In this document: positions 1 through 64,000 of the stretch, piece after piece
Position numbering within the stretch: the stretch's first letter is position 1
How the letters are laid out: each line of letters begins with the position of its first letter
NCBI RefSeq assembly: GCF_003865135.1
Contig: NZ_BHZC01000001.1
Location: forward strand, 558,001 to 622,000
Direction: 5' to 3'
DNA length: 64,000 bases
DNA from: Streptomyces chrestomyceticus JCM 4735
GTDB taxonomy: Bacteria > Actinomycetota > Actinomycetes > Streptomycetales > Streptomycetaceae
Made by a program: the position numbers and the translations under genes
Notes under the pieces: generated by a model
Database searches by the model: none
Told to the model about the DNA's origin: nothing
The model's input: only the letters and a program-made list of their open reading frames with translations

Positions 1-960
1 GAACACTCCGGCACCCCGGCGACGTACGACCACCCCGTCCGCGCCCCCGCCCCCGCCGGCCTCGACGAGACCGCCACCGAGACGCACCCCACCAAAACGG
101 CCCGCGACCGGCTGCGCGACGGGTGTTCACGGACGCCCGCCGACACGCTCCACACCCTGACCGGAGACCGGGACACCCGTACGGTTCCCAGCGGGCCGCA
201 CACCCCTCCACCCGCCGGCCACACCCGGCGCCCCAGGACCTGTCGAGCCTTCAACAAGCTGAACCCCCTGCTCACAGCGCCGGCCACCACCAAGACGGAC
301 CCCGGCGACTGCCCGACTCCCGCACGGCGCACCCCACCTCATGGACGCGGTACGCAGCCGCCAACTCGACGCGGGCCCAACGACCCCGGGCCCAGCCACC
401 CACCACCTGACGTGTCATCAACTTGCCTACCACCACACGACCAGACACCCCCGCCAGCGCGGCCGCCCCCCCAGGCACCCGACCCCCTCCCACCGGACGC
501 ACACCACGCCATCTCACCCCTCCCCACCACATCGACGCACCGACCGCCCCCCACCCCGACGAACTGTCACCTCCGCACGAACCACCGCTCCTCACCGACA
601 AAGAACGGACCCACAGCACTTCAAGCCACCAACTCCGAAGTCCGCAGCCCCGAACCGCCATTCGTGGTAAAGGGGAGGAACCGACCGTACGAGGCCACCG
701 CTCTGACCACAGGGGCAGTGAAAACCGGCCACCGGCGCACGACCGGCGCGACCGAGAGCCGACCGCCCGAAACCGGTCACACGCTACGGCCGGAACCGGT
801 CACGCGATGCGGCTGGGAGCGGCCACACGACGCGGATCGACTGCACCTCCCCAACACCCCGGCAGTCGACTCCCCGAGCCCCCCCCCCGCACACCTCCCC
901 CTCTCCCGCTCCCCCAGCCCTCCCGCTCCCCCAACGGCCGCCTCCGCCCCATCCGTTGAC
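1..960. other. Non-coding or degenerate lead region
   Basis: I see no convincing gene here. The reading frame of the downstream chitinase happens to stay open through this whole stretch, but its translation is low-complexity, rich in Pro, Thr, Arg and His, with no domain I recognise. That is typical of very GC-rich non-coding DNA. A short direct repeat (AACCGGTCAC) occurs near 771 and 794. The far left end could be the tail of a gene starting outside the window, but nothing supports that strongly. Confidence 0.4.
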
Positions 961-963
961 GGG

Positions 964-976
964 TTGGTCCAGACCT
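964..976. promoter_or_regulatory. Chitinase operator, DasR-type (dre-like) palindrome
   Basis: The sequence TTGGTCCAGACCT contains the palindromic core GGTCCAGACC about 120 bases upstream of the chitinase start. Streptomyces chitinase promoters are known to carry a 12-base element of the form TGGTCCAGACCT, and the GntR-family regulator DasR binds sites centred on TGGTC-N2-GACCA. Seen: the near-perfect match and its place before a chitinase. Inferred: repression by DasR and induction by chitin-derived amino sugars. Confidence 0.75.
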
Positions 977-1095
977 TTTATGGTGCGACTGCCATACGGC
1001 ACCCAGCGGCACCGGTTCCGCAGCCTGGCGCGCGGCCGGGTATGCGCACTTTCGGTTCTCACACCCTGTACCACCCACACTCACAGGGGTGCCCC

Positions 1096-3423
1096 ATGAA
1101 AGACCGGCGCAGATTCCGCAGCAGATTCCGTGGCGGCGCCGCGGCCCTGCTCACCACGCTCATCCTGTCCGCGGCCGCCGTGCTGACCGGCCCGGCGGCC
1201 CCCGCCCACGCCGCGGGAACCCTCACCGCGGCCTTCACCGCCCAGGACAACGGCCCCTGGTGGAAGGGCACCTACGTCGTCCGCAACAGCGGGTCCGCCG
1301 CCGTCACCGGCTGGACCCTGGAGTTCGACCTGCCGGCCGGTGTCACCGTCAGCGGGCACTACTATGGCGACGCCACCGTGAACGGTCGCCATGTGACGGT
1401 CAAGAACGCCCACTACAACGCGACCGTACCGGCCGGCGGCAGCACCGAACCGTTCAGCTACTGGTTCGTCGCCAACGGTCCCATAGGCACCCCAACAGCC
1501 TGCACCGTCAACGGGGACAAGTGCGACGGCAGCCCGGACGTGCCACCGTCCGCGCCCGGCACGCCCCAGGTCACCGGCACCACCGCGCGCAGCGTCACGC
1601 TGAGCTGGCCGGCCGCCTCACCGGGCGACCACCCGGTCACCTCCTACGAGGTGCTCAGCGAGGGCCGCCCGGTCGCCACCGTCACCGGCACCACTGCGAC
1701 CGTCACCGGCCTGACGCCGGCCACCCGGTACACCTTCACCGTCCGGGCGAAGGACAAGCGCGGCAACACCGGGCCGCCGAGCCCGCCGGTGACCGCGGAG
1801 ACCGTGGACCCGGCGAGCGACCCCGTGCCGCCGACCGCGCCCCGCGCCCTGCGCAGCACCGCGGTCACCGCCTCCAGCGTCTCCCTTGCCTGGGACCGGG
1901 CCACCGACAACGTCGGCGTGGTCGCGTACGACGTGTACCGGGGCGCCGACCTGGTCACCACGGTGCCTGGCAGCATCACCGCCGCCACGGTCGACGGCCT
2001 GACGCCCGCCACCACGTACCGCTTCTCCGTCACGGCACGCGACGCCGCCGAGAACGCCTCCCCTCCCTCCGACCCCCTGACCGTCACCACTGACGACGTG
2101 GCCGGGCCCGGCAAGTACCTGAAGGTCGGCTACTTCGCTCAGTGGGGCATCTACGGCCGCCAGTACTTCGTCAAGAACCTGGACACCTCGGGCGCCGCCG
2201 CCGATCTGGACGTCGTCAACTACGCCTTCGCCAACATCGATCCCAAGAACCTCACCTGTCTGGCCGGTGTGACCAAGGGCGTCTCCGGCAATCCGCAGGA
2301 CCCGGACGAGGGCACCGGCGCGGGCGACGCGGACGCCGACTACGGGCGCGCCTTCCCCGCCGCGCAGTCGGTCGACGGGGTGGCCGACGACGGCTGGGGC
2401 AAGCTGCGCGGCAACCTCAACCAGCTCAAGAAGCTGAAGGCCAAGCATCCGCATCTGAAGGTGGTGATGTCCCTCGGCGGCTGGACGTACTCGAAGTTCT
2501 TCTCCGACGCGGCGGCCACCGACGCCTCCCGCAAGAAGTTCGCCGCCTCCTGCATCGACATCTGGATCAAGGGCAACCTGCCCGTCTACAACGGCGCGGG
2601 CGGCCCCGGGACCGGAGCGGGCATCTTCGACGGGATCGACCTGGACTGGGAGTGGCCGGGAGCCGAAGGCCACCCCGGCAACCACTACAGCCCGGACGAC
2701 AAGGCCAACCTCGCGCTGCTGATCAAGGAGTTCCGCCGGCAGCTCGACGCGCTGGGCGGCCCGCACAAGCTGCTGACCGCCTTCACCCCGGCCGACCCCG
2801 TCAAGATCCAGCAGGGCTGGGACCTGTCCTCGATCTTCACATCACTGGACTACGCCAACGTCCAGGGCTACGACTTCCACGGCTCCGGCAGCGACAACTC
2901 CTGGGAACCCAAACGCACCGGCCACCAGGCCAACCTCTACCGCGACACCCAGGACCCGTACGACTTCCACTTCAGCGTCGAGAACGCCGTCAAGGCGTAC
3001 ACGGACGCGGGAGTCAGCCCACGCAAACTGACCATCGGCTTCCCGTTCTACGGCCGTGGCTGGAAGACCGTCGCGGACGGCGGGGCACACGGCGAATGGC
3101 AGTCGGCGGACGGCGCGGCCCCCGGCCAGTTCCCCGAGGAAGCAGGCATCCGCGGCTACCAGAACATGCTGGCCAACGTCCCCAACATGACCGTCCACCA
3201 CGACGAACAGTCCATCTCGACGTACGGGTACACCGGCGCGAACGGTCAGTGGTGGTCCTTCGACGACCCCTGGTCGATCGGAAAGAAAACAGACTGGGTC
3301 AAGTCCAAAGGGCTTCTGGGCGCCATGGTCTGGGAGATGTCCGGTGACACCCCGACAGGCACGTTGATGAAGGCCATCAAGACCGGCCTCGCGGGGCGGC
3401 CCGGCGCGGCGCCGGCCGGGTAG
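1096..3423 (+). CDS. Secreted GH18 chitinase with CBM2 and two FnIII domains
   Basis: Endochitinase predicted to hydrolyse beta-1,4-GlcNAc polymers outside the cell; 775 residues. The start at 1096 follows CAGGGGTGCCCC and gives a clear Sec signal peptide (Arg-rich n-region, hydrophobic core, AHA cleavage near residue 39). Longer upstream readings are low-complexity. Order: CBM2-type cellulose/chitin-binding domain (about 43-145), two fibronectin III modules (about 155-335) with Pro/Thr linkers, then the GH18 barrel (about 340-760). The catalytic DGIDLDWEW motif places the acid/base Glu at residue 519, and the SLGGW strand motif is also present. Expected control is by the GGTCCAGACC operator upstream. 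It reads as a stand-alone gene, since what follows is unrelated debris. Confidence 0.93.
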   Translation: MKDRRRFRSRFRGGAAALLTTLILSAAAVLTGPAAPAHAAGTLTAAFTAQDNGPWWKGTYVVRNSGSAAVTGWTLEFDLPAGVTVSGHYYGDATVNGRHVTVKNAHYNATVPAGGSTEPFSYWFVANGPIGTPTACTVNGDKCDGSPDVPPSAPGTPQVTGTTARSVTLSWPAASPGDHPVTSYEVLSEGRPVATVTGTTATVTGLTPATRYTFTVRAKDKRGNTGPPSPPVTAETVDPASDPVPPTAPRALRSTAVTASSVSLAWDRATDNVGVVAYDVYRGADLVTTVPGSITAATVDGLTPATTYRFSVTARDAAENASPPSDPLTVTTDDVAGPGKYLKVGYFAQWGIYGRQYFVKNLDTSGAAADLDVVNYAFANIDPKNLTCLAGVTKGVSGNPQDPDEGTGAGDADADYGRAFPAAQSVDGVADDGWGKLRGNLNQLKKLKAKHPHLKVVMSLGGWTYSKFFSDAAATDASRKKFAASCIDIWIKGNLPVYNGAGGPGTGAGIFDGIDLDWEWPGAEGHPGNHYSPDDKANLALLIKEFRRQLDALGGPHKLLTAFTPADPVKIQQGWDLSSIFTSLDYANVQGYDFHGSGSDNSWEPKRTGHQANLYRDTQDPYDFHFSVENAVKAYTDAGVSPRKLTIGFPFYGRGWKTVADGGAHGEWQSADGAAPGQFPEEAGIRGYQNMLANVPNMTVHHDEQSISTYGYTGANGQWWSFDDPWSIGKKTDWVKSKGLLGAMVWEMSGDTPTGTLMKAIKTGLAGRPGAAPAG

Positions 3424-3639
3424 CGGCGCGCGGCCGGCCCCGCCCCCGGGGGCCGCTGCCCACCGGCGGGCACCGCCGCGGAAACCCCCAGGTCACCGCG
3501 GCGCGACAGCAGCAGCCCCGCGCGCCCCGCCGCAGCCCGGCCCGTACTCCGCGGGCCGGGCTCCGTCACCGGCCCACGCACCCAATCGGCAGCTTCTCGC
3601 AGAAACAGCCACCTTTGGGCAGAAGCACGCAGCGACGGG

Positions 3640-4116
3640 GTGTCCGAATTTCCCATCCGTCTCCCAGTCGACCATGCCCGGCCGACACCGGGCCGCCCCG
3701 GGGAGCGGCGGCCCCGACGCACCGGAACCGCCGCCCGGACCCGCGGTGCGGTGCCGCCGCAACGGAGCCCTTGCCGTCGCCGGAGGGGCAGCTCGACCTG
3801 CGTGACGGTGGCGGTGCGGGGGTACCGGTCCGTGCGGGCGGTGAGGCGCGCAGGCGACAAGCTCCTGCGCCGCGCCCTGCTCGCTCAGGCCCACACCACC
3901 GCCCTGCGCATCCGGGCGTTCACCGACGATGCGGCCAACACCCCTCACCAGCTCACCACCGGCAGCCGCCGCGCCCTCGCCGACCTGACCGCCCTGCGCA
4001 CCCGCTGGCAGCGCGCCACCCACGCTCCCGCCACGCCCCGCTCCCCGGCCGTGCCCCGCGCCGGGCCGCGCCTGCGGGCCACCGCTGCCTCACCGGCCAC
4101 CCGAGTCTCCCGATAA
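3640..4116 (+). CDS. Hypothetical protein, possibly degenerate
   Basis: I do not recognise this frame. It would give 158 residues. Only the middle (about residues 62-125) looks protein-like: an Ala/Leu/Arg-rich helical stretch containing DKLLRRALL and ALADLTALRTRWQRA. The ends are Pro/Arg-rich and resemble non-coding GC-rich DNA. It sits between the chitinase and fragments of a ligase and a Tn3 transposase, so a decayed remnant is as likely as a live gene. No ribosome-binding site stands out before 3640. Confidence 0.25.
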   Translation: MSEFPIRLPVDHARPTPGRPGERRPRRTGTAARTRGAVPPQRSPCRRRRGSSTCVTVAVRGYRSVRAVRRAGDKLLRRALLAQAHTTALRIRAFTDDAANTPHQLTTGSRRALADLTALRTRWQRATHAPATPRSPAVPRAGPRLRATAASPATRVSR

Positions 4117-4232
4117 CCCACCTGCCCGACCGGACCGCCGCGCCCGGCCGGGCCCGGAAGCGAGCACCATGCCCCAGCCCGACACCGCCGCCCACGTCCG
4201 CCTCGACCGCCACCCCCACCGCACCTCCGCCG

Positions 4233-4670
4233 TCACCTCCTCCCCCACCGCCTGGCCTCTTGCCGGTCGTAGGTCACAGGGCACAGGGTCCATGGTGGCG
4301 TTAGGTGCCATTCCTCGAAGAGAGCCGCAAGCCCGTCTCGACGCTGCCTGTAGGCGCGTTCGGTCAGGTCTTCACCGGCATGACGCAGAAGATCGAAGGC
4401 CACAAGATGAGCCGGGCTCTGCGCGATTTCGCGGCGCACCGTTGCCGGCCTCCTGTTCAGCCGTCGTTGCAGTCGGCCGAAGCCCAGTCGACCTCCATGC
4501 CAGATGACGACTTCGCCATCGAGGAGCACCTCCTCGGGAAAATCGCGTTGCGCATCCTCTAGGATCTCGCTGAACGCCGTGGTCAGCGCAGTGCCCTGGT
4601 GCGACTGCTGGCGCACCGTTCCGTCAGCCGCGCGCTCCAGAATGCAGCGAAATCCGTCCTTCTCCAGACT
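4233..4670 (-). pseudogene. ATP-dependent DNA ligase fragment
   Basis: The minus strand encodes an internal piece of an ATP-dependent DNA ligase (LigD/ligase I type adenylation domain). It starts just inside motif I: the nucleotidyl-accepting lysine survives in LEKDGFRC, but a stop codon lies five codons before that lysine. Further on are EVLLDGEVVIW and a FGRLQRRL stretch typical of the family, then VAFDLL. The frame ends at 4233 after about 140 residues, long before the rest of the adenylation domain and the OB fold. Both ends are missing, so it cannot be a working ligase. It directly abuts a Tn3 transposase remnant, which suggests a recombination scar. Confidence 0.7.
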
Positions 4671-4675
4671 TCGCT

Positions 4676-4825
4676 ATGTCCCATGAAACCGTCGCACCGT
4701 GGACGCGCCGCTATCTCGACGCCGCCGTCGCCACCCTGCGGGCGATGGCCGCCGAAGCGCCCGAGCACGAGGTGCGGGACGAGGACATCGCCCGTCCCTC
4801 CCCGCTCAAGCACGCCGACCTGGGG
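4676..4825 (+). pseudogene. Tn3-family transposase C-terminal remnant
   Basis: About 50 codons starting MSHETV encode a piece resembling the C-terminal end of Tn3-type TnpA, in particular HEVRDEDIARPSPLKHADL. The family has a conserved VRDEDVARLSPLxHxxIN segment before its final GRYxF. That final motif is absent here: after ADLG the frame loses similarity. No 38-bp Tn3 inverted repeat or resolvase was seen nearby. This is a dead fragment next to the ligase relic. Confidence 0.55.
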
Positions 4826-5438
4826 CATGACCCAGATACGGCCGGCTATGCGGGGAGCATTTGTTACGGGTTCCGGGAGGCGGTTGAGAGGAGACGAGGA
4901 ACACAATGCTGGCGGACGTGAGTTCACTTTGTGTGCGGTCATTGGGCGGTGAGCCTCCGGTCTGATCGCGGCCTTCAGAGCGCTGCAGCAGAGCCAGCCT
5001 TCGCGTGCCAGCCACTCTGTGTGACAGGCAAAGGTCCGGCGGCCGGATGTGCGAGCGGTTACGGCTACACGGTGGCGTGATCCGGGGTGGCAGGTCGGGC
5101 TCTGCCGTCTGCTGGTTCTCCTCGGGGCTCGGGGTGTCACCTGGTCGGCCCCTTGGGGGTGGGGGGGGTGGTACGCGAGTTGTCTTGTTCTGGAGGCGGA
5201 CTACCCGTTCGTGTGACGTGTCATTGGGCCAACTTACGGCGTATGCCTGGTATGCGAATGCGGTGATACCGGAGGGAACCGGGGTATTACAGGTGCACGG
5301 TTTCCGCCAGGGGCTGTGGAGCGGTGACTGGGCTGGGGTCTCGCTCGGACCGCGAGGGGTAGCTATCGGCGGCAGGGAGCGCGTGGTCTGGGGTGTCGTC
5401 GGGCCATGCTCCGTCGCGACGTCGAGGAGATGCGCGTC
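4826..5438. other. Gene-free stretch with G-rich tract
   Basis: I see no gene. A G-rich run at about 5155-5171 (five Gs, T, eight Gs, T, two Gs on the plus strand) could form a quadruplex. The last 200 bases before 5439 are less GC-rich than the surroundings and probably hold the promoter of the 5439-9890 genes, but no clear -35/-10 pair can be named. Confidence 0.4.
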
Positions 5439-6077
5439 ATGGCCGATGCCACAATCGAATTGCCGTTGAGTTTCCAGGTGCCCGAAGAGTTCACCGACAT
5501 CGACTTCCAGGTGTCCGCCGAGACCAACACCAACCGGCTCATCGAGCGCCTGAACATGGTCGACCCCAAGCCCTCCCAGGAGGAGATCGCGCACGCGGTC
5601 CTCGCCCAGCAGTCGATGTACGAGCTATTGTCGGCGGCTGGCGCCGTCTACGCCGGCACCCTGCTGTACGGGCCGACGAAGGACAACCCCGAGGAAAAGC
5701 TGTCCTCGGTGATCCTGACGGTCACCGCACGCCCCAGCGAACTGTCCAACGACCAGACTGTGCACCGCCTGTCCCGCGCCCTGGGGGCGATCTACCCCGA
5801 CGCCGAGGTGGGCGTGGTGGTGCTGGCGGTGGGGCCTGTGGTGCTGATGACCGAGGAGCGCAAGGTCGAAAAGCCCGTCAATCTGCTCGGCGACGGTGGC
5901 GGCCCGACCGTCGTGCGGCAGTTGCATGCCTTCGTGCCCATCCCGGGACGCCTGGCGATGGCCGACTTCGCCATCGCCACCGAAAACCTCGCCGACTGGG
6001 ACTCCTGTGTGGAGGTCCTCGCCGGGGTCTGCCGCACCATCACCTTCCCGGAGACCGACAGTGCAGCCACGACCTGA
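5439..6077 (+). CDS. Conserved protein of unknown function before NRPS
   Basis: A 212-residue soluble protein I cannot name. The ATG at 5439 is chosen because GAGGAG lies about nine bases upstream; an ATG at 5406 in the same frame has no such site. The protein has no signal peptide or membrane segment. Features include a Pro-rich N-terminal FQVPEEF, a QQSMYELLSAAGAVYAGT helix, HRLSRALGAIYPDAEVG and PGRLAMADFAIAT. The last two look like well-conserved core segments. It lies 13 bases upstream of the next start, so it is probably cotranscribed with the NRPS. A frameshifted relative of the same protein is recognisable at 20270-20520 on the other strand, so the family is present twice in this window. 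Confidence 0.8.
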   Translation: MADATIELPLSFQVPEEFTDIDFQVSAETNTNRLIERLNMVDPKPSQEEIAHAVLAQQSMYELLSAAGAVYAGTLLYGPTKDNPEEKLSSVILTVTARPSELSNDQTVHRLSRALGAIYPDAEVGVVVLAVGPVVLMTEERKVEKPVNLLGDGGGPTVVRQLHAFVPIPGRLAMADFAIATENLADWDSCVEVLAGVCRTITFPETDSAATT

Positions 6078-6090
6078 CAAGGGGCACCCC

Positions 6091-6345
6091 ATGCACCAGC
6101 GACCCTTCCTGCCCGACTCCCAGCCCGACTCCGATTTCGAGGGAGACAAGGCCATCCGGGCGGTGGAAGTCCGCGCCGGCCACTTCACGGTGAGGCGGGT
6201 GACCGGCCCGGCCGACTTCAAACCGAAGGCGCCGGAGCTGAAGACCCTGGGGTTCGAGCCCGAAACGGACGTCCTCGTCCGCGCCGTCCGGGCGGAAATG
6301 TGCATGTACGAGCTGGACCCGGACTGGGCCATGCAAGGGTCGGAC
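6091..6345 (+). pseudogene. 5' part of a gene fused out of frame to the NRPS
   Basis: An ATG at 6091, after AAGGGGCACCCC, opens a convincing stretch of about 80 codons (MHQRPFLPD to AEMCMYELDPDWAM). It then continues only as shadow translation of the NRPS frame. I do not recognise the product. The NRPS-coding frame takes over two bases out of phase at about 6330-6345 and begins in the middle of a condensation domain. Inference: a deletion joined the start of this gene to the interior of the NRPS gene, removing the rest of one and the beginning of the other. A programmed frameshift cannot be excluded, but no slippery site is evident. Confidence 0.5.
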
Positions 6346-9300
6346 AGGAACTCGTCCTGCGGGCGTCCGCCCTGCTCAGCGACTCCGCCGGGCTGCGCCT
6401 CCTGCTCGGCGAACTGGCCACCGCCTACCAGGGCGGCACCCTTGACGACGACCCCGACCGGCTCCAGTTCCTCGATGTCTCGGAGTGGCTGCTGGAACAG
6501 GCCGACGAGGCCGCCGCACGGCCCGCGCCGGCCGCGCCGGGCACGGTGGTCGAGCGACTGTCCCTGCCGTTCTCCGACGGCGGACCGGCGCAGGCACCGC
6601 ACGTGTTCCGTGCCGAGCTGGGCCGTGCCGCCACCGAAGCGCTCCACCGCCGGGCCGCCATCCAGGGCGTACCGGTACGGTCACTGGCCCTGGCCGCCTG
6701 GGCGCTGGCCCTGGCAAGCCGTAACGAGAACGGGGCCGGGGCCGACGACGCCGCCTTCCCGCTCGGCCTGCACGTCGACGGCCGCTCGGCACCCGGAACC
6801 GGAACCGTGGCGGGGGCCCTGGACAGTCGGCTCGCCGTCAGCATCCCGCTGCCGCTTCCGGCGGCACCCAAGGAACTGCTCGACGTCCTCCAGCGGCAGG
6901 TCTCCCAGGCCGTCGAGGCGGCCGCGTACGCCGGTCCCGCCGGAGACGAGGAGTTCGCCGCCGGGTTCGCCGCGTCCGAGCCGGACACCGTACGGGAGTG
7001 GGCGGGTCTGCCCGTCGCGAGTCTGACGGTGGACGGCCCGGCGCCGGTGTCCCCGCTCCACCTGAGTGCCGAGATCGGGCCGGAGGCCATCCGGCTCGCG
7101 CTGCACCACGATCCGGGCCATTACGGCGGCGAGGCCGTGCGACGGCTCCTGGACGGCACCGTCGCGATCCTGCACACCCTTCCCGCGGCGTTCGAGGACG
7201 ATCGCGCGCTGCACATCTGCGGCGAGCAGGAGGCCGCTCTCCTGGCGCGGTGGAGCCGGGGCGGCACGCTCACGGAGGATGCGCCCGGCACCCTCGTCGA
7301 GGCGTTCGACGCGGCCTTCGCGGCGGCCGACGCCACGGCACCCGCGGTGGTGTCCGCCGACGGCACGGTCTCCTTCGCCGAGCTGGACCGCGCCGCGTCC
7401 GCCGTGGCCGCCGCCCTCGTCGGGGCGGGCGTCGCCGCCGAGGAGCCGGTGGCCGTGCCCGCCGGGCGTTCCTGGCGCACCGTCGCCGCGCTGATCGGTG
7501 TGCTGCGGGCCGGGGCCGTCTACGTACCGCTGGACACCGCGGCGCCCACGGCGCGGCAGGTGTCGCTGCTGCGGGCGGTCGCGGCGCGGCGCCTGGTGGC
7601 CCCGGACGGGCACGGCGTGCCGGACGGGCTGGCCGGGGAGTTCGACATCCTCACCCCGCCCTCGGCCGAGGCCCCGGCGCCCGCCGCGCTGCCGAAGGTC
7701 CGGCCGGACGATGCCGCGTACATCGTCTTCACCTCCGGCTCCACCGGCGCGCCGCGCCCCGTGGTCGTCGAACACCGTGCGGTGGCGCACCTGTTGCGGG
7801 CGCTGAAGGAGACGGTCCACGCCGACGCCGGGCCGGGGCTGCGGATCGCGGTGAACGCCCCGCTGACCTTCGACGCCTCCGTCAAGCAGCTGATCCAGCT
7901 CGCCGCCGGGCACACGCTGTGCCTGGTACCGGACGAGATCCGCCACCACGGCGGTGAGCTGCTGGCCCACCTCGCCGAGCAGCGGGTCGACGTGTTCGAC
8001 TGCACGCCCTCCCACCTGCGCGCGGTGCTGGCGGCGACGGCGGGCACCGGGGCAGCCCTGCCCGCCACCGTCCTGATCGGCGGCGAGGCGGTCGACCCGT
8101 CCTTGTGGGACACCCTCGCCGCCCTCGACGGGGTGCGTGCCGTCAACGTCTACGGCCCGACCGAGTGCACCGTCGACGCCACCGCCGCCGAGATCACCGA
8201 AGGCACCCGGCCCACCATCGGCCGGCCGCTGCCCGGCAACGACGTCCTGGTCCTCGACGCGGACCTGCGGCCCGTACCGCCGGGCGTGGCGGGCGAGTTG
8301 TGCGTCGCGGGCCCCCAGCTCGCCCGCGGCTACCTCGGCGACCCGGAGACCACCGGACGCCGCTTCGTGACCGCCGAGGCGCTGCCGGACGGCGCCCGGC
8401 GGGTCTACCGCACCGGCGACCGGGTGCGGTACCTGGCCGACGGCACCCTCGCCTACCTCGGCCGTACCGACGACCAGGTGAAGGTCCGCGGTTTCCGGGT
8501 CGAGCCCGGCGAGATCCAGGCCGTCCTCGGCACCCACCCGGGCGTCGCGCAGGCGGTGGTCGTGGCCCGGGAGAACGCGGACGGCACCTCGCTGACCGGC
8601 TACGCCCGGCCCGTCGCCGACGCCGTGCCCGGCCTCGACCCGGACCGCGTCGCGGGCGTCAACCCGCACGAGACCCGCTACCTGTACGACGAGATCTTCC
8701 TCCAGCGCACCTACCTGCGCGGGGGCGTGACCCTGCGTGAGAACGCCGTCGTCGTCGACGTCGGCGCCAACATCGGGATGTTCTCGCTCTTCGTCCACCA
8801 GCTGTGTCCGAGCGCCTCGCTGTACGCCTTCGAGCCGCTGGCTCCGGTCTACGAGCACCTGCGGACCAACACCGGCCGGTTCGGGGTGCGGGCGAAGACC
8901 TTCCCGTACGGCCTGGGGGCCGCGGACGGCGAGCTGTCGTTCACCTACTACCCCGGCTACTCGATGATGTCCGGCGTCAGCGCGTACTCCGACGCGGACT
9001 CCGAGGTCGAGGTCATCAAGCGCTACCTGGCCAACGAGCGGGGGCAGGGCCTGGAGGACAGCGGCCGGCTCCTCGATCGGGCCGACGAGCTGCTGGCGGA
9101 CCGGTTCCGCGGCGAGGAACTGCGCGCGCGGGTACGGCGGTTCTCCGATCTCGCCGACGAGGAACACCTCACCCGTGTCGACCTCCTCAAGATCGATGTC
9201 CAGCGGGCCGAACTGGACGTGCTGCGGGGCATCGACGCCCGCCACTGGGGCCTGGTGCAGCAGGTCGTGATGGAGGTGCACGACGGCACCGGCAGCGCCA

Positions 9301-9890
9301 CCGAGGGGCGCCTCGGCGAGATCGTCGCCCTCCTGGAGGAGCGGGGCTTCACGGTCACGGCGGAGCAGGACAGCCTCCTCGAAGGCACCGACCGGCACTC
9401 CCTGTACGCGGTCCGCGCCGGGTACGCCGACGACCCGCGCCCCGTCGTCGCCGACGCCCGCACCCAGGCGCCCGTGGACGGCGTGGTGCTGCGGGACTGG
9501 CTGGCCGAGCGGCTGCCCGCGCACCTCGTACCGGGTGCGGTGGTCACGCTCGACGCCTTCCCGCTGACCCGCAACGGGAAGATCGACCGTGCGGCGCTGC
9601 CGGAGCCCGCCGAGCGGGACCGGGCGTCCGCGGAGCTGGTGGCGCCCCGCAACCGTACGGAGGAGGTGCTGGCCGAGGTGTGGCAGGAGGCGCTACGGCT
9701 GGACCGGGTGAGCGTGGAGGACGACTTCTTCCGCCTCGGCGGGGACTCGATCCGGGCGATCCAGGTGCAGGTGGCGGCCGGCAGCCGGGGGCTGGAGATC
9801 CAGCTGCGGGACATCTTCAGCTGCGCCACGATCCGGGAACTGGCCGAAGCCGAGGGCACGGTCCTCACGGAGAACGCGCCGGCGCGGTAG
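6300..9890 (+). CDS. Single-module NRPS: partial C, A (Glu code), FkbM-like MT, PCP
   Basis: Up to 1196 residues from a GTG at 6300. Order: C-terminal half of a condensation domain (about 15-330; a PALCADA-type segment replaced by RASALLSD, no HHxxxDG); adenylation domain with TSGSTG (about 475), YGPTE (about 615) and RTGDR; a methyltransferase-like insert (about 780-1040) with DVGANIGMFS; A10 Asn-Gly-Lys with Lys1094; and a carrier domain with LGGDS, Ser1150. There is no thioesterase. My alignment to GrsA gives the specificity residues DAKDLGVVDK, the published code for glutamate. The insert sits between A8 and A10, where N-methyltransferases interrupt other A domains, but its SAM motif is of FkbM type. 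The missing first third of the C domain suggests loss of condensation activity. Only this module is present, so it must act with carriers elsewhere or be a relic. Confidence 0.88.
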   Translation: MHVRAGPGLGHARVGQELVLRASALLSDSAGLRLLLGELATAYQGGTLDDDPDRLQFLDVSEWLLEQADEAAARPAPAAPGTVVERLSLPFSDGGPAQAPHVFRAELGRAATEALHRRAAIQGVPVRSLALAAWALALASRNENGAGADDAAFPLGLHVDGRSAPGTGTVAGALDSRLAVSIPLPLPAAPKELLDVLQRQVSQAVEAAAYAGPAGDEEFAAGFAASEPDTVREWAGLPVASLTVDGPAPVSPLHLSAEIGPEAIRLALHHDPGHYGGEAVRRLLDGTVAILHTLPAAFEDDRALHICGEQEAALLARWSRGGTLTEDAPGTLVEAFDAAFAAADATAPAVVSADGTVSFAELDRAASAVAAALVGAGVAAEEPVAVPAGRSWRTVAALIGVLRAGAVYVPLDTAAPTARQVSLLRAVAARRLVAPDGHGVPDGLAGEFDILTPPSAEAPAPAALPKVRPDDAAYIVFTSGSTGAPRPVVVEHRAVAHLLRALKETVHADAGPGLRIAVNAPLTFDASVKQLIQLAAGHTLCLVPDEIRHHGGELLAHLAEQRVDVFDCTPSHLRAVLAATAGTGAALPATVLIGGEAVDPSLWDTLAALDGVRAVNVYGPTECTVDATAAEITEGTRPTIGRPLPGNDVLVLDADLRPVPPGVAGELCVAGPQLARGYLGDPETTGRRFVTAEALPDGARRVYRTGDRVRYLADGTLAYLGRTDDQVKVRGFRVEPGEIQAVLGTHPGVAQAVVVARENADGTSLTGYARPVADAVPGLDPDRVAGVNPHETRYLYDEIFLQRTYLRGGVTLRENAVVVDVGANIGMFSLFVHQLCPSASLYAFEPLAPVYEHLRTNTGRFGVRAKTFPYGLGAADGELSFTYYPGYSMMSGVSAYSDADSEVEVIKRYLANERGQGLEDSGRLLDRADELLADRFRGEELRARVRRFSDLADEEHLTRVDLLKIDVQRAELDVLRGIDARHWGLVQQVVMEVHDGTGSATEGRLGEIVALLEERGFTVTAEQDSLLEGTDRHSLYAVRAGYADDPRPVVADARTQAPVDGVVLRDWLAERLPAHLVPGAVVTLDAFPLTRNGKIDRAALPEPAERDRASAELVAPRNRTEEVLAEVWQEALRLDRVSVEDDFFRLGGDSIRAIQVQVAAGSRGLEIQLRDIFSCATIRELAEAEGTVLTENAPAR

Positions 9891-10121
9891 CCGGGCGGCG
9901 CGGTGCGGCCGGTGGGGACGCGTCCCCACCGGCCGTTCGCCGTGCTCCCGTCCTGCGGACGCAGAGCGCCGGGCGGTGACGGAGCGGCACGACATCGTGG
10001 CGGCCTCCACGGTCGTCGCGCGGGCTGCGACGTCACCACCCGGCTGTACCGGCCCGGTGTGCGGTGTCACGGGGGTTGCACACCGGCCGGTGTCCGGGCC
10101 CGCCGTACGGCGGGCGGCGGG

Positions 10122-11651
10122 TCACGCGGGCACGCTCTCCCCCTGCGGCTCCGCAGCGGCCCGGTGGTCGGGCTGCGCCTTCTTGGCACCGGGAATGAGG
10201 AGGAAGGCTATGACGGCACCCAGCAGGGCGGTCGCCGCGCACACGGCCATGGACAGGGTCATGCCGTGGGCGAAGGCGCGGTGGGCGGCGTCGAGGAGCG
10301 AGCCGCCCTGCCCGGCGGGCATGCCCTGCACCGCGTCGGCCGCCTCCCCCAGGGAGTGGCGCATCCCGGCCGGGACCGTACCCGGCAGCGCGTTCCCGTA
10401 CGCGAGGGCCAGCACGCTGCCGATGACGGCGACACCGAACGCCGAACCGAGTTCCTGCACCGTGTCGTTCATGGCGGACAGCCGTCCCGAACTCTCCGGG
10501 GGCCCGGCGCTCATGAGGACGTCGTTGACCGGGGCCACGGCCAGGCCCATGCCGGCGCCGAGCAGCACCAGCCCCACGGCGGTGGGCGGGTACCCGGCGC
10601 CGGGGGCGAAGAAGGCCAGTACGGCCAGGCCCGCGGCCATGGTGGCCAGGCCGAGCGCGATGGTGATCCGGGCGCCGATCGCCTTGGCGACAACCGGGGA
10701 CAGCGGCGAGGAGACGACGATGGCGGCGGCGAGCGGCACGGTGGCCAGCCCCGCCGACATCGGCGAGAAGTCCAGCACCAGCTGGAGCTGCTGGGTGACC
10801 ACGAAGGCCCCGCCGAGCAGGGAGAACATCAGGAAGGCCATGGTGCCGCCGGCCCCGAGGAACTGCCGGGAGAACATCAGCCGCAGGTCGAGCATGGGCT
10901 CCTTGGCGGTCGCCTGGCGCAGGAAGAAGAGCGCCAGCACCACCAGTCCGCCGAGGAGCGGGATGAGCACGGCGCCCGAACCCCAGCCGCGCGTCGGCGC
11001 GGAGATCACCCCGAAGAGGACGCCGCCCATGCCGACCGTGGAGAGCACGGTGCCTGGCAGGTCGGCCCGGCGCGCCACGGGATCCTTGGACTCCGGCACG
11101 ATCCAGGCGACGCCGATGAGCGCCAGCACCACGACGGGGACGTTGAGGACGAAGACGGCGCCCCACCAGAAGTGTTCCAGCAGCACGCCGCCGAGCAGCG
11201 GGCCGAGCACCATGCCCAGTGCGGTGACCGCGCCCCAGCGTCCGATGGCGGAGCCGCGCTCCTCGGCGGAGAAGACGTGGACCAGGATCGACAGGGTGCC
11301 CGGCATGAAGAACGAGCCGCCGACGCCCATCAGTCCGCGGGCGGCGACGACCTGCCACGGCTCCTGCGCGAAGGCGCCGAGCGCGGAGGCTATGCCGAAG
11401 ACGGCCAGGCCCACCAGCAGCATCTTCTTGCGCCCGAAGCGGTCCGAGAAGCTGCCGGCGGTGAGCAGGACACCGGCCAGCACCAGGGTGTACGCGTCCA
11501 CGAACCACTGGAGTTCCTCGGTCCCGGCCCCCAGTTCACGGCTCATCGTCGGCAGCGCGACGTTGAGCACCGTGGTGTCGATCGACACCACGAACACGGC
11601 CAGGCACAGCACCGCCAGAATCGCCCAGCGGCGTGGATGTCCCTGTTCCAT
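10122..11651 (-). CDS. DHA2-family multidrug MFS exporter
   Basis: A 509-residue drug:H+ antiporter of the 14-TM EmrB/QacA type. Seen: N-terminal TM1 with VVSIDTTVLNVALP (motif D1), motif A after TM2 (GSFSDRFGRKKMLLVG), antiporter motif C in TM5 (ALGMVLGPLLGGVL), and a long series of hydrophobic segments ending in a hydrophilic tail. The ATG at 11651 follows GGAGGGGAA. It is divergent from a TetR-type regulator whose intergenic palindrome lies between the two starts. This is the usual layout of a ligand-induced efflux pump and its local repressor. The substrate is unknown; the neighbouring NRPS product is a possibility only. Confidence 0.93.
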   Translation of the reverse strand: MEQGHPRRWAILAVLCLAVFVVSIDTTVLNVALPTMSRELGAGTEELQWFVDAYTLVLAGVLLTAGSFSDRFGRKKMLLVGLAVFGIASALGAFAQEPWQVVAARGLMGVGGSFFMPGTLSILVHVFSAEERGSAIGRWGAVTALGMVLGPLLGGVLLEHFWWGAVFVLNVPVVVLALIGVAWIVPESKDPVARRADLPGTVLSTVGMGGVLFGVISAPTRGWGSGAVLIPLLGGLVVLALFFLRQATAKEPMLDLRLMFSRQFLGAGGTMAFLMFSLLGGAFVVTQQLQLVLDFSPMSAGLATVPLAAAIVVSSPLSPVVAKAIGARITIALGLATMAAGLAVLAFFAPGAGYPPTAVGLVLLGAGMGLAVAPVNDVLMSAGPPESSGRLSAMNDTVQELGSAFGVAVIGSVLALAYGNALPGTVPAGMRHSLGEAADAVQGMPAGQGGSLLDAAHRAFAHGMTLSMAVCAATALLGAVIAFLLIPGAKKAQPDHRAAAEPQGESVPA

Positions 11652-11688
11652 TTCCCCTCCGGTTCCCCTCCGGTACGCCGTTCGAGCG

Positions 11689-11725
11689 CTAGTACAGCGT
11701 ACGACTCTCGGGCACTGTACTCTAG
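11689..11725. promoter_or_regulatory. Operator between exporter and TetR regulator
   Basis: The 132-base gap between the divergent starts holds the inverted repeat AGTACAG-N17-CTGTACT (11691-11697 and 11715-11721), flanked on both sides by CTAG. A smaller GTAC-AGC-GTAC lies inside. It is the only strong dyad in the gap and is well placed for binding by the TetR-type protein encoded from 11784, repressing both genes. Confidence 0.7.
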
Positions 11726-11783
11726 ATCGCACGCCGGCACCACCAGCACACGCAACGCACAACCCGGCCCCGATGGAGGCGCA

Positions 11784-12497
11784 GTGACGGACGGCAAGCA
11801 CAAGGTGAGCGCGGCCTGGCTGGAGGACAAGCCGCCCCGCAGACAGCAGCCGCTCTCCCGGGAGCAGATCGTCCGCGGCGCGGTGGAGTACCTGGAGCAG
11901 CACGGGCTGGAAGAGCTGAGCATGCGCAAGCTCGCCGCCCACCTCGGCACCGCGGCGACGTCGCTGTACTGGCACGTGGTCACCAAGGACCAGCTGTTCG
12001 ACCTCGTACTCGACGAGATCTTCGGCGAGGTGTGCCTCCCCGAGGAGGACGGCGAGCCGCTGGAGGACCTCCGCCGGGTCATGCACCAGGTGCGGCGGGT
12101 ACTGAGCCGCTACCCGGAGGCCGCGCGCCTGGCCGCGAGCCGCCCGACGCTGGGTCCCCGCGCGCTCCGCGTGGTCGAGTACACCCTCGGCGCGCTGCTG
12201 CGATCGGGATACCCCGAAGAATCCATCGCGCACGCCTACAACCTGATCGCCGACTACACCATCGGCGGCGTACTGGTCGAACTCTCCCGCAAGCGGCTCA
12301 CCGGACCCGGAGCCCCTCCCGGGGAATCCTCCGAGGACGCCGACACCATGCGTTCGTTCGTGGAATCGCTGCCGGGCGAGAAATTCCCGAACTTCGTCCG
12401 GCTCAGCGGTCTGCTCGTCACGGCCAACGACGAGGAGAGCTTCGCATTCGGACTGGACCGGCTGCTGGCGGGAATCAGCAACGATCTGGAGAAGTGA
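11784..12497 (+). CDS. TetR-family regulator of the adjacent exporter
   Basis: A 237-residue repressor starting at GTG 11784, preceded by GGAGG at 11774. The N-terminal helix-turn-helix (about residues 20-75) is clear: SREQIVRGAVEYLEQHG, then MRKLAAHLGTAATSLYWHVVTKDQL, typical of the TetR/ActII group with a TetR_C ligand domain behind it. Upstream readings in the same frame are only the antisense of the exporter. Divergent placement and the AGTACAG palindrome argue that it represses the pump and itself until a drug binds. Confidence 0.92.
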   Translation: MTDGKHKVSAAWLEDKPPRRQQPLSREQIVRGAVEYLEQHGLEELSMRKLAAHLGTAATSLYWHVVTKDQLFDLVLDEIFGEVCLPEEDGEPLEDLRRVMHQVRRVLSRYPEAARLAASRPTLGPRALRVVEYTLGALLRSGYPEESIAHAYNLIADYTIGGVLVELSRKRLTGPGAPPGESSEDADTMRSFVESLPGEKFPNFVRLSGLLVTANDEESFAFGLDRLLAGISNDLEK

Positions 12498-12508
12498 CCA
12501 CCGCGGCA

Positions 12509-12537
12509 TATTGGCCTTTCACCGGGAAAGGCCAATA
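12509..12537. terminator. Hairpin terminator
   Basis: A perfect 12-bp stem (TATTGGCCTTTC and its complement) with a five-base loop ACCGG follows 11 bases after the TetR stop. It has no clear T-tract, as is common in Streptomyces. It separates the plus-strand regulator from the convergent aldolase and may serve both. Confidence 0.75.
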
Positions 12538-12635
12538 CACCCGGCACACCGCGACCGGCACACCGGCCCCGCCGGAGAATTCCGGCGGGCGTGACCGGTG
12601 CGGTGATCACCTCAGGGCGACGCCGGTCGCCCCGA

Positions 12636-13658
12636 TCACCCCTGGGCGACCCCAGCCGTCCGCCGCAGCGCCGCACCGATGTCTGCACGGGACACGTCCC
12701 GGTGGGTGACGAACCGTACGCAGCCGTCCATCGACGACGCCAGCACCCCCGCCGCCCGCAGCCGCGTCAGCCACGACTGGAGATCGTCCACCTCTGCCAG
12801 CACGATGTTGGTCTGCGGCCCCCGCACCCGCAGACCGAGTTCCGCCAGGCCGTCGGCCAGTTCACGGGCCGCCTCGTGATCCTCGTTCAGCCGGTCCAGC
12901 CGACCCAGCGCCACCAGCCCCGCCGCCGCCAGGACACCCCCCTGACGTACACCCCCGCCGAGCATCTTGCGCACCCGCCGCGCCTCGTCGACGAAGCCCT
13001 GCGGGCCCGCGACCACCGAACCGACCGGCGCACCGAGCCCCTTGCTCAGACACGCCTGCACACTGTCCACGCCGGCCGTCAGCTCCGCCGGCTTCACACC
13101 GAGGGCCGCGGCGGCGTTCCAGATGCGCGCACCGTCCAAGTGCACCTTCAGCCCGGCGGCGTTGGCCGCCTCGACGAGCCGCGCATGCTCGGCCGGTGCC
13201 GTGACGGCACCCCCCGCCGCGTTGTGAGTGTTCTCCAGGCACAGCAACGGCGTACGCAGCCGGTAGTACGGCCCCTGGGCACCCGCCGCCGTCACGGCCT
13301 CCGGCGACGGCTGCCCCGGCCCCGCGTCCCACGCCAACGGCTCCGGCATCCCCCCGGCGAGCCACGCCGCGGTGCCCAGTTCATTGTCCAGCACATGCGC
13401 CGCGCGGGGCACCAGAAATCGGTCCCCCCGCTGCAGGTGCAGCATCAGCGCAATGGTGTTGCCCATACACCCGGTAGGCACCCACAGAGCCGCCTCCGTA
13501 CCGAGAAGCTGAGCCGCCCGTTCCTCCAGTTCCCGCATCGTGGGATCACCGTCGAGAACATCGTCACCCACTTCCGCGGAGGCCATTGCGGCCCGCATTT
13601 CGGCGTCGGGCTTGGTGACCGTGTCAGATCGCAGATCGATGGCCTGAGTAGCATTCAT
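12636..13658 (-). CDS. Low-specificity L-threonine aldolase
   Basis: A 340-residue PLP enzyme of the beta-eliminating lyase/threonine aldolase family, splitting L-threonine or L-allo-threonine to glycine and acetaldehyde. Seen: N-terminal IDLRSDTVTKP and GDDVLDGDPT, the ENTHN motif, HLDGARIWNAA, and the PLP-binding lysine in CLSKGLGAPVGS. The ATG at 13658 gives a standard family N-terminus; readings further upstream enter an unrelated decayed segment. The length is normal for the family. It stands alone and converges on the TetR gene with a shared hairpin. Confidence 0.93.
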   Translation of the reverse strand: MNATQAIDLRSDTVTKPDAEMRAAMASAEVGDDVLDGDPTMRELEERAAQLLGTEAALWVPTGCMGNTIALMLHLQRGDRFLVPRAAHVLDNELGTAAWLAGGMPEPLAWDAGPGQPSPEAVTAAGAQGPYYRLRTPLLCLENTHNAAGGAVTAPAEHARLVEAANAAGLKVHLDGARIWNAAAALGVKPAELTAGVDSVQACLSKGLGAPVGSVVAGPQGFVDEARRVRKMLGGGVRQGGVLAAAGLVALGRLDRLNEDHEAARELADGLAELGLRVRGPQTNIVLAEVDDLQSWLTRLRAAGVLASSMDGCVRFVTHRDVSRADIGAALRRTAGVAQG

Positions 13659-13859
13659 GGCAGCAACCAAACACACATCCGCCAAGCCCGCGGAGACTTT
13701 TGACCAATTCTTCGAAACATTGTGACCGACATCTCCGCGCACACCACCGGGAAGGCCCCGGACCCGCCCCCCTATCCGGAACGGACGACTCGGCATTCCG
13801 TGACTCCCACCGCATTCCGGAGCCGCACCGAGCACTCGACCATCCCTTCGCCCTCGCGC

Positions 13860-14165
13860 CGACGGCAGCGGTGCGTGCGCGCTTGTACGTCCTCCCCAAG
13901 CGCTCCGGGGTGTACGGCTCGAACGTCCGGGTCGTCTGGCCGTCCAGGGTTCGGCGGCCGCTGATCTGGTACTGGATCTCGTCGGCGTCCAGCGTGCGAC
14001 GGTACGTCCGCCGCCCCCCGGCTGCAGTCGCACGGTTCCCAGGCGGAAGCCGGCGCCGCTGTACAGCCAGGTCAGGCCGGGCTCCTGCGCAGCGGTGAGG
14101 ACCTGGAGACGTTCTTCCTCCGCGTGGACCTGTCGGAACAGGCGCAGTTCGTCCACGGGAGCGAC
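13860..14165 (-). pseudogene. Frameshifted fragment, possibly cupin-like
   Basis: The minus strand has two protein-like stretches in different frames. One contains PVDELRLFRQVHAEEERLQ and AGFRLGTVRLQPGGG. The next contains TYRRTLDADEIQYQISG and TFEPYTPERLG. Joined by a frameshift near 14025 they read as one beta-rich protein. The DEIQYQISG stretch resembles a cupin metal-site strand, but I cannot name the family. Its upstream end stops close to the IS5 element at 14206, so insertion may have broken the gene. Confidence is low because the match rests on short motifs. Confidence 0.35.
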
Positions 14166-14205
14166 GGTGATGTCGTGCCGTTGCGGTGGTAGAAGGGCTG
14201 CCGGT

Positions 14206-15217
14206 TAGGCCGTTTCTGATGGCTCTTGTCGGGTGGGGTGGATCAGGTTGTGGGCCGGGCAGGCGTCGGACATGGTGCGGCGACATGAACTGACCGACGC
14301 GCAGTGGCGGGTGATTGAGCCGTTGCTGCCGGCCAACGGCCGGCCTGGTGGGCAGTGGGCCGATCACCGCATGGTGGTGAACGGGGTGCTGTTTCCGGGC
14401 GCGTACCGGGGTGCCCTGGCCGGACCTGCCGGAGCGGTACGGGCCCTGGCAGACCGTTTACGAACGGCATCGCCGCTGGTCGGCGGACGGCACCTGGCAG
14501 CGGATCCTGGCCGGGCTGCAGATCGGGGCCGATGCCGGCGATCCCGACGGCGCCCTGGCCCGCGAACTGGCGCGGGAGTGGGCGGTGAACATCGACTCCA
14601 CTTCCTGCCGGGCCCACCCGCACGCGGCCGGGGCCCGGCACCGGCCGCCGCGGGACTTTCCCGAAAAGGGGGGCGGGACGCGTGTGGAGGCCGATGGACG
14701 GGAGGCGCTGGGACGCTCACGGGGCGGGCCGACCACCAAGGTCGGTCCACCTGCCGGCCGATGACCGGGCCCGCCCGCTGACCTGGCTCACTTCGCCGGG
14801 CCGGCGGGGCGACAGTCCCATGCTCCGGCCGGTGCTGGAGTCGCTGCGCATTCGCCGTCGCGGGCCCGGCCGGCCACGCCGTCGCCCGGACCGGGTGCGC
14901 GGCGACAAGGCGTATTCCAGCCGCGACAACCGCGCCTACCTGCGCCGCCGGGGCATCAAGGCGACCATCGCAGAGCCGGACGACCAGCGGGCCCACCGCC
15001 GCAACCGTGGCCGGGCCGGCGGCCGTCCACCCGCTTTCAACAAGGTCCAGTACCGGCGGCGCAGCGCGGTCGAGCGCTGCGTCAGCAAGTGGAAGCAGTT
15101 CCGGGCGGTGGCCAGCCGCTACGACAAGCGCGACTACATCTTCAACGGCACCCTCACCGTCACCGCGATCGTCATCTGGCTCCGCGACACCGTCCAAGAG
15201 CCATCAGAAACGGCCTA
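14206..15217 (+). mobile_element. IS5-family insertion sequence
   Basis: The two ends form a 23-bp perfect inverted repeat beginning TAGGCCGTTTCTG (14206-14228 and 15195-15217), including a flanking TA that is probably the target duplication. The element is about 1.0 kb, as usual for the IS427-like group. Its transposase is frameshifted twice, so the copy is not self-mobile. Its right end directly touches the next element. Confidence 0.9.
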
Positions 15218-15218
15218 G
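14273..15218 (+). pseudogene. IS5-family transposase, two frameshifts
   Basis: Three overlapping frames together make a full DDE transposase. The first has RRHELTDAQWRVIEPLLP, the second [21 protein letters not shown] and [10 protein letters not shown], and the third GDKAYSSRDNRAYLRRRGI to YDKRDYIFNGT. The first break (about 14394) behaves as one extra C: restoring it gives the expected FRARTGVPW. The second (about 14745) is a tandem duplication of GGTC. After removing these four bases the frame runs on as [13 protein letters not shown]. Two independent lesions make sequencing error an unlikely sole explanation. Confidence 0.88.
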
Positions 15219-16340
15219 TGACCTGAGTCGGAGATTCGTCGTTGGTTGGGTATGAGTCGTCCGGGTCCGAAGATTGCGCCGTTGTCGGTCACTGATGCCC
15301 AGCGGGCTGTGCTGGAAGGCTGGGTGCGTCGGCGTACGACGGCTCAGGCGCTGGCTCAGCGGTCGCGGATCGTGCTGGAGTGTGCCGAGGGGCGCTCGAT
15401 CCTGGAAGTGTCGCGCCGGCTGCGGATCGCCCCGGACACGGTCCGCACCTGGCGGCGCCGTTTTCTGGAGCGCGGGCTGGACGGCTTGTGCGACGAGCCG
15501 CGGCCGGGTGTCCCGCGCAAAATCACCGACGCGGATGTCGAGCGGGTGATCGTCAAGACGCTGGAGGAGAGGCCGAAGAACGCCACCCACTGGTCGACGA
15601 GGTCGATGGCGGCGGCCACGGGCATGTCGCAGTCGGCCGTTTCGCGGATCTGGCGGGCGTTCGCCCTGGCCCCGCACCGCACGCAGACGTTCAAGCTGTC
15701 CACCGATCCGTTGTTCATCGACAAGGTCCGCGATGTAGTGGGGCTCTACCTCGATCCGCCGGAGAAGGCCCTGGTGCTGTGTGTGGACGAGAAGTCGCAG
15801 ATCCAGGCGCTGGACCGGTCCCAGCCGGTCCTGCCGATGATGCCCGGGGTGCCCGAGCGGCGCAGTCACGACTATGTCCGGGCCGGCACCACGACGTTGT
15901 TCGCCGCCCTGGAGGTGGCGAGCGGGAAGGTCTTCGGCTCGCTGCACCGCCGGCACCGGGCCGTGGAGTTCAAGAAGTTCCTGGCCAGGCTGGACAAGGA
16001 GGTCCCGGCCGGCCTCGGCGTGCATCTGATCCTCGACAACTACGCGACGCACAAGACGCCCGCGGTCAAGACGTGGCTGCTGGCGCACCCGCGCTTCCAC
16101 CTGCACTTCACCCCCACCAGCGCGTCCTGGCTCAACCTGGTCGAGCGCTGGTTCGCCGAACTGACACAGAAGAAGCTCAAGCGCGGCGTCCACCGCTCCG
16201 TCCAGGCCCTCGAACGCGACATCCGGGCCTGGCTGGCCGACTGGAACGAGCACCCACGCCCCTTCCTCTGGACCAAATCCGCCGACGAGATCCTCGACAA
16301 AGTCGCCGCCTACTGCCACCGGATCTCTGACTCAGGTCAC
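15218..16340 (+). mobile_element. IS630-family insertion sequence A
   Basis: The ends are GTGACCTGAGTC and its complement, with about 20 bp of inverted repeat and two mismatches. A TA dinucleotide lies on each side (15216-15217 and 16341-16342), the target duplication expected for IS630/Tc1 elements. The left TA is also the end of the IS5 element. The single transposase gene is intact, so this copy may be active. Confidence 0.9.
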
Positions 16341-16343
16341 TAG
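15252..16343 (+). CDS. IS630-family transposase
   Basis: A 363-residue transposase from the ATG at 15252 (a TTG six bases earlier is possible). The N-terminal helix-turn-helix domain (about 1-110) has RSRIVLECAEGRSILEVSRR and TWRRRFLERGLDGL. A second winged-helix part follows, then the DDE catalytic core with LCVDEK, LILDNYATH and NLVERWFAELT (Asp, Asp, Glu). The stop codon TAG is not inside the element: T and A are the target duplication and G is the first base of the next element. The reading frame therefore ends only because the target is TA followed by G or A. Confidence 0.92.
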   Translation: MSRPGPKIAPLSVTDAQRAVLEGWVRRRTTAQALAQRSRIVLECAEGRSILEVSRRLRIAPDTVRTWRRRFLERGLDGLCDEPRPGVPRKITDADVERVIVKTLEERPKNATHWSTRSMAAATGMSQSAVSRIWRAFALAPHRTQTFKLSTDPLFIDKVRDVVGLYLDPPEKALVLCVDEKSQIQALDRSQPVLPMMPGVPERRSHDYVRAGTTTLFAALEVASGKVFGSLHRRHRAVEFKKFLARLDKEVPAGLGVHLILDNYATHKTPAVKTWLLAHPRFHLHFTPTSASWLNLVERWFAELTQKKLKRGVHRSVQALERDIRAWLADWNEHPRPFLWTKSADEILDKVAAYCHRISDSGH

Positions 16344-17760
16344 TGCGATGCGCCGGAAATCGCGGGCTGAAGTCCTTCTCTAGTTTCCGGTAGTGGGTGG
16401 GGTGATCTTGGTGAGGTAGTCGGCGAGAGAATGAAGGATCTCGCCGGCGGTCTTGATCCAGGTGAAGGGCCGCGGGTTCGCGTTCCACGTGTCGATCCAG
16501 GTCTTGATGTCGTTCTCCAGCGCCTTCACGGAGGTGTGGACGCCGCGGCGGATGAGTTTGTCGGTCAGCAGGCCGAACCACCGCTCGACCTGGTTGATCC
16601 AGGACGAGCCAGTAGGCGTGAAGTGCACGTGGAAGCGGGGGTGCCTGCCCAGCCATGCCTTGATCTCGGGTGTGTTGTGGGTGGCGTAGTTGTCACACAC
16701 CAGGTGCACGTCGAGGCCGGCGGGGACCGCCTTGTCTATCGTGACCAGGAACTTCTTGAACTCGATGGCCCGGTGGCGGCGGTGCAGTTCACCGATCACC
16801 GTCCCGTCGGCGATGTTGAAGGCGGCGAACAGGCTGGTGATGCCGTGCCGCAGGTAGTCGTGGGTGCGGCGTTCGGGCATGCCCGGCATCATCGGCAGCA
16901 CCGGCTGGGACCGGTCCAGCGCCTTAATCTGGGCTTTCTCATCGACACACAGCACCACCGCCTTCTCCGGTGGGTGGTGGTACAGGCCGACGACATCGAC
17001 GGCCTTCGCGACGAACTGCGGGTCGGTGGAGAGCTTGAAGGCGTCCTGCAGGTGCGGTTTGAGGTCGAACCGCTTCCAGATCCGGCCGATGGTGGACTTC
17101 GACAGCCCGGTGCGGGCTGCCATGGAGGCCCGCGACCAGTGCGTGTCCCGGCCCGGAGTGGATTCCAGCGTCGCGATGACGACATCTTCGACCTGGTCGA
17201 GCAGGATGGACGGCGGCCGCCCCGGCCGCGGCTCGTCGGTCAGTCCGTCCAGCCGCCGTTTGACGAACCGGGCCCGCCAGCGGTTCACCGACTGCTCGTG
17301 CACGCCCAGCTCGGCTGCCACCTGCTTGTTCGTCCCACCCTCCGCGCACCGCAGTACGATCCTCGCGCGCAGGGCCAGGAACTGCGCGGTCTTCGCCCGC
17401 CGGGCCCAGCGCAGCAGCTGGGCCCGCTCAGACTCGCTGAGCACCAGCTCCGCCTTGCGCCGGCCCGGCCGCGGCATGTCCCTGAGCCCTTCGAGCCGAT
17501 GGGCAGCGAAGCGCGCACGCCACTTCCTCACCGTGTCCGTGCACACCTTCAGGTCCGCCGCCACATGCGTATTCGGCACCCCGTCCGCGCACGCCAGAAT
17601 GATGCGGGCCCGCTCGACAAGACGGGGCTCTACCACCCCATCCGCCCAGCGCGACAACTCAGCGAACTCGACACCGGACAGCCTGACTTCAACAGCACGA
17701 GGACCCCGAGGCATGGGAACACACTACGGACTTCAGCCCGCGATTTCCGGCGCACCACAC
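16343..17760 (-). mobile_element. IS630-family insertion sequence B
   Basis: The terminal inverted repeats are about 33 bp with two mismatches. The inner 27 bp (TGCGCCGGAAATCGCGGGCT and seven further bases) are identical at 16349-16375 and near 17728-17754. TA flanks both ends (16341-16342, 17761-17762), the left one shared with element A. The order of insertion is not certain, but one IS630 clearly used the edge of the other as its target. The transposase is intact. Confidence 0.9.
16380..17714 (-). CDS. IS630-family transposase with duplicated HTH domain
   Basis: A 444-residue transposase, roughly 80 residues longer than the neighbouring IS630 copy. The extra length is a second N-terminal helix-turn-helix unit: residues about 1-85 (ARIILACADGVPNTHVAADL, KWRARFAAHRLEGLRDMPRPG) are repeated as about 86-165 (ARIVLRCAEGGTNKQVAAEL, RWRARFVKRRLDGLTDEPRPG). 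The DDE core follows with LCVDEK, LVCDNYATH and NQVERWFGLLT. It starts at ATG 17714, and both frame and ends are intact. Confidence 0.92.
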   Translation of the reverse strand: MPRGPRAVEVRLSGVEFAELSRWADGVVEPRLVERARIILACADGVPNTHVAADLKVCTDTVRKWRARFAAHRLEGLRDMPRPGRRKAELVLSESERAQLLRWARRAKTAQFLALRARIVLRCAEGGTNKQVAAELGVHEQSVNRWRARFVKRRLDGLTDEPRPGRPPSILLDQVEDVVIATLESTPGRDTHWSRASMAARTGLSKSTIGRIWKRFDLKPHLQDAFKLSTDPQFVAKAVDVVGLYHHPPEKAVVLCVDEKAQIKALDRSQPVLPMMPGMPERRTHDYLRHGITSLFAAFNIADGTVIGELHRRHRAIEFKKFLVTIDKAVPAGLDVHLVCDNYATHNTPEIKAWLGRHPRFHVHFTPTGSSWINQVERWFGLLTDKLIRRGVHTSVKALENDIKTWIDTWNANPRPFTWIKTAGEILHSLADYLTKITPPTTGN

Positions 17761-17791
17761 TAGGGCTTCGTGGCCTCTGCGTCCGGTGGGG

Positions 17792-19783
17792 TCACCAGGT
17801 GATGTCGGCGGTGGTCATGGGGGAATGGGCGCCATCGTGGCCGACGGCGGTGACAGCGATGCGGGCGGCGGCCCGCTCGCGCGGGGCCAACTGCGGGAGG
17901 TAGAAGACGGGGTTGAGGCTGGCCCCCAGGAACGTCTCGTCGGTGCCGGGGGTGGTTTCGTAGACCTCGTAGTGGTGTACGGCGGATGCGTCACCTGGGG
18001 GCTGCCAGGCCAGACGTACGGAGAACCCGCCGGTGATGGTGCGTTCGGGTGCCTGGAATTCCAGAGCGGTGGGGGCCGGCGGTGTGGCGAAGGCTGCGTC
18101 GTGGACGATGATCTGGCCGACGGCCAGCGGGCCGTGCACCGGCAGGTTGCCGGCGGTCAGGCGCAGCCCGAGCTGGGCCAGCGTGCGGATGTGGTGGGGC
18201 AGGTAGGCGGTGTAGGTGGCCCAGCCGGTCGGGGATTCGCCGTTGCGGGTCAGGGCAACGGCAGCGAGGGTTTCGGGGTCGTGGTCGTCGGCGATCAGTG
18301 CCTGCACGGTGCAGTCCCCGTGCGGGTGGTGCGTCTTGGCGCGCACGGTGACCTGGGCGCCGGGTGTGGCCGGCAGGTCGAGCTGGTACAGCCGTACCCA
18401 CGCCGAGCCGCCCGGCTCCAGGCGGGGCTCCAGCAGCAGGCAGGAGCCGCCTTCCCAGGCGTCGTCGAAGGACAGGCCGGCCTTTAGGGCGCAGCCCGGG
18501 TCGGCGCCGGTGAGCCACCGGTAGGTCGGCAGGACGTCCTGCAGGGAAAGGTTGGCCCATCCGCCGCGGCGCACCACGGTGCCGGCATGGTGGTAGGCGT
18601 GCCCATGGCCGGTGTTGAAGTGGGTGACGAACGGCAGGGGGCTCTGCGGGCAGGCTTCGGCGACGTAGTGGGCGATGCCGGGAAATTCATCGACTGGGCC
18701 GGTGGAGGTGTGTTCGGGATCGGGGCCGGTCCAGAAGGCGGCTTCTGCGGCATACAGGTGATTGGTCCAGGTGGGGTCGTCGACGCCCTTGGGCGGGGTG
18801 GAGACGGTGTGGGCCTTGTACAGGGCCAGGGAGCCGCGGTGGGCGTCCTGTTTGAGGAACAGCAGGTCCAGGCGCTCTTTCCAGTTCTTCTCCAATACCA
18901 GTTCCAGCCCGAAGTACAGGTCGTGGACCGGGCGTTGGATCTGGTCGGCTTTGGCCTTGGAGCTGGTCAGGTCGGAGTCGTCCCAGTAGCAGTCCACGAA
19001 GACGGAGTCGCACACGCGCCGTTTGTCGTGCTGGAGGAACTGTGCGTTGTGGTCGTTCAGGCTCTGCTGCCGCATCTCGTACCAGGTGAAGTCGACAGCG
19101 CCCGGCTTGCCGGGTTCGGTGAGCGAGCGCCCGTAGGCCAGAGCGTCACGGATGGCCGCGTCCCCCTGGGTGATTGTCTCGTAGTTGATGAACCAGCCGT
19201 CGAAGCCGAAGTGCTGGGCGACCTTGACCAGCTTGTCCACGACCGGGTAGGTGCCGTCGTCCTTCTTGGTGGTGAAGTCGCGCACCCACGCCTGACGGCC
19301 GCCGTGGCCGGTGGGGGGAAAGAAGACGCTGCCGTAGACCTTGACGCCGTTGCGGTGCGCGGCGTCGGTCACGTGTCCGTTGGGCGGGCAGATCAAGCCG
19401 GTGCCGGCCACCCCGGCCCAGAAGACGAGGATCTGCACGTACTGCCAGTACCCGAAGGCGTAGTAGCGCGAGGAGGCCAGGCCCTGAGGCGGATTGTCCC
19501 CGGTGCCCCAGAACTCGGCACACGACATCACCTGGCCCTGCCCGGCCCGCGCCTGCGGACGGGACTTCAGGCGATCGTTCTGCTGCCGCCGGCGCAGCGG
19601 AATCCGCGAGCGGTGGAAGACGCCGTCCCGGTCCTGCCCCTGGGCCGGGTCCCAGTCCAGCAGGGAATGGGCTCCGGAGGGCAGCTCACTGCGGCCGGGA
19701 TGCCAGTACGGCACATACGGTGCCCCGTACAGTTGCAGTACCTCTTTGGCCGCCCCCGTCGGTTGTGTGCGGTCCGTAGCCAT
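17792..19783 (-). CDS. GH85 endo-beta-N-acetylglucosaminidase
   Basis: A 663-residue enzyme of family GH85, predicted to cut the chitobiose core of N-glycans and leave one GlcNAc. The catalytic strand FDGWFINYET supplies the Asn/Glu pair (about N200 and E202) used in substrate-assisted catalysis. Early motifs YWHPGRSE and YYAFGYWQYVQILVFW also fit the family. A galactose-binding-like region and a fibronectin-type segment (RLAWQPPGD, HHYEVYET) make up the C-terminal third. No signal peptide is visible from the ATG at 19783, so it is either cytoplasmic, acting on imported glycans, or exported by another route. The IS array ends only 30 bases past its stop but did not truncate it. Confidence 0.92.
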   Translation of the reverse strand: MATDRTQPTGAAKEVLQLYGAPYVPYWHPGRSELPSGAHSLLDWDPAQGQDRDGVFHRSRIPLRRRQQNDRLKSRPQARAGQGQVMSCAEFWGTGDNPPQGLASSRYYAFGYWQYVQILVFWAGVAGTGLICPPNGHVTDAAHRNGVKVYGSVFFPPTGHGGRQAWVRDFTTKKDDGTYPVVDKLVKVAQHFGFDGWFINYETITQGDAAIRDALAYGRSLTEPGKPGAVDFTWYEMRQQSLNDHNAQFLQHDKRRVCDSVFVDCYWDDSDLTSSKAKADQIQRPVHDLYFGLELVLEKNWKERLDLLFLKQDAHRGSLALYKAHTVSTPPKGVDDPTWTNHLYAAEAAFWTGPDPEHTSTGPVDEFPGIAHYVAEACPQSPLPFVTHFNTGHGHAYHHAGTVVRRGGWANLSLQDVLPTYRWLTGADPGCALKAGLSFDDAWEGGSCLLLEPRLEPGGSAWVRLYQLDLPATPGAQVTVRAKTHHPHGDCTVQALIADDHDPETLAAVALTRNGESPTGWATYTAYLPHHIRTLAQLGLRLTAGNLPVHGPLAVGQIIVHDAAFATPPAPTALEFQAPERTITGGFSVRLAWQPPGDASAVHHYEVYETTPGTDETFLGASLNPVFYLPQLAPRERAAARIAVTAVGHDGAHSPMTTADITW

Positions 19784-19805
19784 TGTCTGTTCCCTTCACG
19801 AGCAA

Positions 19806-19830
19806 GTGCTGAGCTGGGTCAGCTCCGCAC
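19806..19830. promoter_or_regulatory. Palindrome upstream of the GH85 gene
   Basis: GTGC-T-GAGCTG-GGT-CAGCTC-C-GCAC is a 25-base dyad with one unpaired position in each arm, 22 bases ahead of the GH85 start codon. It could be an operator for a sugar-responsive repressor or a leader hairpin. No adjacent regulator gene points to a candidate. Confidence 0.5.
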
Positions 19831-20269
19831 CGGTCGGCTGCGGCGCCCGTCGCGGCCGCAGGAACGAGCGACGCGCATCGGCACGTTTCGCCCCGAGCCG
19901 GTGGTCTGCGACGACGGACCATCCAGCGCATTCGTGCGCCGCCACGTCAGGGGCTCAGTCCCGCGCCGCGCCCGGCGGACGGGCACCCGGAGCACTGAGC
20001 GCCGCTCGCCGTCCGGGCTGTCGGTGCGTCCTGGCCACCGCTGCTCCTTCTCATCGTCGGGCACCGGTACGGACCCGGCATCTCCGCAGCCGCCCAAGCG
20101 CCCGCTGGTGCGTCAGGGCGTACCGGTCGGCAGAACCGCGGTCCCGGCTTGCTGAGCCCGGCGGCGATCATGGCGTTGCCCCTGGTCCCGTGCGCCCTCA
20201 GGGCCGTCGGGCCAGGCTCCACGACACCCGGGAGCGAACATCTTGCTGCAGCCGACCGGTGCCATCTCG

Positions 20270-20520
20270 GCTCTATATTCCTCCGTCAGCACCACGGCCG
20301 GGCCGGCCGGGCCCGTCTCCAGGTGCACGCCGCCGGTCTCCGCGTCCGGATAGACGGCGTCCATCGTGCGGGCCAGGCGGTGCACGGACTGTTCGGTGGA
20401 CAGTTCGCTGGGCCGGGCGGTGACCTGCCAGGATCGCGGAGGCCGGCTGCGCGTCCGAATTCCCCTCGGTGGGGCCGTACAGTCGAGGGCGAAGGCGTCG
20501 ACGGCGACCGCGAAGCGGCG
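20270..20520 (-). pseudogene. Degraded paralogue of the 5439-6077 gene
   Basis: On the minus strand two frames together reproduce the core of the 212-residue protein at 5439-6077. One has LYGPTEGNSDAQPASAIL, matching LYGPTKDNPEEKLSSVIL there. The other has HRLARTMDAVYPDAETG and VVLTEEYRAEM, matching HRLSRALGAIYPDAEVG and VLMTEERKVEK. The frame changes between them and neither start nor end is preserved. It is a relic of a second copy, outside any visible operon. Confidence 0.75.
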
Positions 20521-20799
20521 TCCGGTGGCTCGGGGAAGCCGTGGCGGGCGCCGGCGGCGAGGTCGCGCGGAAGGTCGAACAGCAGCAGCGGAAGGGCCGG
20601 AGCCGCTGTCGCAGCGGTGTGGCGCGGCGGTGGTCCTTGAGCTGGGTCGGAACGACGGAGCGCTCCGGGAGCCGTCGAGGGGCTGGCAGCGGGTGGGAAC
20701 TGGCGGTGCACGGCGGTAACGCGCAGGGGCCTCGGCTCGACAGCAGAAGCGTCAGAAGGGTTTTCGTCGGGTATGCCGCTTTTGGCGAAGTAGGAGTGC

Positions 20800-21519
20800 A
20801 TGCGGTTAACAGTGGTGTTGCCGGGCTTCGCGGAGCATGTCGCGGCGGTACGGGAAGAGGGCGAAGCCTGGGCCGGGTGAGACGGTGTGGGAGTCGACGT
20901 GGTGGCGGCCGCCGCGCCGGGTGAGATGTCTGCCTCGCGCTACGGTCTGGCTGTCGCCGGGCTCGCCCTGCTCGCCGAGGTGGTGCGCGCCGCCCGGAGC
21001 GGCAGCGACGGCGTGTTGATCGACTGTGCGGCTGAGCCGGTGGTCCACGCCGCCCGTGAAGTGGTTGATGTGCCCGTGGTGGGCGGGCTTGTGCCGGCGC
21101 TGCACGTGGCGATGAGCCTGGGGCCACGGGTGGGCTTGCTGACCACGCTGCCGAGTGCCGCGTCCGTCTTCCGCCAGTTGCCGGCCCAGGAAGGGGTGTC
21201 CGGGCGCTGTCGTGTCGTCATGGTGCCCAGTCCGGGCGGGGAATCGGGGTTCGAGGGAGGAGCGTTGGTACGTGCGCTGTGTGCCGGAGCGGAACAGGCG
21301 GTCGCGTCCGGCGAGGCTGACGTACTGGTGCTGAGCTGCACCGGCATCTCGGGGGCGGCGCGCGCCGTGCAGGACTACCTGGCCGGGCGTGGTCCGTTCG
21401 TCCCGGTAGTGGATCTCACCGGAGCCGCGCTGATGCTCCTGGAGAGCATGGTGCGCCTCGGCGTGCGCCCCAGCCGGACCGCCTACTCACCTGCCGTCGC
21501 CGCACCTGGCGGTTTGTAG
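20800..21519 (+). pseudogene. Asp/Glu (hydantoin) racemase-like gene with in-frame TGA
   Basis: Starting at ATG 20800 (with TAGGAG before it) the frame runs 26 codons (MRLTVVLPGFAEHVAAV...), meets TGA at 20878-20880, and continues in the same frame to 21519. The whole resembles the Asp/Glu/hydantoin racemase family. Both positions expected to hold the catalytic cysteines have Cys (LIDCAAEP and VLSCTGIS). A GTG at 20887 could restart translation but would lose the first beta-alpha unit. TGA is a normal stop in Streptomyces, so the simplest reading is a nonsense mutation in a recently inactivated gene. Confidence 0.65.
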
Positions 21520-21921
21520 GGGCAGTCGGGATCCCCGCCGCCGCTGCCTGCCAGGCTGCGGCCGCTGCCCGTCCAGGACCCGCCGTACCGTGCACCAGGT
21601 GACACTGCACCTGCCCGGCAAGGCCCGCAGCGGTGGCCGCAGCGGAGCGGGGCGTATCGATCGGCCTTCGAGTGCTCCCCCGTCGGGCCCCGACGGCCAG
21701 GAGCACACCCACCGTTCCGCCGCACGCCACTGGCGTGTGGTCACAACAGACTGACATCGCAAAGCCAGTCAGGAGGTGACTCGCGCAGCCGCCTCGGAAG
21801 GACCCCCGCACTGAGATACAAAGCCATCCGCCCGCACCTCGACGAAGCCCCCTTCTGCCGGGCAGGGCCACCGCCCAGGTTACGTGGGCAGGCGGCCGGA
21901 CACTGAGTCTTGGTTCCGAAG
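21520..21921. other. No recognisable gene
   Basis: Between the racemase relic and the IS5 relic I see no credible frame, hairpin or repeat. Translations on both strands are Arg/Pro/Gly-rich and look non-coding. Confidence 0.4.
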
Positions 21922-22510
21922 TCAGGGTCCGGTGAAGATGTAGTCCCGCTTGTCGTAGCGGCCGGCCACCGCACGGAACTGCTTCCATTTGCTGACGCAC
22001 CGCTCGACCGCGCCGCGGCGGTGGTACTGGTCCTTGTCGAAGGCAGGGAGACGGCCTCCTGCCCGGCCCCGGCGTTTGCGGTTGGCCCGCTGGTCATCGG
22101 GCTGGGCGATGGTCGCCTTGATGCCCTGCCTTCGCAGTTGAGCGCGGTTGTCGCGGCTGGAGTACGCCTTGTCACCGCGCACGCGGTCCGGCCGGCGACG
22201 CGACCGGCCCGGTCCGAGCCACCGGATCCGCAGGTCCTCCGGCACGGAGGTGAGCATCGGGCTGTCGCCCCGCTGGCTCGGTAAGGTCTGCCAGACCAGC
22301 GGGCGGGAGCGGTCGTCGGACAGCAGGTGGACCTTGGTGGTCAGCCCGCCCCGTGAGCGCCCCAACGCCTCCCGTCCATCCGCTTCCACACGTGCACCGC
22401 CTTGTTTTGCGGGAAGTCGCGTGGTGGCCGGTGGCGGGCCCCGGCAGCGTGCTGATGCGCCCGGCAGGAGGTGGAGTCGACGTTCACCGCCCATTCCCGC
22501 TCGCGCCGCG
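21922..22510 (-). pseudogene. IS5-family transposase relic
   Basis: On the minus strand this is a truncated relative of the IS5 transposase at 14273-15218. It has [20 protein letters not shown] in one frame, then [27 protein letters not shown] and GDKAYSSRDNRAQLRRQGI, to YDKRDYIFTGP. The N-terminal third and the last residues are missing, and a frameshift lies near 22400. No terminal repeats remain. It is more diverged from the 14-kb copy than a recent duplicate would be, so it is an older insertion or a different IS. Confidence 0.85.
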
Positions 22511-22519
22511 CGTCCTCCT

Positions 22520-22800
22520 CGGCTGCCGCACTTCCTCTTCCGCATGACCAAAGCCGCCCGCAAACACTGGGCCGGCCCGACCGTGGCCATCCAGGACACC
22601 GCCGACCTCCTGGCCACCGACCCGGGCCGGGCTGTGGTCACCAACGCCGCCACCCAGATCCTGCTGCGCCAGGCCCCCCAGGCCATCGACGACATCACTA
22701 CCGTCTTCGACCTGTCCGAGGGCGAGCGGGCCTTCCTGCTCGCCGCCGGCCGCGCGGCGTCGCGTGAGCTCCGCGCGGTCACCCCGGAGCAGCGCTGTCC
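22520..22800 (+). pseudogene. VirB4/TraC-like conjugation ATPase C-terminal fragment
   Basis: About 85 codons contain FRMTKAARKHWAGPTVAIQD, TADLLATDPGRAVVTNAATQ, ILLRQAPQAIDDI and FDLSEGERAFLL. This matches the C-terminal part of VirB4-like ATP-binding proteins of actinobacterial integrative conjugative elements. The ATPase Walker motifs would lie upstream and are absent. After LLAAGR the frame loses similarity. It joins the IS5 relic at about 22515, so the insertion or a later deletion removed the rest. It implies a conjugative element once occupied this locus. Confidence 0.7.
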
Positions 22801-23022
22801 CCCACCTCCGGGCGCTCCCCCAGCCCGCCACCAGCCACAGGGCACCCCCTCCAGAAAGGCAGGACCACCCGTGCTCCATCAGTCCGTTTCTCGCACGGGA
22901 CGCCGGTGGCCACGTTCCGCCCGCCGACGCCGACCTGCGCCAAACAGGCGACGAGGACGCCCGGCCCGCCGCAGCCGGAACCGATGCCGCGGCGGCCGTG
23001 TGTTCGTTGGTCTTGCTTTCGG

Positions 23023-23955
23023 TCAGCGCGGCTCTCGGATGCTGTCGATGATGCGGGTCCAGTTGTCGCTGCCGTGTCCGTTCCCGATCGCGCGCCGGTA
23101 ATGGGCCTGCACAGCCAGGGGGAGCGCAAGGTCGAGGCCGAGTGACCTGCTGGTCTCGACGATGTGGTCGGACGTCGCGCCCATCATGGTGACCGTGCTG
23201 AGGTCGCCGGGGTGCTCTCCGGCGTCGAGTGCGGCACCGGGTGTCTCTTCGCCGGCCCTCAGGATGGCGCCGATCGAGTCGGCGGAGGAGAGCAACTCGG
23301 GCAGTGCTTCCCTGGCCTTCATTCCCGCGGTGCCCAACATCGCGGTGGCGTGCATCAGTGCGGACAGGGTGGTCAGGAACACGGTGAGCTGAGCTTGGTA
23401 CATCATCTGGGCGAGGCCCGGGTCCTCCCCCAGATACTTCGGCGTGCCAAGCGGTGCCAGTGCAGCCCGGTGACTCCCCATCACCTCATCAGGGCCGCTG
23501 TAGTAGATATAGGCCGCCTCCGTGCCGACCATCGGCGCCGGAACCATGACACCTCCGGCGAGGAAGGCGGCGTCGTGGCCCGCCGCCCAGGTCGCTGCCT
23601 TGCGTGTGCGGTCGGGCGTGTCCGAGCTCAGATTGACCAGCGTCCGGCCGGCCAGTGATGCGGTGACGCTGTCGAGGATGTCGTACATCGCCTCGTAGTC
23701 GGTGAGGCTGAGGATCACGAGGCCACTCGCTTCGACCGCCTCGCCCGGTGTGGCCGCGAGTGTCGCTCCCTCGGCGACGACGCTGTCGGCACGGCCGGCT
23801 GTACGGTTCCAGACGGTGACCGGGTGGCCGGCGGTGAGGAGGGTGCGGGTCATCGCCTGGCCCATCGGGCCGAGCCCGATCACGGTGACAGCGCTGCCTT
23901 GCCTGGTGGTGTGGTTCTGTTGTTCCTTCACCCCTCCATGCTCGAAGATCACCAC
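23023..23955 (-). CDS. NADP-dependent imine-reductase-like oxidoreductase
   Basis: A 310-residue member of the 6-phosphogluconate dehydrogenase/3-hydroxyisobutyrate dehydrogenase superfamily, closest in pattern to imine reductases. Rossmann motif VIGLGPMGQAM, followed by VWNRTAGRAD, whose Asn-Arg suits NADPH. It has an NLSSDTP stretch and a long C-terminal helical dimerisation domain. The ATG at 23955 is given, but a GTG at 23931 (after GGAGG) is an alternative. It is divergent from an HxlR regulator with a GTAC palindrome between them, so it is probably induced by the small molecule that regulator senses. The natural substrate is unknown. Confidence 0.88.
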   Translation of the reverse strand: MVIFEHGGVKEQQNHTTRQGSAVTVIGLGPMGQAMTRTLLTAGHPVTVWNRTAGRADSVVAEGATLAATPGEAVEASGLVILSLTDYEAMYDILDSVTASLAGRTLVNLSSDTPDRTRKAATWAAGHDAAFLAGGVMVPAPMVGTEAAYIYYSGPDEVMGSHRAALAPLGTPKYLGEDPGLAQMMYQAQLTVFLTTLSALMHATAMLGTAGMKAREALPELLSSADSIGAILRAGEETPGAALDAGEHPGDLSTVTMMGATSDHIVETSRSLGLDLALPLAVQAHYRRAIGNGHGSDNWTRIIDSIREPR

Positions 23956-23964
23956 TAGACTCGG

Positions 23965-23991
23965 AAGTACCCACTATTTACTGCGGTACTT
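23965..23991. promoter_or_regulatory. HxlR-type operator
   Basis: AAGTACC-N13-GGTACTT is a perfect 7-bp inverted repeat in the 56-base divergent gap. HxlR/MarR-like winged-helix proteins commonly bind GTAC-centred dyads of this spacing, so binding by the product of 24012-24386 is likely. Surrounding bases are AT-rich for this genome. Confidence 0.75.
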
Positions 23992-24011
23992 ACCTTTTCG
24001 TAAGGGGATCA

Positions 24012-24386
24012 GTGAGGGCCAAAGCACCAAGACGCGGGCCGTACATCTGCGGCATCGACGCTGCGCTCGACGTGGTGAGCGGTAAGTGGAAGGGGCTGAT
24101 TCTCTGGGAGCTCGATGCCCATCGCGTACGCCGCTTCGCGGAGCTCCGCCGTGGCCTGCCGGGTGTGAGCGAGAAGATGCTGACCCAGCACCTGCGTGAG
24201 ATGGAAGAAGACGGACTCGTGCATCGGGAGGTCTACGCCGAAGTGCCGCCACGGGTCGAGTACTCCCTGACCGAGCACGGACGCACGCTCAATCAAGCAC
24301 TCGGGCCGCTCGGCGCCTGGGGAGGGGAACGGATGCGTCGCGAAGGCTTCGGTGTGGTCGATGTGGTCGAGCCCTCACATGACTAG
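24012..24386 (+). CDS. HxlR-family transcriptional regulator
   Basis: A 124-residue winged-helix regulator from GTG 24012. The family signature is complete: a Cys-containing N-terminus (YICGIDAALDVVSGKWKGLI), then RFAELRRGLPGVSEKMLTQHLREMEEDGLVHRE, then VEYSLTEHGRTL. The single early Cys may be redox-active, as in some HxlR proteins. Divergent from the imine-reductase-like gene with a shared operator, which points to local control of that enzyme. Confidence 0.93.
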   Translation: MRAKAPRRGPYICGIDAALDVVSGKWKGLILWELDAHRVRRFAELRRGLPGVSEKMLTQHLREMEEDGLVHREVYAEVPPRVEYSLTEHGRTLNQALGPLGAWGGERMRREGFGVVDVVEPSHD

Positions 24387-24429
24387 GTTGGTCTTCAATG
24401 ACCGGGGTCGCGTGGCGCCTCGAACTTGA

Positions 24430-24895
24430 TCACTCGGTTCGGTACCCGGCGTACGCCAGGGCTGCGTTTACGGTGGGGAAGTCCGCCAGGACGTTTCTAC
24501 TGCCGGTCTGATCCAGGACGCGGATAAGGCGTAAACCTGGTCCGGCCAGTGGGGGCGCCGTCGAGTCGGGCTGGCAGCCACTGCAGGCCCAGGAGGCAGT
24601 TCAGGCGGTGGGAGTCGCAGAAGGACAGAGCGGCGCAGTCCAGAGCCGCGTACCGGTGGTCAGTCTGAATGCAGACCCCGAACGCAGCTCGGAACCACCG
24701 TCGTTCACTCTCGTGATCGAGCTCACCGCTGATGCGTATCACAGCGGTGGTGCTGCTGGACGCGAGCAGATTGATGCCGGCAAACCGGCGTGCGACATCT
24801 CGCACCTCCGAGTGTCCTTCGTGCGGCCTCGGAGCAGCGGGCGCGGCGGTCGTACGACTTCTGGGCGACTGGAGCCGGAACTGGCAGCGATTCAA
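24430..24895 (-). pseudogene. Frameshifted STAS-domain anti-sigma factor antagonist
   Basis: The first part (minus strand from 24895) encodes AVIRISGELDHESERRWF and ALDCAALSFCDSHRLNCLL, the first half of a STAS domain. The second half continues in another frame as LAGPGLRLIRVLDQTGS and NVLADFPTVNAALAY, ending at TGA 24430. A one-base shift near 24555 would join them. The phosphorylation-site region, normally DSSGLN, reads DSHRLN. The gene is therefore probably inactive by two criteria. These proteins normally release sigma factors from an anti-sigma kinase. Confidence 0.7.
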
Positions 24896-25224
24896 GCCCT
24901 GTGTGCCGTTCGATGGCCTCGGCGAGCTCCGCGAAGTTGCGCAGCCCCCACGTACTGGGCAGGGCGGATGCCCATGAAGGCCGTCACGCCCGGCACCCGG
25001 GCCGCCTGCGCGATCGGCCAGCTCGTTGCTGCCTCCTCACGACGGCTTCACCCGGAGCCTGTCCTTCCGGCCCTGGCCAGTACGGCAGGAGCTGCCGTTG
25101 CGGCAGCTTTACGTACGTATCTGCACCATGCTTGCTTCAACGGCGGTGTCGGCCCTTCGCCCTGCCTGCCACCCGCCATGCCTCATGATGAAGGCGAGAA
25201 TCCATACGAATCGGAAGGAATCGT
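24896..25224. other. Unassigned stretch with a short protein-like fragment
   Basis: On the minus strand, near 24900-25015, two frames read protein-like (WGLRNFAELAEAIERHTGL and ARVPGVTAFMGIRPA) but neither is complete and I do not recognise them. They may be the remains of a gene upstream of the STAS relic. The last bases, including GGAAGGA near 25213, form the ribosome-binding site of the next gene. Confidence 0.3.
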
Positions 25225-26766
25225 ATGGCCACACCGCTCTCCCGACCACCGAGTCCGTTCCGGGAGCCGCTGCCCCGCTCGGGCCGGCCCCGCCCCGTCC
25301 CCTGGCTGGCCCTGGTGGCTGTCGCCTACGCCCTGGTCCAGCTCGCCTTCGTCGTTCCGCACACCCACACCGGTCTCGGCTGGGACGAGACGGTGTACGT
25401 CTCCCAGAGCGACCCGCGCACCCCGGCCGCCTACTTCAGTGCCCCCCGATCACGCGGCATCAGCTTCCTGGTCGCCCCCGTTCTTGCCGTCTCCTCGTCA
25501 GTGCCTCTGCTGCGCACGGTTTTGGCGCTCGCGTCAGCCGTCGCCCTGTACGGAGCGTTCCGTGTATGGGAATCGCTGCTCGGGCACCGTACGGCTGCGC
25601 TCGCCGCGCTGCTGTTCGCCGGGCTGTGGGCCAGTATGCTCAACGGTTCCCAGGTGATGCCCAACTTGTGGGTGGCCCTGTGTGCCGCTGCGGCAGTCGG
25701 CTGGTTCCTGCGGATTCCCACGGACCCACGTGCCCGCTGGTGGCTCGCCGGTGCTCTTTGCCTCGCCACGCTCCTGCGACTTCCCGACAGCGGTTGGCTC
25801 AGCCTGCCACTGCTGCTGACCGCCGTGTGCGTACAGGCGTACCGCCCTGCCGTCCCCGCCCTCCTCGGCGGGCTCGCCCTCGGCAGCGCGCAGTGGGTCG
25901 CGGAGGCGTACGTCCGCTTCGGCGGAATCGGTGAACGCCTGCACATCGCTGACGCCACCGAGGGCGGGATGGCTGCCGGCCACGGATTCGGGGCCGGTGC
26001 CGCAGCCGCGCTGCACAGCCTCAACGGACCGTTGCTCTGCCGTCCCTGCCATGTCCCACTGCATGCCCCCACGCTCACCTTGTGGTGGCTGGCTCTGCCA
26101 CTCCTCGCGGTGACGGCACTGGTGTTCACCGTGCGCCGGCGCCGCCCGTTCGCGGTCACCGCCCTGCCGTTGGGATGCGCCGCGTCCGTCGCCGTTCCCT
26201 ACCTCTTCCTCCTCAACTACTCCGCGCCGCGCTTCTTTCTTCCCACCTACGCACTTCTGGCCCCGCCTCTCGCAGCCCTGGCCACGAGTGCGTTGCGCAA
26301 CGCCCGCCCAGGCCCCGACCGCCCCACCTGCTCCCGTCGGCGCCGTTTCGCCACAGCCACCGCCGTCGGTGTGCTGCTCCTGGCCCATCTGGGATGCCAG
26401 GCCGGCGTCCTCACCCAGACCACCGCACAGAGCTCCGCTCTCTCGCGCACCTACCGACAGGCCGCTGACAGGCTCCGGCAGCTCGGCATCCATCCGCCTT
26501 GTCTGGTTTCCGGTCCGCATGCGCAACCCGTCGGCTACGACGCGGGCTGCGCCTCCGGCGACATCCAAGGCAACAACCGCTCCCTCACCCCACTGCAGTT
26601 GCGCCGACAGGCATCTCGCCAACCAACCGCTGTCCTCACCGATGGCCACTCCCCTCCCCCGGCACTCGCCCGGAGCTGGCCCAAGCATCTACTTCCAGGC
26701 CATGGGCACTGGGTCGCGTACATCTGGGTGCCGCCCCCGTGGGCGGTCCGCGCAACACAGCCCTGA
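25225..26766 (+). CDS. GT-C type membrane glycosyltransferase (ArnT/PMT-like)
   Basis: A 513-residue polytopic membrane protein with about ten hydrophobic segments and a soluble C-terminal region (about 410-513). The first periplasmic loop has HTGLGWDETVYVSQ, placing an acidic Asp-Glu pair where GT-C enzymes (families GT39/GT83) bind a metal and polyprenyl-phosphate sugar donor. A later loop has LLNYSAPRFFLPTYALL. Start ATG 25225 follows GGAAGGAATCGT. It probably transfers a sugar from a lipid carrier to a cell-surface acceptor, which the sequence does not identify. It is monocistronic by spacing. Confidence 0.75.
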   Translation: MATPLSRPPSPFREPLPRSGRPRPVPWLALVAVAYALVQLAFVVPHTHTGLGWDETVYVSQSDPRTPAAYFSAPRSRGISFLVAPVLAVSSSVPLLRTVLALASAVALYGAFRVWESLLGHRTAALAALLFAGLWASMLNGSQVMPNLWVALCAAAAVGWFLRIPTDPRARWWLAGALCLATLLRLPDSGWLSLPLLLTAVCVQAYRPAVPALLGGLALGSAQWVAEAYVRFGGIGERLHIADATEGGMAAGHGFGAGAAAALHSLNGPLLCRPCHVPLHAPTLTLWWLALPLLAVTALVFTVRRRRPFAVTALPLGCAASVAVPYLFLLNYSAPRFFLPTYALLAPPLAALATSALRNARPGPDRPTCSRRRRFATATAVGVLLLAHLGCQAGVLTQTTAQSSALSRTYRQAADRLRQLGIHPPCLVSGPHAQPVGYDAGCASGDIQGNNRSLTPLQLRRQASRQPTAVLTDGHSPPPALARSWPKHLLPGHGHWVAYIWVPPPWAVRATQP

Positions 26767-26919
26767 GCTCGCTTTCTGCACGCTGACAACGACCCGGCGC
26801 GGCCTCCAGCCCTGTGGCGCTGCCACCCGCCCTGTGCCCGGCCAACCGCCGTACCGCCGCACCGCCGCCTCGTGTGAGTGCGCGGTGGTCGCGTCACAGT
26901 CGATGGCGACTCTGCTCCG

Positions 26920-26950
26920 TTGACATAGCCGCTTTTACGGCGCAAATGTC
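26920..26950 (+). promoter_or_regulatory. Possible promoter of the secreted protein gene
   Basis: A perfect -35-like TTGACA at 26920-26925 lies in a locally AT-richer patch about 120 bases before the start at 27045. No good -10 is seen at the right distance (CAAATG 17 bases on is weak), so the call rests on the hexamer only. Confidence 0.3.
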
Positions 26951-27044
26951 GAGTGTGGTGACACGCCGCGCGGTGAGCAGTGCCGCGCGCCGTCTTCCGC
27001 CTTTCTTCCCGTCGCACGTCTCCGTCCCGAGGGGATGAGTACAC

Positions 27045-27524
27045 ATGACCGCGATGTACCGGGGCAGGGCAGCTTCCCTTTTCGGCGCGTCGGCGCTGCT
27101 GGCCACCGCCGCTCTGCTGACAGCCGCTCCCGAAGCACACGCGAGCCAGGGCGGCTGCACGAACTACTCCGCCGGCGGCTACCCCATCGGCATCTGCGTC
27201 AACGACCGCAACACCGGCACCAACGCCTACCCGGACTACTACGTCAACGGTGCAGTCCCTGCCAACTGCCGGATCAAGGTCGAGGTCTGGGACAACGCGA
27301 ACCACCGGTACGGCCCGGTCTTCAAAGACGGCTCCCCCTGCACACGGGGCCACCACCCAGCCAACGGCACATGGTGCGTGTCGAATTGGGATCCAGCCGA
27401 CTACGGCAGTCACGTCACCGTGCACGCCTACTTCCGGCTGTACAGCGGCAGTGGGCAAATCAACGACACCAGCACCAACTCACCGTCGATCACGGTGTCG
27501 TTCACAGGCATGGCGCACTGCTGA
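27045..27524 (+). CDS. Small secreted protein, four possible disulfide bonds
   Basis: 159 residues with a clear Sec signal peptide: MTAMYRGRAASLFG, a hydrophobic Ala/Leu core and cleavage after AHA near residue 33. The mature part (about 126 residues) is Tyr/Asn/Gly-rich, with Cys at C-T-N-Y, G-I-C-V, A-N-C-R, P-C-T-R, W-C-V-S and a terminal HC. I recognise no family. The composition resembles other small extracellular Streptomyces proteins of beta fold. An ATG three codons later is an alternative start. It is unlinked to neighbours in function as far as can be seen. Confidence 0.8.
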   Translation: MTAMYRGRAASLFGASALLATAALLTAAPEAHASQGGCTNYSAGGYPIGICVNDRNTGTNAYPDYYVNGAVPANCRIKVEVWDNANHRYGPVFKDGSPCTRGHHPANGTWCVSNWDPADYGSHVTVHAYFRLYSGSGQINDTSTNSPSITVSFTGMAHC

Positions 27525-27613
27525 ACCGCTACGCGTCGGAGCTCGGCGCTGCCCTCGCCGCCTCGGGGCCGGACCACGCTCCCGACAGCAGTGACGAACA
27601 CCCCGCTCCTTGG

Positions 27614-28246
27614 TCAGGGCACTGAACCCGGCCTGTACGGCGAACCCAAAAGCAGCAGGCGCAGCGGTCCGGCCGCCGTCATCCGCCGGGCGAGCGCCGG
27701 GGAAAGACGTCCCACCGCAAGCATGAGCGCGAGTGCGGTGAGCCCGCCCACAACCAGCCCGGTCAGGACGTCGTGCGGATAGTGCACACCCACCCAGACG
27801 CGGGAGGCCGCCATGGCAACAGCCGCTCCGCAGGCAAGGGCCCCCAGCCACCGTGAGACGAACAGCAGCGCCACGGCCGCTGCCGCCGCGATCGCCGCGT
27901 GGTTGCTGGGGAACGACCAGTCGCCGGGCCCCGGGCACGCCTCCAGGGTGCTGACCCGCAGGCTCTGGCACGGCCGGTCCTCGCGGACCGCCAGCTTCAG
28001 GACGACATCCAGGCCGTACGCCAGGACTACGGCCAGCGGTACGGCCAGCGCCGTCACCGCAGCCGCGGCTCCCGTGCGGCGGGCCCGCCACCAGCCCAGG
28101 ACCGCGGCCAGGGCGAAGAGCACCAGTCCGTACGTGGACCACACCGTGACAGCGGTGTCCAGCCAGCAGGGCGAGTGCTGTGCCAGGCGCGTCACGGCTT
28201 CGTAGGCGGAGCCGTCGACCGGCGCCCCGTCGAACGCCAAGATCAC
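27614..28246 (-). CDS. PAP2-family membrane phosphatase
   Basis: A 210-residue type 2 phosphatidic acid phosphatase-like protein, probably a lipid phosphate or undecaprenyl diphosphate phosphatase. All three catalytic motifs are present: KLAVREDRP, PSNHA and SRVWVGVHYPHD. Five to six hydrophobic segments put the active site on the outer face of the membrane. The start is GTG 28246. It diverges from the BlaI/M56 pair, whose operators lie 240 bases away, so co-regulation is possible but not shown. Confidence 0.92.
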   Translation of the reverse strand: MILAFDGAPVDGSAYEAVTRLAQHSPCWLDTAVTVWSTYGLVLFALAAVLGWWRARRTGAAAAVTALAVPLAVVLAYGLDVVLKLAVREDRPCQSLRVSTLEACPGPGDWSFPSNHAAIAAAAAVALLFVSRWLGALACGAAVAMAASRVWVGVHYPHDVLTGLVVGGLTALALMLAVGRLSPALARRMTAAGPLRLLLLGSPYRPGSVP

Positions 28247-28483
28247 CTTCGGGCTCCCCTCGCCAGGGCGGGCCCGCGGCTTCGGTGCGGAGCGGAGGCG
28301 TACGGCATCAGCGAACCCACCGGGCCGGCGGAACGCAGGCGGTCGGCGGAACGCAGGCGGTCGGCGGCGACTGCACGCCGCGCTGGTCCGGCGCGAGCTG
28401 CGACGATGGAACGGGTACGGGCATCGGCACGAGTCCTTCCGGCGACGGCCGGACGCACGGCACCCGGCCGCACACCCGACCGA

Positions 28484-28518
28484 CTACAATCCTGTAGACG
28501 GTCTACAGCACTGTAGAC
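28484..28518. promoter_or_regulatory. Tandem BlaI/MecI-type operators
   Basis: Two dyads in a row: CTACA-ATCC-TGTAG (28484-28497) and GTCTACA-GCAC-TGTAGAC (28501-28518), both perfect. TACA-N4-TGTA is the classic half-site arrangement recognised by BlaI/MecI repressors, and the repressor gene starts 25 bases downstream. Autoregulation is the natural inference. Confidence 0.88.
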
Positions 28519-28542
28519 GATGGTGAGGTGAGGAGCGTTCCC

Positions 28543-28911
28543 GTGAACGCCGAAAAGGACGAGCGCCGGCCGGGGGGCGAGCTGGAGGCCGCGGTGCTGG
28601 CCGCGCTGTGGGCGGCGGACACACCGCTCACCCCGGCCCAGGTACAGGCCGCTCTCGACTCCGGCCTGGCCCGTACGACCGTGACCACGATCCTGTCGCG
28701 CCTGCACGAGAAGGGCACCCTCCACCGGGAGCGGCAGGGGCGCGGCTACGCCTACCGCCCCGTCCACGACCCGCACGGCCTGACCGCCCTGCGCATGCAC
28801 GGCGAACTCGATCGCGACAGCGACCGCCAGACGGTCCTGGCCCGCTTCGTCGCCCAACTGAGCCCGGACGACGAGCAGGTGCTGCGCCGGCTGCTGGAGG
28901 AGGGCCCGTGA
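28543..28911 (+). CDS. BlaI/MecI-family repressor
   Basis: A 122-residue winged-helix repressor. GTG 28543 is chosen because GAGG lies about ten bases upstream; a GTG at 28528 would add five residues. The DNA-binding domain (about 8-70) has LEAAVLAALWAADTPLTPAQV and ARTTVTTILSRLHEKGTLHRE; the C-terminal helices (about 85-122) should dimerise and carry the cleavage site in classical family members. Its TGA stop shares its A with the ATG of the M56 protease gene, so the two are translationally coupled. Confidence 0.94.
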   Translation: MNAEKDERRPGGELEAAVLAALWAADTPLTPAQVQAALDSGLARTTVTTILSRLHEKGTLHRERQGRGYAYRPVHDPHGLTALRMHGELDRDSDRQTVLARFVAQLSPDDEQVLRRLLEEGP

Positions 28912-29891
28912 TGATCGCACTGCTGCTGGTCCCACTCCTTCTGCCCTGTGCGGCACCCCTGCTGGCCCACCGGATCCTCGACCGCTGCCCTCCGGTGGCT
29001 GCCCTGTGGAACCTGACCGTCTCGGCGCTGCTCCTCGCGGCCGGTACGGTGGCGACGCTCGGCACCCTCGCGCTGACCGGCCTGCTCGACATCCCGGCCT
29101 TCGCCGCCCTCGGTGAACTGGTGCACCCGCTGCGCACCGCCCCCGAACGGCTGCTCCTGCCCCTGGCCGCCCTGGCCGCCGCCCTGCTCACCCTCGCGAC
29201 CCTCACCCTCGGCCGCTCGGTCGTACGGCAGGCCGCCCGCCTGCGGACCGCCCGCTCACAGGCCGGCCGCAAGCCCGCCGCGGGCGACCTGTGCGTCGTC
29301 GAATCGCCGCACCCCGACGCCTACGCCCTGCCCGGCCGCCCGCACCGCATCGTCGTCACCACTGCCATGCTGCGCAGCCTCGACGCACGCGAGCGCGAGG
29401 CCCTCTTCGCGCACGAGCGTGCCCACAACGCCGGCGGCCACCACTACTTCCTGGCCGCGGCCGAACTCGCCGCACACTGCCACCCCGCCCTGCGCCCGGT
29501 GCGCGAGGACATCCGGCTGGCCGCCGAACGGGCCGCCGACGAAGCCGCCGCCATCAGCGTCGGCGACCGTGATCTGACCGCGCGCGCCATCGCCCGCGCC
29601 GCGCTGGTCGCGCACACGGCACACGCCTCCCGGTCCACGGTCACACCGGCGGCCACCACCGGCCCCGTGCCCCGGCGCGTGACCGCCCTGCTGCGCCCCG
29701 CCGTACGCGCCCCGCGCGCCGCCTCCTGGATCGCCGCCTCGCTGGCCGTCTGCGCTCTGCTGTCCTGCGGGGCCGCAGGAACCGGCGCGCTCCACGTCCA
29801 CCAGGACATCGAAGTCGCCCAGGGCGAGACCGGTCCCTCAGCCGCCCGCGTGCGCGGCGTCGCCCGGCTCCTGTGGCCGGCTCCTCTCTGA
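28911..29891 (+). CDS. M56-family membrane metalloprotease (BlaR1/HtpX-like)
   Basis: A 326-residue membrane protein with three N-terminal hydrophobic segments, a cytosolic gluzincin domain with HERAH as the zinc site (near residue 170), a distal Glu in the ERAADEAA helix, and a last hydrophobic segment near 285-305. No C-terminal penicillin-binding sensor is present, unlike staphylococcal BlaR1. Paired with BlaI upstream, it probably cleaves the repressor in response to a signal. Such short pairs are common in actinobacteria and their inducer is usually unknown. Confidence 0.9.
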   Translation: MIALLLVPLLLPCAAPLLAHRILDRCPPVAALWNLTVSALLLAAGTVATLGTLALTGLLDIPAFAALGELVHPLRTAPERLLLPLAALAAALLTLATLTLGRSVVRQAARLRTARSQAGRKPAAGDLCVVESPHPDAYALPGRPHRIVVTTAMLRSLDAREREALFAHERAHNAGGHHYFLAAAELAAHCHPALRPVREDIRLAAERAADEAAAISVGDRDLTARAIARAALVAHTAHASRSTVTPAATTGPVPRRVTALLRPAVRAPRAASWIAASLAVCALLSCGAAGTGALHVHQDIEVAQGETGPSAARVRGVARLLWPAPL

Positions 29892-30147
29892 TCGCCGGTC
29901 GGCACGTGGCGAGGAAGACGGCCGCAGCCAGGGCCTCCCGGCCCGCAGCGCAAGCCGCCCCCGTCGGACGGCGCGGACGCCACTACGCCGCCATGACTGC
30001 CTCCCCTGCTCGGCCAGATGCTTCAGTCGGGTCTCCGCCATCCTCCATCGGGCCGCTGCGCCCCAACAGCCTGGCGAACCTACTGTTCCTCTTGCGGTTC
30101 CGGGCGTGTGGCGCACCGCCGCACCGTCGGCGCCGTGGGCCCGGCTG

Positions 30148-31200
30148 TCACGACTGCCGTCGGGGTCGGGACGGTCGTCCCGTCGCTCCTGCCACGATCT
30201 TCTGCAGCAGGCTGTACGAGAGGATCGGCAGCAGCACCCCGGGGCGGTGGGAGAACCAGCCGGCGGCCAACACGGCAGCCGCACTGCTGTTGTTCATCCC
30301 CGTGGCGAAGGTCAGGGAGATTTTGTCCGGCCGGTCGCACCGCGCCCAGGAAGACATCCACCGCCCGCAGCAGAAGGTCAGGCAGCACGCCGCGCCGGAC
30401 AGGCCGAGCGCCAGCATCAGCAGGTCGGGGTCCGGACGGGCGAGCGCCTGCCCCAGTGCGCCCGCGGCGTTGACGTAACACAGCAGCAGGATGTTCATCA
30501 GGTTCACGGCCTTGGCCGCGGGCAGGGCCCGGTGGACCCGCTCCTCGCCGAGCGCGCTGCGTACGGCGATCCCGGCGAGGCACGGCAGCACCACCGACAC
30601 CAGCGCGAACACCCCGGCCCCGGTCCGGGCGATGCCGTCGACCGTGGTGGTGTCGTCCAGGGTTCCGGCGCCGTGGGGGCCGACCAGGTGAGCGGCCAGA
30701 TGAATGCCGAGCGGGACGGTGAGCGGGCTGAGTACCGTGGAGCCGATCACCATCGCGACGACCAGCGGGACATTGCCCCCCGCGGTCTGTCCCCACGAGG
30801 CGGCGCCGCCCGCGATCGGCATCGCCAGCACCAGCATGAGCCCGACCACCAGCCCCTCCGCCTCTCCCGGATCGGGCCAGGTTCGCAGGCCCAGGGCAAC
30901 GGCCGGGAGCACGAGCAAGGGGAGCAGGGCGTTGGCGGCGATGCCGAGCACCAGCCGCGCCGGCCGGCACACCACACCGCGCAGATCGGTGATGCGCACC
31001 CCCAGCCCGGCGTTGAACAGCATCATCGCCAGTAACAGCATCGGCAGGGACAGCGCGGACGCGCCCACCGGCATCCGCAGCGCCAGGCCGCGCAGCGTCT
31101 CGCCAGGCCCCGGCAGTACACCGGCCAGCACATAGCAGGCCAGCATCAGCCCCAGCAACCACCGCTGCACGGCTGCCGTCACTGCCACCACTGTCGTCAC
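30148..31200 (-). CDS. Bile acid:sodium symporter family (BASS) transporter
   Basis: A 350-residue membrane protein with about ten hydrophobic segments, matching the BASS/ACR3 superfamily in length and pattern. Diagnostic features are the glycine/asparagine-rich unwound segments: an early MLFNAGLGVRITDLR and a late SLTFATGMNNSSAAAVLA. It probably moves an organic anion with Na+ or H+. Arsenite transport (ACR3) is less likely, because the conserved Cys of that branch is not in its usual context and no arsenic genes are nearby. ATG 31200 is the only reasonable start. Confidence 0.85.
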   Translation of the reverse strand: MTTVVAVTAAVQRWLLGLMLACYVLAGVLPGPGETLRGLALRMPVGASALSLPMLLLAMMLFNAGLGVRITDLRGVVCRPARLVLGIAANALLPLLVLPAVALGLRTWPDPGEAEGLVVGLMLVLAMPIAGGAASWGQTAGGNVPLVVAMVIGSTVLSPLTVPLGIHLAAHLVGPHGAGTLDDTTTVDGIARTGAGVFALVSVVLPCLAGIAVRSALGEERVHRALPAAKAVNLMNILLLCYVNAAGALGQALARPDPDLLMLALGLSGAACCLTFCCGRWMSSWARCDRPDKISLTFATGMNNSSAAAVLAAGWFSHRPGVLLPILSYSLLQKIVAGATGRPSRPRRQS

Positions 31201-31366
31201 ACACCAGAGTTAGGGATCACACGCCGCAACTACTCCAGCGCGTGACGGCGATCGGCAAGGGGGCGCGCTCGCCAGGCCGGGGCTTGCGGCGGTGGGCTCT
31301 CATGCGCCCACCGGACGTGCCGCAGCCCCCTCGGCTGCGGCACACCGGCGCGGGCGATGGGACCTG

Positions 31367-31825
31367 TCAGCGGTGGTTCCAGTGCTCGGTGTCGACGATC
31401 ACGCGGTGGTCGTTGCGCAGGGTGGCGGTGTCGCGGTGGTTGTCCCAGGCGTAGGTGCGGCGGTTCTGGTAGACGTCGTGCATCGTGTCGTGGCCGCGGC
31501 CGGTGTGGACGCGGACCTGCTGGTGGCCGCCCAGGCGCAGGTGGAAGCGGTAGGTGGTGTGGGTGTGCCGGCTGGTCAGCGTCCAGCCGGTGAGGTTGAC
31601 CGCGTGCCGGCCGGTGTTCTTCACCGTGACCCACTCGGCGTTCAGGCTCCGGTTGGAGCCGTCGTCGCGTCCGGGGCTGTCGGCCTGGACCGCGCCCAGC
31701 ACGACCGGAGAACGGTGCGGAACCGGCAGTTGATGGCCGGTGGCCGAGGCCGGCCCCGCCAGGGCGGCGGCCAGGGCGGCCGATACCGCCGCGGCAGCGG
31801 CCAGACGCGGTGCAAAACGAATCAC
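31367..31825 (-). CDS. Secreted lamin-tail-domain protein
   Basis: A 152-residue exported protein. GTG 31825 has GGAGG five bases upstream. The signal peptide is Ala-rich and cleaved after ASA near residue 29. The mature part is a single lamin tail domain: NAEWVTVKNTGRHAVNLTGW, then TTYRFH, GHQQVRVHTGRGHD, and the terminal TATLRN. Such domains in bacteria are extracellular beta-sandwiches, often on nucleases or surface proteins. Here it stands alone, so it is probably a binding or structural module. Confidence 0.9.
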   Translation of the reverse strand: MIRFAPRLAAAAAVSAALAAALAGPASATGHQLPVPHRSPVVLGAVQADSPGRDDGSNRSLNAEWVTVKNTGRHAVNLTGWTLTSRHTHTTYRFHLRLGGHQQVRVHTGRGHDTMHDVYQNRRTYAWDNHRDTATLRNDHRVIVDTEHWNHR

Positions 31826-32145
31826 GTGATCCTCCTGGAGGACGCCCCGACGCACGGGGCGGGTAGAGCCCAAGTGCCGGTCGATCGCCGGACGGGGACC
31901 ACTGTGGAACCACCCGTCCTTGTGTGGTTGACGGTTTGACGGCCCATTACGCAACGCGGGCCTCCCCATGCCCACCACACTCCGCCACTCCCAGGCGCAC
32001 ACGCCCTGGCGCACGCAGGTAGCCTCGCACCACCCCGATCACGTCCCGCGCCCCTTCCCTCCCGACGCGTACGGCAACTGCACCTCCGTTCTCCTGGCGA
32101 GCGCCTCATGCATCCCGGCGACGGTTGCGGCCTGCTGTCTGCGGC

Positions 32146-32198
32146 CTGCTGTCTGCTGTCTGCTGTCTGCTGTCTGCTGTCTGCTGTCTGCTGTCTGC
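32146..32198. repeat. Heptamer tandem repeat, seven copies of CTGCTGT
   Basis: Seven perfect head-to-tail copies of CTGCTGT (32146-32194) plus four more bases, with a related imperfect copy just before (32131-32143). It lies about 290 bases upstream of the phospholipase start in an otherwise gene-free 660-base gap (31826-32488). A perfect seven-base repeat is prone to slippage. It is outside any coding region I accept, so variation would alter promoter or leader spacing rather than a protein. Confidence 0.95.
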
Positions 32199-32488
32199 CG
32201 AGACGGGACGCCGGGGCGAGGCGATCGCCCGGACGACCCCGCTGCCGTTCGGACAGGCCGGGACGGCGGCCGCGTCTGCTCGGAGTGGACGCGTCCCGTG
32301 CGGTACGGCGATGTCGTGCAGTCGGCCCACAGGATGCGGACGTCAAGACGGCGGTTACGGACAGCCCTCTCCTGTTCACGGCCAATTGCCGCTTCTTTCA
32401 TGTGTCCCCTCCTGCCCAGGACGCGCTGTCGCCACGACAGTCGGTGCGGCCCGCGTTGGGCCCGTGTGCCCCAGGAGGGAGCGCTTCC

Positions 32489-33912
32489 ATGCCTGAGATG
32501 ACCCGTCGCAGACTCCTCAGCGCCGCCGGTGCGGTCGGCGGCGCCGCCACGCTGTCGTTACTGCCCCCCAGCGTCCAGGCGGCCGTGGCGGCCGGCCCGG
32601 TGCGCGGCGGCTCGCTGCGCGACATCGAGCACGTCGTCCTGCTGATGCAGGAGAACCGCTCGTTCGACCACTACTTCGGCACCCTGCGCGGCGTACGCGG
32701 CTTCGCCGACCCGCACGCGCCGCAGCTCCCCGGCGGCCGCCCGGTCTTCTACCAGCCGGATGCCCAACATCCCGACGGCTACCTGCTGCCCTTCCGCCTG
32801 AACACCCACGAGAGCAGCGCCCAGGCCATCCCCTCCACCAGTCACGCCTGGGCCGTCCAGCACGAGGCGCTCAACGGCGGGAAGATGGACCGCTGGCTGC
32901 CCGCGCACCGCAAGGCCGACGGCGTCAACGGCCCTTATGTGATGGGCTACCACACCCGGGAGGACATCCCGTTCCAGTACGCCCTCGCCGACGCCTTCAC
33001 CGTCTGCGACAACTACTTCTGCTCGGTCCTCGGCCCCACCTGGCCCAACCGCCTGTACTGGATGACCGGCACCATCGACCCCGGCGGCACCCGCGGCGGC
33101 CCGGTCATCAGCAACACCGCGCCCCGCCCCTACCGCTGGACCACCTACGCCGAGCGGCTCCAGAAGGCCGGCATCAGTTGGCGGGTCTACCAGGAACAGG
33201 ACAACTACGGCTGCAACATGCTGGAGGAATTCCAGCGGTTCCGTGACGCGAAGCCGGGCGATCCGCTGTACGAGCGGGGGATGCGCCGGCTGCCCGCGGG
33301 CACCTTCGAGGACGACGCACGCAACGACCGGCTGCCCGCGGTGTCGTGGATCATCCCCACCAGCTACCAGTCCGAGCACCCCGCCTACCTCCCGGCCGCG
33401 GGCGCCGACTACGTCGCGAAGAAGATCGAGGCCATCGCCGACAACCGCGAGGTGTGGCGCAAGACCGCCTTCATCCTCGACTACGACGAGAACGACGGCC
33501 TGTTCGACCATGTGATCCCGCCGTCCCCGCCCGCCGGAACGCCGGACGAGTTCGTGGGCGGCCTGCCCATCGGGGCGGCTTCCGTGTCCCGTGCCTGATC
33601 GTCTCGCCGTGGACGGTGGGCGGCTGGGCAGCCGGTGAAGCCTTCGACCACACCTCCGTCCTGCGCTTCCTGGAACGCTGGACGGGGGTCCGCGAGCCCA
33701 ACATCAGCGACTGGCGCCGGGGCACCTTCGGCGACCTGACCTCCGCCTTCGGCTTCGGCAGCCCCGCGCACCGCCCGCCGTGGCTGCCCGACGACACCGA
33801 GGAGCAACTGGAGGAGGCCGAATGGGAGGTCGAACACCTCCCGAAGCCGACTTTCCCGGGCACCGGCCAGAAGCCGCCGGGCCAGGAGCCCGGAGGGCGC
33901 AGACGGCGCTGA
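32489..33912 (+). pseudogene. Phospholipase C (Tat-exported), frameshifted near the 3' end
   Basis: The gene starts at ATG 32489 after AGGAGGGA. The N-terminus MTRRRLLSAAGAVGG is a twin-arginine signal. The catalytic domain is that of non-haemolytic phospholipase C/AcpA-like phosphoesterases: HVVLLMQENRSFDHYFG, VCDNYFCSVLGPTWPNR and DYDENDGLFDHVIPP. At about 33575, after GGLPIG, the frame runs into a stop at 33596. The next frame supplies the missing GFRVPCLIVSPWTVGGW and the rest to 33912. One missing G in a G-run explains the break. It may be a real inactivation or a sequencing error. The truncated form would end after the catalytic motifs but lack the final part of the fold. Confidence 0.85.
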
Positions 33913-34049
33913 GCGACCGGCGGGGGCGCGGGGAGCCCCGGCAGCCGGGCGGCGGGCGGCGGGCGGCCGCTGTCATTGATAATGGACCCGCCCGGACACA
34001 GAGGAAGCGACGACGAGCGTACGCGCTTGGTGAGGGAGGCCGGTGCACG

Positions 34050-34682
34050 GTGACCACGCGACGCTGCTCTCCGGTACGGCTGGCGATCGCTACCCTCGCT
34101 CTTGCCGCAGCAGGCACGGCCTGTACTCCGGTCGGTTCCGGCCGTGCACCGGGTACGCCGAAGACTGCCACCACCGCCTCGCCGCAGGCCCAGGCGTACG
34201 ACCCTTCCCACTTCGCACCGCAGGTGGTCGCACACGCCCGCCAGGCCGGCGTGAGTGCCCGCCTGCTGATGGCGATCTTGTACAACGAGGCGTACAAGCC
34301 GCACGACCCGGAGTGGGAACGGGCCTGGCAGCGCACCAAACCGGACGCTGCCTTCGGCATCGCCAACATGCACAAGGCCGCCTTCGACCAGACCAAGCGC
34401 GGGCGCGACTTCGCCGACCGCGACTGGCACGAGCTTCCCGACGACCGTGACCTCGCCATCAAGGCAGCAGCCTGGTACCTGCACGACCTGGGCAGGCAAC
34501 TGCCCACCCAGCGCAGCGGATCGCTGTCCCGGGACGAACTGCTGGCCCTGGGCTACAACACCGGGGCGGGCAACATGCGGGCCTTCGCCAGGGGTACGGC
34601 ACCCGGCCCCCAGGCCCAGATCTACCTGGACCGCCTGCACAACAACTGGACCAGAGCCCAGCAAGCCCTCCAACACACCTGA
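34050..34682 (+). CDS. Lysozyme-like (SLT) lipoprotein or secreted protein
   Basis: 210 residues from GTG 34050, with GGGAGG upstream. The N-terminus has a short signal segment with a possible lipid-attachment Cys25 (AAAGTAC), not a strict lipobox. The folded part resembles a soluble lytic transglycosylase/lysozyme-like domain: LLMAILYNEAYKPHD with the presumed catalytic Glu, AFGIANMHKAAFDQ, LGYNTGAGNMRAFA and YLDRLHNNW. It would act on peptidoglycan outside the membrane. The neighbours give no operon context. Confidence 0.75.
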   Translation: MTTRRCSPVRLAIATLALAAAGTACTPVGSGRAPGTPKTATTASPQAQAYDPSHFAPQVVAHARQAGVSARLLMAILYNEAYKPHDPEWERAWQRTKPDAAFGIANMHKAAFDQTKRGRDFADRDWHELPDDRDLAIKAAAWYLHDLGRQLPTQRSGSLSRDELLALGYNTGAGNMRAFARGTAPGPQAQIYLDRLHNNWTRAQQALQHT

Positions 34683-34756
34683 CGCACCGGCCGCACACCT
34701 GCAACTCAGAGCGTTGTCCGCCACCCCTCACCATGGGTCGGCCGGACCGCGGCCGT

Positions 34757-36802
34757 TCACTCGCCGCGGCCACGCCTCCCCGGGCCGACGGCGGCACTCG
34801 GCCACGGAGGCTCGCCCCGGCGGACCGAGCCGGCGGCCTGGCCCGGGGGCCGGTGCCGCCTGCGGTGCGCTGAGGTCAAGTGCCAGGGCACGCTGGTGAC
34901 CATGACGCCGGGGACGAACAGCAGCCGGCTCTTCAGCCAGAGCGCGGACTGGTTGTGCAGCAGGTTCTCCCACCAGTGGCCGACGACGTATTCAGGGATG
35001 AACACGCTGACCACCGTACGAGGGTTGTCTCGGCCGAGGGAACGTACGTACGCGACGGCCGGCCGGGTGATCTCCCGGTAGGGCGATCGCAGCATCTTCA
35101 AGGGAATGCCGACGCCCAGACGGTCCCACTGCGACCGCAGCGTGTCGGCTTCTTCGCGTTCCACCTCGACGGTGAGGGCTTCCAGGACGTCGGGGCGGGT
35201 GGCGCGCGCGTAGGAGAGAGCGCGCAGGGTCGGGCGTTGCAGGCGGGAGACGAGGACCACCGCGTGTACGCGGGTGGGTGAGCGCAGGTCGGCGGCGGGG
35301 TCGGTGACCTTCAGCTCGTCGGCGACGTTGGTGTAGTGCCAGTGGATCGCCCGCATCGTCAGCCACAGCACCGCCGCCGCGATCACCGCCAGATACGCGC
35401 CCTCGGTGAACTTGGTGGCCAGCACGATCACCAGGACCGATGCCGTCACCACGGCCCCCAGGGCGTTGATCGCCCGCGCCCGGTGGTGACGCCTGCGCAC
35501 GGCCTGATCCTGCTCGGCGGCCAGGGCGTGTTTCCAGTGCCGCACCATGCCCGCCTGGGAAAGGGTGAAGGACGTGAAGACGCCGAGGATGTACAGGTGG
35601 ATGAGGCTCGTCACCGAGGCGTGGTAGGCCCACAGCAGACCACCGGCGATCAGGGCCAGGAAGATGATGCCGTTGGAGAAGGCGAGACGGTCGCCGCGGG
35701 TGTGCAACTGACGTGGCAGGTAACGGTGTTGTGCCAGGACCGACGAGAGCAGCGGGAAACCGTTGAACGCGGTGTTGGCGGCGAGCACCAGGACCAGGGC
35801 GGTGACGGCCTGGATGAAGAAGAACCCGAAGCCGTGGCCGCCGAAGACCGCCGCCGCGAGCTGGGCGATGACGGTGCGCTGGGGGGTGTGGGCGCAGTCG
35901 TGCGCGGCGGGGGTCAAGTCGCAGGCGTTCGCGGTGATATGGACCTTGGCGATCAGAGCCAGGGCGGTGATGCCGGAGAACATCGCCACCGCGACGCCGC
36001 CCATCACGGCCAGCGTGGTGGCGGCGTTGCGGGACTTCGGCCGGCGGAAGGCCGGGACGCCGTTGGCGATGGCCTCGACGCCGGTCAGCGCGGTGCAGCC
36101 GCTGGAGAAGGCACGTAGCCCCAGGAGCAGCAGGGCGAGCGGGGCCAGAGCGTCCTGGCCGGGTGCGGTGTGGATGCCGTAGCGGGCCGACTCCGCCACC
36201 GGCGCGTCACCCAGCAGCCAGCGCAACAGTCCGGTGGCACACATCAGGAGGATCCCGGCGACGAAGAGGTACGTCGGAGCGGCGAACACCCGCCCCGACT
36301 CGCGCACCCCGCGCAGATTGAGCGTGGCCAGCAGGGCCACGAACAGCACCGCCATCGGCGTCCGGTACTCGTGCAGTACCGGAAGCGCCGAGATGATGTT
36401 GTCCACGCCCGAAGCGACGGAGACCGCCACCGTCATGACGTAGTCCACCAGCAGCGCGGCCGCGACCACCAGGCCCGCGGACGGGCCGAGGTTCGTGGAC
36501 ACCACGGTGTACGAGCCGCCACCGGACGGGTAGGCGCGCACCACCTGCCGGTACGACAGCACCACCACCGCCATCAGGACGACCACCGCGACCGCCACCC
36601 ACGGGGCCAGGTACAGGTAGGCCAATCCGCCCAGGGCGAGCACCAGCAGGATTTCCTGGGTGGCGTAGGCGACCGACGACAAGGGGTCGGAGGCGAAGAC
36701 GGGCAGCGCCAGCCGCTTGGGCAACAGCGTCTCCCGCATGTCTTCCGTGGGCAGTGCCCGGCCGATCACGATGCGCTTGATCACGTCCAGCGGCTTCGGC
36801 AT
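34757..36802 (-). CDS. KimA-like APC-superfamily potassium permease
   Basis: A 681-residue permease with about 12 membrane segments (residues about 30-470) and a cytosolic C-terminal domain (about 500-640), then a basic tail. It follows Bacillus KimA (YdaO) closely. Shared stretches include the N-terminal IKRIVIGRALPTE, FASDPLSSVAYATQEILLV, AYPSGGGSY, LLVDYVMTVAVSV, LRAFSSGCTALTGVEAI, FRRPKSRNAATTLAVMGG and LAANTAFNGFPLLSS. A HNQSALWLKSRLLF stretch ends the C-terminal domain. KimA is a high-affinity K+/H+ symporter inhibited by c-di-AMP. K+ transport here is inference by family. I did not find a convincing c-di-AMP riboswitch upstream. Confidence 0.82.
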   Translation of the reverse strand: MPKPLDVIKRIVIGRALPTEDMRETLLPKRLALPVFASDPLSSVAYATQEILLVLALGGLAYLYLAPWVAVAVVVLMAVVVLSYRQVVRAYPSGGGSYTVVSTNLGPSAGLVVAAALLVDYVMTVAVSVASGVDNIISALPVLHEYRTPMAVLFVALLATLNLRGVRESGRVFAAPTYLFVAGILLMCATGLLRWLLGDAPVAESARYGIHTAPGQDALAPLALLLLGLRAFSSGCTALTGVEAIANGVPAFRRPKSRNAATTLAVMGGVAVAMFSGITALALIAKVHITANACDLTPAAHDCAHTPQRTVIAQLAAAVFGGHGFGFFFIQAVTALVLVLAANTAFNGFPLLSSVLAQHRYLPRQLHTRGDRLAFSNGIIFLALIAGGLLWAYHASVTSLIHLYILGVFTSFTLSQAGMVRHWKHALAAEQDQAVRRRHHRARAINALGAVVTASVLVIVLATKFTEGAYLAVIAAAVLWLTMRAIHWHYTNVADELKVTDPAADLRSPTRVHAVVLVSRLQRPTLRALSYARATRPDVLEALTVEVEREEADTLRSQWDRLGVGIPLKMLRSPYREITRPAVAYVRSLGRDNPRTVVSVFIPEYVVGHWWENLLHNQSALWLKSRLLFVPGVMVTSVPWHLTSAHRRRHRPPGQAAGSVRRGEPPWPSAAVGPGRRGRGE

Positions 36803-37353
36803 GCGGCGATCCTAGGCCGCGGCTGCGGCTCCGGAGGCGACGCTTTCCGGCGCCCGGTCCGCGTGTCGGACGCCGCGTCCGGCGTACGGTGTCACTCGTC
36901 CCGCCACCTGCCACACCGTCAACCGCGACCCGACCTCTCAAGAAACGGCTGGCCTTCCTGTCCCACCGCCCGAGTCCCCATGTGCACGAAAGACCTCCAA
37001 GGTGGCTTCTCCAGGACCAGGCACCGTGTCCCCGCTCGACTACGCTGTGCAGCCCGCCCTCTTCCGGTTCGCCCCCGCGCCGTCGCATCCGCACCCTGAC
37101 GGAGCCTCAGGTCCGTCACGGGACGGAGTTGAGGGGGATGTTCCTCCTCCGTTCATCGTGAGCAGCCCTTTGGGAACTGTGCCATCGGGGCATCACTCCT
37201 ACGTACGGCCTGCTGCCCCGTGCAGCCGGTACTTGACGGTGTGCCGCGTTCCCGCTCTTCTTCGTCCACTTGCCCGGAAGAGCTGGCGCCATGGCCGTCC
37301 GCGCCGTGGGCGCAGGTGGCCAGTCCTTGCACTCCCCTCGCCGAGGAGCACCT
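36803..37353. other. Gene-free divergent region
   Basis: This holds the promoter of the KimA-like permease (minus strand) and of the 37354 gene (plus strand). No frame on either strand reads as protein. I see no strong dyad and no riboswitch core. Confidence 0.4.
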
Positions 37354-38082
37354 GTGCACGTCTCCCAACGCATCAAGGCAGCCGACTGGCCAGCTTTCGA
37401 ACAAGTCCTGGACCAAGCTCTGAATTCTGAGGAAGTCAGGGAAGCAGCAGACGACGCCGGTGGTGTCTTTCCTGTCGAGCAGATGCGTACCGAGGTATTG
37501 CGATCCCGCACCGCCATCACCTCCACGGCGGCGACCGAGTATCGCGACTACCTTCGAGCGCGCGCCTGGGCCACCGAAAACGGGCTACAACGCCGGCGGC
37601 ATTCGCCCCGGCGCATCGGTGCCGGGGTCCGGCGCGCCTCAACCGGTATGGTGCCGTGCCTGACGGTCGTGGCCACCACCGTCTTCTTTCTCCTCGGCTA
37701 CTACCTCTACGATTTGCGCACCCGGCCGAACCTCACCGACGAGTTCCTGTCCATGGGCCTACTGGCCACCGCCGTGACGGTGGGTCTCGTCGTGGTCGGA
37801 CTGCGAGCGGCAGAAGACGACTGTTCCGCCCCTGGCAGGAGCACACCGGGCCCCGGCCATCTCAGTGTGGCGCAGGCCCGGGAGAACTGGCAGCAGGCTC
37901 TGCTGGAACGCGGGATCCTTCCGTACGTACTCGGCCGGATTCAGTTCCCTGAGCCACTGCCGCGTACGGGCACCCACGGCCGGCCCACGCCGTCCGGCGC
38001 ACGACGTACCGGCGATCGCAGGTCCAACAGCAGGCGGTGCTTCGGTCGTGAGGGGCGCGGGCCCGGCGATCCGGAGAGGTGA
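37354..38082 (+). CDS. Hypothetical membrane protein
   Basis: 242 residues from GTG 37354, chosen because GAGGAG lies about six bases upstream. An N-terminal cytosolic region (VSQRIKAADWPAFEQVLDQ, ATEYRDYLRARAWA) is followed by two hydrophobic segments (about 98-120 and 130-150) separated by a short loop. A conserved-looking ARENWQQALLERGILPYVLG follows, then an Arg/Gly-rich tail. I do not recognise a family. The gene is monocistronic. Confidence 0.7.
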   Translation: MHVSQRIKAADWPAFEQVLDQALNSEEVREAADDAGGVFPVEQMRTEVLRSRTAITSTAATEYRDYLRARAWATENGLQRRRHSPRRIGAGVRRASTGMVPCLTVVATTVFFLLGYYLYDLRTRPNLTDEFLSMGLLATAVTVGLVVVGLRAAEDDCSAPGRSTPGPGHLSVAQARENWQQALLERGILPYVLGRIQFPEPLPRTGTHGRPTPSGARRTGDRRSNSRRCFGREGRGPGDPER

Positions 38083-38208
38083 ACGGGCCCGCCGGAACAC
38101 CGCAGGCCGGATCAGCTCTGACGTGTCGTGGCAGTGTTGGCCTGTGCCGGTGCCGACCCGGTGTTCCCGCTGCCGACCGTCGATGGAGCCGCCCTGCTCC
38201 TCCAATGG

Positions 38209-38676
38209 TCAGGTCAGGAGGCTGGCGACCGACTGGGCCAGGGCGGCCAGTGACGCGCCACCGGCAGCCGCGGCGGCGATGATGTCCAGCCGTTCCCGCA
38301 GTGCTCGCCGGCGCGGGGGCGTGAGAGTCCCGTGGCGTTCGATCTCTTCTTGAGCGGCGGCGAGTTCGGCGTCGAGGCCGGTGGCGTCCGCTTCTCGTTC
38401 CGCGGAGCCGGGACCGGTGCCGACGCCGGGGTCCGGATCCGGCGCGGCGAGAAGCGCCGTACGCAGCGCGCCCAGCGCGGCCAGGAGCCGGGCCGGATCG
38501 TCCGGTTCCGCCGCGCCGTACGTGATGCGGGCCTCCGGACCGGTACTGAGCACCCCGCCCGAGACGGAACCGCCCACGCTGATCGAGCCCGGCGGGGCCG
38601 TGGGGGCCCGGCCGCGGTCCGAAGGGTCACCGGTGACGTCAGGGTGGCGCGGTCCGTCCGCTGCGGGTGGAGCCAT
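38209..38676 (-). CDS. Small protein with SxGGV/STG motif
   Basis: A 155-residue protein from ATG 38676 (GGAG upstream), overlapping the end of the preceding gene by 38 bases. After a Pro-rich start it has SISVGGSVSGGVLSTG followed by ARITYG, then helical segments rich in Ala and Arg (LLAALGALRTALLAA, LDAELAAAQEEIERHG). The last part is Ala-rich (about 125-155) and could be amphipathic. The glycine motif recurs at the C-terminus of the overlapping upstream gene product, so the two may interact or share a ligand. No known family is recognised. Confidence 0.75.
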   Translation of the reverse strand: MAPPAADGPRHPDVTGDPSDRGRAPTAPPGSISVGGSVSGGVLSTGPEARITYGAAEPDDPARLLAALGALRTALLAAPDPDPGVGTGPGSAEREADATGLDAELAAAQEEIERHGTLTPPRRRALRERLDIIAAAAAGGASLAALAQSVASLLT

Positions 38677-40258
38677 GGCGGTCTCCCGGGGTGTAGTGGA
38701 TGTCCGTACGTGCTCCGGTGGAGGCGACACCACCGCTCATCGTGCCGATGTAGATCGCTCCCTGGCCGATGGTGACGGACTGCCGCTCGAACTCGCGGGT
38801 GTCGTAGCCCTTCGACCGCAGCGCCTGGAGCACGCCGTTCGTGATGCGGTCCTGCACGGTCTTCACGTACCGGCTGGCGTCCATCTCCTGGAAGAGGGTC
38901 ACCTGCTGCGCACTGCCCAGTTCCCGTACCGACACCCGGGGGCCGTCCGGTCTCGACCGGGTCGGCCGGCGCAGCCACGTACGGGACACGGTGACGGCCG
39001 TACGCAGCAGCCCGAAGACGGCGGTGGTGGAGGCCGCCGGGCTGGAGAACAGCGCCAGCGCCGTGTTGCGCAGCAGCAGCAGGTCGTGGTCGGAGGCCGA
39101 GTCGGCGGCCGACGCGTAGTCGGCCCGGACCGGGGCCAGTACGTGCGGCGCCACTTCGAGCACCAGCATGGCGCCCTGGGTGTGCACCCGGACCAGCACG
39201 CTCACCACCAGTTGTCCGCCCCAGGCCGTGATCCGCACCCGCAGGAAGTGCCGGCGCCCCTCGCCGTGGTCGTCGACCGCCTCCCGCAGGCACTCGCGCA
39301 GCCGTTCGGTCTCGTAGGGCATGTCCTGACGCGGGCCGTACACGGGCAGACAGACGCACTCGTCGACCTTCAGTTGCCGGAGCCGGTCGCGGGCGGTGGC
39401 GGCCGGGACGGCCAGCCGCAGCGAGGCGATTTGCGGCCGGATGAGGTCGAGGATGTCGCGGTTGCTCAGTTCGCCGGGCGGTGGCGGCCGGTCGGCACCG
39501 TCCTCCGCCTCCGGGTCCTTCGGCCGGAGCTCCAGAATGAAGGACCATGCGTCGTAGGTGGTCCCGAAGCCGATCAGCGGATGGTCCGGCCGGTAGGCGC
39601 ACAGCGGGGAGAACTGTTCGCGGCCGATGGCCGCGCCGATACGCCGGCAGCGCCGGGTGTCCGGGAGCCGGAGCGCGGTGCGGGCGTCGAACGACTCCCG
39701 GCCCAGCTCCCGCCGCATCAGCAGCGCCCTCCGTACGCGGTGTGCCCACACCGGCACCGCCAGCAGCAGGGGGAAGGCCACGGCATGGCTGAGCGGTACG
39801 CCGCCGGCCGTGACCCAGCGCACCGAAAGAGGGAACTGGCTGATGAGCACGCCCAGGAAGACCAAGGCGTACGGTGCGACGGCCACCAGCGACGCTCTCG
39901 TGGCCACCCCCGCCCGGCCCGGAACGAGCGCCGGGGCCACCAGGCGCCACGCCAGAGCGGCCAGCCACAGCAGGCACCAGGCCACCGCGAAGAGCGCCGC
40001 CGCCCGGCCGTCCACCACCGCGAAGGCCGCCCACACCAGGAGCACCGCCAGCCCGGTGGCCGCTTCCCAGCGCCGGGCACGCAGGGCGTGCGCGAGGACG
40101 GGCAGCACGTCACAGCCGAGGGAAGCGGCGACCGGCCGCTCCTCGTGTTCGACCAGCTCCTCGATGATCTGCTGCCGGTACCGCCGGTCCACATGGGCAC
40201 CGACACAGAGCAGCCGGGTGGCCTCCTGCGCCGAGGGGGCCGTCGAAAGGCCGCTCAT
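38639..40258 (-). CDS. Membrane protein of unknown function in a pseudokinase operon
   Basis: A 539-residue protein. The N-terminal region has a soluble stretch, then four hydrophobic segments in two pairs (about 70-110 and 125-175). A large C-terminal domain (about 200-539) contains ECVCLPVYGPRQDMPYETE and RHFLRVRITAWGGQLVVSVL. Near the end it carries IYIGTMSGGVASTG, resembling the glycine motif of the 38209-38676 protein. The C-terminal tail after that is basic. The start at 40258 is 23 bases after the pseudokinase stop, so the genes form one operon with that kinase upstream. The function is unknown; a signalling or stress role is inference from context. Confidence 0.8.
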   Translation of the reverse strand: MSGLSTAPSAQEATRLLCVGAHVDRRYRQQIIEELVEHEERPVAASLGCDVLPVLAHALRARRWEAATGLAVLLVWAAFAVVDGRAAALFAVAWCLLWLAALAWRLVAPALVPGRAGVATRASLVAVAPYALVFLGVLISQFPLSVRWVTAGGVPLSHAVAFPLLLAVPVWAHRVRRALLMRRELGRESFDARTALRLPDTRRCRRIGAAIGREQFSPLCAYRPDHPLIGFGTTYDAWSFILELRPKDPEAEDGADRPPPPGELSNRDILDLIRPQIASLRLAVPAATARDRLRQLKVDECVCLPVYGPRQDMPYETERLRECLREAVDDHGEGRRHFLRVRITAWGGQLVVSVLVRVHTQGAMLVLEVAPHVLAPVRADYASAADSASDHDLLLLRNTALALFSSPAASTTAVFGLLRTAVTVSRTWLRRPTRSRPDGPRVSVRELGSAQQVTLFQEMDASRYVKTVQDRITNGVLQALRSKGYDTREFERQSVTIGQGAIYIGTMSGGVASTGARTDIHYTPGDRHGSTRSGRTAPP

Positions 40259-40281
40259 GTGGTCCCCCTTCCGCCCGTCCC

Positions 40282-42066
40282 TCATGATCCCGTCGGCTCG
40301 TACGCCTTGGTCACGGCCTTCCTGTCGGCCCGGCCCACGGTGCAGACCACCTGCCGGAAACCGTCGTCCCAGTCGGTTTCGGCGGGGGCGTAACCGAGCA
40401 CGGCGACGCTGTCGTCGGGCGCCCAGGCCGCTCCGAAGCGGTTGGCGCACAGGTCGTCCGCGCTCTTGAGGGCCTGGGTGGCGCTCATGCCTTGCGGCGC
40501 CTCGACGAATCCCACCACTTGGTCGGTGTGCGACGCGTCGCACGAGGACGCCAGCCGCGACTGGAAGGTGTCCTTCTCGGCCTTGTAGGTCCAGCAGTCA
40601 CCGACCGACATCTGCTGCAGGTACAGGTCGGTGCCCTGATCGCGGAAGCGGCCGACCTCCCCGTTCAACGGGGTGTGGCGGGAGACGACCAGGCAGGCCG
40701 CCCGCCGGCCCGCGGCCTCGAAGCCCTGCGCCGTCGGCACCACGGCGTAGGACCCGGCATCGGGCAGCCGCCCGGCCACCTCGTCGGCCTGCCGCGCGCA
40801 CTGCCGGGCGGCCCCGGCCCGCGCCGCTTCGACATCGGGGAACTCCATCGTGGCGACGACCTGGGCGTTGTTCCCCTTGCCGCAGCCGACGACTCCGAGG
40901 TTGGGTACGGAATGCAGCGGACGGTCCGCCCACACGGCCCGGACGCAGTCGCCGGTGGTGAGCGGCGCGGTGAGACCGACCAGTTGTCCGTACGGGAACG
41001 GCGTCACGCTCCATGCCGCGGACGGCGTCGTACTCCTTGCCGCGGACGGCGGTGCCTTGCCCTTGCCTTCCCCATGGCCGTGGTTGACCGCGTTCAGCGC
41101 CAGCAGGGTCCCGGTGGCCGCTATCAGCACCACCACCGCCGTAACGGCCGCGAGCCGCCAGAATCCGGCTCGCGGTGCGGGCCTCCGGCTCTTCTCTCCG
41201 GCGGATCCGGTACCGGGCCCGTCGCCGTCGGCCTCTTCCCGCCCGTCGGTTCGCTCCTCGCGCTCCGGGGCTCCGGAGCCGTCTCCGCGCGCGCCGGTCA
41301 ACCGCTCCACCGCCGCCCGTACGGTGTCGGCTGACGGCCGCTGCGCCGGCTCCTCGGCCAGCATCTCGCGCACGAGCCCCGCCAACTCCGCCGCTTGGGC
41401 GGGCGTACCGGGGCGGGCGGGCGGCGGGTGGCCTTCGGCAGCCGCATAAAGCGTCGCGCCCAGCGAGTAGACGTCCGCGGCCGGAGTCGCGGCCAGGCCG
41501 GATTCCTGCGTCTGTTCGGGGGCGAGGAACCCGGCCGCCGCTCCCACGGGCGCCGCGTCCCCGAACAGATAACCCGTCAGCATCACGCGCCCGGGCGTCC
41601 GCCCGTCCGCCTCCTCCGGTACGAGCAGGACGGCGGACGGCGAAATCTGCCCGTGCAGCACCCCCAGGGAGTGCCCCGCGCCGAGGGCGGCGGCGAGCGC
41701 CAGCGCGATCCCGGCCAGTTCACCGGCCGGCACCGGCCCCTCCTGCCGCAGGCGGGTCTCCAGGTCGACCGCGCCCGGGTGGTACGCGGACACCACCCAA
41801 GGGCTGCCCTCATGTTCCACGACGTCGTACAGGGCGACCACATGCGTGTGCCAGCGCAACTGACCGACCTGGTCGGCTCGTTCCCGCGCCCGGCGCAGTC
41901 GGGCCGCTTCACCTGCGACCGCCCCGGGCGCCGGCACCACCTCCGTGAGCAGAACCTCGGCCCCCAGATCCTCGTCCTGCGCGAGCCACTGCTCCCCGCC
42001 CGCAGGCCCGTGCCCTGTGCGCCGCACCAGCCGGTACCGTCCGCCGATCAGCGCCCGTTCGCTCAT
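40282..42066 (-). CDS. Pseudokinase with TM and extracytoplasmic domain
   Basis: A 594-residue protein with the fold pattern of a PknB-type Ser/Thr kinase (about residues 8-270) but without catalytic residues. The HRD loop reads HGQISPSAVLL, the DFG position reads MLTGYLFG, and the usual VAIK lysine is not evident in AEVLLTEVV. The APE-like FLAPEQTQES and C-lobe ADVYSLGATLYAAAEG are retained. A Ser/Arg-rich linker and a single TM segment (about 312-335) follow. The extracytoplasmic part (about 350-594) has four to six Cys and two repeats of a GDCWTYK/CANRFGAAW type, like septum-associated DUF4190-like modules. ATG 42066 is the start. It is first in an operon with two downstream proteins. A sensing/scaffold role is inferred. 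Confidence 0.82.
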   Translation of the reverse strand: MSERALIGGRYRLVRRTGHGPAGGEQWLAQDEDLGAEVLLTEVVPAPGAVAGEAARLRRARERADQVGQLRWHTHVVALYDVVEHEGSPWVVSAYHPGAVDLETRLRQEGPVPAGELAGIALALAAALGAGHSLGVLHGQISPSAVLLVPEEADGRTPGRVMLTGYLFGDAAPVGAAAGFLAPEQTQESGLAATPAADVYSLGATLYAAAEGHPPPARPGTPAQAAELAGLVREMLAEEPAQRPSADTVRAAVERLTGARGDGSGAPEREERTDGREEADGDGPGTGSAGEKSRRPAPRAGFWRLAAVTAVVVLIAATGTLLALNAVNHGHGEGKGKAPPSAARSTTPSAAWSVTPFPYGQLVGLTAPLTTGDCVRAVWADRPLHSVPNLGVVGCGKGNNAQVVATMEFPDVEAARAGAARQCARQADEVAGRLPDAGSYAVVPTAQGFEAAGRRAACLVVSRHTPLNGEVGRFRDQGTDLYLQQMSVGDCWTYKAEKDTFQSRLASSCDASHTDQVVGFVEAPQGMSATQALKSADDLCANRFGAAWAPDDSVAVLGYAPAETDWDDGFRQVVCTVGRADRKAVTKAYEPTGS

Positions 42067-42433
42067 CCCGGCCCCTTCCCCCTGGGAGCCACCCGTCGAC
42101 GTGAGATCAACTCCCCCTTCATGGCGACGAGTTGTGCTCATCATCGACGGTATACCCACGCCTCCCGCGTCGACAGGCCGAGGAGGCACAGGGGGGAGGA
42201 CGGTCGGCCAGAAGCGCTTCCCGTCCGACGAGGTGGAGGCGGGCGGACAGCAGCTCGATGCCTCGCCTCCGCGCGAGGCGCAGGTCGCCTTCGCTTGTGC
42301 CACCAGCGGCATCCAGCACCACTGCTTCACCGGGCCGCTCCCGCACGATGTCCTCGCGGCCGCGAGCCCCGCCTCCGGTTCGAAGTTCCCTTCGCCGACC
42401 CGCTGACCGGCAGATGACCGACGACCGGCACGG
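42067..42433. other. Gene-free stretch
   Basis: This carries the promoter of the pseudokinase operon and the end of the MFS gene. No frame on either strand looks coding and I see no strong hairpin. Confidence 0.4.
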
Positions 42434-43675
42434 TCAGCGCAGGGAGCGGATCGCCGGGCTCGCGGCGACCAGGCCGGCGCACGCCAGGACGGCGCTGCCG
42501 CAGACCAGGAACAGCGTCGTCGTGCCGTACGGGAGCAGGAGGCCGGCGATCACGTAGGAGAACGGGTCGAACGCCACCGTGGCCAGCACGACGAGGCTGA
42601 GCACTCGCCCCAGCAGGTGCCCGGGCACCCGCTCCTGCAAAGTGGCCACGATGACCACCCCGAGGAACGCCGACCCGAGGCCGACGAGTGAGGCCACCGC
42701 CGTCGCGGCGACGACATGGGTGACGGCGGCGAGACCGGCCGTGCCGGCGCCGATCGCCGCGACCCCGCCGACCACGGTCCAGCCGCGCCGGGTGGGCGGC
42801 CGCCACCCTGCCATCAGTGAGCCGGCCAGTGAGCCGACACCGAAACCGGAGAGCACGACGCCCAGGGATCCCGCGCCGCCGAGGTGCTGATCGGCGAGTA
42901 CCGCGCCGCCCACGAGCACGGGGCCCACGACCGCGATGTTGATCAGGGCGACGGCTGCCAGCATCCCGCGCACCACCGGTTCGTGCCAGGCGTACCTCAA
43001 GCCCGCGCCGAGGGCACGTGCGCTGCTGAGCCGCTCACCGTCGACGGCGTCCCCGGCACCTTCGCCACGCCGGACCACGCGGACGAGCGTGCTGAGGGCG
43101 ACGGCGGCCACCGCGGCCATCGCCGTGATCCCACCCAGAGTCGCTTCGAAGCCGACTGCGGCGACGGCTCCGGCGGCCACCGCCGGGCCGACCAGGTCGC
43201 CCCCCGACTCCGCGCCCTGCACCAGCGCGTTGGCCCGGGAGAGCTTCTCGGTCGGCACGACGGCGGGCAGCATCGCCAGGGCCGCCGGGAAGTACGCGGC
43301 GTCGGCGGCGCCGAGCGTCCCGGCGAGCAGGGCGACCGTCGTCACCGAGGGCGAGGTGAAGGTGACCAGCGCGCCGAGGGCCAGCAGGACGGCGACCCGG
43401 AGCCAGGAGGCGCCGGCCGCGACACGGGCGGGACCGATGCGGTCGACCAGTACGCCGGCCGGAAGCAGGAGTGCCGCTCGCGGCAGCGCCACGGCCACGA
43501 GGACCAGCCCGGTGGCGATCCCCGGTTCCGACAGTTCCAGTACGAAGAGCGTGAGCCAGATGAGGAACAGCGCATCGACCACGGCGGCCAGCCCTTGGCC
43601 CACGATCAGGCGGCGCAGGTGCGGATCGCCGAGCGGCTCGCGCGGCAGGGAGGGGGCGCTCGGCTCCGTCGTCAT
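42434..43675 (-). CDS. MFS exporter (EntS/MFS_3-like)
   Basis: A 413-residue, 12-TM major facilitator of the exporter group that includes enterobactin exporter EntS and tetracycline-type drug pumps. Motif A after TM2 reads GVLVDRIGPARV. ALPAVVPTEKLSRANALVQG is typical of the MFS_3 group. ATG 43675. It lies next to the 44027-54095 biosynthetic operon on the same strand but 350 bases away, so it is a reasonable candidate for exporting that product. This is inference from position only. Confidence 0.88.
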   Translation of the reverse strand: MTTEPSAPSLPREPLGDPHLRRLIVGQGLAAVVDALFLIWLTLFVLELSEPGIATGLVLVAVALPRAALLLPAGVLVDRIGPARVAAGASWLRVAVLLALGALVTFTSPSVTTVALLAGTLGAADAAYFPAALAMLPAVVPTEKLSRANALVQGAESGGDLVGPAVAAGAVAAVGFEATLGGITAMAAVAAVALSTLVRVVRRGEGAGDAVDGERLSSARALGAGLRYAWHEPVVRGMLAAVALINIAVVGPVLVGGAVLADQHLGGAGSLGVVLSGFGVGSLAGSLMAGWRPPTRRGWTVVGGVAAIGAGTAGLAAVTHVVAATAVASLVGLGSAFLGVVIVATLQERVPGHLLGRVLSLVVLATVAFDPFSYVIAGLLLPYGTTTLFLVCGSAVLACAGLVAASPAIRSLR

Positions 43676-44026
43676 GGCCGGCTCCCCGGGTGTGACGGGC
43701 CTGACCTTCCGGCCTGACCCGTTGGCGGACGTGGATCCACTGCGCGGCGAGGCACGCGTCCACGTCGGCGTCGCGCGTCCGGTGGGGTCGTCGCCCGGTC
43801 CTCGTCCCCCCGGAAGCAGCGCTGGGTGTGCCCGGTGACACCGGGACGGACATGACCGCATCGCTCACTGATCGACAACATCAACACACCCGCTCGCAAA
43901 TTCGGGGAGGGGGGACGCGCTGCTGGGACGGAGGAGATGAGGTCCCAGCCGCGAGGACCTTCCTCGTCAGAGAGCGCTGCGTACCTCACAGGGACTGTGG
44001 TGCCGCTCGACGGGGGCGCGGGCATG
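43676..44026. other. Gene-free stretch
   Basis: No gene is supported between the exporter start and the SDR end. It presumably holds the exporter promoter. No clear terminator for the biosynthetic operon was seen. Confidence 0.4.
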
Positions 44027-44872
44027 TCATGGCCGTTGCCTGGCGTCGGCCCGCCGGCACGGCCGTTGCCCGGCCCACCGGCACGCCCGATGGCGCCCAC
44101 GCCACATGGCACTAGGCGATGTGCGTCCCCCGTCGACCGTCAGGGTGGTGCCGGTGATGTAGGACGCGGCGTCGGAGACGAGGAAGACCAGGGCCGCAGC
44201 GAGCTCCTCGGGCTGCCCGATGCGGCCCGAAAGCACCCGCGGCATCATCGCCTCGACGTAGCCCTCGGCGTAACCGTCGGTCATCTCGGAGGTGAAGAGG
44301 CCCGGCGCGAGGGCGTTCACGCGGATGCCCTTGCCGGGGGTCCACTGCTGGGCGAGGTCGCGGGTGAGTCCGAGGAGGCCGGCCTTGGACGCCGAGTAGG
44401 CGGCCTGCGGCAGACCGCCGGTGACCAGCGCGAGAATGCTCGACACGTTGACGATGGCGCTGCCGGGGAGCATCACCGCACCCGCGGCCTGAGCCATCCA
44501 GTAGGAACCGTTGAGGTTGATGTCGACGACCTCGCGGAACTGCTCCGGCGTCTCTTCCGTCGCAGCGTGTTCACTGCTGATCCCGGCGTTGTTGACGAGG
44601 ATGTCCACCCGCCCGAATGCGTGCACGGCCGCGTCGACCAGCGCGCGGCAGTCCGCCGGCTCGGCGACATCGGTACGTACGGTGACGGCCCGGCGGCCGA
44701 GCTTCTCGACGGCCGTGCGCACCGCCGCCAGCCTCTCGGCGCGGCGCGCCCCGAGCGCGACATCGGCGCCGGCCTCCGCCAGCGCGGTGGCGAAGGCGAC
44801 GCCCAGCCCGGAGGAGGCGCCGGTTATCACGGCGACGCGGCCGTCGAGCCGGAAGCGGTCGAGGACGCTCAT
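44027..44872 (-). CDS. Short-chain dehydrogenase/reductase in biosynthetic operon
   Basis: A 281-residue classical SDR. Cofactor motif TGASSGLG, the NNAG motif, catalytic Ser in NVSSILA, and YSASK with the active-site Tyr and Lys. The stretch GARRAER after the Rossmann beta-2 leaves NAD versus NADP open. The conserved family end (TVDGG) occurs about 28 residues before the stop. The extra Arg/Trp-rich tail (RGRHRACRWAGQRP) reads as frameshifted or non-native. It is the last gene of the operon, 49 bases after the ACP. It could reduce a beta-keto or alpha-amino ketone intermediate made by the upstream enzymes. Confidence 0.9.
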   Translation of the reverse strand: MSVLDRFRLDGRVAVITGASSGLGVAFATALAEAGADVALGARRAERLAAVRTAVEKLGRRAVTVRTDVAEPADCRALVDAAVHAFGRVDILVNNAGISSEHAATEETPEQFREVVDINLNGSYWMAQAAGAVMLPGSAIVNVSSILALVTGGLPQAAYSASKAGLLGLTRDLAQQWTPGKGIRVNALAPGLFTSEMTDGYAEGYVEAMMPRVLSGRIGQPEELAAALVFLVSDAASYITGTTLTVDGGRTSPSAMWRGRHRACRWAGQRPCRRADARQRP

Positions 44873-44921
44873 GGCCGCCTGGCCCTGGGGCGAATCGTCC
44901 GGTGCACGGCAGGTCTCCCGG

Positions 44922-45167
44922 TCACCGGTGGTCGGCGATGTAGCTCACCACGTCGCCGACCGTTCGCAACTCCGTGACCAGGTCGTCGGGGATCTTCACC
45001 GCGAACCGGTCCTCGGCCACCACGGTGATCTCCACCATCGACAGGGAGTCGATGTCGAGATCGTCGGTGAAGGACTTCTCGGTGGTCACCTCGGCGGAGT
45101 CGACGCCGACGACCTCTTCGACGATCTTGGCGATGGTGTGCAGAATGTCGGTGCTGTCGTTCGCCAC
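44922..45167 (-). CDS. Acyl carrier protein
   Basis: An 81-residue acyl carrier protein from GTG 45167. The phosphopantetheine site is DLDIDSLSM, the Ser in the DSL motif, preceded by the typical acidic SFTDDL and followed by VEITVVAEDRFAV. Length and charge are those of type II FAS/PKS carriers. It follows the oxoamine synthase by 49 bases. It probably carries the acyl unit for the ketosynthase and/or the alpha-oxoamine synthase of the same operon. Confidence 0.95.
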   Translation of the reverse strand: MANDSTDILHTIAKIVEEVVGVDSAEVTTEKSFTDDLDIDSLSMVEITVVAEDRFAVKIPDDLVTELRTVGDVVSYIADHR

Positions 45168-45216
45168 GGGTTCCTCCGTCTTGTCTGGGGTCGGTGGGGC
45201 GGACCTCGGTGGGATG

Positions 45217-46467
45217 TCAGAGCCCGAGGCGCTGTCGGTAGGTGGCGAGGGTGCGCAGGAAGCCGTCCAGTTGCTCCTCGGTGTGACCCGCGTGCGGGAA
45301 CAGGCGCAGAAGCGCCTGGTTGCGTGCGACGGCCGGGTAGGAGAAGACGGGCACGAGGTAGCCGTCCTCGACGAACCACTCCCGCATCTGCAGGGCGACG
45401 GCGTCGTTCCCGATGGGCACCGAGAGCATGTACGACTCGGTGGGCAGCGTCGGCGTACCGGCCTCGTGCATCTGCCGGCGCAGGCGTGCGGCGTGCGCCA
45501 GGTAGTCGTCGACGATCTCCGGTGTGCCGGCCAGGACATCGATCGTGCGCTCGGCGGCGTACGCGGTGGGCGGCTGGATGGCGGCCGTGAACATGGAGGT
45601 GCCGGAGAGCAGTTCGAAGGCGTCGACGGCCGCCGCCGGTCCGGCGATCGCGCCGCCTTCCAGGCCGACGGCTTTCGACAGGGACACCATGACGAAGTCG
45701 GCCCGCTCCCGGATGGCGGCCGCCTCCCGTGCGTACGGACGGTTCTCGGGCCCGTACACCATGAAGCCGTTCGCATCGTCGATCATGCTGATGGCGCCGT
45801 GCCGGTCGCACGCGTCGAGGATCTCCACGATCGGCCCCATGGTGCCGTCCGCCGAGTAGAGACTCTCGGCGATCACCACGGTCTTGCGGGACCGGTCCCG
45901 GCCCAGGATGCGCGCCAGGTCGGTGACGTCGTTATGCCGGAACGCGTGGACGTTGCGGCCGTAGCCGAGCCCTTCGAGGCCCTTCCAGATGCTCCAGTGG
46001 ACGTCCCGGTCGACGACGAAGACGGTGTCGCGGTTGCGCACCTCGATCCCGGCGTCGAAGTGTGCGGCGCTGCTCATGGCGTGGACGAAACCGATGTTGG
46101 CCAGGAGGCCCGTGGCGAAGCTGATGGCCCGTTCCTTGCCGGTGTGGCGGGCGATCGTCTGCTCCAGCACGTGGTGGGGACGGCAAATCCCCTGGGTCAT
46201 CCTGGATCCGCTGGTGCTCAGGCCGTGGGCGAGCGCCCCCTCGGCGAAATAGCGCCGGACCGGGAGGTGGCGCTCCAGGTCGAGGAAGCTGATGCTCGCG
46301 AAGTTCACCAGCTCGCGGCCGCCACGGACGATGGTCGGCCCGACGGGACCGTCCACCACCGGCGGGCGGTATGCGGTGTCGTGCGTGTTGGCCTCGACGA
46401 AAGCGGCGAAACCCCATGGGGCAAGGCGGTCCACGGACGGTGCGGAGGTGGTGCGGGACGCGGTCAT
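45217..46467 (-). CDS. Alpha-oxoamine synthase family PLP enzyme
   Basis: A 416-residue fold-type I PLP enzyme like 8-amino-7-oxononanoate synthase or serine palmitoyltransferase. It has NFASISFLDL, LSTSGSRMTQGICRPHHVLE, a DDANGF motif and the PLP lysine K265 in SLSKAVG. These enzymes condense an amino acid with an acyl thioester, losing CO2, to give an alpha-amino ketone. In classical members the motif reads DEAHS or similar; here the position is DDANGF, so the amino-acid substrate may differ. ATG 46467 overlaps the TGA of the upstream gene as ATGA. An ACP gene follows, so an ACP-bound acyl donor is likely. Confidence 0.9.
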   Translation of the reverse strand: MTASRTTSAPSVDRLAPWGFAAFVEANTHDTAYRPPVVDGPVGPTIVRGGRELVNFASISFLDLERHLPVRRYFAEGALAHGLSTSGSRMTQGICRPHHVLEQTIARHTGKERAISFATGLLANIGFVHAMSSAAHFDAGIEVRNRDTVFVVDRDVHWSIWKGLEGLGYGRNVHAFRHNDVTDLARILGRDRSRKTVVIAESLYSADGTMGPIVEILDACDRHGAISMIDDANGFMVYGPENRPYAREAAAIRERADFVMVSLSKAVGLEGGAIAGPAAAVDAFELLSGTSMFTAAIQPPTAYAAERTIDVLAGTPEIVDDYLAHAARLRRQMHEAGTPTLPTESYMLSVPIGNDAVALQMREWFVEDGYLVPVFSYPAVARNQALLRLFPHAGHTEEQLDGFLRTLATYRQRLGL

Positions 46468-48470
46468 GGCGAGGTTTCCCCTCCACGGTGGGCGCGGGGC
46501 GGCGAGGGCTCCAGGGCTGCGGCGAGGTGACCGAGCGAAGCCGTTCCGGCCAGCTCGTCCGGCGCGATGCCGGTGAAGCCGGACTGGTCGAGCAGCGCCA
46601 GGAGGCGCGGGACGGCGACCAGGGTGACTCCGTGGTCGGCGAGGCAACGGTTCATGTCCACGGCGTCAGGGCCGGCCGAGGAGCCGGCCGGCGGGCCGCC
46701 CGGTGCGACAGCGGCCACGGCGGCGGCCAGCGCCCGTTCGGCGCCCGACGCAGGCGGGCGCGACGGGAGTTGCCGAGGCCCTGTGCTGTCGGTGGCGGTG
46801 CTGGACTGGACGGACGGCCGACCGGGTGCGGGGCCGGCCGGCGACAGGACGTAGCGGCCCGGGGCCACGACGCCGGGCACTTCACCGAGGTGGTCCAGGA
46901 CGTGGCGGTGCAAGTCGTCGGGGGTGACGCCGGGGGCGGTGCGGACGTGTGCGACGAGGTACGGTCCGTCACCTGCCTCCGCGACCTCCTCGTTCTCCAC
47001 CACGGCGTCCCCGCTGGGCGCCACCGTCACATCGAGCACTCCGGGGTGGCGGCGCAGCACCTCTTCGACCGTGGTCAGGCGCACCCATCCCTGCGGGGCG
47101 CGCCACCAACCGGCGGCGGCCGGGGTGAGCGGGCGGGCCGGGACCGGGCACTCGGCACCGTCGGCGAGCGCTCGCAGGAAACCGCACAGCCGGACGGGTA
47201 ACGCCAGGGCCTGCCCGGCATCGAGCAGGTGGTCCCCGACGGTGACATCGAGGGTGACGAGCCCCCCGTCGCGGCCGAGGTCGACATAGAGCGTTTCGCA
47301 GGGCTCGTCGGGCGCGCTGCTGATCCAGGTGCTGGGCCCCTCCGGCGGAGTGTTCTGCGTGGGGACCAGGTAGTCGCGCGGCCACGAGTAGCAGTTGTAC
47401 TCGATGGTGGGTACGGTCACGACACCGCGGCGGCGGTCCATCCGGGCCTGGGCGGCGACCAGTTCCGCGGGGCGCCACTGACCGTGCCGGTAGGCCGTGG
47501 CGGAGGCGGCCGTCACCGAGGCGACCACCTCGCCGAACGCCGCACCGGGCCGGAGGTCGATCTGTACCGGAACCGTCAGGGCCTGGACGCCGACGCTGTT
47601 GCGCAGGGCGGCCCGGGCCCGGTTGGACACCACGACCGACGCGAGGAACCGGTGTTCGCCGGTGCGGGTGGCGACGTCGTGGGCGAGCGCCGCGAGCACC
47701 ACGACCTCCGGACTGGCCCGATACCGCCGGGCGACGCGTTCGAGGTCATCGTACGCGGCCGCCGAGCGGTGCTGGAGGCGGTGGCGGCCCTCCCCGTTCT
47801 CGCTCCCGCCGAACGGGGCCAGTACGCCCGTCGGATTGCCGGCGAGACGCGTCAGCCACTCATGCTCTGCTGCGCGGGCGCGTTCCGGAAGCTGGGCGGC
47901 GACCGTGTCGAGCGGGTGCAGGGGCGCCCCCGCCGGTACGTCGTGGCCGCGCAGGTGGTCGTGCAATTGGCTGATCAGGACCGCCAGCCCCCACCCGTCG
48001 ATGAGTACGTGGTGGGCGGCCATCAGGACCGCACGCGGCTCCCCTGCCTCCAGCAGCACCCTGGCGAGCCAGGGCGGATTGCGCTCGGGATCGATCGGGC
48101 GGGCGGCCAGCGCCGCTGTGGCGGCCTCCAAGGTGGCGGCATCGGCGGCGGGGACATCGACGTGATCGACCGGCAGCGGGGCCCAATCCGCGCGGTGGAC
48201 GTGCTGTACGGGACGGAGCGGGTCGACAGTGCTCCGCAGCGCCTCGTGGCGGGCGGTGAGGGACGCGAGCGCCGCGTGCACGTCGGCGACGGTTGCCGGG
48301 GGCGGGACGTGGCAGTGGTCGGCGAGCGGTGTCGGGTTCACCCGCCGCGATGAGGGAATGGTGCGTTCGAACCAGTGCCACTGCTGGACCCAGTTCAGCG
48401 GCCCGCTGCGGATGACGGTGGCGGGGCTCGTCGGCGGTTCCGGAAGGTGCTGCACGGCCCGAGACCTCAT
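46464..48470 (-). CDS. Stand-alone condensation-domain protein with decayed A/PCP tail
   Basis: 668 residues. An NRPS condensation domain (about 20-445) has the catalytic HHVLIDG (H153, H154, D158). It is followed by a region like the C-terminal subdomain of an adenylation enzyme (about 495-600: TVEEVLRRHPGVLDV, YLVAHVRT, LGEVPGVVAPGRYVL) without the catalytic Lys. Then comes a carrier-like end (about 605-665) in which the GGDS site is replaced by ADHGVT. Hence it should form an amide or ester but not activate or carry substrates. ATG 48470 overlaps the ketosynthase stop as ATGA. The nucleophile could be the amino ketone from the next gene; the donor is unknown. Confidence 0.88.
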   Translation of the reverse strand: MRSRAVQHLPEPPTSPATVIRSGPLNWVQQWHWFERTIPSSRRVNPTPLADHCHVPPPATVADVHAALASLTARHEALRSTVDPLRPVQHVHRADWAPLPVDHVDVPAADAATLEAATAALAARPIDPERNPPWLARVLLEAGEPRAVLMAAHHVLIDGWGLAVLISQLHDHLRGHDVPAGAPLHPLDTVAAQLPERARAAEHEWLTRLAGNPTGVLAPFGGSENGEGRHRLQHRSAAAYDDLERVARRYRASPEVVVLAALAHDVATRTGEHRFLASVVVSNRARAALRNSVGVQALTVPVQIDLRPGAAFGEVVASVTAASATAYRHGQWRPAELVAAQARMDRRRGVVTVPTIEYNCYSWPRDYLVPTQNTPPEGPSTWISSAPDEPCETLYVDLGRDGGLVTLDVTVGDHLLDAGQALALPVRLCGFLRALADGAECPVPARPLTPAAAGWWRAPQGWVRLTTVEEVLRRHPGVLDVTVAPSGDAVVENEEVAEAGDGPYLVAHVRTAPGVTPDDLHRHVLDHLGEVPGVVAPGRYVLSPAGPAPGRPSVQSSTATDSTGPRQLPSRPPASGAERALAAAVAAVAPGGPPAGSSAGPDAVDMNRCLADHGVTLVAVPRLLALLDQSGFTGIAPDELAGTASLGHLAAALEPSPPRAHRGGETSP

Positions 48471-49744
48471 ACTGCCCGGACCACGAGAGCGGCGTTGTGG
48501 CCGCCGAAGCCGAACGAGTTGCTCAACGCGATCCGGATATGTTCGTGGCGCTGCGTCCGGTGCGGCACGAAGTTGATGTCCGGGTCGATCGGTTCGTCGC
48601 AGTTGATGGTCGGCGGGACGTCCCCCGTCCGGAGGGCCTGGATCGACGCCACGAGCTCGACCGCCCCGGCGGCGCCGATCATGTGCCCGGTCATCGACTT
48701 GGTGGAGCTGACCGGGATACGGGTGACCCGGTCTCCCAGTACCTTGCGCAGGACGGTCGCCTCGATGGCGTCGTTCAGCAGCGTTCCGGTGCCGTGCGCG
48801 TTGACGTAGTCCACGTCCGCCCCCGTGATCCCCGCGTCGCGCAGCGCCGCCTCGACGGCACGGCACGCGCCCCGTCCCTCCGGATGCGGGGCGGTCCAGT
48901 GATGCGCGTCGGACGTCGCTCCGTAGCCGATGAGTTCGGCCAAGGCCGCCGCCCCTCGTCTGTCGGCCACCTCGGCGGCCTCCAGCACCACCACGGCGGC
49001 TCCCTCACTCATCACGAACCCGTCGCGCCGCGCATCGAACGGACGGCATGCCGCAGCCGGATCGTCGTTACGCCTCGACAGCGCGCGGGCGTTGCCGCTG
49101 CCCGCGAGGTCGACGGCGGTGACGCAGGCGTCGGCGCCGCCGGCGAGGACGATGTCGGCCTCCCCATGGCTGATCATGCGCATCCCCGCGCCCACCGCGT
49201 CCGCGCCGCTGGCACACGCCGTGCTCTGGGCACGGCTGGGCCCCTGGGTGCCGATGCGCAGGCTGATCTCTCCGGCAGCGCTGTCCATGGCGGTCGTGAC
49301 CTGGGTGAAGGGGACGATGGCCCGTGGCCCTTTGTCGCGCAGGATGTTCGCCGCGCGGTAGATCGACCCGACCGGGCCGTACCCACTGCCGATGATCACG
49401 GCGACCCGCGGCGCCAGACGGTCGTCGACGACGAGTCCGGCGTGCTCACAAGCCTCCAGCGCCGCGGCGAGGGCGAACTGCGCGTACGGGTCGGCGCGAC
49501 GGCTGACCATCGGGGGCATGTAGCGGTCGGGGGCGAAGCCGCGGACCTGGCCACCGATCCGGACTGCGAGATCGGTCAGGTCGAACGCGTCCACGGTGTC
49601 GATGCCGCTGCGCCCGGCCAGCATCGCCGTCCATGTCTCGTCGACGCTGTGGCCCAGCGGCGTCACCGCCCCGTACCCGGTGACCACCACCTGGCGCCCG
49701 TCCCGGCCGCGCCTTGCGTCACCGCGCTCTCCTGCGTCGGTCAC
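48467..49744 (-). CDS. Beta-ketoacyl-ACP synthase II (FabF-like)
   Basis: A 425-residue KAS II-type ketosynthase with the full catalytic set: Cys177 in STACASG, His in NAHGTGT and His in KSMTGHMIGAAG. It ends with NSFGFGGHNA. It condenses an acyl thioester with malonyl-ACP by decarboxylative Claisen reaction. GTG 49744 overlaps the upstream stop as GTGA. A partner chain-length factor is absent, so it resembles a FAS-type KAS acting alone in a short chain extension. The ACP of the operon is the likely partner. Confidence 0.94.
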   Translation of the reverse strand: MTDAGERGDARRGRDGRQVVVTGYGAVTPLGHSVDETWTAMLAGRSGIDTVDAFDLTDLAVRIGGQVRGFAPDRYMPPMVSRRADPYAQFALAAALEACEHAGLVVDDRLAPRVAVIIGSGYGPVGSIYRAANILRDKGPRAIVPFTQVTTAMDSAAGEISLRIGTQGPSRAQSTACASGADAVGAGMRMISHGEADIVLAGGADACVTAVDLAGSGNARALSRRNDDPAAACRPFDARRDGFVMSEGAAVVVLEAAEVADRRGAAALAELIGYGATSDAHHWTAPHPEGRGACRAVEAALRDAGITGADVDYVNAHGTGTLLNDAIEATVLRKVLGDRVTRIPVSSTKSMTGHMIGAAGAVELVASIQALRTGDVPPTINCDEPIDPDINFVPHRTQRHEHIRIALSNSFGFGGHNAALVVRAV

Positions 49745-51441
49745 TGGGGAATCACCCCGGCGCCGTCGCGGAGGGGCGGGGGTATGTCGTCGGGGGCGAC
49801 CGGCACCATGAGCACGGCTGTGCCTCCCTGTGCGCAGAACTGCCGCCCGGCAAGAATCTCCCTGGTCAGCGTGGCCTTGTCGCGCAGCACCCGGTAGTGG
49901 ATGTCCGCTCCGTCCACCACGGGCGGCGGGGCGCCGGGGCGGGTGAAGGGGTAGCGTTCGGCGTCGAGGCCGAGGCGGGCGCGTTGGGCGTCCAGCCAGC
50001 CGTAGCCGCCGTTGCACAGCACCACGTACAGGACGCCGCCGTGGGCCGGAGCGGTGACGGCGATGTCCGCGCGGGCCGCGAGGAACGCTCCGTCCCCGAT
50101 GAACGCGGTGACCTCGTGATCCGGGGCGGCTCGCTTGACCCCGATGGCCGCGGCCGCTCCGAACCCCAGGGGGGTCTGCTCGGACGGCACGATGGAGCCG
50201 CCACCGAGGTGGAAGGGGAAGCAATAGGACCACATGTCCTGCAGCCCGTTCTCCTGGACCAGCACACGGGGCTCGCCCGAGGTGGCATCGAGTGCGGCGA
50301 GCAGCTCGGCGATGCGGATCTCCGACAGCGTCGCCGCGCGGGCCAGTTCCGCTTCCGCCTCGGACGACATGGCCTTACGGACGACGGCGATCTCGTTCAC
50401 CCATGCCGCGGTCCCGTCCGCGGGCCCGGCTTTGCGGTCCTCGTCCAGCGCCCGTGACCAGCCGAGCACCGCGTGCCGGGCGTCACCGAGCACGCGCGGG
50501 CCCGGGAACTCGGCCGACAGCCCGCCCGGATCAATGTTGACCTGCACGACCGCGACCGGGGGCCACGGCGTTCCGCCTTCGACTACGGTCTCCTCAAGTC
50601 GCCCGGCGAGCGACACCACCAGGTCGCAGGACGACCACAACTCACGGGCGGGGGCCGCGGTGTAGAGACCCGCGACGCCACAGAACAGCGGGTGACGCTC
50701 GTCGACGGCACCGCGGCCGGACGCGGTGGTGAACAGCGCAGCGCCGAGGCGTTCGGCGAAGCGCTCGACCACGCCACCGTCGTTACGGTGCCGCATTCCG
50801 CCGCCCACCAGCACCACCGGACGCCGGCTCGCGCGGATGGCTGTCCATGCCGGGCCGGGTGTCGGGGGGACGGGGTCGACGGGCAGCGTTTCGGGCAGGG
50901 TCGGCGGCGGACCGGTGACGAGGATCTCCGCCGTGCGGACGTCATCGGGTATCTCCAGGTACACGGGTCCGGGCGGCGGCCCCGCAGCTCGGGTCAGCGC
51001 CGTCACCGTCGCGGGGACGACCCGGCCCGGATGCCCCACCCGGTGCGCCCACCGCACGAGGGGCGCTGTCACCGCGACCTGGTCGCATTCCTGGAATCCG
51101 CCGCTGCCCCGGCGCCGTTCGGGCGCGCCGGCGGCGAGCACCAGGACCGGCGCACCGGACTCCCGCGCCTCCAGCAGTCCCGTGGCCGCGTGCGTGACAG
51201 CCGGCCCTTTGCCCAGTGCGCAGACGGCGAGCCGGCCTGACTGGAGCGCGTAGCCGGTCGCCATGTACACCGCGTTGCGCTGGTCACGGCACGGCACCAG
51301 GTCCACGCCGGCCGTGTCGAGGGCGCGCAGCAACTCCAGATCGTCACCGGGCAGCCCGAAGCAGCTTTCCACCCCGTTCGCCACCAGCAGGCCGACGATC
51401 GCCGACCACGCGTCGGCGTACCGCTTCCCCACCCCGGTCAC
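49741..51441 (-). CDS. Thiamine-diphosphate enzyme (acetolactate synthase-like)
   Basis: A 566-residue three-domain ThDP enzyme of the pyruvate decarboxylase/acetolactate synthase family. PYR domain near 1-170, central domain about 190-330, PP domain about 370-540 with the cofactor motif GDGAFLAARADIAV and NGGYG. The position that normally holds the cofactor-activating Glu (RHEQGA) reads RDQRNA, so this Glu appears replaced by Gln. Such changes occur in a few members and alter reactivity. The probable reaction is acyloin-type carboligation of an alpha-keto acid with an aldehyde. Coupled by ATGA to the upstream ANL-ALDH gene, which could supply that aldehyde. Confidence 0.88.
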   Translation of the reverse strand: MTGVGKRYADAWSAIVGLLVANGVESCFGLPGDDLELLRALDTAGVDLVPCRDQRNAVYMATGYALQSGRLAVCALGKGPAVTHAATGLLEARESGAPVLVLAAGAPERRRGSGGFQECDQVAVTAPLVRWAHRVGHPGRVVPATVTALTRAAGPPPGPVYLEIPDDVRTAEILVTGPPPTLPETLPVDPVPPTPGPAWTAIRASRRPVVLVGGGMRHRNDGGVVERFAERLGAALFTTASGRGAVDERHPLFCGVAGLYTAAPARELWSSCDLVVSLAGRLEETVVEGGTPWPPVAVVQVNIDPGGLSAEFPGPRVLGDARHAVLGWSRALDEDRKAGPADGTAAWVNEIAVVRKAMSSEAEAELARAATLSEIRIAELLAALDATSGEPRVLVQENGLQDMWSYCFPFHLGGGSIVPSEQTPLGFGAAAAIGVKRAAPDHEVTAFIGDGAFLAARADIAVTAPAHGGVLYVVLCNGGYGWLDAQRARLGLDAERYPFTRPGAPPPVVDGADIHYRVLRDKATLTREILAGRQFCAQGGTAVLMVPVAPDDIPPPLRDGAGVIPQ

Positions 51442-54095
51442 TTCCCACGCACCGCGACAGGGGCGGCAGTCGGCAGATGCTGCGCCACGGCCTGCGACAT
51501 GAGCAGGGGTTCGGCGTGCCGCTCGCCGCCGTAGGAGAGGTAGTTCGCCCGCATCCCGAATCCGCCGAACGGACGATTGCCGTCCTCGGCTTCGAGCAGC
51601 GTGTGGTTGACACAGGTGTGGTGACGCTTGGACAGTACCGCCACCGTATCCGGATCGTTTCCGTAGACCATCGCTCCCAGTGCGCGTTCGCCGAAATAGG
51701 GGCTTGCCAACCGTTCGCGCAATCGCCGCGCACTGTGATAAGCAACGACGTTGAAGACCGGGGCGAACATCTCGTCAAGGGGAATCTTGTCGTCGAAGTC
51801 CCACAGCAGCACTGTCGGTTCGACCCTGCGGGACAGCAGATCGATGCGTCCGCCGTGCCGGATGCGGCTCACCTGACGTACCAGGTAGTCCGAGCAGTTC
51901 ACCAGCGCCGAGTCGTAGTGGATGGGTCCGTAGTCGGCGGCAGGGTCGTTGTTGTGCCCAAAACGCAACGACGTCAGATGCGTGGACAAGAGGTCGACGA
52001 ATTCCTCGGTGCGGCCCTGCGGCGCGAAGACGACGTCGGGGCCGAAGCAGTCCTGACCGGAATTGTAGAGCCGGATTTTCGTCACGTCGTGTACGGCGCG
52101 GGTGAGATCGGCGTCGGGTGCGATCACGAAGGGATTGATGCCGCGGCCGAAGAAGAGGAAGAGCTGGTCTTCCGCCAGCCCTTCACGGACGGTCTCGGCG
52201 TGGGAGTAGTTTCCGGTGAAGGCGATGAGATCCGCCTCGCGCACCGGCCCCGTCACGAACTTGCGTTGACTGAGGTCGAAAAGCTCGACGGGCAGTCCAT
52301 GAACCGGCGCCAGCAGCTCGTGCAGGCGTCGCATCTGGCTCTTGATCTCGGAGGACGGTCGAAAGGTGATCCGGTCGGTGTAAAGAGACGCCACGAGCAT
52401 GTACAGCGCGTAGGAATAGAGCGGGATGTTGGAGGGTGTGAAGACCGCGGCCCGGGGCACGCAGCCAGGACGGGCCCGGCGGATCTCCTCCTCCGCCCCG
52501 TCGAGGGTGGCGAGGAACGAACGGATCTCCGCGTCGGCCGTGTGGTGGGGCGATATCTCGGTGAGAATGCCCAGCACCACGTCTTCGTTGGCGGCCACGT
52601 ACCGGCGCACTGCGCGCAGCGCGTCCACCCGGTCGCCGAAGGGGATGCGGTAATCGGTCGCGCCGACGGCCGAGCCGGACGCGAAGACGTCGGTGGCCGT
52701 GGTGTGCGACGCGGGTAATGCGGTCATGGCTATCTTCTCCAGAACGGCCAGGTCGGGCTTTCCCGTACTGGTGAGAGGCAACGCGGGAAGCACGACGATG
52801 TGGTCGGGCTGCTCGTAACGGGCGAGCACCGGGCGCAGCGCCCGTCGCCAGTGCGCGGGCTCGTGACCGTCCGGGTCCGTGATCACGAACACCAGCCGGC
52901 AGCCCAGGCGCTCGTCGGGGACGGCGACGACCTCCGTCTGCGCGCCGGCCGACTCGGCCCGCTCGGCGAGATGGTCGGGGTAGAGAGTGTGGCCGTCACG
53001 GTGCACGGCGTGCTTGCGCCCGACGGGGAAGACGCGGCCGGCGTCGTCGAGCCGACCGATGTCCCCGGTGCGGTGCACAGGACCGGAAACCGGCACCACC
53101 TCCCCGTCGTCGCCCAGGTGACCGGTCATCAGGCCGCTGCTGCGTACGACGAGCTCACCGAGCCGGCCGTGGGGAAGCGGCCTGCCCTGATCGTCGTGGA
53201 CCTCGACGACCACGCCCGGCAGCGGTGTGCCGCACCCGACCGGATCGGCCGGAGGAGCCAGCGCGATGTTGCCCACCTCGGTCGCTCCGTAGCCGTCGAG
53301 CAGGCGCCGGCCGGTGCGGGCGTGGAACCGGGCCGCCAGGCTGCGGCCCAGCGGCGCGCCGCCCACGCACCAGGCTCGTACCGTCTTCAGCGCGTCGGCG
53401 AGAGCGGGACGGCGGTCGAACAGGTTGAGCAGGCTGTGATAGGTCGACGGGGCCGCGTCCACTATGGAGAGACCGTGGTCCACGCCGGCCGCAAGGGCGC
53501 GGTCCAGGCGCGTGGTGGGCCCGTAGACGACCAGCGTGCCTCCGCCCAGCCACCAGCAGAGGACCAGCGACAGACCATATTGGTGGGAGTACGGCAGCAC
53601 GGGCAGGAAGACGTCGTCGGGCCGGTACCCCATGCGTTCCGCGCTGAGTGCGAGGTTGTCCAGAATCGAGCGGCCGGAGCGGACAATCCCTTTGGGACTG
53701 CCAGTCGTGCCCGACGACCACGAGATGGCGGCGTCCTGGCGCCGCGACCAGGCTGCGACATCAGGCACGGCTACCGTGTGCGAAACGGGCCCTGCCGCCG
53801 CGACGCCGCCCGTACTGTCGCTGATTTCCTGCACGACGCGCGCGTGAACGCGAATCCGCGCCCGCTGTGACGGGACGGCTCGATGATCAACCAGAACCAC
53901 CGAAGCGTCGAGGTGAATGAGCGCGAGCAGATCGACGACCCATTCCGGGGAATTGGCCCGGCTCAGCATCACCCGTGAACCGGGCTCGATGCCGCGTCGT
54001 GCGAGAAGTTCAACGGCACCGGATAATCGGGCCGCGATGTCATCCGTCTCCCAGATACGCCCCTCGGGCGAGACCAAGCGCCTGAATATGGGCAA
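51438..54095 (-). CDS. ANL acyl-activating domain fused to aldehyde dehydrogenase-like reductase
   Basis: An 885-residue fusion. Residues about 1-450 form an ANL adenylating enzyme: SSGTTGSPKG, GYGATE, HRTGDIG and the final LTSTGKPD Lys. Residues about 455-885 form an ALDH-like domain: TPSNIPLYSYA with the oxyanion Asn, catalytic Cys683 in NSGQDCFGP, and LDEMFAPVFNV. The usual general-base Glu (LELGG) reads FLFFG, which fits acyl reduction rather than aldehyde oxidation. Together they could convert a carboxylic acid to an aldehyde in one chain, as LuxE plus LuxC do separately. The start is TTG 54095, with GAGGAGCGAGAG before it. It heads a seven-gene operon with overlapping junctions. Confidence 0.88.
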   Translation of the reverse strand: MPIFRRLVSPEGRIWETDDIAARLSGAVELLARRGIEPGSRVMLSRANSPEWVVDLLALIHLDASVVLVDHRAVPSQRARIRVHARVVQEISDSTGGVAAAGPVSHTVAVPDVAAWSRRQDAAISWSSGTTGSPKGIVRSGRSILDNLALSAERMGYRPDDVFLPVLPYSHQYGLSLVLCWWLGGGTLVVYGPTTRLDRALAAGVDHGLSIVDAAPSTYHSLLNLFDRRPALADALKTVRAWCVGGAPLGRSLAARFHARTGRRLLDGYGATEVGNIALAPPADPVGCGTPLPGVVVEVHDDQGRPLPHGRLGELVVRSSGLMTGHLGDDGEVVPVSGPVHRTGDIGRLDDAGRVFPVGRKHAVHRDGHTLYPDHLAERAESAGAQTEVVAVPDERLGCRLVFVITDPDGHEPAHWRRALRPVLARYEQPDHIVVLPALPLTSTGKPDLAVLEKIAMTALPASHTTATDVFASGSAVGATDYRIPFGDRVDALRAVRRYVAANEDVVLGILTEISPHHTADAEIRSFLATLDGAEEEIRRARPGCVPRAAVFTPSNIPLYSYALYMLVASLYTDRITFRPSSEIKSQMRRLHELLAPVHGLPVELFDLSQRKFVTGPVREADLIAFTGNYSHAETVREGLAEDQLFLFFGRGINPFVIAPDADLTRAVHDVTKIRLYNSGQDCFGPDVVFAPQGRTEEFVDLLSTHLTSLRFGHNNDPAADYGPIHYDSALVNCSDYLVRQVSRIRHGGRIDLLSRRVEPTVLLWDFDDKIPLDEMFAPVFNVVAYHSARRLRERLASPYFGERALGAMVYGNDPDTVAVLSKRHHTCVNHTLLEAEDGNRPFGGFGMRANYLSYGGERHAEPLLMSQAVAQHLPTAAPVAVRGK

Positions 54096-55145
54096 CTCTC
54101 GCTCCTCAACGCCAGGGCGTGTTCAAGTTCCTGGACGTACACGTTTGTGAACCCACGAGCACGCAATCACGCAATAACGTCTGCTTCTGTTCAACGAGCG
54201 ACTATCCCATACCCGCAGACCGGTGTCGAGTACGGCAAGAACACGCCATGAAACGTGCGGTGTCGCTGAATACGCAGTGACGGAAGGGAAAAGCGAAAAG
54301 TGGCCGATTATGGTCGGCTGATGCGCGACGCGAACGCGGTGCGTGACGGCGTCCATGCTGCGACGACGGAACATATCGGCATCCCCGTTCCAGGGATAGG
54401 CTCTGACGCTCGTTCCTGTGGAACGTAACGCTGCGTGTGGGACCTGGCCTGATCCGGCCGGAATGGTAAGCCGGTGGACGGCGGCGGTAGCGCACGCGAG
54501 CGCGGCCTGAATGTGTGAGTGCAATCGATGCACCTGTGTACGCGATCCGGAGTTGCCGGTCGGCCCCGCGCTGTCGGGCGCCATGAACGAGGTAAGGGGT
54601 TCCCCGGACGGGACACTGCTGTTGGACCTGCCGGGCGTGCGGACCACGGTGGTCACCTCCGTCGACGGTGGCTCGCTCCCAGAAGGCCGCCCGGCCCGAG
54701 GATCTCTTTCGCGGCCAGTGGCAGGCCAGAGCCGCACGAGCAAGCTCGACCCCTTCAAGCCGTACTGAGGCGGCAGATGTTCGGCCGAGCCGGCTTCGTG
54801 CTCCTGCGCAAGCGAGTACTCCTCGCTTCGTGACCGTTGTCAGTGGTGGCTGGAATGCTGTGACCGCCATGAACAGTCGCACACCGGCCTGCTGTCCATG
54901 GCCGGCGGCCGCAGCGAAGTTCTCTGCGTCGGCCTGTTCACCTGCTGCCCGGCTGGAGCGGCCCCGCACTGGCCGGTGGAACGGTCGTGCTCTGCGTCAG
55001 CCCCGTACCTCTCGCCGCTGTGCTCCCCCTCTCCATCGGCATCTCGGCCGCAAACACCCACGACAGCCAGCACCTGGCGCAGAGAGATGGCGACAGTGGA
55101 CAATTCGTGACTGTGAGGTTCTCCACGCGGACGGAGCGAAACTCG
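54096..55145. other. Long intergenic region
   Basis: About one kilobase with no gene I can support. It must contain the promoter of the minus-strand biosynthetic operon and of the plus-strand TPR gene. A plus-strand stretch at 54580-54670 reads somewhat protein-like (GTLLLDLPGVRTTVVTSVDG), but it has no domain I know and no clean start. Part of 54200-54450 is unusually AT-rich for this genome, fitting promoter DNA. Confidence 0.4.
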
Positions 55146-56183
55146 ATGTCGGACCTCATCACGCCTGCGGAGTACGAGCAATACGCCTCAGCCTGGGTGA
55201 CGGTCAGTCGGGCACTGGATCGGGCGCAGGGACTACTGGATCACAAATTCCGTGGTGCGCTGTCGCTGTTGAACACCGCCGTCAACCTGGCCGAGCGCGA
55301 TCTGGCGCCCGTTGACCACTTGTTCAACGATGTACGGGGTGCCTACGTACTAGCGCTGTTCAAGCTCAAGAAGTTCCGACAGTTCCGGCACCTGGCCGGA
55401 TCCGCCATCCGTGCCACCAGCCGCACCCATGGACCCGATGGTCCCGAAGTGTGGCGGCTCCGCGCCCGGCAGCGCCAGTTGTCGCAAGTGGTCACACCAC
55501 GCGCAGAGCGGTCGCTGGTGACTGCCTGCCGGCGCGCCGAGGACATCGAGCGGCACAGAGGCATCCATGACAAGGCCACCATCAACGCCTGGGTGAAGGT
55601 CGCCGCCGCGTATCGCAAGGCCGATCGCTATGACGAGATGCTGCGGCTCTACGAAGAGAAGATCGAGGTGGCCCGCCGCATGCTGGGAGCCGATCACCCG
55701 GAGGTCGCCCTCCTACCCGGCACCGCTGCCGAGGACGCGTGGGATCTGGGCTACGTTCAACCAGCGGCCCGTTTCCACACGGTGTACTACGCCGCCGCGA
55801 AATCCCATGCCGACAGCGAGGGCGCGCTGCTGGGCGCCTATGGCGCGGCCTCGCTACGCCACGGCATGGGAGCTTTCCATCTGGCGGCCTTCGATCCGTA
55901 CGAGGCCGAACCAGTTCTACGGGAGGGCCTGCACATCCTGGACAGCGACGGCATCGGCACCCGGACGGCCGAAAGGGCCAAAGCCGGCCTGCGGCCCCAG
56001 TTGGAGTACGGACTGGGAGTCGCGCTGTGTCAGCGAGGAGACGCACCCAGCGCAAGCAAACAGTTCTACCGCGCCTATGAGGACGCCCTGCTGGGCACCG
56101 GCCCCGAAAGGTACATACACTTGTACTTCACCTGCGCGGTCTTCGCGGGAAAACGGTGGAGAGACTACCTGGGACGGACGTAA
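55146..56183 (+). CDS. TPR-like helical protein
   Basis: A 345-residue soluble, mainly helical protein. Paired helices with TPR-like spacing run through it, for example RFAELYKADR-type segments (AAAYRKADRYDEMLRLYEEK, GVALCQRGDAPSASKQFYRA). No DNA-binding domain is present. The ATG 55146 gives the first good methionine; the frame is open further upstream but reads poorly there. In Streptomyces such proteins often derive from TPR halves of XRE-type regulators, and a complete regulator of that kind starts 710 bases downstream. No direct link is proven. Confidence 0.72.
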   Translation: MSDLITPAEYEQYASAWVTVSRALDRAQGLLDHKFRGALSLLNTAVNLAERDLAPVDHLFNDVRGAYVLALFKLKKFRQFRHLAGSAIRATSRTHGPDGPEVWRLRARQRQLSQVVTPRAERSLVTACRRAEDIERHRGIHDKATINAWVKVAAAYRKADRYDEMLRLYEEKIEVARRMLGADHPEVALLPGTAAEDAWDLGYVQPAARFHTVYYAAAKSHADSEGALLGAYGAASLRHGMGAFHLAAFDPYEAEPVLREGLHILDSDGIGTRTAERAKAGLRPQLEYGLGVALCQRGDAPSASKQFYRAYEDALLGTGPERYIHLYFTCAVFAGKRWRDYLGRT

Positions 56184-56214
56184 GACGTCGTTACATTTGG
56201 CGACGCGGCTGCTC

Positions 56215-56700
56215 TCAGCCGGCGGGTAGCCGGGTGCCGACAATCACGCTGAGGTCTGCTGCGAGGCGTGGCTCTGTGTCTCGAAGTTCGGGGTCTTCGG
56301 GCCAGTGCGGTCGAGCCTGGTCGGGGGGCCGTTCAAGCGAGGGGGCCACGTGGTGGCCGGGGTGAAGCCGTCGATCACTACTGTGCCACCGGCGGCGAGC
56401 AGGCGAGCGGGATCCGCGGCGCCATCACCTTTGGCCTGGCCTCCGCCGTCGAGCACGAGTACGTCATGGGGGCCGTGCTCTTCGACGCGCTGCCAGTCGC
56501 CGTGGAAGATCGCCACGTCGGGGCAGCCCCGGAAGACCTCCGCGGCGATGCGGGCTCGGTCCGGGTTCCGTTCGACACTGGTCAGTCGGGTTCCTGAGTC
56601 CGCGCCGGAGGCCAGCCAGGCCAGCCCGACACCGCAGACTGTTCCGGTCTCGGCGATGCTGTGGAGCGCCCCTGCGGCCAGCACCTGGAGCAGACGTCAC
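56215..56700 (-). pseudogene. SAM-dependent O-methyltransferase, frameshifted and truncated
   Basis: On the minus strand, one frame has ALHSIAETGTVCGVGLAWLA, LTSVERNPDRARIAAEVF, VLVLDGGG and VVIDGFTPATTWPP, the Rossmann core of a class I O-methyltransferase. After about 56335 the C-terminal continuation is in another frame: ARPHWPEDPELRDTEPRLAA then VIVGTRLPAG to the stop at 56215. The N-terminal substrate-binding helices are missing. It is a relic with at least one frameshift and a 5' truncation, possibly caused by the arrival of the neighbouring regulator gene. Confidence 0.75.
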
Positions 56701-56809
56701 TGTTCGGGCTGTGGAGAAGGCGAAGCGGAGCCAGGCGGCCGGGTGGGGCGGGCCCCGCGTTCGTACGGCCGCAAGCCAACCCGACGCTCACCAGACGCAA
56801 CAGGAAATT

Positions 56810-56849
56810 CCACCCGCAAAAGTAGGTTGCGGCATACTTTTGCGGGTGG
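56810..56849. promoter_or_regulatory. 15-bp perfect inverted repeat before the NB-ARC regulator
   Basis: CCACCCGCAAAAGTA and its exact complement (56810-56824, 56835-56849) are separated by ten bases, about 44 bases ahead of ATG 56893. An AT-rich centre flanked by GGGTGG arms suggests a binding site for a dimeric regulator, possibly the XRE domain encoded downstream. It could also act as a hairpin ending transcription from upstream. Confidence 0.75.
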
Positions 56850-56892
56850 GGTTGCGCATCCGGTGGGCCCTGGCGTCGTGGGGGCTTTGAGG

Positions 56893-59115
56893 ATGGGTAC
56901 GGGAACACCGGCTGACGGCGACTTCGGCGCGCTCCTGCACGGCCTGCGCAGGGGCGCCGGGCTCACGCAGGAGGAGCTGGCGCAGGCAGCGGGGATCAGT
57001 GTGCGGGCTCTGTCCTACATGGAGCGCGGCCGCTCGCGCGGGCCGCAGCGCCGGACCGTGCAGGCCCTGGCCACAGCCCTGCGCCTGAGCCCGCAGGACG
57101 CGAGGGAACTGGAGCGTCTGGCGAGCCTGGGACGGCCCCGCCGGCCCGGTGCGGCGCAGGTACTGCCGCCTGCCGCTGTATCCGAGGCCGTTGCGCCTGC
57201 GGGCGCTCCCGATCTGCTGCCGCGGGCGCCGCGCGGCTTTCACGGGCGGGCGGCGGAGCTGGCCGCTGTGTCCCGGGCCGCCGCGGGTGAGGCGCCCGTC
57301 TGTCTGGTCATCGGGCCCGCTGGGGTGGGCAAGACGGCGCTCGTGCTCCACTGGGCCCACCAGAACCGTGCCGCATTCCCCGACGGGCGGCTCCACGCGG
57401 ACCTGCGCGGCTTCGGCGACACCGGCGAGCCCTCCGCCATGGAGGTGCTGCGCGAGTTCCTGCCGGCGCTCGGTGTGTCGCACGACCGGATACCGGAGTC
57501 GGTGAACGGCGCGGCCGCACTGTTCCGGTCGCTGGCCGCCGACCGCCAACTCCTCGTGATGCTCGACAACGCGCGCGACTCCGAGCAGGTCAGGCCGCTG
57601 CTGCCCGGCGGGCGCCGCTGCGTCACCGTCGTCACCAGCAGACACCGGCTGCCGGGACTGATCGTCACCGACACCGCCCGGCCCGTCGCCGTGGACGTGC
57701 TCGGACCAGAGGACGCCACGATGCTCCTGGCCGGGGTCCTGGGCGCCGAACGGGTCGGCGCGGAACCGGCGGCCGCACGACGGCTGGCCGAGCTGTGCGG
57801 TGGGCTGCCCCTGGCACTGCGGGTGGCGGCCGCCCGGCTGGCGCAACGGCCCGCCTGGCCGCTGGGCGCGATGGCCGCCGAGCTGTCCGACGAGACACGC
57901 CGGCTGAGCCTGCTGGACGTGGAGGACACCGGCGTGCGAGCGGCGCTGCGCCTGACGCTGCAACAGCTCCCCGAAGACGTCACCCGCTTCTTCGCCCACC
58001 TGGGCTGCCACCCCGGCACACACGTCGACCGGTACGCCGCGGCGGCCCTGGCCGACACGGGCCTGGCAGCCGCCGAGACCTGTCTGGAGCGGCTGGCCGT
58101 CGCGCACCTGGTCACGGAGACGGCGCCCGGCCGCTGGACGATGCACGATCTCGTACGGCTCTACGCACGCAGCCTGGACGCCGGACCCGATGCGCTCAAG
58201 CGCGTGCTCGACCACTACATTGCCACGGGCCTGGCGGCGGTGGCCGCGGCCGAGCCCGGCAACGAGGAGTGCTTCCCGCTGCCCAAGGACTTCCTGCCGC
58301 CCGCCTCGGTGCGGGAGTTCAGCGACCGGTCCGCCGCCGTGGCCTGGTACGCGGCCGAGCGGGACGACCTCACCCTGGCGGTGGCCGCGTCGCACGCCGC
58401 CGCACTGCACGGCAGGACCTGGCGGATCGTCCTGACGCTCTGGCCGCTGATCGTGTGGCGCGTGCGCGACGGCTGGGCCCCGCTCCTGGAGACCGCACTC
58501 GCAGCGGCCCGCGCCGACGCCGACCAGCACGGCCAGTCACGGGTGCTCAACGTGCTCGGCTGGATCCTGATCGAGGAAGGGCGCGTCCCGGAGGCGCTCA
58601 CCCACCTGGAGGCCGCCCGCGCACTCGCGTCCCGGGCCGGTGACGCGGTGGCCGAGGCGAACGCCCTGGTGGTTGTGGGCATGGCCCAAGCGGCGCTCGG
58701 CAGCCTGGACGATGCCGCGCAAGGCTGTGAGCGGGCGGTGGAGCTGGCGCGCCAGGCCGGCGACCGCACGATCGAGAAACTGGCCCTGCAGCACCTCGCC
58801 CGCCATCAGGCCGACGCCGGCAACTGGCGCCAGGCCCTCGACACCGCGACCCAGGCCCTGGCCCTCCACGACCGGCCGGGCACGACCGACATCCCCCGGA
58901 CCCTGCTGCTCATGGTCAAAGGAGAGGCGCTGCTGGGGCTCGGGGACGAAACCGAGGGCATCAGGCAACTCGACCTGGCGGCCCGGGAAGCGGAGTCCTC
59001 CGGCTACGACGACGGCGCGGTACGGGCGCTCGGCGCACTGCTGCGCGTATCGGCCGACGCCGGACACCAAGCACGCTACGACGCGGCCCTCGCGCGGCTG
59101 TCCACCCGGACGTGA
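56893..59115 (+). CDS. XRE/NB-ARC/TPR (AfsR-like) transcriptional regulator
   Basis: A 740-residue regulator. An XRE helix-turn-helix (about 10-75: LRRGAGLTQEELAQAAGISV, LSYMERGRSRGPQRRTVQAL) is followed by an NB-ARC ATPase domain: P-loop GPAGVGKTAL (about 137-146), Walker B LLVMLDNA and GLPLALR. Then come winged-helix and TPR repeats (about 480-735: LGWILIEEGRVPEALTHLEAA and later pairs). Start ATG 56893; a GTG five codons upstream is possible. Similar proteins act as pathway-specific or conflict-related regulators that switch by nucleotide binding. It is preceded by a 15-bp inverted repeat. Its target is unknown. The 44-54 kb operon lies on its left and the RiPP genes on its right. Confidence 0.9.
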   Translation: MGTGTPADGDFGALLHGLRRGAGLTQEELAQAAGISVRALSYMERGRSRGPQRRTVQALATALRLSPQDARELERLASLGRPRRPGAAQVLPPAAVSEAVAPAGAPDLLPRAPRGFHGRAAELAAVSRAAAGEAPVCLVIGPAGVGKTALVLHWAHQNRAAFPDGRLHADLRGFGDTGEPSAMEVLREFLPALGVSHDRIPESVNGAAALFRSLAADRQLLVMLDNARDSEQVRPLLPGGRRCVTVVTSRHRLPGLIVTDTARPVAVDVLGPEDATMLLAGVLGAERVGAEPAAARRLAELCGGLPLALRVAAARLAQRPAWPLGAMAAELSDETRRLSLLDVEDTGVRAALRLTLQQLPEDVTRFFAHLGCHPGTHVDRYAAAALADTGLAAAETCLERLAVAHLVTETAPGRWTMHDLVRLYARSLDAGPDALKRVLDHYIATGLAAVAAAEPGNEECFPLPKDFLPPASVREFSDRSAAVAWYAAERDDLTLAVAASHAAALHGRTWRIVLTLWPLIVWRVRDGWAPLLETALAAARADADQHGQSRVLNVLGWILIEEGRVPEALTHLEAARALASRAGDAVAEANALVVVGMAQAALGSLDDAAQGCERAVELARQAGDRTIEKLALQHLARHQADAGNWRQALDTATQALALHDRPGTTDIPRTLLLMVKGEALLGLGDETEGIRQLDLAAREAESSGYDDGAVRALGALLRVSADAGHQARYDAALARLSTRT

Positions 59116-59145
59116 ACCGTCGACTCGCCGCTGCCGGCCCTCGCA

Positions 59146-59865
59146 TCAAGCACGATGACCGGCGCTCTGGCCGCCATCGACATGGAGAATCTCGCCCGTG
59201 ACGAACGGCGCGTTCTCCAGGTAGATCACCGCGTCGACGATGTCGGCCGGCTCGCCCATCCGGCCGACCGGGAGCAGACCGCCGAGGGCCGCATGATCCT
59301 CCTCGGAGTGCATGGGCGTCCTGACGACGCCCGGCGAGACGGCGTTGACGCGGATGCCCCGCGTGGCGTACTCGATGGCCAGGGACTTGGTGGCGGATTG
59401 CAGGCCGCCTTTGGTCAGCGAGGTCAGTACCGATGGCACACGCGCGTCGGCGTTGTCGACCAGACTGGAGGTGATGGTGACGATGTGGCCGCCGCCCACC
59501 GCAAGCATGTGCGGGACAGCCAGTCGGGTGACGTGGAAGAAACCGGCCACGTTCACACCGACCACCGAGTCGAACTCCGCCCGGGTGTAGTCGGTGAAGG
59601 GCTTGGCGAGGAAGAGCCCCGCGTTGTTGACCAGAGTGTCGATACGGCCGAACCGCCGCACTCCCGCGTCGAGGACGCGTTCGGCGGTAGCGGGGTCCGC
59701 GATGTCACCTCGAACGGTGTGGACATCCGGCTCTTCCGCCGCCGGGATCGTGCGTGACGTAGCCACGACGGCGTAACCGAGCCTGCGGTAGGCGTTCACC
59801 AGACGGGCGCCGATGCCCTGAGAGGCACCGGTGATGACAGCGACTTTCGGGCGCTGAGAGTTCAT
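59146..59865 (-). CDS. SDR-family oxidoreductase, atypical active site
   Basis: A 239-residue SDR with TGASQGIG, NNAG and the usual length and end (HVDGGQSAGHRA). It lacks the canonical YxxxK: the sequence is SLTKGGL with Thr where Tyr is expected, as in a small group of SDRs with altered chemistry. Ser in TITSSLVDN is retained. ATG 59865. It could be a divergent reductase or a non-catalytic binding protein. It converges on the NB-ARC regulator with about 30 bases between the stops. Confidence 0.88.
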   Translation of the reverse strand: MNSQRPKVAVITGASQGIGARLVNAYRRLGYAVVATSRTIPAAEEPDVHTVRGDIADPATAERVLDAGVRRFGRIDTLVNNAGLFLAKPFTDYTRAEFDSVVGVNVAGFFHVTRLAVPHMLAVGGGHIVTITSSLVDNADARVPSVLTSLTKGGLQSATKSLAIEYATRGIRVNAVSPGVVRTPMHSEEDHAALGGLLPVGRMGEPADIVDAVIYLENAPFVTGEILHVDGGQSAGHRA

Positions 59866-60149
59866 GACGGCCTCCTCGGAAATGAGGCGGATTTCGCTGG
59901 AACCAGCCTGACGGTCAGCTCATGCCCTGCCCACGTCCTCGTACCGGGGCGGTGCGCGTTCCGCCTGCTCCATCGTCTCCCGGACGGTCGCGGTCACGGG
60001 CTCGATGCCGTGGACGGCCCCCCAGACACAGGGCCGCGGCGACCTGACGCCCGTAGGTGAACGTACCGCCCGCGAAAGCCATCCCGGCGCAGATGAACGG
60101 TACGGGACGGCGGACCTCTCGGTGAGACCGGTGGAGAGCACCCTCATGT

Positions 60150-60535
60150 CGGCTTCCTCCCTGAACTCTGCCGCTGGCGGTGAGTGCGCAGCAGGATCCC
60201 GTGGACGCGAAGGCCGGGACCGACGACCGGGAGCGGGGCCTCGCCCGTCCGGCAGGTTCCCACCGGGTGGCAGTAGGAGGCCAGTGTCCGGCACAGATAC
60301 GCGCGTACCGCCTCGTCGTTCGCCTTGCCCGGCCCGGGGAACGCCTCAAAGCCGCGCCAGGGGGCGAGGGCCGGGGCCGTACCGATCTCCCGGAGGAGCC
60401 GCACACCAGGTCGGGCCCCGGCCGGCTCCGCACAGGCGCAGAAGCTGCGCGGAACCGATGGCAGCGGCGGTCAGCACGACCTCGCCCGAGCAGCCCGCGG
60501 TCACCGTCTCGGCGCCGACGCGGTACTCCACGCCG
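60150..60535 (-). pseudogene. GMC oxidoreductase relic
   Basis: The minus strand has two separated pieces of a glucose-methanol-choline oxidoreductase. VEYRVGAETV and GEVVLTAAAIGSAQLLRLCG form the family segment EVVLSAGAIxSPQLL. APWRGFEAFPGPGK then leads to YCHPVGTCRTGE and GLRVHGI, the C-terminal HPVGTC and LRVHG motifs. The intervening substrate domain is deleted, and the final segment shifts frame. A further unrecognised remnant follows to about 59915. The gene is clearly dead. Confidence 0.75.
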
Positions 60536-60574
60536 CGGCAGCGTCCGTCGGCGATACCCTCATGGCACGCCCAC

Positions 60575-60850
60575 CTCGCTGCACCCGGTGGCTGCCGAGA
60601 TTCTGTCGGTTTTCAAGGGCTGGACCACACCGGACGAAGCCGCGACGAAGCGGCCAAGCCACTCGCCCACCTCGCGCCCGAGACCATCGCAGAGGCCGTA
60701 TCCGCCCTCGCGGACGCCGGAGCGCTGCTGGTGGAGGACGGCCCCGCAGCCGCCCGGGACCAGGACATCGCCCGCCACGGGGCCGCGGGGTCACTCGACT
60801 TTCGCGGATTTCGCGTACTCGGGCGAGGGCGTGACGGGGCAGGCTCGATG
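60575..60850 (+). pseudogene. SagB/McbC-like nitroreductase N-terminal relic
   Basis: Plus-strand pieces in successive frames read LHPVAAEILSVFKGWTTPDE, then LAHLAPETIAEAVSALADA with GALLVEDGPAAARDQDIARH. This resembles the N-terminal region of SagB-type flavoprotein dehydrogenases (the winged-helix-like part before the nitroreductase domain) found in azoline-forming RiPP clusters. Frameshifts lie near 60655 and 60785, and the catalytic domain is absent. It neighbours a RiPP locus at 62.9 kb, which makes an older, larger RiPP region possible. Confidence 0.5.
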
Positions 60851-60885
60851 GCAGCGGCCTTCGAATCCCTCCACGGGGCGAGGTA

Positions 60886-61740
60886 TCAGTCCACGTCGCT
60901 GACGCCGTGCTGTGCCCACGCGAGGTCGTCCGCAGCCAGCCACGGCTTCCCGGCCACGGTTGACGGCGTCACCCCGGTGAACGCCATGACGTCCCGGTGC
61001 AGATGGGACTGGTCGACGTAACCTCCCTCCGCCGCGACCCGGGCCGGGCTCTCCCCCACGGCCAGGCGATGGACGGCATGGTCGAAGCGGACCAGCCGCG
61101 CGGCGCGCTTGGGAGGAAGGCCGATCTGCGACCCGAACCGGGACCACAGGCGCTTGCGGCTCCACCCGACCTCGGCCGCCAACTCCTCGACCCGGATCCG
61201 GCCGTGGCTGACGGCGATCCGGTCCCAGGCCCGGGCCACCTCCGGGTCCACCGACGGTCCCGTCTTGCTCCGGCGGGCGAGCGACGCCTCCGCCAGCGCG
61301 AAACGTTCCTGCCACGACGTGGCACCGCCGAGCTGCTCCCGGAGCCGTGCCGCGTCCCGCCCCCACACGTCATCGAGGGCGACCACGGCACCCTCCAGCT
61401 CCGCTGGGCAGACGCCCAGGACGGCGCGTGCGACCACCGGGGACAGGCGCACCTCCAAGCACATGACCTTCTCGCCCCGCATCCCCGCTGCGCCGGTCAC
61501 CAGCCCGGCAACGAAACTTCCCCCCTGGTGCCGGCCACCGGCATCGGCCACGACGAGCGAGCCCTCGCCGAACGCGACCACCAGCGTGACGGCGGGGTGC
61601 GGGAACAACGGCCCCTCGACCGGGCCCGCGCTGCGATCGCGGAACCCGGCGATGCGGACACCGGCTGTCCGGCCGGGCCCCGGCGGCCGCGCGACGTCCC
61701 ACCCGGCCGCGGCCGCAGGCTGGTGTGCGGTGGATCGCAT
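60886..61740 (-). CDS. AraC-family transcriptional regulator
   Basis: A 284-residue protein with an N-terminal sensing domain and a C-terminal AraC double helix-turn-helix (about 180-275: VEELAAEVGWSRKRLWSRFG, SPARVAAEGGYVDQSHLHRDV, MAFTGVTPST). The start is ATG 61740. It is divergent from a SnoaL-like gene with a 74-base gap, so it probably controls that gene in response to a small ligand. No clear direct repeat could be picked in the short gap. Confidence 0.92.
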   Translation of the reverse strand: MRSTAHQPAAAAGWDVARPPGPGRTAGVRIAGFRDRSAGPVEGPLFPHPAVTLVVAFGEGSLVVADAGGRHQGGSFVAGLVTGAAGMRGEKVMCLEVRLSPVVARAVLGVCPAELEGAVVALDDVWGRDAARLREQLGGATSWQERFALAEASLARRSKTGPSVDPEVARAWDRIAVSHGRIRVEELAAEVGWSRKRLWSRFGSQIGLPPKRAARLVRFDHAVHRLAVGESPARVAAEGGYVDQSHLHRDVMAFTGVTPSTVAGKPWLAADDLAWAQHGVSDVD

Positions 61741-61814
61741 GAGCCCATGCTAGGGGGAAGCGACCGGAACATTCGTCCAAGACTTCGGTACCCGGTAGCG
61801 GCGACCGTGGGTTG

Positions 61815-62252
61815 ATGAACCGCAGCCTGATCGAAGACGCTTTCCAGGCGCTCGCCAGCAGCGACCCCGGCCGGATCTCCGCGGTCTTCACCGAGGACGC
61901 CCAGTGGCTGTCGCCCCCGGGCAACGCCACGGTCGTCGCGCTCAAGTTGATCGACCACACGCTCGACGTGACCCACCACATGGTGGGCAGGAAGGCGATC
62001 GTGCGCTTCTGGGCCGAGGACTTCCCCCGCCTGTTCGTCGGTGACCTCGACGTCACCTTCCACACCTCCCACGCCGACGGTCAGCGAGGGATCGCGGAGG
62101 CGACCGTGACGGCGACGCTCGCCAACGGCAACCATTACGTCAACGACTACTGTTTCGTCTTCGCGTTCCGCAACGGGCTGATCCACCGCGTCCGCGAATA
62201 CACGGACACCGCCCGCGGGCACCGCATGACCTTCGCCAGCGTTCCACCGTAG
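61815..62252 (+). CDS. SnoaL-like / NTF2-fold protein
   Basis: A 145-residue protein of the NTF2-like superfamily (ketosteroid-isomerase/SnoaL type): a helix-rich N-terminus ALASSDPGRISAVFTEDAQW and the core strands VGRKAIVRFW, EATVTATLANGNHYVNDYCF and GLIHRVREYTD. The fold binds small hydrophobic molecules and may catalyse an isomerisation or hydrolysis. The substrate cannot be told. It starts at ATG 61815, with a TTG one codon before it. Divergent from an AraC regulator. Confidence 0.88.
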   Translation: MNRSLIEDAFQALASSDPGRISAVFTEDAQWLSPPGNATVVALKLIDHTLDVTHHMVGRKAIVRFWAEDFPRLFVGDLDVTFHTSHADGQRGIAEATVTATLANGNHYVNDYCFVFAFRNGLIHRVREYTDTARGHRMTFASVPP

Positions 62253-62876
62253 CGATGCCCGCCCCGGCAGCGGCCTGCCCGGCCTTCGACGAACAGGCCG
62301 GCTGAGGCGGCGAACCGCCCCTGCGAAGACCTCGCGCCCGGTGGGCCGCGGGACGCGCTTCGTCGTAAGACCGAGGTCGCACCGGCGTCCGGTACACCCT
62401 TCACGCCCACCACCCCGGCCACGTCACCGACCGCCTCCGCCGCGTCACAACCGCGGCCAGGTCTCCCCTAACACCCAGACCGGCCCGGCCCACCGACCAG
62501 GAAATCCGCGCCGTCCAGCACACTTCCGCCACAACCGGCACCGATGCCATCGGATGACCTACAAACCCGCAAAAGTCGAATCCTGACTCTCCGCAGAAAT
62601 TCTGAGCAACGTGGTACCAGGAATTCGCGCCTTCAAACCGTTCCGCGCCCCCCTCGGGGAGCGCATGGGATCACATCGCGACATGACAACCGGAACACCC
62701 GCCCCCAGCGCACTACACACCGCCGTGGGCGAATCATTGTGATGATGCTCTAGTCGCTCCTACGGTTGCGTCGCGGCCACAACCGCTCGCGGGAGCGAAG
62801 GCGCAAATGTTTCCGCATTTTCGTCGGCCAGGCCCCCGTGATTCCCGTCATTCCCCAAGGGAAAAGGAGTGCGACC
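62253..62876. other. Leader region of the RiPP cluster
   Basis: No gene of normal size is seen. The distal half becomes AT-richer (around 62730-62830), as expected for a promoter and a long untranslated leader before the precursor gene. The ribosome-binding site AAGGAG ends seven bases before the ATG at 62877. I could not name a -35/-10 pair. Confidence 0.4.
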
Positions 62877-62984
62877 ATGACGTACGAGCGTCCCACACTG
62901 ACCAAGGCCGGCAGCTTCCGGAAGGTGACGGGCGTCAAGAACACCGGTCCCAAGGATGTTCTCGGCGGCAAGCAGCTCCTCTGA
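62877..62984 (+). CDS. Lasso-peptide-type RiPP precursor
   Basis: A 35-codon gene with an excellent AGGAG site at 62865. The leader carries the actinobacterial lasso motif YxxPxLxxxGxF (Tyr3, Pro6, Leu8, Gly12, Phe14), which is read by the RiPP recognition element. Thr18 sits where the penultimate leader Thr is expected. That gives Gly19 as the last leader residue and a 16-residue core VKNTGPKDVLGGKQLL, with Asp27 as core position 8 for the macrolactam. Alternatively Gly19 is residue 1 and Asp is at position 9. The next gene is a cyclase of the right family, which supports the lasso call. Core residue 1 as Val would be unusual. Confidence 0.8.
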   Translation: MTYERPTLTKAGSFRKVTGVKNTGPKDVLGGKQLL

Positions 62985-62991
62985 CGCGACC

Positions 62992-63051
62992 GGTGCGGGC
63001 CGCTGAGCGCGCCCGCACCCTGCCCGGTCCGGGCCGGCCCCGTGCCGGCCC
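62992..63051 (+). terminator. Two hairpins between precursor and cyclase genes
   Basis: The first stem is GGTGCGGGC with GCCCGCACC (9 bp, loop of ten). The second is GGGCCGGC with GCCGGCCC (8 bp, loop of five). Both fall in the 149-base gap after the precursor stop. Attenuation here would give many precursor transcripts per enzyme transcript, which is common in lasso clusters. No T-tract follows. Confidence 0.65.
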
Positions 63052-63133
63052 GGTCTGCGGTCGGCCGAGCCCGTCCGCCGGCGCGCCCCGCCCCTTCCTA
63101 CGTCCGGAGCCCCACCGACCGAAGGCCGTAGCC

Positions 63134-64000
63134 GTGGAAGAGACCCTGTCCCTGTCGGCCCTGCCCAACTGGTTCGTCGTCCTGCCCGACACCGACGCGG
63201 CCACGGCGGTCGCCGCGAAGGCACTTGCCTACGCGTCGCACAGCCTGCGTCATGCGTCCGGCAGACCCTGGCTGGTGGGCCGGTGGGCGGCGGAGGCGGC
63301 CGTCGTCGGGGGGCACGGCGAGACCCGCGTCGCCGTGATCGGGGAACATTCCGTCACCCTCCGGGAAGCCCGGCGCGCCGCCGCCGCGGTGGCCACCGCG
63401 GCCTCGTTGACGGCGCTGGACCGGCACAGCACCACATGGGCCGGCAGCTTCCATCTCATGGCCAGCTCGGGCGGCCGGGTCCGGGTGCAGGGCGGCGTCG
63501 TCGACCTGCGGCGGGTGTTCCACGCCGCGGCCCCCTCCCCCGCGTCCGGCCGGGTGAGCATCGCCTCCGACCGGGCCGACGTGCTGGCCGAGTTGGTCGG
63601 TGCGGCGCTGGACGAACGACGGCTCGCCCTGGAGCTGCTCACCCTGGGCGTGCCCCACCCCTTGTCCGGATCACCGCAGTGGCGGGGAGTCCACGTCCAG
63701 CCCGGTGGTCACCACCTGACTCTCGGCATCGACGGACGGGCCCGGTCGGCCCGGTGGTGGACACCGCCCGCCCCCGAAGTCTCCCTGGCGGAGGGCGCCA
63801 CACGCCTGCGCGAGGTGCTGACCGCCGCCGTCGAGGTGCGCGTGCGGGGACGCGACCTGGTGACGGCGGACCTGGGCGGGTTGGATTCGACCGCCGTGTG
63901 CTGCGCCGCGGCACGCGGGGACGCGCAGGTCGTCGCGTACACCGCGGCCCTCCACGACGAACTCGGTGACGACGTGCACTGGGCGCGGCGGACCGTCCAG
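63134..64000 (+). CDS. Asparagine-synthetase-like lasso cyclase (partial)
   Basis: 289 codons from GTG 63134 to the window edge, still open. The N-terminal half is the glutaminase-like domain without its catalytic Cys2 (starts Val-Glu-Glu-Thr-Leu), as in lasso cyclases. The synthetase domain begins at about residue 230: TADLGGLDSTAVCCAAARG is the pyrophosphate loop, with Leu in place of the first Ser of SGGxDS. In lasso biosynthesis this enzyme adenylates the Asp/Glu side chain and closes the ring. The rest of the gene and the leader peptidase (B1/B2) and transporter genes should lie to the right. Confidence 0.88.
   Translation, partial: MEETLSLSALPNWFVVLPDTDAATAVAAKALAYASHSLRHASGRPWLVGRWAAEAAVVGGHGETRVAVIGEHSVTLREARRAAAAVATAASLTALDRHSTTWAGSFHLMASSGGRVRVQGGVVDLRRVFHAAAPSPASGRVSIASDRADVLAELVGAALDERRLALELLTLGVPHPLSGSPQWRGVHVQPGGHHLTLGIDGRARSARWWTPPAPEVSLAEGATRLREVLTAAVEVRVRGRDLVTADLGGLDSTAVCCAAARGDAQVVAYTAALHDELGDDVHWARRTVQ

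Follow-up and report, generated by a model that had tools for sequence, protein, structure and literature searches.

An eight-gene Streptomyces operon with predicted non-canonical active sites that may produce an acylated amino ketone or amino alcohol

INTRODUCTION

What might a single pathway make with an adenylate-forming ligase fused to an aldehyde dehydrogenase (ANL-ALDH), a ThDP-dependent enzyme, a β-ketoacyl-ACP synthase (KAS), a condensation-domain (C) protein, an α-oxoamine synthase (AOS), an acyl carrier protein (ACP), and an SDR oxidoreductase? The question is raised by a locus of Streptomyces chrestomyceticus JCM 4735 that lies within the 64,000-nucleotide stretch of DNA analyzed here, hereafter the window. 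Parts of this inventory are familiar. Pathways of the prodigiosin and tambjamine type, like the operon, bring together a ThDP enzyme, a KAS, an oxoamine synthase, and an ACP. The LuxE/LuxC systems and the carboxylic acid reductases adenylate an acid and then reduce the thioester to an aldehyde.

RESULTS AND DISCUSSION

Architecture of the operon

The seven minus-strand genes that an earlier note on this DNA had placed at 44027-54095 are all open, and they run in the order ANL-ALDH to SDR. The overlaps that it had described between the first five genes are present as four stretches of four bases, namely GTGA, GTGA, ATGA, and ATGA, and gaps of 49 bases precede both the ACP and the SDR genes. All seven proteins score above the Pfam gathering thresholds, and the enzyme families assigned previously thus stand: PF00501 plus PF00171 (fused), PF02776/PF00205/PF02775, PF00109/PF02801, PF00668, PF00155, PF00550, and PF13561. 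The description of a seven-gene operon has to be extended, however, because an MFS transporter gene, found in 19 of 21 relatives, belongs to it as an eighth member. The features are as follows, all on the minus strand.

54096-54260, minus: leader and promoter region, partly conserved, with a GGTATGGGATAGTC-like block and a ribosome-binding site
51438-54095, minus: ANL-ALDH fusion, 885 residues, TTG start; PF00501 (8e-52), PF00171 (2e-25), and PF13193; in 21/21 relatives
about 52701-54095, minus: ligase half of ANL-ALDH, an adenylate-forming ligase
about 51441-52700, minus: aldehyde dehydrogenase half of ANL-ALDH; catalytic Cys683, codon 52047-52049
49741-51441, minus: ThDP-dependent enzyme, 566 residues; PF02776/PF00205/PF02775; in 21/21 relatives
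51280-51282, minus: codon of Gln54 of the ThDP enzyme, at the catalytic Glu position by alignment to AHAS and glyoxylate carboligase
48467-49744, minus: FabF-type KAS, 425 residues; TIGR03150; in 20/21 relatives
46464-48470, minus: C protein, 668 residues; PF00668 (6e-20)
about 47151-48353, minus: C domain with HHVLIDG; PF00668, with fold matches to NRPS C domains
46836-47108, minus: probable relic adenylation C-terminal subdomain of the C protein (predicted secondary structure, alignment A3)
46512-46745, minus: probable PCP-like four-helix domain of the C protein; Thr616 (codon 46623-46625) at the presumed phosphopantetheine Ser site
45217-46467, minus: AOS, 416 residues; PF00155 (5e-29); in 21/21 relatives
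45769-45771, minus: codon of AOS Asn233, which replaces His in DDANG by alignment; the PLP lysine is Lys265 in SLSKA
44922-45167, minus: discrete ACP, 81 residues, DSL motif; PF00550 (2e-13); in 18/21 relatives
44027-44872, minus: SDR oxidoreductase, 281 residues; PF13561 (1e-60); in 18/21 relatives
42434-43861, minus: MFS transporter, 475 residues, start uncertain; PF07690 (2e-24); in 19/21 relatives

The conservation of the leader was read from an alignment of 17 upstream regions, including that of the window. TTA codons, which are usual in antibiotic genes, occur in the ANL-ALDH gene of the window and in that of nine of the ten relatives checked.

Distribution and gene loss

Searches with tblastn located the complete eight-gene set, in the same order, in 14 of the 21 relatives, and each flanking gene family, as delineated by a crude ORF caller written for the purpose, recurs in at most three of the relatives' loci. 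Judged by the loss-of-synteny condition that the earlier note had set, the order was retained, with gene losses in seven of the 21. The view of the earlier note that the genes constitute a functional unit is borne out, and from this conservation the eight genes almost certainly form one pathway. Operon context was read at loci with retrieved DNA, a subset of the listed proteins, and the lists of homologous proteins comprised the best 120 of 426 and the best 120 of 160. Two loci on the same contigs as others (L062 and L063, equivalent to L019 and L023) were left out of the count, as was the operon of genome G023, which was seen only as the short pieces L003 and L046.

The seven incomplete loci differ from one another. 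That of S. rimosus (L028) retains a 60-residue KAS remnant, lacks the ACP, and keeps the remaining operon genes. The ACP is missing from L022 and L029 and the SDR from L031, the SDR of L014 is reduced to a remnant, and the contig of L030 ends before the MFS gene. The S. bluensis variant (L026) is without the C domain and the SDR and MFS orthologues, and a GNAT acyltransferase gene is present; two arginase-family genes adjoin this one locus. Either these loci reflect partial loss of the pathway or the parts of the fatty-acid-synthase type are replaceable, and the losses of KAS, ACP, and SDR weaken the exact scheme proposed below.

The operon is dispersed across Streptomyces, and a small number of related bacteria also carry it. 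It occurs in S. rimosus, S. olivoreticuli, and S. eurocidicus and, by protein matches, in Amycolatopsis alba; one of the scans behind these occurrences employed six exact peptide patterns and was not exhaustive. The AOS occurs at an identity of at least 88% in six of 295 genus genomes, the source genome included. A quick tree of the ThDP enzymes, built from the window sequence, three outgroups, and a subset (27) of the 70 full-length proteins listed as close relatives, places Actinocrispum among Streptomyces, with 12 of its 28 inner branches open and three starred. The operon was probably spread by horizontal transfer, as indicated mainly by its patchy occurrence and unshared flanks and less by this tree. 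Among the matches listed from a plasmid collection, no record carries the operon. The best AOS match listed there is a 48% enzyme from Eleftheria terrae with the other operon genes absent nearby, and the ANL-ALDH matches are generic; the ThDP matches pointed to the plasmid-borne trios of ligase, ALDH, and ThDP enzyme described below.

We regard it as doubtful that the cluster has already been characterized in some paper or MIBiG entry. It does occur in well-studied strains, but the source names of its proteins are generic, and among the papers listed by full-text searches of a mainly open-access literature, several of them limited to 10-25 entries, none deals with the operon.

The ANL-ALDH fusion

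The core motifs of the ligase, its GK lysine, and Cys683 of the ALDH are invariant in 21 aligned rows. The general-base Glu of the ALDH, on the other hand, is replaced in all eight rows compared, with the Cys retained. A Pfam scan at E values up to 0.001 gave PF00501, PF00171, and PF13193 only, with no LuxC family. The reductase half thus belongs to the PF00171 aldehyde dehydrogenases and not to the LuxC family, and the LuxE/LuxC-like acid reduction suggested by the earlier note holds as an analogy of logic only. Pfam likewise detects no PF00550 carrier domain in the fusion, which separates it from the carboxylic acid reductases. The AlphaFold model, with a mean pLDDT of 46, is unusable and thus lends no structural support to a transfer between the two halves.

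A Gln-type ThDP enzyme

The three Pfam domains of the ThDP enzyme, together with the GDG and the N of the GDG...N motif in all 123 rows, assign it to the decarboxylase superfamily. According to the available text of PMC3534367, the catalytic Glu (standard position 51) is found in 94% of sequences. In the operon enzyme it is replaced by Gln, as it is in all 70 close relatives whose sequence includes this position (72 are listed, of which P0071 and P0072 are partial and do not include it), in 48 of 48 proteins of about 50% identity, and in three of three at about 35%. The Glu is kept in all six generic ThDP controls. The 13 Gln rows of that control comparison correspond to 10 distinct places, given the duplicates L004/L055, L005/L056, and L006/L039; the L034 row does not extend over the site.

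The glyoxylate carboligase family also lacks the Glu and is described as a carboligase with a reportedly different mechanism (PMC3534367, available text). By alignment, glyoxylate carboligase has a Val at this site, whereas the operon enzyme has a Gln and, at 144 bits with PRK11269 against a cut-off of 791, falls outside that family. No description of a Gln-type active-site class was found in literature searches, and a word count of PMC12247030 gave no occurrence of Gln or Glu51. The substitution could reflect altered chemistry.

The ligase, the ALDH, and the Gln-type ThDP enzyme recur in LanKC lanthipeptide-synthetase clusters and on Streptomyces plasmids. The LanKC clusters (L032, L033, L035, L055, and L056) share with the operon the Gln-type ThDP enzyme, a KAS, an MFS protein, and a corresponding ligase, ALDH, or both. 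What they add are LanKC, GNAT, and proteins resembling RNR-beta and enoyl reductase; neither the AOS nor the C protein was found in their retrieved DNA. Conversely, no RamC_N or LanC match was observed in the eight operon genes and eight other genes of the window that were scanned, which sets the operon apart from lipolanthine clusters. The lipolanthine nocaviogua contains a guanidino fatty acid, for which the available text of PMC10435860 describes a polyunsaturated guanidino chain and no gene cluster; the idea that the shared module builds this fatty acid in known lipolanthines was set aside on that account.

These neighborhoods bear on a route that would run in the reverse direction. Here an aldehyde would arise through decarboxylation of a 2-oxo acid, for example one of amino-acid origin, by the ThDP enzyme. 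The ALDH would convert this aldehyde to an acyl thioester, and the ligase, with the KAS and ACP, would use it as a chain primer. Consistent with such a route are the 160 bits scored by the ThDP enzyme on the 5-guanidino-2-oxopentanoate decarboxylase model, although the cut-off is 500; the arginase-family genes beside the S. bluensis variant, although they were seen at one locus only; and the lanthipeptide-type clusters, which pair the same genes with a KAS and an enoyl-reductase-like SDR, and in L055 and L056 with an ACP. The ligase would be superfluous, however, if the ALDH supplied the thioester, and the loss of the Glu resembles glyoxylate carboligase rather than the decarboxylases. We consider the reverse route unlikely.

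The oxoamine synthase and the C protein

The AOS matches PF00155 with 102 bits, and its Lys265 is present in 120 of the 120 listed homologues, as expected of the PLP lysine of an α-oxoamine synthase. At 213 bits with TIGR00858, against an equivalog cut-off of 426, it is not assigned to the 8-amino-7-oxononanoate synthases (BioF). The D-x-x-H of ALAS, SPT, and AONS is replaced by DDAN, with the Asn found in all 120 listed homologues; the five solved templates that were aligned all contain a His at the position of Asn233. This substitution, too, could reflect altered chemistry. At the amino-acid selectivity position, as mapped here, 116 of the 118 covering rows contain a Ser, which is also the residue given for AONS and SPT in the available text of PMC11906848. 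The same text cites Alb29 and SxtA as PLP enzymes that form α-amino ketones in natural-product pathways; the operon AOS matches the Alb29 structure 8xha at just 7e-12. In four other genomes, AOS enzymes of the DDAN clade adjoin a type I PKS (L059 and L060) or a type II-like KAS (L057 and L058), neighbors that fit a release of carrier-bound chains by the AOS.

The C domain scores 71.8 bits with PF00668, against a gathering score of 30.6, and is thus of the NRPS condensation type. Its HHxxxDG motif is present in all 91 listed relatives of the C protein (67-98% identity; one alignment contained 48 of these), and among the matches listed the next relative beyond this family stands at 32%. The presumed phosphopantetheine site is a Thr in 91 of 91 listed relatives rather than the Ser of an NRPS module (C-A-PCP). 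Between this region and the C domain lies a segment with a predicted β-β-α-β-β-α-β arrangement from which the catalytic Lys motif is absent. The model of the C protein (pLDDT 60, pTM 0.43) contains helices at the PCP-like region. Foldseek and VIA rows are to NRPS C domains, mainly over residues 31-451; the few longer rows, which match entire NRPS modules, reach residues 654-662 with rmsd values of 13-20 Å. A sequence profile of the C-terminal part gave no PDB match, and Pfam finds only PF00668 in the whole protein. From the secondary structure, the motif spacing, and these few longer rows, the C-terminal part of the protein looks, tentatively, like an NRPS relic composed of an A-subdomain and a non-carrier PCP-like domain. 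A role in N-acylation would fit the S. bluensis variant, in which the C domain is lost and the GNAT acyltransferase gene is present.

The KAS, ACP, and SDR

With 512 bits on TIGR03150, above the equivalog cut-off of 493.75, the KAS is of the FabF type. On a reading of its sequence, the catalytic Cys and the two His residues are intact, and the closest other copy in its own genome is at 47%. The ACP is at 54% to the other matching ACP of the genome. In most relatives, matches to the SDR span the first 89% of the protein.

A proposed pathway

The suggestion of the earlier note, an acylated α-amino ketone or amino alcohol, is supported as what would be the most economical product class. We infer the order of the steps, the substrates, and the product as follows, and give about an even chance to the proposal that the operon, as a self-contained natural-product unit, makes and exports a small acylated α-amino ketone or 1,2-amino alcohol in this manner. 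In the first step, it is rather likely that the ligase half would adenylate a carboxylic acid and load it onto the ALDH Cys, and that the Glu-less ALDH, a poor hydrolyser of the thioester, would reduce it to the aldehyde. The Gln-type ThDP enzyme would then couple the aldehyde to an acyl anion derived from a 2-oxo acid, a step that we favor slightly. Given the chemistry of these families, an extension of the acyl chain with malonyl units by the KAS and ACP can be proposed with good confidence, and the link between the second and third steps is a gap in the scheme. A decarboxylative condensation by the AOS with a small amino acid, which would free the ACP-bound chain, is likely; Ala or Ser is suggested tentatively as that amino acid. 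The C protein would, fairly probably, form an amide on the new amine. Finally, the SDR would reduce a ketone, and the MFS protein would export the product.

Known pathways resemble this scheme in part. None of the eight operon genes is a pyrrole-forming (pyrrolyl-PCP) or condensing gene of the prodigiosin type; the PigJ model, whose cut-off is 900 bits, gives the KAS just 85, and the C domain, the ANL-ALDH fusion, and the exporter are additional in the operon. In the carquinostatin and neocarazostatin carbazole pathways, ThDP carboligation leads into a condensation of the KAS type in which the partner chain is bound to an ACP (PMC7466098, available text). Those pathways have a KASIII-like KAS and need a carbazole synthase, whereas in the operon the KAS is of the FabF type and an AOS and a C domain follow.

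A pyrrole or pyrrolinone might instead arise from the β-ketoacyl-ACP of the KAS and the α-amino ketone of the AOS, joined through an amide by the C protein and closed by a Knorr or Knoevenagel reaction. All three required enzyme families are encoded in the operon, and in a one-pot cascade AOS products and β-keto esters readily gave pyrroles (PMC11906848, available text). A cyclase and an oxidase are absent from the operon, however, and the ligase, the ALDH, and the ThDP enzyme would be left unused, such that this product appears rather improbable. Most improbable is the notion that the KAS and ACP have no biosynthetic role and are extra fatty-acid synthase components, kept for self-resistance or supply, around a core of ANL-ALDH, ThDP enzyme, C protein, and AOS: although the KAS exceeds the FabF equivalog cut-off, L028 keeps its other genes with a KAS remnant and without an ACP, and L022 and L029 are without the ACP, the KAS directly follows the same type of ThDP enzyme in clusters of other kinds (L032, L033, L034, and L035) and is retained in 20 of the 21 relatives.

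CONCLUSIONS

Three catalytic domains, those of the ThDP enzyme, the ALDH, and the AOS, have non-canonical active sites by alignment. These, the relic NRPS part that the C protein seems to carry, and a ligase/ALDH/ThDP set shared with lanthipeptide-synthetase and plasmid clusters are additions to the earlier reading. We suggest, as a conjecture held with less than even confidence, that the ThDP enzymes of the Gln type (RDQR) constitute a mechanistic class of carboligases in its own right that, with the ligase and the Glu-less ALDH, would form a portable acid-to-aldehyde-to-acyloin module reused in this operon, for lanthipeptide acyl chains, and in plasmid clusters. In the operon, the DDAN-type AOS would release the chain as an acylated amino ketone with a new scaffold, which might then cyclize to a pyrrole or pyrrolinone. 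If this is true, a compact and easily cloned pathway would be present in about 2% of the sampled genus genomes, and a ThDP active-site class not described in the literature searched, amenable to a test by the single point mutation Gln54 to Glu, would have been found. The module would also allow predictions about the chemistry of clusters of other, unrelated kinds, the lanthipeptide-synthetase clusters among them.

Operon organization

The operon at positions 44027-54095 of the window is composed of seven genes encoding, in order, an adenylate-forming ligase fused to an aldehyde dehydrogenase (ANL-ALDH), a ThDP enzyme, a KAS, a condensation-domain protein (the C protein), an oxoamine synthase, an ACP and an SDR. 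As described in the earlier note, the seven genes lie on the minus strand and the first five overlap (GTGA, GTGA, ATGA and ATGA at successive gene ends). All seven are intact reading frames, and Pfam agrees with the family that the note assigned to each product. A scan of the neighboring genes added an MFS transporter (42434-43861), which lies 165 bases past the SDR gene. The TTG start of the ANL-ALDH gene (51438-54095, minus strand) is common to 14 of 17 aligned upstream regions, including that of the window, and rare TTA codons lie within this gene, as they do in nine of the ten relatives checked.

The source genome is a single 9.38-Mb contig, with the window located at 0.56-0.62 Mb. A large HTH/NB-ARC/TPR regulator (56305-59115, plus strand) is oriented away from the operon, and a gene for a protein kinase-like product that includes a septum-formation domain (40282-42330, minus strand) lies past it. 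The former had no tblastn match in the DNA examined around the relatives' operons, nor was the latter matched within the DNA examined from operon relatives. A tRNA-Ala with anticodon AGC, unusual in this bacterial group, was called by ARAGORN at 31549-31636 (plus strand) and is possibly false.

Conservation and spread

A pattern scan with the ThDP protein across 84,980 species, each represented by a single genome, yielded 26 loci, 20 of which (L012-L031) showed 75-90% identity. These and L061, with two duplicates removed, form the set of 21 relatives. By tblastn, the ANL-ALDH, ThDP enzyme and oxoamine synthase were detected in all 21, the KAS and C protein in 20 each, the MFS transporter in 19, and the ACP and SDR in 18 each. 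The loss of synteny that the earlier note had proposed to look for was not seen: the order held, with all eight genes in order in 14 relatives. The seven incomplete operons are L014, L022, L026, L028, L029, L030 and L031, and in two of them the other operon genes are present beside the following defects:

L028 (Streptomyces rimosus), 11698-11885 and 15147-15286: KAS cut to ~60 residues, ACP missing
L014, 16510-17306: SDR remnant of ~55 residues

By tblastn, L022 and L029 are without the ACP and L031 is without the SDR. The sequence of L030 stops 866 bases beyond its SDR match.

Each gene family flanking the operon was found in three or fewer of the loci; L015 and L021 have several neighbors in common, and any other pair has one or none. 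Occurrence is patchy. A search with the oxoamine synthase located the operon in six of 295 genomes of the genus, and the ThDP protein was present at 87% identity or above in three of 100 genomes sampled as relatives (both counts include the source genome). In a phylum sample of 396 genomes the operon occurred in its own genome alone, and one other, G149, has a ThDP relative at 46% identity. Operon proteins from Kitasatospora, Amycolatopsis and Kibdelosporangium were also among the matches listed, and the operon loci examined outside Streptomyces belong to Solihabitans (L022) and Actinocrispum (L027). The Actinocrispum ThDP enzyme is 87-88% identical to that of the window, compared with 82% for L061 and 74-75% for S. 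varsoviensis, and a quick tree placed it, with weak support, among Streptomyces. Given the conserved order, the unshared flanks, the patchy occurrence and an Actinocrispum ThDP enzyme closer than those of some Streptomyces, the eight genes probably travel as one cassette.

Active site features

In alignment, Gln 54 of the ThDP enzyme, within an RDQR motif, occupies the position of the catalytic glutamate of acetohydroxyacid synthase. Among the matches listed, glutamine was present in all 70 close relatives that include this position (two further, partial sequences do not extend to it), in 48/48 proteins of ~50% identity and in 3/3 of ~35%; generic ThDP controls displayed glutamate (6/6). A superfamily survey gives glutamate in 94% and valine in 3%, the latter typical of glyoxylate carboligase, for which another mechanism is stated (PMC3534367).

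The catalytic cysteine of the ALDH half is invariant in 21 aligned sequences. The general-base glutamate is replaced in 8/8 sequences compared, by phenylalanine in those from the operon and from three other loci (L053, L055 and L056) and by serine, threonine or glycine in those from plasmids. An ALDH without this glutamate should hydrolyze its thioester poorly, and thus the replacement fits reduction of a ligase-delivered acyl group.

The oxoamine synthase aligns a DDAN motif with the D-x-x-H of ALAS, SPT and AONS, and its asparagine is present in all 120 homologues listed. In our alignment a serine, as in AONS and SPT, maps to Val 79 of ThAOS, which one report describes as tuning the amino-acid substrate (PMC11906848). 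Four further genomes of the genus contain DDAN-clade enzymes of 43-45% identity, which adjoin type I PKS modules in L059 and L060 and type II-like KAS genes in L057 and L058, the L058 enzyme being fused to a thioesterase-like domain. Such neighbors fit an enzyme that releases chains from their carrier as amino ketones. The KAS/ACP pair is the sole carrier-linked chain maker within the operon, and the best other copies in the genome are 47% (KAS) and 54% (ACP) identical. Note that the FabF-like gene beside the other matching ACP (G000:C1:6493168-6494420) appears as two fragments containing an internal TGA, either an assembly frameshift or a broken gene.

The C protein

Among the matches listed from 5.8 billion proteins, the C protein has 91 relatives at 67-98% identity, followed by one NRPS at 32%, and among the loci read it is confined to this operon. 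Of the relatives that carry a species name, the nearest, at 98%, comes from Streptomyces chrestomyceticus. Judged by these comparisons it is a separate family. The HHxxxDG condensation motif is present in 91/91 relatives. The final 220 residues look, in the predicted structure, like a relic NRPS module: residues 455-545 are predicted to fold as β-β-α-β-β-α-β, as in an adenylation C-terminal subdomain without the lysine motif, and residues 576-653 as helices with carrier protein-like spacing, with threonine at the presumed carrier serine position in all 91 relatives. Neither Pfam nor a sequence profile recognized this region. Five of 50 structural matches reach residues 654-662, all of them whole NRPS modules (rmsd 13-20 Å). 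The mediocre model (pLDDT 60), those rmsd values and the lack of a Pfam or profile match, however, count against the relic-module reading.

In S. bluensis (L026), the ANL-ALDH, ThDP enzyme, KAS, ACP and oxoamine synthase are retained at 57-79% identity, just pieces of the C-terminal part of the C protein are left, and downstream lie a GNAT gene and additional SDR genes. This replacement suggests that acylation of the amine is the role of the GNAT and of the C domain alike. Upstream are two arginase-family genes that may or may not belong to the pathway.

The proposed pathway

In our best reading, we infer substrates, step order and product from the observed genes, conservation and motifs. The ANL-ALDH would convert an acid to an aldehyde for carboligation by the ThDP enzyme, the KAS and ACP would extend the chain, and the oxoamine synthase would release it as an amino ketone. 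The C protein would form an amide, the SDR would reduce the ketone, and the MFS transporter would export the product. As a precedent, a study of carbazole biosynthesis describes a KAS-type enzyme using a ThDP product (PMC7466098). The scheme is weakest at the junction between the ThDP product and the amino ketone; a second weak point is the strains without KAS, ACP or SDR.

Knorr-type closure of the product to a pyrrole is plausible, given that amino ketones and β-keto esters react readily (PMC11906848), but nothing in the operon requires it. The enzyme families are known, but no description of the gene combination, the C protein family or the Gln-type ThDP clade was found in the open literature searched. 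It seems unlikely that the cluster has already been assigned.

The ligase/ALDH/ThDP module elsewhere

Eleven of the places examined outside the operon contain an RDQR-type ThDP relative (34-50% identity; the L034 sequence does not extend over the motif). Both ligase and ALDH lie within 13 kb of it in seven: L035, L053, L055 (with L064), L056 (with L066) and the Streptomyces plasmids L038, L039 and L040, where the three genes are contiguous. L032 and L033 have the ligase without ALDH, the examined DNA stopping at the ligase. In plasmid L041, counted as having the ALDH alone, the ALDH adjoins the ThDP gene and the sole ligase match, 9 kb off, is weak, and L034 has ThDP, KAS and SDR alone, with neither partner inside 10 kb. 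Both the fusion in the operon and the recurrence of these genes together favor sequential action of the ligase, ALDH and ThDP enzyme on one substrate.

In L038 (S. zaomyceticus) the trio (12520-17881) is directly upstream of an annotated enediyne antibiotic chromoprotein and ~10 kb from an annotated tyrosine 2,3-aminomutase gene. In L040 (pSMg1-3 of Streptomyces sp. Mg1) it is accompanied by a KAS-like gene, a HAD-IIIC phosphatase, two ATP-grasp genes and an annotated ribonucleotide reductase beta subunit. KAS, ligase and/or ALDH, and an RNR-beta-like protein accompany the RDQR ThDP enzyme in L032, L033, L035, L053-L056, L064 and L066. LanKC was not detected in the examined DNA of L053/L054 (G149), which has the gene set. 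In L032, L033, L035, L055 and L056, a lanthipeptide synthetase (LanKC) lies near the ThDP gene. MFS genes and RNR-beta-like genes occur there too, and most of the five also have a GNAT and an enoyl-reductase-like SDR. These five places may possibly direct the synthesis of uncharacterized acylated lanthipeptides.
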